Source: a virus
Virus record (IMG/VR): IMGVR_UViG_3300021962_005623
Coordinates: 1 to 23,005 of that record
DNA: 23,005 nt
Direction: 5' to 3' (one strand)
Shown: one piece after another, positions 1-23,005 of the stretch
How the letters are laid out: every line of letters starts with the position of its first letter
Position numbering within the stretch: the stretch's first letter is position 1
Program-made: the position numbers and the translations under genes
The notes under the pieces: model-generated
What the model saw: the letters and a program-made list of their open reading frames with translations, nothing else
Told to the model about the DNA's origin: nothing
The model's database searches: none

Positions 1-123
1 ACTGAGCTTACTGACGATATTATTGATAAGTACATCAGTGAGCAGAAGACTAGTATTCCAGAAGCCGATTTAAGAAAGGGCTTAGAGCTACTAAAGAATG
101 AAACTCAGAAAGATCTTCATTAA
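1..123 (+). CDS. C-terminal fragment of a protein, probably the SbcD/gp47-type nuclease subunit
   Basis: An open frame enters from the left edge and ends at TAA 121-123, giving about 40 residues that are charged and probably helical and end in KNETQKDLH. It overlaps the start of the next gene by 26 bases. The visible part carries no motif, so the assignment rests on context only: in T4-like phages and in bacteria the Mre11-type nuclease (gp47/SbcD) is usually encoded just upstream of the gp46/SbcC ATPase, which is what follows here. The piece could be any other protein. Confidence 0.5.
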   Translation, partial: TELTDDIIDKYISEQKTSIPEADLRKGLELLKNETQKDLH

Positions 124-1693
124 GAATTTCTATAGTATTAAGGAAGCGGAGTTAGATTTCACAAAGTATTCAGGCATCGTTCAAATCATTGGTAAAAACA
201 AGGATACTGGTGGATCTAACGGAAGCGGAAAGAGTTCGTTGTTTGAGGCTGTCGTTTGGGGTCTCTTCGGTAAGACTATTAGAAAGTCTACCGAGGAGGC
301 CCTTATTAATTGTGACACTAAGAAAAACTGCGAAGTAATTCTGGAAGTAGAAAGGGAAGGGGATGGCATAGTTACCATTCACCGTGGTAAGAAGCCTACG
401 TTCTTAAAGTTATTTGTTGATGGGGATACGTTAACTCAAGATCATGCAAACAACACTCAAGCTCTTATCGAGAAGACGCTAGAGACTGACTACAAGACCT
501 TTGTAGCAGCGATCTTATTTGGTCAGCATGTAGATATAGATTTCTTATCATCCTCTGCCGATGATAAGAGAAACATTATCAGAAACTTCCTTAATCTGGA
601 TAATATCTTCCAGCTTAGAGATAAGATTAGAACTATTAAGTCTGATTTTTCTACCAAATCTAAGATAGCAGAGGCATTAATATTAGATTATGAAAAGTCT
701 ATCCTTGAGAAGGAAGATAAGCTAAAGGGTATTGATCAGTCTGACCCAGTAATCTTCACAGAAACATTACAGGAAGTAGAAGCTAGAGGTCAAAGAATAT
801 CAAAGATTGAAAAAGAAATCTTTGGTATTCAGACTAAGACTAAGTTGCTTAATGATACCATAAAGAAATATTCTAAATTACTAGAGTCTTTATCTGACAC
901 TACAACTTGTCCTACCTGTAATAGTAAACTAAGCAAGAAAGCATCTGCCGAATGCCAAGAAAATTGGAATAAGGAAGTTACTAATTCCTCTGATGAAGTA
1001 AATCAATTAACTCCTAAACTTTTAAATCTATCTAAGGAACTATCAGATTTAAAGACTAAGCCAACAATGGCTCAGTACCTTGATTTTCAAGAAAGAAATA
1101 AGACCCGTCAGGAGGCAGAGATTTATAAGGATCAAATAAAAGATCTTAAAGATAAGATTTCTAAAAATTCTAAAATAAAACAAGAAGCAGAGATTGGTTA
1201 TGATGTTATGCGATTCTGGGAAAAAGCCTTCTCAGAACAAGGCTTAATTAAGTATTTTATTAAAAATATTTTAGATTTTTTTAATACCAAGACAAATGAG
1301 TATTTAAGCCAACTAACCAACAACCAGTTTACTATTAAGTTTAATGAAGAACTGGATGAAACCATATGCAATAATGGGAGAAATATAGCATTCATCTCTC
1401 TGTCGGGAGGGGAAAAACGTAAGATCAATCTAGCAGTTATGTTAGCCCTTCAAGCTTTGCTTTCAGCCACTGCTAAAAAGCAATCTAATATAGTATTTTT
1501 TGATGAAGTTGCCGACAATTTAGATGATGATGGAATCATGTGCCTATATAACTTACTGAATTCGCTAAAGGCTGAAAACAGGACGATATTTTTAATAACT
1601 CACAACAATTATTTAAAATCATTGCTTGATTCTACTCAGAATCTGACTATGATGAAGATCCGTGGTGAATCGAAGCTGATAGAAAGTATTTAA
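98..1693 (+). CDS. gp46: SbcC/Rad50-type recombination endonuclease ATPase subunit (T4 gp46-like)
   Basis: This 531-residue protein has the full Rad50/SbcC plan in shortened form. An N-terminal ATPase lobe has Walker A GSNGSGKSS (residues 39-47). A coiled-coil arm (about 175-360) is interrupted by a zinc-hook CPTC at 271-274. The C-terminal lobe has the ABC signature LSGGEKR (435-441), Walker B IVFFDE (465-470), a D-loop near 473 and a switch histidine in ITHNN (about 500-504). The length is close to T4 gp46 rather than the much longer bacterial SbcC. With its Mre11-type partner the family resects DNA ends for recombination-dependent replication. It overlaps the preceding frame by 26 bases and is followed two bases later by nrdJ. 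Family assignment is firm; the gp46 name is by analogy. Confidence 0.95.
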   Translation: MKLRKIFIKNFYSIKEAELDFTKYSGIVQIIGKNKDTGGSNGSGKSSLFEAVVWGLFGKTIRKSTEEALINCDTKKNCEVILEVEREGDGIVTIHRGKKPTFLKLFVDGDTLTQDHANNTQALIEKTLETDYKTFVAAILFGQHVDIDFLSSSADDKRNIIRNFLNLDNIFQLRDKIRTIKSDFSTKSKIAEALILDYEKSILEKEDKLKGIDQSDPVIFTETLQEVEARGQRISKIEKEIFGIQTKTKLLNDTIKKYSKLLESLSDTTTCPTCNSKLSKKASAECQENWNKEVTNSSDEVNQLTPKLLNLSKELSDLKTKPTMAQYLDFQERNKTRQEAEIYKDQIKDLKDKISKNSKIKQEAEIGYDVMRFWEKAFSEQGLIKYFIKNILDFFNTKTNEYLSQLTNNQFTIKFNEELDETICNNGRNIAFISLSGGEKRKINLAVMLALQALLSATAKKQSNIVFFDEVADNLDDDGIMCLYNLLNSLKAENRTIFLITHNNYLKSLLDSTQNLTMMKIRGESKLIESI

Positions 1694-1695
1694 TT

Positions 1696-3597
1696 ATGGT
1701 AGCCAAACAACTGAATGAACTAGGTCAAAAGATTTTCGAGCAACGGTATGCCTATCCCGGCGAAAAATCTTATCAAGATAGATGCAAGGCAATTGCAAAG
1801 CATATAGCTTCTGCTGAGAATGATGACGAGAAGGAGAAATGGGAGGAGAACTTCTACAAAATCCTAGGCTCTGGAGACTTTGTCCCCGGAGGTCGTATCA
1901 TATTCGGTGCTGGTCGTAACAAGCAAAACATGCTTAATTGTTACGTCCTTGAGCCTGAGGATAGCGTAGAGTCTATCGGCAAGGTTGTTAGCGACATGTA
2001 CAAAATCTCCTGTGGTGGAGGTGGTGTAGGCTTCAACTTTAGCAAGATCCGTCCTAAGGGTGATGATATTCAAAACATTAAGCATTCAGCACCCGGATCA
2101 GTTTCGGTAATGCGAATGATCAATGAGATTGGTAATCATGTTCGTGCCGGAAAGAATCGTCGCACCGCTCTCATGGCAGAACTGAACGTAACTCATCCAG
2201 ACACTCTTGAGTTCCTCCATGTTAAGCTGGACCTTGGTGAGCTTACTAACTTTAACATATCTGTAGCCATCACTGATCGTTTCGTAGAGGCTTGCGAGAA
2301 TAATGAGGAATGGTACTTCACATTTAACAATCGCAAGTATTATATCTATCAGATGGATCGTGTAAGCCCAGACGGCAATAGCACGACCATCAATGTTGTA
2401 GGTCTTGATGCCGATGATGCAATAGCAAGAGCAAGAAATCATCAACTACGTCATCCTGATGACAAGTTTGAGAATGTAATGCGTTACACTCTCATGGCTA
2501 AGGATCTATGGGATAAGCTTTGGTACAATGCTGTAAATTCTGGTGATCCCGGAATATTCAACATTGATCTTACTAACAGAATGACCAACGTTTCATACTT
2601 TGAACGTATGAACGCTACCAATCCTTGTGGCGAGATTCCACTCCCTGCTTATGGAAATTGTTGCCTAGGTAATATCAATCTTGCTAACATGGTCGTAGAT
2701 GGCGAGGTTGATTGGAGAAGGCTTGCTGCTGCTGTAAGAGGTGGTGTACGTCTTCTTGATAACGTTCTTACTGTTAATCACTATCCAATTACCGAATGCC
2801 GTGAGGTTGGTCAGAAATCTCGTCGTATCGGTCTTGGTGTAATGGGTCTTCACTACATGCTTATTGATTTAGGTCTCAAGTATGGTTCAGAGAAGTGCTT
2901 AGAGTTCCTAGAGAGACTGTTCGCCACAATTCGTGACGAGGCATACAAGACTTCAGTATACCTTGCAAGAGACAAGGGTCCATTCCCTGCTTTCCAATAC
3001 AAGGCATTCCTAGACGAGGAGTATGCTAAGACTCTACCAGCCAGAATCCGCATGATGATCAAAGAGCACGGAATTCGTAACGCAGTAATGCTTACAGTTC
3101 CTCCTACTGGAACTATCAGTATGGTTATGGGTGTATCCAGCGGAATTGAGCCAATCTTCTCTGCTATGTACAAGCGTCGTTTCCGTGAAGGAAATACTTG
3201 GAGAGAGACGGTTGTTCTTGATCCTCTATTCAAGAAGTATATGGAGCAAAAGAAGTCCCTTGAAAACTTCGTAGGAGCTTACGATGTAACTCCTGAGGAG
3301 CATATGAAGGTACAGGCTACGATTCAGAGATATATTGACAGTGCAGTTAGCAAGACCATCAATCTTCCTAATAGTGCAAAAGCCGAAGATTTCTCTGAGC
3401 AAGCACTTAAGTATGCCCCATATCTTAAGGGACTCACAATTTACCGTGCTGGATCCAAGGGTATGGAACCTCTAGAGGCTATTGCTTTAACTGAGGAAAA
3501 TATTGAGAAGTATGCCAAGCCATTGATGCAAACTCCTGTTGTAGAAGAAGTTGCAACAGCAGAGGTCTGCAAGATAGGTGGAGAGTGTGGAGCCTAA
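1696..3597 (+). CDS. nrdJ: Adenosylcobalamin-dependent (class II) ribonucleoside reductase
   Basis: The 633-residue protein reduces ribonucleotides to deoxyribonucleotides. The active-site set is visible: first redox cysteine C82 (NCYVLE), the glycine-rich SCGGGGVGFNFSKIRPKG (105-121), the radical-site NPCGE with C311 and E313, the second redox cysteine C322 eleven residues later, and the phosphate-binding PPTGTIS (469-475). The C-terminus ends in CKIGGEC (C625 and C631), the usual swinging thiol pair. The GGGVGFNFS context and absence of a small-subunit gene nearby fit class II, which needs vitamin B12 and no oxygen-dependent radical subunit. Residues about 205-262 (YYIYQMDRVSPDG onward) look like an extra segment before the KDLWDKLW helix. 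Its codon use looks less A/T-biased than the sugar cassette downstream. It starts at ATG two bases after the gp46 stop, without a clear Shine-Dalgarno site. Confidence 0.95.
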   Translation: MVAKQLNELGQKIFEQRYAYPGEKSYQDRCKAIAKHIASAENDDEKEKWEENFYKILGSGDFVPGGRIIFGAGRNKQNMLNCYVLEPEDSVESIGKVVSDMYKISCGGGGVGFNFSKIRPKGDDIQNIKHSAPGSVSVMRMINEIGNHVRAGKNRRTALMAELNVTHPDTLEFLHVKLDLGELTNFNISVAITDRFVEACENNEEWYFTFNNRKYYIYQMDRVSPDGNSTTINVVGLDADDAIARARNHQLRHPDDKFENVMRYTLMAKDLWDKLWYNAVNSGDPGIFNIDLTNRMTNVSYFERMNATNPCGEIPLPAYGNCCLGNINLANMVVDGEVDWRRLAAAVRGGVRLLDNVLTVNHYPITECREVGQKSRRIGLGVMGLHYMLIDLGLKYGSEKCLEFLERLFATIRDEAYKTSVYLARDKGPFPAFQYKAFLDEEYAKTLPARIRMMIKEHGIRNAVMLTVPPTGTISMVMGVSSGIEPIFSAMYKRRFREGNTWRETVVLDPLFKKYMEQKKSLENFVGAYDVTPEEHMKVQATIQRYIDSAVSKTINLPNSAKAEDFSEQALKYAPYLKGLTIYRAGSKGMEPLEAIALTEENIEKYAKPLMQTPVVEEVATAEVCKIGGECGA

Positions 3598-3621
3598 AAA
3601 CTCCCACTCTTCTACCCTATC
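3573..3621 (+). other. Long imperfect RNA hairpin spanning the nrdJ stop
   Basis: The last codons of nrdJ and the following gap can fold into a stem of four helical blocks: GATAGG (3573-3578) with CCTATC (3616-3621); TGGA (3579-3582) with TCTA (3611-3614, one G-U pair); GAGTG (3583-3587) with CACTC (3605-3609); and GGAG (3589-3592) with CTCC (3601-3604). Single bulges sit at 3588, 3610 and 3615, and the loop is CCTAAAAA. No T-run follows, so it is not a classical intrinsic terminator. It may be a weak terminator or a 3'-end stabiliser, and it abuts the TATAAT element at 3622. Confidence 0.5.
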
Positions 3622-3628
3622 TATAATG
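3620..3628 (+). promoter_or_regulatory. Promoter-like TCTATAATG element
   Basis: TATAAT at 3622-3627 sits in the short gap after nrdJ, eleven bases before the ATG at 3639. The same nine bases TCTATAATG occur at 7955 and 21803, also in gaps. No TTGACA-like box lies 17 bases upstream. A -10 element of a phage or host promoter is inferred from position and recurrence. Confidence 0.5.
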
Positions 3629-3638
3629 GTGATATCGT

Positions 3639-4073
3639 ATGCCTTTATATCAGTTTTATTGTGAAAAGTGTGATAATGTTTTCGACGAGATGGTACACTT
3701 AAATGGCAAAAAGCCACCATCTCGTCGCAAGTGTCCTGAATGCCACAAATCTGCAAAAAGATTTTACAACGTAGACATCGGTGTTAAGATTGGTGGAATT
3801 ACTGAGAAGACTAAAAGAAGGGGTCGAGAGTTTTATGAAAAAGGTTATAACAAACAACAAGCTCATGAATTTTATGAAAGCAGTATAGAATCTTCAAAAA
3901 GAAGAATGGAAACTGGGTTTCAACATTATAAAGTTTACGAACCAAATTTTGAAGTTTTAGAAAAACAAGGTTTGGCTAGGAAAACTAAAGATGTTCAACA
4001 AAAAATTAAAACTGCTGAAAATTTACACAAAGAATTAGCAAAGCGTGGTCCTAGAAATCGCCACCCTCAATAA
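3639..4073 (+). CDS. FmdB-like zinc-ribbon protein with a long basic C-terminal tail
   Basis: This 144-residue protein opens with a zinc ribbon typical of the FmdB family: C8-x2-C11 and C32-x2-C35 around a short basic loop (KKPPSRRK). The rest (about 45-144) is rich in Lys, Glu and Gln and looks helical, with no family motif I recognise. The usual C-terminal FmdB motif (GxGFYxxDY) is absent here but present in the next gene, which has a similar N-terminus. FmdB-type ribbons are thought to be regulatory, but their molecular role is poorly known, so none is assigned. The gene follows the only gap in this part of the operon, which carries a hairpin and a TATAAT element. The next gene begins two bases after its stop. 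Confidence 0.8.
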   Translation: MPLYQFYCEKCDNVFDEMVHLNGKKPPSRRKCPECHKSAKRFYNVDIGVKIGGITEKTKRRGREFYEKGYNKQQAHEFYESSIESSKRRMETGFQHYKVYEPNFEVLEKQGLARKTKDVQQKIKTAENLHKELAKRGPRNRHPQ

Positions 4074-4075
4074 TT

Positions 4076-4258
4076 ATGCCTTTTTACTTGATTAGATGCG
4101 AAAAATGTGGTATAGAATGGGATGTAAAAGGCTCCATGACCAAACCCCCCACTAGAGCTAAATGCAAAAAATGCAAACGTTATGGTAAACGTGTGCTGAC
4201 TGCAAACCCTGTTCATTTTTACGGACCCGGATTTTACTGCAACGACTACAAGAAATAA
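4076..4258 (+). CDS. FmdB-family zinc-ribbon protein, short form
   Basis: This 60-residue protein has C8-x2-C11 and C30-x2-C33, the two knuckles of an FmdB zinc ribbon, and ends with HFYGPGFYCNDYKK, which matches the family's C-terminal GxGFYxTDY signature. It is a tandem relative of the preceding gene (MPLYQFYCEKC versus MPFYLIRCEKC). The pair probably arose by duplication, one copy keeping the family tail and the other gaining a long basic tail. It is packed between its paralogue and the helicase gene, one base before the helicase ATG. The function is unknown; nucleic acid or protein binding through the ribbon is an inference. Confidence 0.85.
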   Translation: MPFYLIRCEKCGIEWDVKGSMTKPPTRAKCKKCKRYGKRVLTANPVHFYGPGFYCNDYKK

Positions 4259-4259
4259 T

Positions 4260-5567
4260 ATGGCTTACTCATTATCTGATAAAATTCAAAAAGGTATTCT
4301 ATTTTTAGTTAAGTATGATCAAGACTTCTTTTCACAGATTGTAAGTCTTATCAAGCCAGAGTTCTTTGATTTTCCTTCTTATGCAGTTATTTTTGAGAAG
4401 GTTAAGGATTACTATAATACTTACAAGAAGCTTCCACCAGATGATATTTTAATAGAATACATCAAGCAGGATTTACCTGCCAAGCAATCAATCTCAGATT
4501 ATCAGGATGATCTTTACGATATCAACAACATTGATAATTCTATTCTTGATAATCGTGAGTATGTTCTTGATCTTGTAGAGCAGTTTGCAAAGAAGCAGGC
4601 TGTGAAGGAAGCTATCAAGAAGTCTATCAAGCATCTTGAAGATGATAATACGGCTGCTATTGAAGAAGAAGTTCGCAAGGCTTTGCTTGTAAGCAGAACT
4701 CACAATATCGGTCAAACATACTTTAATGATATTGATGAGAGATTTGTCCGTTTCCATACCGAGAGGGATAAGAACAGGTACAAGACAGTGTTTGATTCTT
4801 GCAGCAACTATCTAGAAGGTGGTAATTGCTCTAAGGAGCTATGCATGGTCATTGCTCCTCCGGGTGTCGGAAAGTCTTTGTACTTAGTCAACCAAGGAGC
4901 AGTATCCTTGATGGAGAATCGTAAGGTCCTTTACATTTCTTTGGAGATGTCTGAGGATAAGATTGCACAAAGATTCGACTCAATCCTAACTCTTGTACCA
5001 AACGGTAAGATTAAAGATCAGCAGGGTTTGGTAAAGGACAGGCTTAAGATCTTTCAGAATAAGTTCGACAAGTCTCAGCTTATTATTAAAGAGTTCCCCA
5101 CTGGGCAACTAACTGTTAATGATATTAGAGCCTTACTTGTTCAACTTAAGTTACATTATAACTTCTCCCCAGAAGTAATTATCGTAGACTATCTTGAATT
5201 ATTACGTCCCAATCGTAATATTGACGCTGAATATCAAGCTCAGGAACGTATAGCTCAGGAGTTAAGAGGTTTGGCTGTAGAACAAAATTGTTTAGTTTGG
5301 ACTGCTACCCAGACTAACCGTATGGGTAAGAAGGTTCCTATCATAACAGATGCCGAACTTGGCGATAGCTACGGCAAGATCCGACCAGCCGACTGGGCTA
5401 TCAGTCTTAATCAGACTCAAGAAGAGTATGATAAAGGTAGATTAAGAGCTTATGTAGTAAAAGCCCGCGACTCAAAACAACACTATCTAATTCCGGTCTC
5501 GGTTAATTATGTTAACCTGAGAATGGAAGAGTCGCAAGAGCCAATGGAGGACTCTTCAGGGGGCTAA
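4260..5567 (+). CDS. gp41: DnaB-family replicative DNA helicase (T4 gp41-like)
   Basis: This 435-residue RecA-fold hexameric helicase unwinds the lagging-strand template at the phage fork. An N-terminal helical domain (about 1-140) precedes the motor. Walker A APPGVGKS lies at 199-206, the catalytic glutamate in YISLEMSE (E229), Walker B VIIVDY at 306-311, the sensor glutamine in TATQTNR (Q351), and a likely arginine finger in KARDSK (R403). Its length is close to T4 gp41 and bacterial DnaB. No primase gene lies in this window, and the N-terminal domain shows no primase motif. The ATG sits one base after the preceding stop. The last codons contain the ribosome binding site of the next gene. 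Family assignment is firm; the gp41 role is by analogy with the surrounding T4-like set. Confidence 0.95.
   Translation: MAYSLSDKIQKGILFLVKYDQDFFSQIVSLIKPEFFDFPSYAVIFEKVKDYYNTYKKLPPDDILIEYIKQDLPAKQSISDYQDDLYDINNIDNSILDNREYVLDLVEQFAKKQAVKEAIKKSIKHLEDDNTAAIEEEVRKALLVSRTHNIGQTYFNDIDERFVRFHTERDKNRYKTVFDSCSNYLEGGNCSKELCMVIAPPGVGKSLYLVNQGAVSLMENRKVLYISLEMSEDKIAQRFDSILTLVPNGKIKDQQGLVKDRLKIFQNKFDKSQLIIKEFPTGQLTVNDIRALLVQLKLHYNFSPEVIIVDYLELLRPNRNIDAEYQAQERIAQELRGLAVEQNCLVWTATQTNRMGKKVPIITDAELGDSYGKIRPADWAISLNQTQEEYDKGRLRAYVVKARDSKQHYLIPVSVNYVNLRMEESQEPMEDSSGG
5558..5563 (+). promoter_or_regulatory. Ribosome binding site that supports a TTG start
   Basis: AGGGGG at 5558-5563 lies five bases before TTG 5569. 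The nearby ATG at 5579 is out of frame with the HExxH protein, so this site supports a TTG start directly behind the helicase stop. Confidence 0.6.
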
Positions 5568-5568
5568 C

Positions 5569-5985
5569 TTGAAAGTTAATGTTAAAAATATAGATAAAGA
5601 CGTTAATTTTAGCTTGGTTAATGATAAAAATCATATTTATCGTTTAATTGAGAGTTCTAACATTAAGACAGTAAACTTAGGACATAAGAAATTTATCCTA
5701 TATCTGTCTACAAACCTGCATAGAGACGCTACCAAGTGTGATGGGGTAACGTACCTAGACGAAGGAAAGATCTTCCTAGAGGCCACTCTGGACGATTCTA
5801 GGGCTAGGGAAACCTTGATTCATGAGATCTTTCACTGTATATTACATTTATGTGGCTTAGATGGCGAAGAAGAAATTAAAATTAAGAATGAGCCGTTAAC
5901 CGAAAGATTAACAACAGGATTAATTTTATTTATGAACTTGAATCCTGAGCTAACTGATCTATTATACAGAGGCCAAAAACTATGA
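5569..5985 (+). CDS. HExxH zinc-metallopeptidase-like protein
   Basis: This 138-residue protein carries a gluzincin-type helix LIHEIFHCILH with H85, E86 and H89, and a second helix containing E112 (LTERLTTGL) that could be the third zinc ligand. This layout is seen in small phage and prophage proteins related to the ImmA/IrrE and SprT-like metallopeptidases. The N-terminal half has no motif I recognise. It begins with TTG behind a good AGGGGG site. It lies between helicase and a probable recombination mediator, overlapping the latter by ATGA. The substrate cannot be deduced; a role in protein turnover at replication forks or against a host repressor would be speculation. Peptidase fold is likely, activity unproven. 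Confidence 0.75.
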   Translation: MKVNVKNIDKDVNFSLVNDKNHIYRLIESSNIKTVNLGHKKFILYLSTNLHRDATKCDGVTYLDEGKIFLEATLDDSRARETLIHEIFHCILHLCGLDGEEEIKIKNEPLTERLTTGLILFMNLNPELTDLLYRGQKL

Positions 5986-6434
5986 AATCAAAAGTTTACT
6001 TAACTAAAGATAATGTTCTTAATTTAACTATTGAACAGTATCACGATATGTGCCAAAATTTGTTGTCTATTTCTAAGTCTAACTTAGAGGATGACCTTAC
6101 TCATCACAGTATACTTTATGCACATTATCATGGTTTATTAGTTTATGTTAAAAGAATTTTAGACAAGATGACTGTTGCATTTGAGCAATATTGTGCTAAA
6201 ACTAAGAACGATGAGCTTAGTCGCAATAAGTCTTCTGGATCTAAGGCGACAGCTACATACTTAGAAGATTATCTCAAGACGCAAGAAGAGTACCTTACGT
6301 CTAGATATAATCTTATCGATGTTGAAGAGATTTACGGATGGTTGAAAGCTTTATGCTTCTCGTTAGAGCACAAGAAGGATATGCTTGTTCAAATGTCTGC
6401 GAATCTTAGAAGCGAAACAAAATTGTACTCATAA
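5982..6434 (+). CDS. Small helical protein, candidate UvsY-like recombination mediator
   Basis: This 150-residue protein is almost wholly helical and charged. I see no catalytic motif. Its length, and the order of an N-terminal helix pair, a basic middle (KSSGSKATATYLEDYLKT) and a C-terminal helix pair with an aromatic start (IYGWLKALCFSLEHKKDML), resemble T4 UvsY (137 residues), which has an aromatic-led segment YWGILLDFC and ends in a charged helix. The neighbours fit: helicase before, gp32-like SSB after, and a UvsX-type recombinase in the same window. UvsY loads the recombinase onto SSB-coated DNA. The resemblance is architectural, from memory, and weak in sequence. It could equally be a helicase loader or an unrelated helical protein. 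Confidence 0.4.
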   Translation: MKSKVYLTKDNVLNLTIEQYHDMCQNLLSISKSNLEDDLTHHSILYAHYHGLLVYVKRILDKMTVAFEQYCAKTKNDELSRNKSSGSKATATYLEDYLKTQEEYLTSRYNLIDVEEIYGWLKALCFSLEHKKDMLVQMSANLRSETKLYS

Positions 6435-6447
6435 TTTCAGAAAACTC

Positions 6448-6466
6448 ACTATAACTAAAAAAAGGA
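6448..6466 (+). promoter_or_regulatory. TATAAC element and ribosome binding site before the SSB gene
   Basis: The 38-base gap before the SSB gene contains ACTATAACT (TATAAC at 6450-6455), related to the TCTATAATG element seen elsewhere, followed by an A-rich stretch with AGGA (6463-6466) six bases before ATG 6473. A local promoter would suit an abundant protein, but this is inferred from sequence alone. Confidence 0.4.
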
Positions 6467-6472
6467 AAAACA

Positions 6473-7288
6473 ATGGCAACTCTAGAAGAACTCCGCAAAA
6501 AGCATCAAGAATTAATCAATACTTCAAATACAACTAAGCAAAGCTCCGGTGGTGGACTTGAGAAGTATCTCAAGCTTGAACCCGGTAAGAATGTCATTCG
6601 TATCCTTCCCGGAAAGAAGGATAAGATGGAATTCTACGCAGAATCTGCAATTCACCGTTATGAGGATGTAGAAGGCAACACTCGTAATTATCACTGCCGA
6701 AAGGTCAGAAACGAACACTGCCCAGTGTGTGAGTTCTACTTTGATCTATGGAAGATGCATAAGGATCTTGGACTTGAAAAGGGTAAGAAGTCTAAGTTCG
6801 GTGACATGGCTACTAAAATCAAAGCAAATCCACGTTATTATATGAATGTAATCGACCGTAGACTCCAAGAAGGTGGGCAAGATCCTGTGAAGATCTTCTC
6901 CACTGGAAAGAAGCTATTTACCAAGATTATGGCTGATGTCCTCGATCAAGAATATATGGACGAGGACGATCCAGAAAATTCACTGATTATTGATCTCAAG
7001 AACGGTAATGATTACATTGTCGATCTTGGAAAGAACGGTGAGTATAACTCATATGATAATTCAAAGGTTAGAGCAAAAAAGAGTCCCGCTGGAACCAACG
7101 CTGAGATTGCATCTTGGATGGAAACAGCAACAGATCTTTTCGCTCTGATTCAAATGGGAGACTATGATACTGGAAAGCAGATTGTGGAAAATATGAAGGC
7201 ATCACTAGCACCAGTATCAAACCCTAAGGCAACAAAGGGTAATCACGATGTTAGTGATGATGATTACGAATCAAGTTTAGAGGCATGA
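6473..7288 (+). CDS. gp32: Single-stranded DNA binding protein, T4 gp32-like
   Basis: The 271-residue protein matches gp32 in plan. A basic N-terminus (LRKKHQELI) would serve cooperative binding. A central core carries a zinc site with H61, C75, C83 and C86, spaced like gp32's H-x12-C-x9-C-x2-C. A Ser/Asp-rich acidic tail (DVSDDDYESSLEA) would bind partner proteins. Aromatic and basic residues in the core (RYYMNVIDRR) fit an OB-fold DNA groove. gp32 coats single strands during replication and recombination and coordinates helicase, mediator and recombinase, all of which have candidates here. It has the clearest leader in this part of the window: a TATAAC element and AGGA six bases before ATG. 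It overlaps the lipoprotein gene by ATGA. Confidence 0.9.
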   Translation: MATLEELRKKHQELINTSNTTKQSSGGGLEKYLKLEPGKNVIRILPGKKDKMEFYAESAIHRYEDVEGNTRNYHCRKVRNEHCPVCEFYFDLWKMHKDLGLEKGKKSKFGDMATKIKANPRYYMNVIDRRLQEGGQDPVKIFSTGKKLFTKIMADVLDQEYMDEDDPENSLIIDLKNGNDYIVDLGKNGEYNSYDNSKVRAKKSPAGTNAEIASWMETATDLFALIQMGDYDTGKQIVENMKASLAPVSNPKATKGNHDVSDDDYESSLEA

Positions 7289-7878
7289 TTATGAATAATA
7301 TGAATAAAAATATTTTAGGATTCTTTCTAGCATTCGTCTTAATTTTTGCCGGATGCGCTGGTTACCCTCCATATTTGGAGGGTAAGGTTATCACCACTTC
7401 AGAGTGGGTTCTCCCTGATTACAAGGGAGAGGTTGGATCGGTTCCTGTGGAGAGTCTCCCGCAAGAACTACAAGATGCTTGGGAGGGGAAGACTATAGTT
7501 TTAGTCCCCAAGGAAGCTGTGATGGCAGAAGCCCCACAAATCCCACTTAAGCCCAATGATAATTGGCTTGGATTTGCTGAGGGAGTTGCGACGATTGGAT
7601 GGGATGTATTGTCAGGGCTCTTCCCAAGTTTGGCAGCATACGCAGGTATAATTGCGTTGCTATTCCGTAGACCTAGACAACACTTTGCTGATGCTTTGAA
7701 GGCAGCACTTCCACTTGACGGAACAGTAGATCTCAAGGGTGCTGTAGTTAGTGTTGCTAAGGGCCTAGGTATGCTGCATACACAGAAGGTCGTAGAAGAG
7801 CCACTAGAGAAGCCCGTATCGAACGGGGACGAAGTTCCTGAGGTTAGTGCTCGCATAGATGAGACTAAGCCTGCGTGA
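7285..7878 (+). CDS. Lipoprotein with a second hydrophobic segment, function unknown
   Basis: This 197-residue protein starts with a lipoprotein signal: a charged N-terminus (MNNMNKN), hydrophobic LGFFLAFVLIF and a lipobox-like FAGC with the lipidated cysteine at C24. A second hydrophobic stretch (about 110-127, LAAYAGIIALLF) is followed by RRPRQH, and the C-terminus (about 168-197) is Glu/Pro-rich. The middle has no motif I know. Start codons at 7285, 7291 and 7300 would all keep the signal; 7285 gives the ATGA overlap with the SSB gene. A lipoprotein next to replication genes is unusual. It could be an outer-membrane lipoprotein for superinfection exclusion, a spanin-like lysis component or a membrane anchor, but nothing decides. 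The sequence is less A/T-rich than the following cassette, and it is the last gene before a strong terminator. Confidence 0.75.
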   Translation: MIMNNMNKNILGFFLAFVLIFAGCAGYPPYLEGKVITTSEWVLPDYKGEVGSVPVESLPQELQDAWEGKTIVLVPKEAVMAEAPQIPLKPNDNWLGFAEGVATIGWDVLSGLFPSLAAYAGIIALLFRRPRQHFADALKAALPLDGTVDLKGAVVSVAKGLGMLHTQKVVEEPLEKPVSNGDEVPEVSARIDETKPA

Positions 7879-7907
7879 ACTAAAGAGAGAGAGTATCTTG
7901 TAGTTCG

Positions 7908-7950
7908 ATCCCCGCTAGGATTAAAAAAATCCTAGCGGGGATTTTTTATT
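7908..7950 (+). terminator. Strong intrinsic terminator
   Basis: A perfect 15-bp inverted repeat pairs ATCCCCGCTAGGATT (7908-7922) with AATCCTAGCGGGGAT (7928-7942) around an AAAAA loop, followed by a T-run (7942-7947). The GC-rich base of the stem stands out in this A/T-rich sequence. No A-run precedes the stem, so it should act mainly on the + strand. It closes the replication operon after the lipoprotein gene. Confidence 0.95.
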
Positions 7951-7954
7951 TCTC

Positions 7955-7963
7955 TCTATAATG
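7955..7963 (+). promoter_or_regulatory. Promoter-like TCTATAATG element before the glycan cassette
   Basis: TATAAT at 7957-7962 lies directly behind the terminator and twelve bases before ATG 7975. It shares all nine bases with the elements at 3620 and 21803. The -35 position falls inside the terminator stem and does not resemble TTGACA. A start about seven bases downstream would leave a leader of only a few bases, with no room for a Shine-Dalgarno site. Confidence 0.6.
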
Positions 7964-7974
7964 TATCGTCATTT

Positions 7975-9150
7975 ATGTCTGAAAAACTTAAAATATTGGT
8001 AGTGAAGGCTAACGATGGAGGCTGTGCATACTACAGAGCTATCAGTCCCTTCTCTAAGTTACAAGAGCTATACTCTGATAAGGTAGAAGTTATTATTGAA
8101 GAGAATCCTTTAAAATGGCCCGAACCCGGAAAAAAAGTTGAAGGATGGGAAGAAGATCATAGCATGATAAAAAATACTCATGTTGTCTTCATTAATAACT
8201 TAAATAATAGAGGTGCTCAATACACAGCTAGACTTGTAGGTTTAGGTAAACAATATGGTAAGTTTGTACACTTTGATACAGACGATCTATTAACAGAATT
8301 GTATGAAGAGCATAAGTTGGCAGGCGTGTACAAAGATCAAGGATTATCTGAAATAACTAAATTTATTTATTCAAACTGTGATCTTGTAACTGTGACTCAA
8401 TTAAAATTTGCAGAAAGAATTAAACCTTTTTGCACTAAAGTATTAGCAGTAATTAAAAACGCAATAGATTATAACTTACCAGCATGGAGATTTCAAAAAC
8501 AATCATCTAAATTTGTTAGAATTGGTTGGGCTGGCGGAATTCATCACAACCCGGACGTAAAAGTATTTGCAGGTGTTCCTCATTTGGTCAATCAAAAAGT
8601 GGGGCGAGAAAACGTTCGCTGGGATTTTTATGGTCATCCTCCTATGCCACCTCCCGGACAGAAAAAAGACTGGCAGTTTGAGGCATGGGATCACTACAGA
8701 ACAGAGCTTTTGAGAGGGTTTAAAGGACAGCAGAACTGGGGTATTCATTATGCCCTTCCTCCAAATGACTATGGAGCCTTCTATGCAAACATGGATATAG
8801 CTATTGCGCCACTTAAAATGAATCCATTCAACGATTCAAAGTCAGATATAAAAGTAGCAGAAGCTGGTAGATACGCTGCGCCTCTTGTCGCTTCAAACGT
8901 AGGTTGTTACAATGAAACGATACATAATGGTAAAACTGGTTATTTAATTGATCCTGATGCTCCAAAAACTGAATGGGTGAGGATTCTTACTAAAGTTTGT
9001 AAAGATCACAAACACAGAGAAGAAATAGGTAGAAATTTAAAAGCAGTCACAGATGAATTATTTGATTTAAATAAAGTAGTTAAACAAAGATTGGACATCT
9101 ATGAACAATCTTTTAAAATGTTGGGATGGGATCCTAGGAGTAAATCATGA
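7975..9150 (+). CDS. Glycosyltransferase, GT-B fold (GT4/GT1-like)
   Basis: The 391-residue protein has the two-lobed layout of a GT-B glycosyltransferase. The N-terminal lobe starts with LKILVVKANDGGCAYYR and has an HFDTDD segment. The C-terminal lobe carries the donor-binding region, where AEAGRYAAPLVASNVG followed by NGKTGYLIDPD (about 297-332) matches the E-x-x-A-x-G-x-P-V/L-V and G-x-x-G-x-L motifs of GT4 enzymes. It would transfer a sugar from a nucleotide donor; the donor and acceptor cannot be read. It is the first gene after the terminator and the promoter-like element. It is read into the next gene by an ATGA overlap. Confidence 0.85.
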   Translation: MSEKLKILVVKANDGGCAYYRAISPFSKLQELYSDKVEVIIEENPLKWPEPGKKVEGWEEDHSMIKNTHVVFINNLNNRGAQYTARLVGLGKQYGKFVHFDTDDLLTELYEEHKLAGVYKDQGLSEITKFIYSNCDLVTVTQLKFAERIKPFCTKVLAVIKNAIDYNLPAWRFQKQSSKFVRIGWAGGIHHNPDVKVFAGVPHLVNQKVGRENVRWDFYGHPPMPPPGQKKDWQFEAWDHYRTELLRGFKGQQNWGIHYALPPNDYGAFYANMDIAIAPLKMNPFNDSKSDIKVAEAGRYAAPLVASNVGCYNETIHNGKTGYLIDPDAPKTEWVRILTKVCKDHKHREEIGRNLKAVTDELFDLNKVVKQRLDIYEQSFKMLGWDPRSKS

Positions 9151-9890
9151 TTTACCAATGTTATTTTAAAGAAGATCAGAAAGATAAATTATTTAATTCT
9201 GAACTTTATAAACCATTTGGATTAGAGCCAGAAGTAAACCCAGACATTGTAAAAAATTGTCCAGAGCTAGAAAATTCTTCAGTACGATTAAACTTGGCAG
9301 AATATTCTGCTTTTTTAAACATTTATAAAAATGGAGTAGACACTTTAGATAAAGATTTTTGGATAGGTTTTACTTCGTATAGACAATTTGATAAATCGCC
9401 CGTAGTCTTTCATTCTAGGAAAGTCTTTGAAACTTGTTTAATGATGTCGAATGGATTTGGTGGATGGGGCTTTTATAGGGTAACTACCAGCCCTAGCGAG
9501 CAAGCAGAGTTATGTCACCCTAATATAAATAAATTTATTGTAGACGTTTTAGCTCAATTTAGAATTTCTGTACCACCTAGATTTTATCAAGACAAAGTTG
9601 CTTTATTTTGTAATTATTGGGCTATGGATAAAAGAAAGTTTAAAGATTATATAGAGTGGTCTTGGCCTATAATTCAAAAAGCAATGACTATGAGAGATCA
9701 TGTTTATGCAAATACTGGGACAGTTCTTAAAACTACATCTAAAGATAAATGGATTGGATATTTTATGGAAAGGTTATTTATCATTTGGTATATGTTAAGA
9801 GATTATTATCCTGCTAACTTTGGTCCAATATGCGGTATACTTACTGACATGAATTTTATAAAAAACTTTTCTAGATTTTATAGGAGGTAA
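9147..9890 (+). CDS. DUF4422-like putative glycosyltransferase
   Basis: This 247-residue protein resembles the DUF4422 family found in capsule and O-antigen loci. An IGFTSYRQF segment (73-81) matches the family's IGLxHYRR-like strand, FCNYWAMDKRKF (154-165) leads to an EW pair (170-171), and GYFMERLF (204-211) matches the conserved GYxxERLF helix. The family is thought to contain GT-A-type glycosyltransferases, though the chemistry is little studied. The gene overlaps the previous one by ATGA. Its end holds an AGGAGG site for the next gene, which starts immediately after its stop. Assignment is by remembered motif layout. Confidence 0.65.
   Translation: MIYQCYFKEDQKDKLFNSELYKPFGLEPEVNPDIVKNCPELENSSVRLNLAEYSAFLNIYKNGVDTLDKDFWIGFTSYRQFDKSPVVFHSRKVFETCLMMSNGFGGWGFYRVTTSPSEQAELCHPNINKFIVDVLAQFRISVPPRFYQDKVALFCNYWAMDKRKFKDYIEWSWPIIQKAMTMRDHVYANTGTVLKTTSKDKWIGYFMERLFIIWYMLRDYYPANFGPICGILTDMNFIKNFSRFYRR
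9882..9887 (+). promoter_or_regulatory. Consensus Shine-Dalgarno AGGAGG
   Basis: AGGAGG three bases before ATG 9891 is the strongest ribosome binding site in the cassette, where most starts rely on ATGA overlaps instead. It lies in the last codons of the preceding gene. Confidence 0.6.
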
Positions 9891-10625
9891 ATGAAATTAA
9901 TTTTAGATAGGTGGCAAGGTTTGGGGGATAATCTTCAAATATCTACAATACCTCGACGTATGTTTGAAAAATACGGAGAGAAATGTGTATGGATATCTGA
10001 CGCTACTTTTTATAGAAATCCAGAAATTAGGAGTTTAGTTTGGGAAACTAATCCATATATTGCTGGCTTTACAAAAGAACCCGGAGAAAGTAAAAGAAAA
10101 GACATTAATTTTGGAAAGTTTAATTGGATAGAAATGTGGGAAAGATTGTACGGGTTAGAAGAGCCTTACAGCCATAAACCAGAGATACACATCGAAAAAC
10201 CAAAAGATATATTTAATGTATCTTCCAATGTTCTTCTTGATATAAGTTACAGTGAGGAATCGTTAAATGTGAATCAAAAACATTTCCCAAACTTTCTAGA
10301 AAAACATAAATCAGTAATTAAAGATTTGTATAAGTCTTTTTCTAATAAATCATTGTTTAAAGTTGTAAATCCAAATTTATCAAAAGAAGCATCGGTTGAT
10401 TTAATATCAATGCTTTGTTCTGAGTTAGATATAAAAACTTTACAAGTAACAAATATACAGGATTACTGTAGTGTTATTTCAAATTGTTCAGAATTTATAT
10501 CGACTCATTCTGGAAATCACTCACTGGCTGCTGCTCTTAGAAATTCTTCATATTGTTTGATACCAACAAGGTATTATCACATGAAATATTTTACTTACTC
10601 TAACATAAATTATTTATTAATATGA
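9891..10625 (+). CDS. GT9-like (heptosyltransferase-type) glycosyltransferase
   Basis: The 244-residue protein begins with a strand and loop DRWQGLGDNLQISTIPRRMFEKYG (6-29), the GxGDxLxxTPxxxxL pattern of ADP-heptose:LPS heptosyltransferases (GT9). Near the C-terminus ISNCSEFISTHSGNHSLAAALR matches the family's signature in which a short strand is followed by a Ser/His loop and a helix contacting the donor. It is shorter than bacterial WaaC/WaaF (about 320-350 residues), so one lobe is trimmed. It may act on a different sugar. It starts right after the preceding stop behind AGGAGG and overlaps the next gene by ATGA. Confidence 0.7.
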   Translation: MKLILDRWQGLGDNLQISTIPRRMFEKYGEKCVWISDATFYRNPEIRSLVWETNPYIAGFTKEPGESKRKDINFGKFNWIEMWERLYGLEEPYSHKPEIHIEKPKDIFNVSSNVLLDISYSEESLNVNQKHFPNFLEKHKSVIKDLYKSFSNKSLFKVVNPNLSKEASVDLISMLCSELDIKTLQVTNIQDYCSVISNCSEFISTHSGNHSLAAALRNSSYCLIPTRYYHMKYFTYSNINYLLI

Positions 10626-11464
10626 CAAAAGTAATTTATGTTCATTTAAACTATAACAAGTTTTCTTTTTCTAAAGATTTGGTAGAATATAACCATGTTT
10701 ATGGAGAATTACCAGAATATGCTATACATAGCATAAACCAATCAAAAAAATTATTTGATGATGTTATAATACTGACAGATGAGGATAATAAAGATGACAT
10801 AGAATCTTTTTACAAGATGTGTTCAATAACTTATCCTCATTTTTCTAAAAATTCTTTTTGGTTTTTTACTTTAGCAAGATTGTTTTGTGTTTTTAATTAT
10901 GTTGTAAAAAACAAAATAGAAAAATTTATACATTTAGAATATGATAATTTAATTTATTATAATGATAATTGTTTAAATAATTTACCTAATGGAGTATACT
11001 TTACTCAAGTTGGACCAAAGATTGGATCTGCCGGATTCTTATACTCTAACTCATTGATTGCAACTAATAATTTTTTATTAAGTTTGATAAAGTTAATTCA
11101 GATGGGAGAGGATTTTTTGGCAAATGAAATTAAATCAGTACACCTTTATGAAATGGAGATGATTGATTTTTTAAATATCAATAAGTTTTGCCAGTATTTA
11201 CCTCTGTTTCCAGATGATAATTATTTTGATATTTGCAAAAAAGTATTTGATGGAGCTTCTTATGGTCAGTATTTAGGAGGAACTAATAATGGTGACCCTG
11301 CAGGCTGGTTTGGAACTCATCATCATGTTGGAAATAAATTGCAAAAAAATGAAATTGAAATAACTTTTCATGATAAACCTTATTTAAAACAAAATAATGA
11401 AATATTTGAAATATTCAATTTGCATTTACATAACAAAAAAGCTATAAAAGAGTTTTTATTATGA
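10622..11464 (+). CDS. Putative GT-A-fold glycosyltransferase
   Basis: This 280-residue protein opens with MTKVIYVHLNY, then VIILTDEDN (48-56), and has a candidate metal-binding motif HLEYDN (104-109) in place of the DxD of GT-A glycosyltransferases. A C-terminal NLHLHNK motif is reminiscent of a histidine-containing end seen in some capsular glycosyltransferases. I cannot name the family with certainty. The sequence is very rich in Asn, Lys, Ile and Phe, reflecting the high A/T content of this stretch. It sits in an ATGA-coupled run with glycosyltransferase-like genes on both sides, which supports the call. Confidence 0.55.
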   Translation: MTKVIYVHLNYNKFSFSKDLVEYNHVYGELPEYAIHSINQSKKLFDDVIILTDEDNKDDIESFYKMCSITYPHFSKNSFWFFTLARLFCVFNYVVKNKIEKFIHLEYDNLIYYNDNCLNNLPNGVYFTQVGPKIGSAGFLYSNSLIATNNFLLSLIKLIQMGEDFLANEIKSVHLYEMEMIDFLNINKFCQYLPLFPDDNYFDICKKVFDGASYGQYLGGTNNGDPAGWFGTHHHVGNKLQKNEIEITFHDKPYLKQNNEIFEIFNLHLHNKKAIKEFLL

Positions 11465-12204
11465 ATTTTATAACTGGTGATAAATTTAAATCTATAGCCG
11501 AAGATTTCTTAGATCAATCTAAACCGTTCTTAAACTTAGCCAAGAAACCAAGAATAATTTTTTTATTTACTGATTGGGTAGATGCGTTTAAAAAACAAAT
11601 TTTACCAAGTATTGATTATGAGTTTAAATTAATAACTCACAATGCTGATATGGGAGTTTATGAAAAAGATTTAGATTTGTTAAATGATCGTAGATTGATT
11701 AGGTGGTTTGGTATGAACTGCCACATTGAGCATGAAAAGCTGACTCCTATACCGATTGGTATGGCTAACGAAAAATGGCCCCACGGAGACGAGAAGTTAC
11801 TACAAAAAATAATAGATTTAAATCTTCTCAAAAAAAACAAAATATATTGTAATTTCGATATATCCACCAGCCCAATTAGACAACAAATTTTAAATCAATT
11901 AAAAGATCAAAAAGATATTGATTTTGAGTTTAGAAGATTGAATCAAGAAGATTACTGGAAAACTCTCGCATCGTATAAGTATGTCATATCTCCTCCGGGT
12001 AACGGAGTTGATTGCCATAGAATATGGGAATCTTTATATTTAAAAACCATACCAATTTGTTTAGATTGTGTAGAGTTAAAATCTTTTAACTTATTCAAAA
12101 TAAAAAGTTTTAAAAATTTTCAAATTACTACAACTGAGACAAATTTTTTTAACAATTGTGAAATTTATGATTTTGATTATTGGGAATCTATAATAAAATT
12201 ATGA
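11461..12204 (+). CDS. Exostosin/GT47-like glycosyltransferase
   Basis: The 247-residue protein contains YWKTLASYKYVISPPGNG (165-182) followed by VDCHRIWESLYLKTIPI (183-199). This is the pattern of exostosin-like (GT47-related) glycosyltransferases in which a strand, the SPPGNGxDCHRxWE loop and a helix bind the donor. An N-terminal Rossmann-like lobe is suggested by RIIFLFTDW (31-39). IPIGMANEKWPHG (97-109) also fits proteins of this type found in phage and algal-virus genomes. Donor and acceptor are unknown. It overlaps both neighbours by ATGA. Confidence in a glycosyltransferase is good; the exact family is less certain. Confidence 0.75.
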   Translation: MNFITGDKFKSIAEDFLDQSKPFLNLAKKPRIIFLFTDWVDAFKKQILPSIDYEFKLITHNADMGVYEKDLDLLNDRRLIRWFGMNCHIEHEKLTPIPIGMANEKWPHGDEKLLQKIIDLNLLKKNKIYCNFDISTSPIRQQILNQLKDQKDIDFEFRRLNQEDYWKTLASYKYVISPPGNGVDCHRIWESLYLKTIPICLDCVELKSFNLFKIKSFKNFQITTTETNFFNNCEIYDFDYWESIIKL

Positions 12205-12779
12205 AAAAATTTACTAATAATTGGTTTGATAATTCAAAAATTTTATTTGATGTTTTTTTATCGAAATATAAGAATGAAAAAGATATAAAATTTTTAGAGA
12301 TTGGTAGTTTTGAAGGTAAATCAACTTGTTATATGTTAGATAATTTTTTAACGAATGAAACTAACACTATAACATGTATTGATTCGTGGGAAGGTGGATT
12401 TGAGCATTCTGGGACTAATTTTAATGAAATTTACAATACATTTATAAGTAATGTAAATGAATATTTAAATAAAATTAAAATTTTAAAAGGTAATAGTTAC
12501 GACAAACTTTTAGACATTCAAAATTTAAGGGAGAATTTTGATTTTATTTATATTGATGGAGGACATACTGCTAGAGATGTAGTTCAAGATTCTACACTAT
12601 CGTTCCCTCTCTTAAAAGTCGGAGGAATTATGGCTTTTGACGATTACTTATGGGGACACAATCAATTACCTTTAAAAAACATTCCTAAGCAAGCCATAGA
12701 TAATTTTTTAATGGCTTATGAAGACAGTATTTCAATTATAAATTCAAGTCATCAGCTCTGGATTAAAAAAATAAAATAA
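12201..12779 (+). CDS. Class I SAM-dependent methyltransferase (Methyltransf_24-like)
   Basis: Starting at the ATG that overlaps the previous stop (ATGA), the protein has 192 residues; the frame stays open seven codons upstream, but that start has no support. The SAM-binding motif I is FLEIGSFEGKST (31-42). Motif II is ITCIDSWEGG (57-66). FDFIYIDGGHTARDV (113-127) is the post-motif strand and loop with the DGxH metal or acceptor signature of Methyltransf_24 proteins, which are frequent in polysaccharide loci and often O-methylate sugars. The neighbours make a sugar acceptor plausible but not proven. A TATAAT lies at 12189-12194, six bases before the ATG; in this A/T-rich stretch it may be coincidence. 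Confidence 0.85.
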   Translation: MKKFTNNWFDNSKILFDVFLSKYKNEKDIKFLEIGSFEGKSTCYMLDNFLTNETNTITCIDSWEGGFEHSGTNFNEIYNTFISNVNEYLNKIKILKGNSYDKLLDIQNLRENFDFIYIDGGHTARDVVQDSTLSFPLLKVGGIMAFDDYLWGHNQLPLKNIPKQAIDNFLMAYEDSISIINSSHQLWIKKIK

Positions 12780-12789
12780 TTGTTTTAAT

Positions 12790-13644
12790 ATGTATCCTAA
12801 AAAAGTTGGTATCGTATGTGACACGGGATACGTTAGAAGCATTTGTATGTCTCGCGGACACCACGCGATAAAAAATTTATTTACGAACGTAAATATAATT
12901 AAATGTAAAAGTGATTTACAAGATATAGAATTATTATTCATATTCGATCCTTTTTTTATACCACACAGGAATATTTGGTTAAATGACGATTTTATAAATT
13001 ATTGCAATTTAAAAAAAATAAAAATTATTGTTTTTTACGGAGAAAAAATATTAAATTCTGTTTTTCCTGATGCTTACCCAGTATTTGAAAAATGCTTAAC
13101 TTTTGAAAATTTGAAATATTACGTCTGGGACGTTGATGATTCTATTAAACTAAATAAAAAAATTTTGAGATACTGTCCGTCAAAATATTACGAAAATAAA
13201 ATACCAAAGGTTGAAAAAATAAATAAATGTGTTTTTATAGGTCAAATAAATACTAACCATTATGGAGAACGTAGAGAAGCTTTAAGTAAAATAAATAATT
13301 ATATTGAAACGGAAATTATAGAAAACTTTGATGGAACTTGGCAAGATTACTTAAAATTTTATTCAAAATACAAATTTTCTTTTTGTCCTATATCTGGAAA
13401 CTATAATGGACTGTCGCTGAGGTTTTATGAATCTTTATTAGTTAATTGCATACCCATTCAACAAGTTAGAAAAAATACTTTAAGTGTTTATTCAACAGAG
13501 GCTAATTTCAAAGATTGTATATTTTTTGAAGATATCGAAGAGCTTTCTGAAAAATTAAAAAAAATTGATGTGCAAGAATCTACAAGTAAAGTGTGGCTAG
13601 AAGATGAGTTATTAAAAATTTTTGTTGAGGATAATATTATATGA
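12790..13644 (+). CDS. Putative glycosyltransferase, GT-B/exostosin-like
   Basis: The 284-residue protein has an N-terminal region beginning VGIVCDTGYVRS, then a KCVFIGQINTNHYGERREAL segment (146-165). It ends with FSFCPISGNYNGLSLRFYESL followed by LVNCIPI (197-223). That last block has the layout of the donor-site region of exostosin-like and related GT-B enzymes (FxxxPxGN, then a loop, RxxEal, then xxPI), similar to the motif in the gene at 11461. There is a ten-base gap after the methyltransferase, with no clear ribosome binding site, and an ATGA overlap with the next gene. The family assignment is from motif layout only. Confidence 0.6.
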   Translation: MYPKKVGIVCDTGYVRSICMSRGHHAIKNLFTNVNIIKCKSDLQDIELLFIFDPFFIPHRNIWLNDDFINYCNLKKIKIIVFYGEKILNSVFPDAYPVFEKCLTFENLKYYVWDVDDSIKLNKKILRYCPSKYYENKIPKVEKINKCVFIGQINTNHYGERREALSKINNYIETEIIENFDGTWQDYLKFYSKYKFSFCPISGNYNGLSLRFYESLLVNCIPIQQVRKNTLSVYSTEANFKDCIFFEDIEELSEKLKKIDVQESTSKVWLEDELLKIFVEDNII

Positions 13645-14867
13645 AAAAATCACTTTTTAGTTTAGGTGAGTTATACGTTTCTGATTTTATTGACGAAAAC
13701 TCTGATCTCAGTAATAAAAAAACTGAGTTAAAACTTGTTTTAGATACTGAAGAATCTACAGTAAGATTAGAAAAAGTTCATCCTTTGCAGGATATGTTTG
13801 GGAAATACTGGTACAGATCTTCTACAAACTTTACAATGAAAAAAGAACTTAAAAATATTGTAGAGTCTGTAACTGATATTTTTAAATTAAATGATAATGA
13901 TCTATGGATTGATATTGCTTGTAACGATGGAACTTTATTAAATTATGTTCCTAAAAATTTAATAAAAATTGGTATAGATCCTGCTGATGATTCATTTAAA
14001 ATTGAATCTGAAAAACATTCTGACTTGATTATTCAAGATTATTTTTCAGCAGATTTATTTAAAAAATCAAAATACGGTTATTTGAAAGCAAAAGTTATAA
14101 CTACAATAGCTATGTTTTATGATTTAGATGATCCTAAATCATTTATAAGAGATGTATACGAAATTTTGGATGATAATGGTCTTTGGGTTCTGCAACTTTC
14201 TTATACTCCTTTAATGCTTGAACAAATTGCTTTCGACAATATTTGTCATGAGCATGTGTACTATTACTCATTATACAATATAAAAAATTTACTAAATGAT
14301 TGCGGATTTGATGTTGTAGATACTTGTTTGAATGATGTTAACGGTGGCTCTTTTAGAATTTATGCAATGAAGTCCTCTTGTGATAAATTAAATTTTGGGA
14401 CTCACCCATATAGAGATTGCTGTAATTTTAGAGTGAATTCATTGTTAGAGTATGAAAAAACTCTTAAGTTAGACGATCCAAAAACTTGGGAAAACTTTTA
14501 CGATAAAATAAATGATTTAAAGAAAAAGACTGTAAGCTTTATAACAAACGAGAAAGCAAAAGGTAAAAAAATTTGGGCATATGGAGCTTCTACTAAAGGA
14601 AATACATTACTTCAATATTTTGGTTTAGATTCAAGTATGATTGACGCAATTGCAGAAAGAAACCCTTTAAAATTTGGACTAAAAACAATAGGTACAAATA
14701 TTCCTATTGTGAGTGAAGAAGATATGAGAGAAGCTCAACCAGATTACTTACTAATTTTACCTTGGCAATTTATAAAAGAGTTTAAAGTTAGAGAACAAGA
14801 TTATCTAAATAAAGGTGGAAAGTTTATCGTTCCATGTCCAACTTTTTATGTAGTTGAATCTAATTGA
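13641..14867 (+). CDS. NDP-hexose C-methyltransferase-like protein, zinc site lost
   Basis: This 408-residue protein has the three-part plan of sugar C-methyltransferases such as TylCIII. The N-terminal part (SLGELYVSDFI) corresponds to the usual zinc-binding domain. The SAM domain has motif I DIACNDGTLL (91-100) and GIDP (111-114), and the catalytic-region motif HEHVYYYS (203-210). The C-terminal Rossmann-like domain has WAYGASTKGN (312-321), AERNP and LILPW. The N-terminal CxxC pairs that normally bind zinc are absent, and the protein begins at LGE, so that domain is shortened. Members methylate a carbon of 4-keto-6-deoxy sugars, which fits the GDP-mannose dehydratase two genes on. It overlaps the previous gene by ATGA. 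Confidence 0.85.
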   Translation: MKKSLFSLGELYVSDFIDENSDLSNKKTELKLVLDTEESTVRLEKVHPLQDMFGKYWYRSSTNFTMKKELKNIVESVTDIFKLNDNDLWIDIACNDGTLLNYVPKNLIKIGIDPADDSFKIESEKHSDLIIQDYFSADLFKKSKYGYLKAKVITTIAMFYDLDDPKSFIRDVYEILDDNGLWVLQLSYTPLMLEQIAFDNICHEHVYYYSLYNIKNLLNDCGFDVVDTCLNDVNGGSFRIYAMKSSCDKLNFGTHPYRDCCNFRVNSLLEYEKTLKLDDPKTWENFYDKINDLKKKTVSFITNEKAKGKKIWAYGASTKGNTLLQYFGLDSSMIDAIAERNPLKFGLKTIGTNIPIVSEEDMREAQPDYLLILPWQFIKEFKVREQDYLNKGGKFIVPCPTFYVVESN

Positions 14868-14881
14868 TATTTAATAATTAT

Positions 14882-15781
14882 ATGACAAACATACTAATCA
14901 CTGGATCCAATGGATTTTTAGGTAAAAATTTAGTTAAACTTTTAGTAGTTCCCAACATATTCACTCCTACTAAAGGCGATTTAAATTTATTAAATTATGA
15001 TGAAATACTTAATTACATTAATAGAAACAAAATAGAAAAAATAATACATTTAGCTGCACTTTGTGGAGGTATCGGAATCAATAAAGAAAATCCCGGAAGG
15101 TTTATGTATGAAAATTTACGAATGGGAATTAACGTCATTCAAGCGTGTAAAGAAGCAAACGTTAAAAAACTAGTAAATTTAGGAACTGTATGTTCTTATC
15201 CGAAATTTTGTGAAGTACCATTTAAAGAAAGTGATTATTGGAAGGGTTATCCAGAAGAAACAAATGCACCTTATGGAATAGCTAAAAAAACAATTATCGA
15301 ATTATCAAAATCTTACAAAAGTCAGTATGGTTTAAATGTTACAAATGTTATTCCCGTAAATATGGCTGGACCTTATGATAAATTTGATCTTTATTCTTCT
15401 CATGTTATTCCAGCAATAATTAGAAAATTTGAAGAATCTGATGATAAAATCATTTTATGGGGTACAGGGTCTGCTTCCAGAGAGTTTTTAGATGCCAGAG
15501 ATTGTTCCTTGGCAATTATCAAATGTTTAGATATTGACACGGATCCTGACCCAATTAATCTGGGAACTGGAAGAGAAATCACAATAAATAATTTAGTTAA
15601 TTTAATAAAAAAGTTAGGTAACTATACTTCTGAGGTTTTTTGGGACAAAACTAAACCTGATGGACAACCTAGAAGATGTTTAGATATTTCAAGAGCTAAA
15701 TCTATTTTAGATTGGTCTCCCTCTTATAGTTTGGAACAGACTATCATGGATACAATTAATTGGTATAGGTTAAATAAATGA
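14882..15781 (+). CDS. GDP-L-fucose-synthase-like NAD(P)-dependent epimerase/reductase
   Basis: Taking ATG 14882 rather than the upstream TTG at 14864, the protein has 299 residues and starts MTNILITGSNGFLGKN, a Rossmann TGxxGFLG motif (8-14). CGGIGINKENPGRFMYENL (about 62-80), YPEETNAPYGIAKK with the YxxxK pair, PVNMAGPYDKFD and SSHVIPAIIRKF follow the order of GDP-4-keto-6-deoxymannose 3,5-epimerase/4-reductases. In the active-site loop LGTVCSYP the usual Ser of LGSSCIYP is Thr, while the Cys and the SHV histidine remain. The enzyme would act after the GMD encoded next door, giving GDP-L-fucose or a related GDP-6-deoxyhexose. The exact product is not fixed by sequence, so no symbol is given. 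It overlaps gmd by ATGA. Confidence 0.8.
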   Translation: MTNILITGSNGFLGKNLVKLLVVPNIFTPTKGDLNLLNYDEILNYINRNKIEKIIHLAALCGGIGINKENPGRFMYENLRMGINVIQACKEANVKKLVNLGTVCSYPKFCEVPFKESDYWKGYPEETNAPYGIAKKTIIELSKSYKSQYGLNVTNVIPVNMAGPYDKFDLYSSHVIPAIIRKFEESDDKIILWGTGSASREFLDARDCSLAIIKCLDIDTDPDPINLGTGREITINNLVNLIKKLGNYTSEVFWDKTKPDGQPRRCLDISRAKSILDWSPSYSLEQTIMDTINWYRLNK

Positions 15782-16758
15782 AGACAGCTTTAATTACGGG
15801 TATTTCAGGTCAGGATGGATCTTACTTAGCTGAGTTACTTTTATCTAAAAACTATAATGTGATAGGGTTATTGAGGAGGCATTCTTCTCCAGAACATCAA
15901 ACCAGTAGATTAGATTCTTATGGGTTAAAGAACAGATTAACCTTGGTTTACGGAGACGTAACAGATTTGCCTTCTCTATTGAGAGCGTTCTCTGAGTACA
16001 AACCTGACGAGATATACAACTTAGCAGCGCAAGCTCACGTTAAAATTAGTTTCGATCAACCTTCATACACAACTGATTCCATAGTCTTTGGAACTTTAAA
16101 TGTTTTGGAGGCAGTTAAAGCCGCTTGTCCTAGATCCAAAATTTATTTGGCTGGCTCATCTGAGATGTATGGAAATCAAAGTGATGCGGATGGATTTAGG
16201 AGAGAATCCACAAAGATGGTTCCAGTTAGTCCTTACGGATGCTCAAAACTTTATGGATATCACCTTGGGCAAGTGTATAGAAGGTCTTATGATATGTTCA
16301 TTTGTAATGGAATATTATTTAATCATGAGTCGCCTAGAAGAGGGTTAAATTTTGTTACAAATAAAGTTGTGGAATGTGCAATAAAAATAAAAAAAGGACT
16401 ATCGACAAGTTTACCACTTGGAAATTTAAATGCAACCAGAGATTGGGGACATGCTAAAGATTACGTCAATGCAATGTGGATGATGTTACAAAATAATAAC
16501 CCAGATGACTATGTTTGTGCCACAGGTGAATCAAGGTCAATAAAACAATTGTGTGATTATGTGTTCTCAAAACTAAATCTTGATTACAAAAAATATGTTA
16601 CAATTGACTCGAAATATTTTAGACCTTTTGAGTTAGACGATTTAAAAGGTGATCCTACAAAAATACAAAATAAACTAAATTGGAAAAGAACTTATACATT
16701 TGAATCAATGATTGATGAAATGATTAATTATTGGGACACTATAATAAAGCCATCATGA
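15778..16758 (+). CDS. gmd: GDP-mannose 4,6-dehydratase
   Basis: The 326-residue protein is a short-chain dehydrogenase of the GMD type, converting GDP-D-mannose to GDP-4-keto-6-deoxymannose. TGISGQDGSYLAELL (7-21) binds the cofactor. LLRRHSSP (30-37), GDVTD and YNLAAQAHVKISFDQP (79-94) are family landmarks. SSEMYG (126-131) and SPYGCSK (150-156) hold the catalytic residues with YxxxK, and LFNHESPRRGLNFVTNKV (179-196) is the substrate-binding signature characteristic of GMD. The length is slightly below that of bacterial GMD (about 340-370). Less A/T-skewed than the genes just before it, it overlaps both neighbours by ATGA. Assignment is firm. Confidence 0.95.
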   Translation: MKTALITGISGQDGSYLAELLLSKNYNVIGLLRRHSSPEHQTSRLDSYGLKNRLTLVYGDVTDLPSLLRAFSEYKPDEIYNLAAQAHVKISFDQPSYTTDSIVFGTLNVLEAVKAACPRSKIYLAGSSEMYGNQSDADGFRRESTKMVPVSPYGCSKLYGYHLGQVYRRSYDMFICNGILFNHESPRRGLNFVTNKVVECAIKIKKGLSTSLPLGNLNATRDWGHAKDYVNAMWMMLQNNNPDDYVCATGESRSIKQLCDYVFSKLNLDYKKYVTIDSKYFRPFELDDLKGDPTKIQNKLNWKRTYTFESMIDEMINYWDTIIKPS

Positions 16759-17396
16759 AACCGGAAACTCTTTACGAACGTTACTACAAAGCTTGTTATA
16801 AGCCATCAGACATGCATGAACATATGCCTAACTTAAAGATGTATGCAGACGAGTGTGAATCAGTTACTGAGATGGGTGTAAGAGGCATAGTATCAACTTA
16901 TGCTTTTTTGATGTCAAATTGTAAAAAACTTACATCAATAGATATTGTAAATCCAAGTGTACATGGAGCTAATATTCAAGATGTTTATGATATTGCATCA
17001 AGCATTGGTATGGGATTTAAATTTATTCAAGGAGATACTTTAAAATTAGAAATAGAACCTACTGATCTTCTTTTTATTGATACACTTCATGCTTACGATC
17101 AATTGAAACAAGAATTAGCCTTACATGCCAATAGAGCTAAAAAGTATATCATCATGCATGACACTGTAACTTTTGGAGAGTTTGGGCACACGGCAGAAGA
17201 TCCAGCAAACAGATATGCAAACGTAAAAGGTCTTAACTTTGCTATTCAAGAGTTTCTAGAAGCTCATAGAAACGAGTGGGCTTACGATAGAATTTACTAC
17301 AATTGTAACGGTCTTACTGTGCTAAAAAGAATTGGTGGACAAGTAGGACCAATTATGCTACAATCGGGTAATGCAAACGTTTCTTCCGTATCCTGA
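16755..17396 (+). CDS. Class I SAM-dependent methyltransferase
   Basis: Starting at ATG 16755, which overlaps the gmd stop (ATGA), the protein has 213 residues; an in-frame TTG at 16731 gives a longer reading inside gmd with no better start. The SAM motif I is TEMGVRGIVSTY (38-49), followed by SIDIVNP (61-67) and a motif III-like DLLFIDTLHAYDQLKQEL (104-121). YIIMHDTVTFGEFG (131-144) is a catalytic-site motif common to cephalosporin-hydroxylase-like and Methyltransf_24-like enzymes. It closes the sugar cassette and is the third methyltransferase in it. The next gene starts inside its last 26 bases in another frame. A sugar or glycan acceptor is inferred from context. Confidence 0.8.
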   Translation: MKPETLYERYYKACYKPSDMHEHMPNLKMYADECESVTEMGVRGIVSTYAFLMSNCKKLTSIDIVNPSVHGANIQDVYDIASSIGMGFKFIQGDTLKLEIEPTDLLFIDTLHAYDQLKQELALHANRAKKYIIMHDTVTFGEFGHTAEDPANRYANVKGLNFAIQEFLEAHRNEWAYDRIYYNCNGLTVLKRIGGQVGPIMLQSGNANVSSVS

Positions 17397-17811
17397 TTTC
17401 GCGCAATCACTTAAAGTCTTAGACAACAAGCGTTTAGGGAAGCAGCGTCTTGAGGCTATGCAACTTGTTAATAGCACTCTCAAGCTCGCTGCCGATCCCA
17501 ATGCCAAGCTCGGGTGGGCAAACCATCCAGCCAGAACCATGTGGAATGGTCACCTTGATGCACTAAAGTTGTATCATAACCTGTCAATTTTAGAATGGGT
17601 TAGCCGTGGTTTTAAGAACACCATGAAATTGTATACTATTCCTTTTGATTTAGATATTCCCATGCCTCCATGGCTTGGCGACGAGAAGTTTCATGCAAGC
17701 CACAGAGCTAACCTTCTTCGCAAGGATCCTGTGCATTATGGTCAATTTGGTTGGACAGAAGATCCTTCCTTGCCCTATTATTGGCCTATACAGATGATGA
17801 GGACTGCATGA
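17371..17811 (+). CDS. Pyr_excise (MSMEG_6728-like) family protein, possible DNA glycosylase
   Basis: The 146-residue protein starts MQTFLPYPDFAQSLKVLDNKR then LGKQRLEAMQL (1-32), the hallmark of the family annotated as pyrimidine-dimer DNA glycosylase (Pyr_excise, which also holds T4 endonuclease V). WANHPARTMW (49-58) and a C-terminal FHASHRANLLRKDPVHYGQFGW (about 106-127) match the ASHxxxLxxxxPxxYxxxF pattern that ends this family. T4 DenV cuts at UV dimers; bacterial members of this branch are mostly untested. Its first 26 bases overlap the preceding methyltransferase gene in another frame, and it meets the dUTPase by ATGA, which supports both starts. A repair role fits the DNA metabolism genes that follow. 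Confidence 0.8.
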   Translation: MQTFLPYPDFAQSLKVLDNKRLGKQRLEAMQLVNSTLKLAADPNAKLGWANHPARTMWNGHLDALKLYHNLSILEWVSRGFKNTMKLYTIPFDLDIPMPPWLGDEKFHASHRANLLRKDPVHYGQFGWTEDPSLPYYWPIQMMRTA

Positions 17812-18236
17812 ACTTAAAGATAATGTACTTAGAAGGAGCTACTTTTCCACCTAGACAAGCCACTAAAGGGTCTGCTGGGTGGGATCTTTATTGTAACGAA
17901 ATTAAAATCCTTCAACCAAATGAAGTAGCTTTCCTTAGATTAGGTTTTTGCTTACAAATACCAGAAGGGTATTATGTAAGTATCGTCTCTAGATCCAGCA
18001 TGGCTAAGAGAGGAGTAATTATTCCAAACTCTCCGGGTATCATAGACTCCGATTATACCGGAGAGATTATGGTCATGATGGTTAATTTAAATCCAGACTT
18101 TTCTATTCAACTGGCTCCGGGTGATAGGATTGCACAAATGTTACTTCACAAGTACGAGGATATCAACTTTGAGGTTGTTGATAAGTTAGATTCTACCGAT
18201 AGAGGCTCTGGTGGCTTCGGGAGTACGGGAAAGTGA
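17808..18236 (+). CDS. dut: Deoxyuridine 5'-triphosphate nucleotidohydrolase (dUTPase)
   Basis: The 142-residue protein, starting at the ATG that overlaps the preceding stop (ATGA) behind GAGG, shows all five trimeric dUTPase motifs: GSAGWDLY (21-28), SRSSMAKRG (61-69), PGIIDSDYTGEI (76-87) with the catalytic aspartate, GDRIAQML (105-112) and DRGSGGFGSTG (131-141). It hydrolyses dUTP to dUMP, keeping uracil out of phage DNA and feeding dTMP synthesis. Its length is typical of the family. It is followed by a deaminase through a GTGA overlap, so the two dUMP-forming steps are coupled. The upstream extension of the frame to 17751 lies inside the preceding gene and has no motif, so it was left out. 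Confidence 0.97.
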   Translation: MNLKIMYLEGATFPPRQATKGSAGWDLYCNEIKILQPNEVAFLRLGFCLQIPEGYYVSIVSRSSMAKRGVIIPNSPGIIDSDYTGEIMVMMVNLNPDFSIQLAPGDRIAQMLLHKYEDINFEVVDKLDSTDRGSGGFGSTGK

Positions 18237-18643
18237 TTTTACAAGAGACTGATGACCTCTCGGACCCGAGTATGCTCCTAGCTGCTAGGGAGGCTGAAAA
18301 AAGCCCTCTAAGATTTAAGCTAGGAGCGATAATTCGTGATGGAAAGAGGATAGTTAGCAAGGCTTTCAATATAAATAAAACTCACACAAAATACGGTTGC
18401 GGAAGATTTAATACTCTTCATGCCGAAGCAAATGCAATATACAAGGCTGTGAGACAAGGTTATGATTTAAATGGATCTATCCTGTACGTTTATCGCTATA
18501 ATGGCTTACTAGCCAAGCCATGCCCAGATTGCCAGAAACTAATTAGGCAATATGGTATAGCGAAAGTAGTTTACTCCAAGGAATATTATGGTAACCAAAG
18601 AACTGTTAGCAAGACTAAAAAATACCAAGCTTTTGTCGGATGA
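18233..18643 (+). CDS. dCMP/cytidine deaminase-like zinc protein
   Basis: The 136-residue protein has the zinc deaminase signature: HAEANAIYKA with H63 and catalytic E65, and PCPDC with C97 and C100. LGAIIRDGKRIVSKAFN (30-46) is the preceding beta-hairpin typical of the CDA fold. dCMP deaminases convert dCMP to dUMP; this one is on the short side and lacks an obvious second zinc-binding region, so dCMP, cytidine or another amine is possible. It starts with GTG in a GTGA overlap with the dUTPase stop. The last 56 bases overlap the start of the recombinase gene in another frame. Confidence 0.85.
   Translation: MILQETDDLSDPSMLLAAREAEKSPLRFKLGAIIRDGKRIVSKAFNINKTHTKYGCGRFNTLHAEANAIYKAVRQGYDLNGSILYVYRYNGLLAKPCPDCQKLIRQYGIAKVVYSKEYYGNQRTVSKTKKYQAFVG
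18578..18583 (+). promoter_or_regulatory. Ribosome binding site deciding the uvsX start
   Basis: AAGGAA at 18578-18583 lies four bases before ATG 18588, inside the deaminase gene. It supports a start 56 bases before the deaminase stop rather than a later methionine. Confidence 0.6.
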
Positions 18644-19565
18644 AGAAGATACTTTAGGGTATGTTTCAACCGGATGTTTTCCTCTGAATTACGTCATTTC
18701 TGGACGTTACGACGGAGGCATTCCGATTGGAGGAATTACACAAATCCGTGGTGATTCTTCTACCGGGAAAACCTTATTTGTAACTTCAATATTAACTGAA
18801 GCTATAAAGAAAGATTATTATGCTAAATTGGTGGATGCTGAGAATAGCTTTAGCAGAAGCTTTGCTCAGAAGATTGGGATCGATCCAGACAAGCTCTTAT
18901 ATTCGTCTGCTGACTGTATCGAGGATGCCTTCCAAGACATTACAGACACGATTAAGCAGATTAGGGAGGAAGATAAGGATACCCCAATAGTCATCGCATT
19001 AGACAGTATAGCCGTCCTACCGAGCCGTAAAGAGCTTACCGCTGAGTCTTACGATAAGAGCCCAATCGATGGTGCTCAGAGGGCAATGTTAATAGGGGGT
19101 TCCCTCCGCAAGATAAACCCATTACTTAAGGCTAATAAAGTAGCTTTGGTCATTATTAATCAACTGCGCCAAAAGGTGGGGATCATGTATGGTAATCCAG
19201 AGACTCTAGCTGCTGGTGGAAATGCCTTGGAGTACTATCTCAAAGTAGACTTAAAGACCAAGCGCACAGAAAAGTTAATGGATAATGGTAAACCTTATGG
19301 GATCAAGGGTGAAGTAATTTGTTCAAAAAATAAGGAATCTATTCCGTATAGATCTTGTGAATTTGAACTATTATTTGATAAAGGTCTAAGCCCTTATTAT
19401 GGTCTTATTGATTCTCTTGCTGAACAAGGATTTATTACTAAGTCTCCCAATGGCAGGTGCCAATTAGGTGAAACAAAGTTTACTAAATCTGAATTTGGTG
19501 AACTATTATTAAATAAGACTAACAAGGACTTTGATAAGTTAAGGAAATTGTTTGGACTGGAGTAA
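18588..19565 (+). CDS. uvsX: RecA/UvsX-family recombinase
   Basis: The 325-residue protein is a RecA-fold strand-exchange ATPase. GDSSTGKT (55-62) is Walker A, VDAENSF (82-88) carries the catalytic glutamate E85, VIALDSIAVLPS (135-146) is Walker B, and IINQLRQKVG (189-198) holds the sensor glutamine Q192. MYGNPETLAAGGNALEYYLKV (200-220) matches the L2 DNA-binding loop and following helix of RecA. The length and short C-terminus resemble phage UvsX more than bacterial RecA (about 350). It would work with the gp32-like SSB and any UvsY-like loader encoded at 5982. It starts within the deaminase gene and is followed four bases later by a small hypothetical gene. Confidence 0.92.
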   Translation: MVTKELLARLKNTKLLSDEEDTLGYVSTGCFPLNYVISGRYDGGIPIGGITQIRGDSSTGKTLFVTSILTEAIKKDYYAKLVDAENSFSRSFAQKIGIDPDKLLYSSADCIEDAFQDITDTIKQIREEDKDTPIVIALDSIAVLPSRKELTAESYDKSPIDGAQRAMLIGGSLRKINPLLKANKVALVIINQLRQKVGIMYGNPETLAAGGNALEYYLKVDLKTKRTEKLMDNGKPYGIKGEVICSKNKESIPYRSCEFELLFDKGLSPYYGLIDSLAEQGFITKSPNGRCQLGETKFTKSEFGELLLNKTNKDFDKLRKLFGLE

Positions 19566-19569
19566 TACT

Positions 19570-19776
19570 ATGGAAAACTACGAAAAACTACAAAAGATTG
19601 TTGCAGACGCTATGAAAACTCAACTTAAGAGTGATGTTAAACCTACCGTAAAATATGCTTCTATAGAGGAGTATAAGAAGGTTACTGGTAAAAGATTTCG
19701 CATGACTCAAGAGCAAGTTGATCGCGGCATAAGCCGCGAGCAGGCTTTTACGGAGTTTATTAGCAAAGGAAAGTGA
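19570..19776 (+). CDS. Small conserved-looking hypothetical protein
   Basis: From ATG 19570 the protein has 68 residues and is charged and helical: it starts MENYEKLQKIVADAMKTQ and continues with YASIEEYKKVTGKRFRMTQEQ and DRGISREQAFTEFISKGK. GGAG at 19557-19560 lies nine bases upstream, inside the end of uvsX, and supports this start over the TTG at 19552. I do not recognise a family; there is no zinc or catalytic motif. It follows uvsX by four bases and is the last gene before the terminator-like hairpin, so a small accessory of recombination is possible but unsupported. Confidence 0.65.
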   Translation: MENYEKLQKIVADAMKTQLKSDVKPTVKYASIEEYKKVTGKRFRMTQEQVDRGISREQAFTEFISKGK

Positions 19777-19979
19777 TCGTGCGTAATTACATTTTATATG
19801 TAATATTCTTTGGGCTCTCCACTATGGAGAGCCTTTTGAATTTTTTGTTTTCAATATTTCATATATACCCAGCTTTTGATTTTGCTATGAATTTTTTTAA
19901 TAAATATTATCAACCTATTCATAGTAAAGATAAAGCTATTAATTCGGTTAAAGAATATTTAGAAAATAAGATTGAATGA
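19773..19979 (+). CDS. Doubtful small membrane-protein-like reading frame
   Basis: A 68-residue frame opens with GTG in a GTGA overlap with the preceding stop. It is hydrophobic in its first half (YILYVIFFGLS, LLNFLFSIFHIYP) and polar at the end (KDKAINSVKEYLENKIE). A terminator-like hairpin and T-run (19813-19850) lie inside it, which argues against translation of the full frame. A shorter start at ATG 19887 would give a 30-residue peptide. It may be a real small membrane protein or untranslated sequence between two operons. Confidence 0.25.
   Translation: MIVRNYILYVIFFGLSTMESLLNFLFSIFHIYPAFDFAMNFFNKYYQPIHSKDKAINSVKEYLENKIE
19813..19850 (+). terminator. Probable intrinsic terminator after the uvsX operon
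   Basis: A perfect 9-bp stem pairs GGCTCTCCA (19813-19821) with TGGAGAGCC (19825-19833) around a CTA loop. TTTTGAATTTTTTG (19834-19847) follows. The GC-rich stem and T-rich tail stand out from the surrounding A/T-rich sequence. It would close the transcription unit that begins at 7957. Confidence 0.75.
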
Positions 19980-19992
19980 AACATGGTTAAGG

Positions 19993-20028
19993 TCTATGAT
20001 ACACCTAGATAATAATAGGTGTATCATG
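19993..20028 (+). promoter_or_regulatory. Hairpin sequestering ribosome binding site and start codon, with TATGAT element
   Basis: A perfect 12-bp inverted repeat pairs ATGATACACCTA (19996-20007) with TAGGTGTATCAT (20016-20027) around the 8-base loop GATAATAA. The 3' arm contains the AGGTG ribosome binding site (20017-20021) and the first two bases of ATG 20026. TCTATGATA (19993-20001), a relative of the TCTATAATG element, overlaps the 5' arm. A start about seven bases after TATGAT would fall in the loop, so local transcripts would lack the 5' arm. No T-run follows, so it is not a terminator. Confidence 0.7.
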
Positions 20029-20379
20029 CCTCGTAATTATGTTTTAAAGAAAGAGTACTTAAATAAAGATAGCGTTAATCGTCTTATCAAAGCTATCGTT
20101 GATAATGCAAAAGAAGATAGAGACGAAGCTAAATTCTTTTTAGACGAAGCAAAAGAGCGTGTTGAAGCTGGGTTAGCTTCTAATGAAGAATTTTCTAGGG
20201 TGGCTACTGCTGCAGCACAATTGTTAAGCAAGCTGCAGGATTCTAGTGTTAATCTAGTAAAAGCTATGGATGCTATTATCAAATACATGTCCATAACCAA
20301 ACCGAAAAACAGCCCAACCGACAAAGCCCCAGCACTTGATGATTTGTTTTCAGAGTTAAGCAAAATTCAAGAAGATTAA
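20026..20379 (+). CDS. Helical hypothetical protein under hairpin control
   Basis: From ATG 20026 the protein has 117 residues. It is strongly helical and charged (SVNRLIKAIVDNAKEDRDEAK, AATAAAQLLSKLQDSSVNLV), with an acidic C-terminus LDDLFSELSKIQED. An open frame continues upstream to 19972, but that start would lie on the far side of the hairpin and has no ribosome binding site. I do not recognise the family; small helical phage proteins of this kind include head, tail-chaperone and terminase-small-subunit types, and nothing here decides. The ribosome binding site and start codon are inside a 12-bp hairpin, suggesting regulated translation. The Clp-like gene begins three bases after its stop. 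Confidence 0.75.
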   Translation: MPRNYVLKKEYLNKDSVNRLIKAIVDNAKEDRDEAKFFLDEAKERVEAGLASNEEFSRVATAAAQLLSKLQDSSVNLVKAMDAIIKYMSITKPKNSPTDKAPALDDLFSELSKIQED

Positions 20380-20382
20380 TAT

Positions 20383-21789
20383 ATGAAAGACAACTTCTAT
20401 AGAGTTCCTTGTCAGTCTTTAAATGCAATACTGAAGGTAAAGAAGTTAAAAGAGAGAGATCAAAAGAAATTTTTTACAAATATAATCAATTACGTTCAAG
20501 AGGGTAAATCTAATGTAACCCTAATGAAGTATTATTTATTTATCGTCAATGGTTTGTTGATTGAGGAATCGGCAAACCTGTTTAAAGATGTACTGAAAGA
20601 AATAAAGGACGATAAAGCAGTAAGTTTTGCAGTTGTTACAGAAATATACAATGCAATTACTGAGATATACTTACCTTTCAAAGTTGAAGTTGTTTTGGAG
20701 CATATAAATGGTCCAAACCCCATGATACCTTCTCAAGGATCTTCACACAACATGAAAGACTTTACTGATTTTCTTAAAGATAGTAAGTTCTTTGAAGATG
20801 ATTTTAAAAAGGTAATTGACACAAATCATAAAAAGAACGAAAAGAAAAAAGAAAAGTCTAAAATTACATTAGAAAATGTTGAAAACATTAGACAATATTT
20901 AAAGGAAAATATAGTTGGACAAGACAAAGCAATAGATGCTTTGATGGAGCACCTAATGCTCTTATGTGCTGAATTAGAAACCAAAGCTAGTTTTTTCTTT
21001 GTAGGACCTACAGGAGTAGGCAAATCTCAGTTAGCTAAACTGTTTGGAGAATTATATTCTGGTAATTTTCATGCTTTTAATTGTGCAGAGTTTTCCCATG
21101 GACATGAAATGGCTAGATTGATCGGATCTCCACCCGGATTCATTGGACACAGTGAAAAATCTTTTCTCAAAGAGCTAGCAGAAAAATCCAACAAGTGGGT
21201 GTTTTTGTTTGACGAAATAGAAAAAGCTCATCCAAAGTTTTATAATTTTCTTTTATCATTATTAGACACTGGAAAAGTGCAAGATAGTAACAACAACGAA
21301 TTAGATTTTTCTAATTCTGTTTTCATATTCACATCCAACAAAGGCCAATCTGATTTAAAAGACGAATTTGTAGGATTTTACAAAGGAACTCCGGGATTTG
21401 TAACTTCTGACACAAATAAACAGATAGTTGAAAGGTCTTTGAAAACAGAATTTACTCCAGAATTTAGAAATAGAATAGATGAGTTTATTCATTTTAATGA
21501 GTTATCAAAAGAAGATGTTTTGAAAATAGCAGAGTTAAATTTAAAACCATTACCAATTAAACCAACACCAGAACTTTTGGAGTTTATTGTTGCTAATTCA
21601 TACACAAAAGAGTATGGTGCTAGAGATTTGAAGAGATTTATAAAGAAAACCGTGGCTTTAAAATTGGCAAAAATAATTTTAACTAAAGCAGTACCAAAAG
21701 ATGGTACGAATAAATTTGATTGTAAAATATTAGGTGATACTATAGAAATAGTAAATTATGTCACCCCAAAGTCTAAAAAAGCTTCTTAA
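20383..21789 (+). CDS. Single-ring Clp/Hsp100-type AAA+ ATPase with ClpC-like VGF loop
   Basis: The 468-residue protein has one AAA+ module of the ClpA/B/C D2 type after an unrelated N-terminal domain (about 1-150) and a Lys/Glu linker. Walker A GPTGVGKS (208-215), pore loop GSPPGFIG (248-255), Walker B VFLFDE (273-278), FRNRIDE with arginine fingers (361-367) and sensor-2 GARDLKR (412-418) are all present. EFVGFYKG (328-335) lies where ClpC carries the VGF loop that docks into ClpP; ClpB lacks it. Such unfoldases thread proteins through the pore into a protease or simply remodel them. No ClpP is encoded here, so host ClpP would be the partner if any. The N-terminal domain, which would choose substrates, has no family I can name. 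No clear ribosome binding site is visible. Confidence 0.88.
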   Translation: MKDNFYRVPCQSLNAILKVKKLKERDQKKFFTNIINYVQEGKSNVTLMKYYLFIVNGLLIEESANLFKDVLKEIKDDKAVSFAVVTEIYNAITEIYLPFKVEVVLEHINGPNPMIPSQGSSHNMKDFTDFLKDSKFFEDDFKKVIDTNHKKNEKKKEKSKITLENVENIRQYLKENIVGQDKAIDALMEHLMLLCAELETKASFFFVGPTGVGKSQLAKLFGELYSGNFHAFNCAEFSHGHEMARLIGSPPGFIGHSEKSFLKELAEKSNKWVFLFDEIEKAHPKFYNFLLSLLDTGKVQDSNNNELDFSNSVFIFTSNKGQSDLKDEFVGFYKGTPGFVTSDTNKQIVERSLKTEFTPEFRNRIDEFIHFNELSKEDVLKIAELNLKPLPIKPTPELLEFIVANSYTKEYGARDLKRFIKKTVALKLAKIILTKAVPKDGTNKFDCKILGDTIEIVNYVTPKSKKAS

Positions 21790-21802
21790 TTTCCGTTAAC
21801 AG

Positions 21803-21811
21803 TCTATAATG
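21803..21811 (+). promoter_or_regulatory. Promoter-like TCTATAATG element
   Basis: TATAAT at 21805-21810 lies in the 35-base gap after the Clp-like gene, fourteen bases before ATG 21825. It repeats exactly the nine bases found at 3620 and 7955. A short CGGAGA (21815-21820) follows, four bases before the ATG, so this is the one exact copy with a recognisable ribosome binding site. Confidence 0.55.
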
Positions 21812-21824
21812 TTTCGGAGACTTT

Positions 21825-22043
21825 ATGATAAATAAAGATGACCTATCTTATTCACATGAGAATAGGGTATTATCAGAAATAGAAAATGCTATTTCTGACA
21901 TTGAAGATATGAGAGAAGGTATTGATAAAAAGTTAATTTACATAAGTAAATTATTAAACAATTTGAAACACCATACTCTCATTAGGAGGGCTGAAGACAA
22001 TGAGCAACAACAGCAGAAGGGATGTGGCACACAAACGTTGTGA
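21825..22043 (+). CDS. Small coiled-coil hypothetical protein
   Basis: The 72-residue protein is mainly one amphipathic helix, with heptad-like spacing in RVLSEIENAISDIEDMREGI and KLIYISKLLNNLKHHTL, then a Gln-rich tail. No family is recognised. GGAG four bases before ATG 21825, behind a promoter-like element, supports the start. Its last 44 bases overlap the next gene in another frame and contain that gene's AGGAGG site. Confidence 0.65.
   Translation: MINKDDLSYSHENRVLSEIENAISDIEDMREGIDKKLIYISKLLNNLKHHTLIRRAEDNEQQQQKGCGTQTL
21984..21989 (+). promoter_or_regulatory. Shine-Dalgarno site for the zinc-ribbon gene
   Basis: AGGAGG ten bases before ATG 22000 lies within the preceding coding region. 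It supports a start inside that gene and so a true 44-base overlap of two frames. Confidence 0.55.
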
Positions 22044-22215
22044 TTCCTGCGGTAATCCACACTCTTTTAAGTATTATAACAGGAGTTATCTTTGCAAGAC
22101 TTGTTATTTAATGGATAAACAAGGAACCCCTAGAAATAGGAATGGCAGAGTATTTAGAAACAATTGGAAATTTAACGAATTCGGAGATGATAAAAATGAA
22201 AACCCCAAAACATGA
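22000..22215 (+). CDS. Small zinc-ribbon protein
   Basis: The 71-residue protein carries two cysteine pairs, C14-x2-C17 (KRCDSCGNPH) and C32-x2-C35 (YLCKTCYL), which would bind one zinc ion. The rest is basic (RNRNGRVFRNNWKF) with a polar tail. It resembles many short phage zinc-ribbon proteins of unknown role, and nucleic acid binding is a reasonable guess. AGGAGG lies ten bases upstream, and the frame overlaps the preceding gene by 44 bases and the following one by about 20. Confidence 0.7.
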   Translation: MSNNSRRDVAHKRCDSCGNPHSFKYYNRSYLCKTCYLMDKQGTPRNRNGRVFRNNWKFNEFGDDKNENPKT

Positions 22216-22702
22216 TTACGAAAAACTTGGTAAAGATCTAGGTAAGCTAATTACTGAAAAACAAATGGCTTATGGCGACAGTTATGGAAAGAGCGGAGAG
22301 GTTCTTAAACAACTTTTCCCTAATGGTATACCAAAGGAAAGCTATACTGATGCCTTAGCAATTGTTAGAATTGTGGATAAGTTGTTTAGAATTGCTACCG
22401 ATCCTACTTGGGGAGACGAGTCGCCATGGAAGGATATTGCTGGTTACGCACTTTTAAGATATGCAGACACCGAAGGAAGTTCCAAGAAACAACCTAAAAG
22501 TTTACCCATAAACAACAACGAACCCGTTGCAAAGTTTGAGTATAGGCTAAATCAAAGTTTTTTACCTTCACATGAATATTTAGAAACTAGTTTTTATACT
22601 ACCGCTCCAGAAGAAACTGATCAAAAGAGTAAGAAACAGTGTAGAGGTTCTGGGTGCAAGTCTAAAAAAGACTATAATGATGGGATAGAGGGTAAGAAAT
22701 GA
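22196..22702 (+). CDS. DUF1599-like protein, possible nucleotide-metabolism domain
   Basis: From ATG 22196 the protein has 168 residues; GGAG at 22183-22186 supports this start over the in-frame ATG at 22142, which lies deeper inside the zinc-ribbon gene. EKQMAYGDSYGKSG (about 20-33), then DALAIVRIVDKLFRIATDPTW (about 51-71) and ESPWKDIAGYALLRY (about 74-88) follow the YGDS, RxxDKLxR and ExxxDxxGYAxL pattern of DUF1599-type proteins. These have been linked to the all-alpha NTP pyrophosphatase (MazG-like) fold and to modified-nucleotide pathways. The C-terminal third (about 95-168) is Ser/Lys-rich and looks disordered. It overlaps the next gene by ATGA. Fold assignment is moderate and function not established. 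Confidence 0.6.
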   Translation: MKTPKHDYEKLGKDLGKLITEKQMAYGDSYGKSGEVLKQLFPNGIPKESYTDALAIVRIVDKLFRIATDPTWGDESPWKDIAGYALLRYADTEGSSKKQPKSLPINNNEPVAKFEYRLNQSFLPSHEYLETSFYTTAPEETDQKSKKQCRGSGCKSKKDYNDGIEGKK

Positions 22703-23005
22703 AATGCAAGTTTGAAAATACCGGAGATGCCATAGTTTGTTGGGCTACTGTGGCTGTCCCTTATGATCTCGCTAAGGATCTACCTACCCAAATGATGTTT
22801 AAAACAATCAGCGGGGAGAAATATCCTTCAGTTAAGTTGCCCACAAATGTAGGTAATCACAGTGTTTTGTACGCCGTCCATGGTGCGTACCCAAGACAAG
22901 GAACCTTGGATGGTGAGTTAGTAAAACTAGACATTGGTGATGAAGCTAAGTTTACCGACTCAGGGTTCAATAACTTTCAAATATCAAACTGGATAGGGAA
23001 TGATC
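22699..23005 (+). CDS. Unrecognised protein, 5' part only
   Basis: A frame starts at ATG 22699 in an ATGA overlap, with GAGGG (22688-22692) six bases upstream, and stays open to the window edge, giving 102 residues. It begins MKCKFENTGDAIVCWATVAVP, then YDLAKDLPTQMMFKTISGEK and LPTNVGNHSVLYAVHGAYPRQ, and alternates hydrophobic and polar residues as in beta-rich proteins. That is compatible with a virion or carbohydrate-active protein, but I cannot name a family. Only the N-terminal part is present, so length and function are unknown. Confidence 0.7.
   Translation, partial: MKCKFENTGDAIVCWATVAVPYDLAKDLPTQMMFKTISGEKYPSVKLPTNVGNHSVLYAVHGAYPRQGTLDGELVKLDIGDEAKFTDSGFNNFQISNWIGND

Follow-up and report, generated by a model that had tools for sequence, protein, structure and literature searches.

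A hypervariable slot for glycan genes between a conserved glycosyltransferase and uvsX in an uncultured lineage of T4-like phages

Why does a phage carry eleven genes, many of them for sugar chemistry, in the midst of its DNA-metabolism genes? The question is raised by a viral sequence of 23,005 nucleotides (IMG/VR record IMGVR_UViG_3300021962_005623, positions 1 to 23,005; all of it is referred to here as the window), in which 11 ORFs, g1–g11, occupy positions 7975–17396, all on the + strand, 3′ of a terminator-like hairpin and 5′ of genes for a pyrimidine-dimer glycosylase, dUTPase, dCMP deaminase and RecA/UvsX. Six of the ten joins among g1–g11 are 4-base ATGA overlaps, and the g10/g11 join would be a seventh if the in-frame ATG at 16755 is the start of g11. 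The eleven co-directional, tightly joined genes of a preliminary description are thus present as described, and since the gene order of the flanks recurs in tens of viral contigs, the arrangement is not there by chance. The features are as follows.

7285..7878, + strand: orf197, lipoprotein-like left neighbour with two hydrophobic segments; also found in many relatives
7907..7943, + strand: terminator-like hairpin of 16 pairs, 5′ of the cassette
7956..7963, + strand: promoter-like CTATAATG, directly 5′ of g1
7975..9150, + strand: g1 = GT1, anchor glycosyltransferase, GT-B fold, GT4-like, lineage core gene (Pfam and fold)
9147..9890, + strand: g2, DUF4422-like, possible glycosyltransferase (weak; Pfam 2.7e-4, below cut-off)
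9891..10625, + strand: g3, no family; relative in contig L157 (64% identity)
10622..11464, + strand: g4, no family; partial relative in L157
11461..12204, + strand: g5, GT114-like glycosyltransferase, relative of chlorovirus A075L (E 9e-20)
12201..12779, + strand: g6, Methyltransf_24 methyltransferase (Pfam 5e-22, scanned from 12180)
12790..13644, + strand: g7, possible GT-B glycosyltransferase (weak; Pfam 0.015, below cut-off)
13641..14867, + strand: g8, nucleotide-sugar 3-C-methyltransferase (Pfam and PDB)
14882..15781, + strand: g9, GDP-fucose-synthase-like epimerase/reductase (start ATG; ORF opens at TTG 14864)
15778..16758, + strand: g10, GDP-mannose 4,6-dehydratase, GMD (Pfam and PDB)
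16755..17396, + strand: g11, methyltransferase (weak; Methyltransf_24 at 0.0014, below the Pfam cut-off; ORF opens at TTG 16731)
17371..17811, + strand: pyrimidine-dimer glycosylase, right flank
17751..18236, + strand: dUTPase, right flank
18233..18643, + strand: dCMP deaminase, right flank
18588..19565, + strand: UvsX/RecA recombinase, conserved right anchor

As a glycan cassette – the reading under which it was first described – the locus is firm for six of its 11 genes and weak for three more, while g3 and g4 have no family in Pfam and PDB searches. Both enzymes of nucleotide-sugar synthesis that had been named are found. GMD is g10 (Pfam 3e-114), whose alignment to PDB 1n7g (4e-91, residues 2–317) contains TGxxGQDG and YxxxK, which we take to be the signature motifs of GMD, and which scores 375 bits, under the NCBIfam gmd equivalog cut-off of 415. 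The fucose-synthase-like enzyme is g9, which aligns over its full length to 1bws (3e-54) with the paired motifs CSYPK/CIYPK, YGIAK/YAIAK and SSHVIPA/NSHVIPA; the signature of GDP-L-fucose synthases presumably consists of the catalytic Cys, YxxxK and the SHVIPA region. With 256 of 500 bits g9 falls short of the NCBIfam equivalog cut-off, and its product may differ. Among the three methyltransferases proposed, g6 and g8 are supported and g11 is weak: g8 contains both domains of a sugar C-methyltransferase, PF13489 and PF08484 (Pfam 3e-47), matches the solved C-3 methyltransferase 4rv9 (6e-38) as well as TcaB9 (2e-26) and is classed as a 3-C-methyltransferase, and g11 has a relative in L006 (78% identity), placed there directly after GT1. 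The six proposed glycosyltransferases shrink to g1 and g5, with g2 and g7 as weak candidates. For g1, the Pfam match to glycosyltransferase group 1 (5e-9, over the cut-off) agrees with fold searches, in which its neighbours are general GT4-type enzymes, including the lipid-carrier enzymes PglA and PimB′. No credible match to g2, g3 or g4 was found among PDB chains, the predicted structure of g3 (pLDDT 44) is too low in confidence for use, a scan of viral contigs was without a relative of g4, and tblastn in phages gave no match to g7.

The nearest PDB chains to g5 are those of A075L from PBCV-1, a virus of eukaryotic algae in which we know of no swap slot. In the portions available of the respective papers, PBCV-1 likewise has a viral pathway with GMD, encodes the enzymes that make the precursors of fucose and rhamnose in its capsid glycan (PMC9614988), and uses A075L (GT114) in making the core of the capsid-protein N-glycans, with Asp73 as catalytic base and Arg158, Arg208 and Glu211 in donor binding (PMC11571054). 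All four residues are identical in g5 in a hand-read alignment (chain numbering shifted by two), Asp73 aligning to D63; the match covers residues 56–224, with the first 55 residues outside it. By sequence g5 therefore resembles a GT114 glycosyltransferase, and beta-xylosyl transfer to fucose, the GT114 activity, is for g5 a prediction. Its tblastn matches in phages are two partial ones (1e-5 and 1e-4), and as no relative was found in the other loci compared, the link to A075L is limited to the allele in the window.

The window DNA has no nucleotide relative in the phages collection, and its UvsX matches 2,885 records by tblastn, all at less than 60% identity (27.8–36.0% among the 40 matches listed); 80 of 83 UvsX relatives were retained. 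GT1 is present in 31 of the 36 records of an uncultured T4-like lineage (14/14 plus 17/22), or in 29 of 34 without L020 and L009, which were fetched by GT1 itself. All five misses have no gp32 in the stretch 5′ of uvsX, their contigs ending before it, and wherever a UvsX-fetched locus has gp32 in range (23/23), GT1 follows gp32, separated from it by no more than one gene. GT1 therefore belongs to the core genes of this lineage, for which the hints about hosts conflict: a 130.6-kb relative contig lies in a Prochlorococcus single-cell assembly, whereas two contigs lie in an Altibacter bin.

The order gp32–(orf197)–GT1, cassette, uvsX defines a slot between GT1 and uvsX that spans 1.0–16.7 kb in 47 non-redundant intervals (53 complete intervals minus six duplicates; 26 stretches were fetched for complete cassettes, five of them lacking at least one of the two anchors; among the intervals kept, GT1 is broken in L044 and truncated in L048, L068 and L070). 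The intervals hold 221 gene families – connected components of blastp hits, counted without five small or deaminase/dUTPase families and still containing a few right-flank genes – and 139 of these are confined to one cassette. Gene sharing between loci (Jaccard) is 0.05 in the cassette versus 0.85 in the 4.2 kb upstream for the 11 of 47 loci with both measurable (genes of at least 150 and at least 90 aa, respectively), and 0.07 for the cassettes of all 47. Cassette GC is below that of the anchors in 45/47 loci, and six of 607 cassette ORFs lie on the opposite strand, as called by an ORF picker that favoured the + strand. The slot is not strict, since L026 has sugar genes upstream of GT1.

Near-identical phages carry different cassettes in this one conserved slot. 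In L064 and L065, flanks of 2.2 and 6.5 kb are 99.4% identical and the cassettes of 6.2 and 5.75 kb are without a blastn match; upstream, 19.9 kb are 99.7% identical between records of the two types. Altogether about 27 kb of flanks are 99.4–99.7% identical around cassettes that have only a 48-residue remnant in common. L080 and L083 likewise combine flanks of 98% identity with cassettes lacking a blastn match. A Pfam census (a single + strand representative of at least 90 aa for each of 223 out of 246 families; only the 25 commonest Pfam families listed for each half) places LPS-type GT25, NeuB, dTDP-sugar isomerases and FkbM methyltransferases in the cassettes, together with two families matching PF01973, which presumably includes Maf flagellin glycosyltransferases.

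The earlier impression that no set so large was known in phages does not hold, as cyanophages and pelagimyophages are known to have large sets of glycan genes and variable islands of glycosyltransferases. The cultured T4-like cyanophages S-CAM7, ACG-2014f and S-SCSM1 carry comparable sets, which likewise combine GMD, fucose-synthase/epimerase, aminotransferase, glycosyltransferases and methyl- or sulfotransferases – 13 cell-wall/glycan proteins in S-SCSM1, by the available part of PMC9602691. S-CAM7 and ACG-2014f have this run about 8 kb downstream of nrdB, ending before a tail fibre or hli gene; its genes have relatives in several of our cassettes, and the GT1 profile found no match among the 7 and 10 genes tested. 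Pelagimyophages, also T4-like and aquatic, have a non-syntenic, hypervariable island rich in glycosyltransferase and sugar genes in an otherwise syntenic genome, their host recognition cluster; in the accessible text of PMC7029224, however, this sits alongside tail fibres among the structural genes, between VrlC and gp14, and diverges gradually without complete replacement, whereas our slot runs from gp32–(orf197)–GT1 to uvsX, with an anchor glycosyltransferase and replacement in blocks. By its position, our slot is not a host recognition cluster of that kind.

In the phi92 glycosyltransferase cluster gp163–gp166, near the DNA polymerase, the GT1 profile matches gp164 (3e-23) and gp163 (1e-16); that cluster has four transferases and no sugar-nucleotide enzyme annotated in a 12.9-kb stretch. 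Mycobacteriophage Che8 encodes a run of three glycosyltransferases, and its annotation shows no sugar-nucleotide genes over the stretch covered; four cassette ORFs are relatives of its gp108 (3e-19 to 6e-14) and one, weakly, of gp110 (2.5e-4), and the GT1 profile matches none of gp108–gp110 at E up to 10. Phage enzymes are reported to glycosylate virions in mycobacteriophages, gp110 being named for capsid glycosylation in the extract at hand (PMC12363180). What is new here is the place and behaviour of the locus – a slot whose content is exchangeable, bounded by uvsX and by a glycosyltransferase that serves as a conserved anchor – and within the available portions of the open-licence PMC literature we recognised no paper describing a gp32–uvsX glycan slot.

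The cassette had also been described as fused to the recombinase transcription unit, which is put in doubt by a promoter-like CTATNATA within 100 nt of uvsX in 37/47 relatives; in the window the nearest such form to uvsX is CTATAATG, 92 nt upstream, within the deaminase gene. CTATNATA also lies upstream of GT1, no more than 160 nt away, in 36/43 loci (expectation 4.3 over all kept loci from shuffles that preserve base content only), and this lineage motif is likewise found before genes for a helicase, a sigma-factor-like protein and a baseplate hub. Upstream of GT1, the T4-type late-promoter TATAAAT shows no enrichment (2/64 versus a mean of 2.2 in shuffles of the same kind). Hairpins resembling that of the window were seen by eye, uncounted, upstream of GT1 in relatives.

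How might such a locus work? The hypervariable glycan locus would be represented in the window by one of its alleles, whose cassette makes an unusual activated sugar and then adds and methylates further sugars. The g10 enzyme would convert GDP-mannose to GDP-4-keto-6-deoxymannose, which g8 could C-methylate and g9 would epimerise and reduce, giving GDP-fucose or a 3-C-methyl relative; g1, g5 and perhaps g2, g3, g4 and g7 would assemble a short glycan, and g6 and g11 would methylate it. At a probability of roughly 0.45, we favour a glycan built in the cytoplasm by soluble enzymes, most likely on a virion protein, with GT1 putting the first sugar on a constant acceptor, the cassette conferring the type, and the type being switched when the cassette is exchanged by homologous recombination between conserved flanks; the identity of the sugar, GT1 as first enzyme, the virion acceptor and the recombination route are what we infer. 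The soluble machinery, the A075L-like g5, the PF01973 families and the relatives of Che8 gp108 count in favour of this reading; against it weigh the GT1 fold neighbours that act on lipid carriers, the lack of a GT1 match in Che8 gp108–gp110, the restriction of the A075L link to this allele and the sugar genes upstream of GT1 in L026. More tentatively, this could amount to a phage serotype system in a widespread T4-like lineage, whose virions would wear a phage-encoded glycan with its first sugar set by GT1 and its type switched by recombination of whole cassettes. This uncultured group of large phages probably makes its own interchangeable surface sugars.

Bacterial O-antigen and capsule loci, too, have conserved flanks and wholly replaced sugar cassettes, but they carry Wzx/Wzy or transport genes, whereas none of the 607 ORFs in the 47 phage intervals has three or more hydrophobic spans (one has two; at a relaxed hydropathy threshold again none, and four with two). 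The scan gave GtrC 6, SieA 3, GtrB 2 and GtrA 1 in phage P22, so that it undercounts, GtrA being an annotated flippase type. Serotype conversion of the gtrABC type was rejected on this count, with that caveat for GtrA. The lack of membrane proteins is also compatible with enzymes that decorate lipid A-core while working in the cytoplasm.

Such decoration belongs to the main rival, a possible but rather doubtful one, in which, during infection, the enzymes alter host lipooligosaccharide (lipid A-core or O-chain) and block superinfection, the cassettes tracking host glycan variation. Host-surface modification is proposed for pelagimyophages (PMC7029224) and discussed for cyanophages (PMC9602691) in the available parts of these papers, and would suit both the LPS-type GT25, NeuB, dTDP-sugar isomerase and FkbM families and a slot amid DNA-metabolism genes, with gp23 lying far away in both of the long records that were mapped. 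It fits poorly, however, with cassettes in which no candidate Wzx, Wzy or Gtr-type multi-span protein was found, and an anchor enzyme conserved across many phages would require a conserved host acceptor. The missing multi-span proteins, together with the A075L-like g5, lead us to lean towards the virion.

Less likely, and improbable overall, is that GT1 and the cassette glycosylate modified phage bases against restriction, as with the hydroxymethylcytosine of T4-like phages. The slot does have replication genes around it, with dUTPase, dCMP deaminase and uvsX as neighbours; one viral fold match, at rank 35 (E 4e-8), carries the name DNA alpha-glucosyltransferase; and virus-encoded transferases, going by the title of Pyle 2024, reportedly hypermodify DNA with diverse glycans. 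However, PF00303, the thymidylate-synthase family that we take to include dCMP hydroxymethylase, is absent from 14/14 records (46.7–130.6 kb, possibly incomplete) and present in 9/14 control genomes, and on this count T4-type DNA glucosylation was rejected; to our knowledge, C-methyl, sulfo and carbamoyl steps go beyond known DNA glycosylation. No TET/JBP match was found in the 14 records, nor in controls. That the slot merely tolerates heterogeneous acquired metabolic genes without one joint product would agree with the single-cassette families, differing gene sets and low GC, but is highly improbable given the co-directional genes, the translational coupling and coherent pathway (GMD, FCL, C-MT) in the window, the near-universal anchor and the block replacement between otherwise near-identical phages.

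Bacteria evade phages by varying their surface glycans through replaceable clusters, and the phage slot is the mirror image of this, its exchange being clearest in two phage pairs whose flanks share 98 to 99.7% identity. Should the glycan be on the host, the locus would act as an exclusion system of large size and diversity; should it be on the virion, free-living phages would have something akin to an antigenic-type system, which would affect adsorption, recognition and the stability of the virion. With either acceptor, the natural allele pairs offer a clean comparison of cassette function – and if the serotype system is real, near-identical phages would wear different coats.

Between the gene for an anchor glycosyltransferase, GT1, and the recombinase gene uvsX lies a hypervariable slot. 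Complete GT1–uvsX intervals number 53 (47 non-redundant), and the 47 range in size from 1,040 to 16,694 bases (median 9,191) and hold from 0 to 20 genes (median 11), counting genes of at least 90 amino acids outside five small or deaminase/dUTPase families. Their 607 ORFs fall into 246 families – or 497 genes in 221 families under that size and family filter – and 139 of the 221 occur in a single cassette. In the 11 loci measurable for both, family sharing (Jaccard) is 0.05 between cassettes, as against 0.85 for the 4.2 kb upstream, and cassette sharing is still about 0.07 in 10 locus pairs whose anchors are at least 80% identical. GC content is lower in the interval than in the anchors at 45 of 47 loci; in the window, the values are 30.6% and 37.5%.

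The anchor itself is conserved. Viral contigs contain 23 relatives of GT1, 50–93% identical to it, and the SSB gene gp32 lies upstream of every one. The GT1 profile matches all of one set of 14 records and 17 of a second set of 22 (two of these 36, L020 and L009, were originally fetched via GT1 itself), and the five records without a match also show no gp32 in the stretch before uvsX. Independently, UvsX fetched 80 loci, 23 of them with gp32 in range, and in all 23 GT1 comes after gp32, either directly or with a single gene separating them. By predicted structure (pLDDT 85), GT1 belongs to the GT-B enzymes, with GT4-type transferases as PDB neighbours and phi92 gp164 and gp163 as named phage relatives of its profile. 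In a distant relative (L026:5250-10960), sugar genes stand between gp32 and GT1, that is, upstream of the anchor. In many relatives, the gene between gp32 and GT1 is one that may be functionally tied to the latter:
7285-7878, orf197, unassigned lipoprotein-like protein with a second hydrophobic segment

Phages that are nearly identical elsewhere can differ in their cassettes, as if these had been exchanged. Two viral stretches, L064 and L065, are 99.4% identical until eight bases beyond the GT1 match, and 99.4% identity resumes just before a mazG-like gene and runs through uvsX and clpA, whereas the 6.2 and 5.75 kb between these flanks give no blastn match to each other. Upstream of the slot, 19.9 kb are 99.7% identical between records of both types (the L064 type represented by the near-identical record of L102), which, overlap allowed for, brings the combined flank to about 27 kb. 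L065 retains, at 2711-2857, a 48-residue relative of a cassette protein that is whole in L064, likely the scar of an earlier cassette. The same replacement pattern separates L080 from L083, with flanks about 98% identical and the similarity ending behind the first gene of the cassette. Between the window and L006, GT1 is 92% and orf197 99% identical, yet the cassettes differ: L006, whose stretch stops within the dUTPase gene, keeps g11 at 78% identity in another position and has its own GDP-mannose 4,6-dehydratase (GMD), just 36% identical to g10. The block g2-g3-g4 also stands behind another GT1 in L157, where the contig end cuts g4.

The window, 23,005 bases of a virus record, matches nothing in the phages collection at the DNA level. 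It also carries an SMC-type gene, a DnaB-like helicase, a gp32-like SSB and UvsX, as well as, at 1696-3597, what we take from reading the ORF to be a ribonucleotide reductase. All seven long relatives have a T4-type gp23 capsid gene, and the single one compared shares about 29% identity with cyanophage gp23. The eleven ORFs of the preliminary description are borne out, all in one direction with tight joins, as are GMD and the fucose-synthase-like enzyme; of its six glycosyltransferases, g1 and g5 stand, g2 and g7 are weak and g3 and g4 carry no assignment, and of its three methyltransferases g6 and g8 hold, with g11 weak. The closest GMD among the phage matches listed (L028:12001-12945, in the 595-kb uncultured phage record LR756511) is 58.5% identical to g10.

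As for expression signals, 36 of 43 loci have CTATNATA in the 160 nt upstream of GT1, and 37 of 47 have it in the 100 nt upstream of uvsX; since it is likewise found ahead of helicase, sigma-factor-like and baseplate-hub genes, it cannot separate early from late. Hairpins are seen by eye upstream of GT1 in many loci. Inside the intervals, CTATAATA is found 61 times, compared with 19 in shuffles preserving base content only (shuffle maximum 34), so some cassette genes may have phage promoters. The spacing between a motif and the start codons suggests that some genes of the lineage have very short leaders or none:
7956, 3621, 12188, 16739 and 21804, promoter-like CTATAAT, about 10–40 nt before start codons

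Pfam searches with 223 representatives, one per family, gave GT2 matches in 26 and many methyltransferases (FkbM types among them); rarer matches, each seen in one to three families, were of the GT29 sialyltransferase, GT25, NeuB, UDP-GlcNAc epimerase, cytidylyltransferase, formyltransferase, sulfotransferase and MptE-like types. Further cassette genes examined include a carbamoyltransferase, a TPP enzyme, an aminotransferase and a radical SAM protein. A hydrophobic-span scan of the interval ORFs found none with three or more spans and one with two (controls: P22 GtrC 6, GtrB 2, GtrA 1).

In the window, g10, g8 and g9 would convert GDP-mannose into a 6-deoxy GDP-sugar, perhaps 3-C-methylated, which would then be transferred, with methylation also following. 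The solubility of the cassette enzymes suggests that the glycan is placed on something reachable from the cytoplasm. The nearest relative of g5 is A075L of chlorovirus PBCV-1, whose catalytic aspartate and donor-binding arginines and glutamate it keeps (residue roles from the available part of PMC11571054); according to the same excerpt, A075L takes part in building the capsid-protein glycan of PBCV-1, a virus that also encodes precursor enzymes for that glycan's fucose and rhamnose (PMC9614988, in part). This likeness, together with the conservation of the anchor and the missing export machinery, makes a virion protein the favoured candidate acceptor. Against it, the GT1 profile gave no match to the Che8 virion glycosyltransferases. 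Virion glycosylation as such is reported in mycobacteriophages (excerpt of PMC12363180). The closest UvsX relative found (L002, 91%) encodes at 3-3635 a fibronectin-III protein, 1,210 or more amino acids long, which has a tail-tip Ig domain and ends directly before dCMP deaminase and then uvsX; it is at most a possible neighbour acceptor. Possibly the cassette modifies the host surface instead, as already proposed or discussed for similar sets in the parts available of PMC7029224 and PMC9602691. Against DNA modification, no PF00303 hydroxymethylase was found in 14 of 14 records, which may be incomplete.

Comparable sets are known: cultured cyanophages have large glycan sets (S-CAM7 and ACG-2014f records; S-SCSM1, PMC9602691, in part), with families in common with these cassettes, and pelagimyophages likewise have variable transferase islands (PMC7029224, in part). 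A 130.6-kb phage contig of the lineage (L103, QCKN01000003.1) sits within a Prochlorococcus single-cell assembly, possibly a host lead or a co-sorted particle. Searches of open-licence PMC papers, judged mainly on their listed records, yielded no description of a gp32–GT1-to-uvsX slot with block exchange; large sets and variable islands being already known, it is this slot, with its exchange of blocks, that appears to be new here.

Follow-up and report, generated by a model that had tools for sequence, protein, structure and literature searches.

A phage-encoded single-ring ClpA/ClpC-type ATPase with a conserved putative ClpP-docking tripeptide and a constant upstream partner gene

Organization of the unfoldase locus

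The analyzed window is a stretch of viral DNA of 23,005 nucleotides (IMG/VR record IMGVR_UViG_3300021962_005623, positions 1 to 23,005). Judged from its sequence, the open reading frame at 20383-21789 encodes a phage ATPase in which one ring of the ClpA/ClpC D2 type follows a new N-terminal domain. A small gene, designated cl1, lies directly upstream, preceded in turn by a gene for a RecA/UvsX recombinase. The features of the locus are summarized in Table 1.

Table 1. Features of the unfoldase locus (positions in the window; residue numbers refer to the unfoldase)
Feature	Position	Strand	Remarks
RecA/UvsX recombinase, usual upstream neighbour	18588..19565	+	Pfam RecA 6e-44; PHROG UvsX-like 2e-54; in 19/23 loci
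Partner gene cl1, 117 aa	20026..20379	+	directly upstream of the unfoldase; length from the ATG matching the family start
Single-ring Clp/Hsp100 unfoldase, 468 aa, ATG start	20383..21789	+	one AAA_2 + ClpB_D2-small module; 45-member family alignment
N-domain, residues 1-112	20383..20718	+	modelled as beta hairpin (5-10, 15-20) and five helices (24-40, 47-58, 61-73, 78-95, 101-109)
Variable linker, residues 113-160, mostly predicted disordered	20719..20862	+	pLDDT <50 over most of its length; highest pN of the domains in comparison with L001
Walker A, GPTGVGKS (208-215)	21004..21027	+	G208, T210, G211, G213 and K214 invariant in the family alignment
Pore loop, PPGFIG (250-255)	21130..21147	+	residue 253 aromatic, Y/F in 46/46
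Walker B, VFLFDE (273-278)	21199..21216	+	D277 and E278 invariant in the family alignment
Sensor 1, TSN (317-319)	21331..21339	+	invariant, 45/45
Putative ClpP-docking tripeptide, V330-G331-F332	21370..21378	+	[VLIM]GF in 44/45, and in 65/66 of the neighbour-gene set; pLDDT <50 at 330-339
Arginine finger, R364	21472..21474	+	invariant, 45/45; position aligned with ClpA/ClpC
Sensor 2, GAR (412-414)	21616..21624	+	R414 in 44/44

Several other genes could be distinguished in the window and in related contigs. Between RecA and the partner gene, at 19552-19776 (+), lies a gene for a small protein with a TGKRFRMT..Q motif, which recurs in many loci and matches no known family. A conserved protein of about 200 aa is encoded downstream of the unfoldase (10129-10731 in L001, 13362-13955 in L252); it resembles a sigma factor by eye and gives a weak match to a PHROG family of unknown function. 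A long series of apparent sugar-nucleotide, glycosyltransferase and methyltransferase genes is inserted among the replication genes at 7975-17396 (+), and related contigs carry similar yet different sets of such genes at the same place. The window also encodes a B12-dependent ribonucleotide reductase (1696-3597, +; NrdJ-Z, TIGR02504, above the cut-off) and a 138-aa protein with a HEIFH motif (5569-5985, +) that looks like a small zinc metallopeptidase, has a relative in G001 and matches no NCBIfam family.

Family and genome context

A single-sequence search with the unfoldase yielded L001 (78% identity) as the sole close relative. Scanning IMG/VR with aligned AAA+ regions recovered full-length relatives sharing the N-domain, and a second scan extended this set; the family comprises at least 45 aligned members, which is a lower bound on its size. 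When the genome collection was scanned with a generic Clp alignment, bacterial Clp proteins were returned and no family members. In a quick tree the family is set apart from ClpA, ClpB and ClpC by a long stem and makes up one side of a branch with a support of 100. The complete family unfoldases are all single-ring proteins, with a median of 144 residues preceding the AAA+ module.

The records containing these genes belong to tailed phages, and replication genes surround the unfoldase. One of them, G001, encodes a terminase, a portal protein and a hub chaperone. In another contig (L246, G002:C1:45839-47263) the match to the terminase large subunit holds one in-frame TAG.

Ring architecture and ATPase motifs

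Within the unfoldase, the Pfam families AAA_2 (2e-34) and ClpB_D2-small (4e-10) each match once, both above the Pfam cut-offs, which indicates a single ring; the module spans residues ~164-441. The ATPase motifs and the aromatic pore loop are invariant or nearly so in 44-46 family sequences. An earlier reading made from the sequence only had described one AAA+ ring with a pore loop, both Walker motifs and sensor 2, and all of these elements were recovered with Pfam and in the family alignment.

The closest solved relatives by sequence are the second rings of ClpC, ClpB and ClpA, with Staphylococcus aureus ClpC first (1e-46). Among NCBIfam models the protein matched ClpA (2e-61), at a bit score of 208 against the ClpA equivalog cut-off of 993, and ClpX over a short stretch only (1e-5 to 8e-4). 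PADLOC matches (PDC-M37B and DolB) fell mostly on the AAA+ region. A single-chain structure was modelled with AlphaFold2 from the 45-member family alignment, with a mean pLDDT of 85 and a confident AAA+ module; in this model the linker at 112-157 is largely disordered. In a fold search with this model, ClpC chains from MecA/ClpC/ClpP complexes ranked first, and ClpB was nearly equal.

The putative ClpP-docking tripeptide

The tripeptide of ClpA and ClpX docks into hydrophobic clefts of ClpP (PMC7707817). In the phage unfoldase, V330-G331-F332 sits between sensor 1 and the arginine finger region (FRNRID), at the aligned position of AGF in S. aureus ClpC and IGL in E. coli ClpA; the tripeptide is absent from this place in E. 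coli ClpB. Position 330 is occupied by V, L, I or M (21, 19, 3 and 2 of the 45 aligned members, respectively), while G331 is found in 44 and F332 in all 45 of these mutually related sequences. At the neighbouring loop positions 327-329 and 333-335 the commonest residue reaches only 18-42%. Since [VLIM]GF is near-invariant and the flanking positions vary, conservation of the tripeptide is more than chance. The same pattern was obtained from loci found via the upstream gene, a search that is independent of the unfoldase sequence, although its loci partly overlap the 45-member set: 65 of the 66 readable loops are [VLIM]GF and the remaining one is VGY.

Among the bacterial Clp proteins compared, 50 have the strict tripeptide motif and 23 have no motif; in the tree, the bacterial genome sequences of the latter kind fall together with E. 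coli ClpB. These comparisons bear out two statements of the sequence-only reading, namely that VGF occupies the ClpC docking position and that ClpB lacks the tripeptide. That reading had also named a buried VGF as an outcome that would speak against docking. In the AlphaFold2 model, a single chain in which the ring face is not represented, residues 330-339 instead form a flexible loop with pLDDT <50. This low confidence fits a flexible peptidase-binding loop but does not establish where on the ring the loop lies. The loop in a phage protein of the ClpA/ClpC type is not unusual by itself, as such loops already occur in known phage ClpA homologues: IGV in RaK2, VGF in XaC1 and IGF in Atu_ph07.

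The N-terminal domain

For the N-domain, searches of Pfam, PHROGs, the PDB sequences and 50,697 phage records yielded no significant match, and NCBIfam and PADLOC offered no convincing candidate. Clp_N repeats were not detected by Pfam in any of 19 family N-domains, nor did the unfoldase match the zinc-binding N-domain of the ClpX type. The earlier description of this domain as unlike known Clp N-domains is thus upheld. Its dN/dS of about 0.04 points to purifying selection, with synonymous sites near saturation.

The hairpin-plus-helix appearance of the domain suggested a hub chaperone of the T4 gp26/gp51 type, but this candidate was rejected, as profile comparisons with T4 gp26, gp51 and gp28 and with a seven-member gp51 alignment were all non-significant (hhalign probability ≤6% against gp51/gp26). 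Moreover, a separate baseplate-hub chaperone gene (phrog_150) is present in the related phages G001 and G002. Kinship of the N-domain to a virion assembly chaperone, which the sequence-only reading had put forward as a finding that would overturn its proposal, therefore went undetected in these profile comparisons.

The upstream partner gene

A small helical protein is encoded directly upstream of the unfoldase in all 56 loci with enough upstream sequence (about 45 distinct contigs). These cl1-type proteins are mostly 108-135 aa long, and in 38 of the 56 loci their open reading frame overlaps that of the unfoldase by 1-20 bases. Four apparent gaps of 200-256 bases between the two genes result from unfoldase starts placed too far downstream. 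A search with cl1 itself revealed 69 loci, 67 of which have the unfoldase directly downstream. Of the remaining two, one (L335) lies at the end of its contig and in the other (L298) the frame of the unfoldase is broken, so the pair is present in all 68 testable loci; cl1 without the unfoldase was never found among them.

The predicted structure of cl1 (modelled on 20029-20379, without the first Met) consists of a helical hairpin and a C-terminal helix. No convincing family match was obtained in Pfam, PHROG, NCBIfam or PADLOC. Adaptor and small terminase are among the roles conceivable for the protein.

Possible function of the unfoldase

Taken together, these features lead us to regard the protein as probably a phage unfoldase that uses ClpP of the host and whose substrates are chosen by the N-domain and perhaps by the partner; both the binding and the substrates we infer. 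Six copies would assemble into a ring, and its six VGF loops would occupy the clefts of host ClpP in the manner of the IGL/IGF loops of ClpA/ClpX. The N-domain, perhaps with cl1 as an adaptor, would select host or phage proteins; the ring would unfold these and pass them through its pore to ClpP for degradation.

Several lines of evidence argue for this use of host ClpP. [VLIM]GF is conserved position by position within a variable loop, and this is repeated in the set found via the neighbouring gene. In E. coli, ClpA carries IGL at this position and ClpB carries no tripeptide. Among solved structures, the model best matches the ClpC chains of complexes with ClpP, with ClpB nearly as good. Finally, the loop is modelled as flexible, the N-domain is under purifying selection, and the pairing with cl1 is invariant. 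Redirection of host ClpP by the phage, as proposed from the sequence, is accordingly supported in part: the docking loop is real and near-invariant, and the 44 family records searched yielded no phage ClpP. The loop alone is not unusual. No paper showing a phage Clp unfoldase bound to host ClpP was found in the open-access literature.

Two other roles of the ring were considered. It might act as a ClpP-independent remodelling chaperone or translocase in virion assembly or replication, unfolding or dismantling phage complexes, as Iyer and colleagues proposed for ClpA/ClpX of jumbo phages (PMC7824862). The location of the gene near RecA/UvsX and other replication genes would suit such a role, and ClpB-type relatives function without ClpP. 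However, a chaperone working without ClpP would have no use for the tripeptide, which is kept in 44/45 and 65/66 sequences despite the variable loop; in addition, the hub chaperone of G001 and G002 is a separate gene, and the N-domain has no detectable kinship to gp51-type chaperones. We consider this role unlikely. More improbable still is docking of the loop onto a peptidase of phage origin in place of host ClpP, be it a ClpP encoded in another part of the phage genome or a different protease. ClpP is encoded by some jumbo phages (PMC7824862), and the family records are probably fragments (the longest is 106 kb). Nevertheless, no ClpP-family gene was identified in the 44 records, about 1.4 Mb in total, whereas the positive control succeeded in 12 of 14 genomes. 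The absence of a phage ClpP from these records is in keeping with the use of host ClpP. ClpS was likewise not found, in 15 family records.

A further alternative concerns only the partner and leaves the ClpP claim unaffected: cl1 may be a small terminase subunit (TerS) or an unrelated core protein that shares the operon, with no adaptor function. The model of cl1 is a helical hairpin, the overall shape that T4-type TerS proteins have. In G001/G002 the gene of the large subunit (TerL) has no obvious TerS gene beside it, and one of 19 cl1 members gave a weak TerS match (E 0.047). On the other hand, cl1 has no profile match to T4 gp16 and its fold search yielded no significant match, so it was not accepted as a T4-type TerS; nor is it ever seen apart from the unfoldase. 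On balance, this remains a lesser possibility for cl1.

Returning to the use of host ClpP, we tentatively suggest, as a more speculative extension, that the two overlapping genes form a self-contained module. The unfoldase would carry the key to ClpP, and a dedicated adaptor binding its N-domain would bring chosen host proteins (hypothetically transcription factors or proteins of host defence) to host ClpP without involvement of ClpX, ClpA and ClpC. The family makes two predictions that can be tested, i.e. VGF-mediated binding of host ClpP, and choice of substrates by the N-domain together with the partner. If true, these phages bring their own specificity subunit for the main compartmental protease of the host. 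In that case the protein, being small, might also serve as a tool for targeted degradation.

Comparison with known Clp systems

Phage ClpP, ClpS and two-ring ClpA/ClpX homologues are known, and their roles are mostly guesswork. In jumbo phages, Iyer and colleagues found ClpP and ClpS, and they viewed phage ClpA/ClpX as possible translocases or assembly aids (PMC7824862). Homologues of ClpA/ClpX in phages are thus not new; the architecture, the family and the partner gene described here are. In this widespread uncultured family, selection has preserved the putative ClpP key residue by residue, in combination with a compact ring and an obligate partner.

The phage unfoldase shares with the second ring of ClpC/ClpA the AAA+ plus D2-small module, the motifs and the position of the ClpP tripeptide, and it is 32% identical to S. 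aureus ClpC over about 320 aligned columns. It lacks the first ring, however, and has neither the N-domain of ClpA/ClpC nor a middle domain. ClpX resembles it in having a single ring, a separate N-domain and an xGF loop for ClpP (IGF in E. coli), but the phage AAA+ module is of the ClpA/ClpC D2 type and the zinc-binding N-domain is not matched. From the ClpB disaggregases it is distinguished by VGF, since E. coli ClpB and the no-loop sequences grouped with it have none.

The jumbo-phage proteins of RaK2, XaC1 and Atu_ph07 (phrog_4871) are also phage-encoded and of the ClpA/ClpC type, but they are about 770 aa long, with two rings, another N-domain and no cl1-like partner. The Clp-like phage proteins of L062, L080 and L081 also have a single ring, and two of them show distant N-domain similarity (E 9e-6 for L080, 2.5e-4 for L062); they belong to a different clade, have different neighbours and have no partner gene upstream. 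The Clp-like genes of these three loci adjoin RecA, and their loops are TGF or AGF. A 475-aa open frame in a contig from a Planctomycetota MAG (L140) also encodes a single ClpA/ClpC-type ring, with an AVGF loop, an N-domain without a match and a long branch in the tree. Phage-encoded ClpS adaptors would follow the same principle as that proposed here, the redirection of a host Clp protease by the phage (PMC7824862). There, host ClpAP receives an adaptor from the phage, whereas here the unfoldase itself would be of phage origin.
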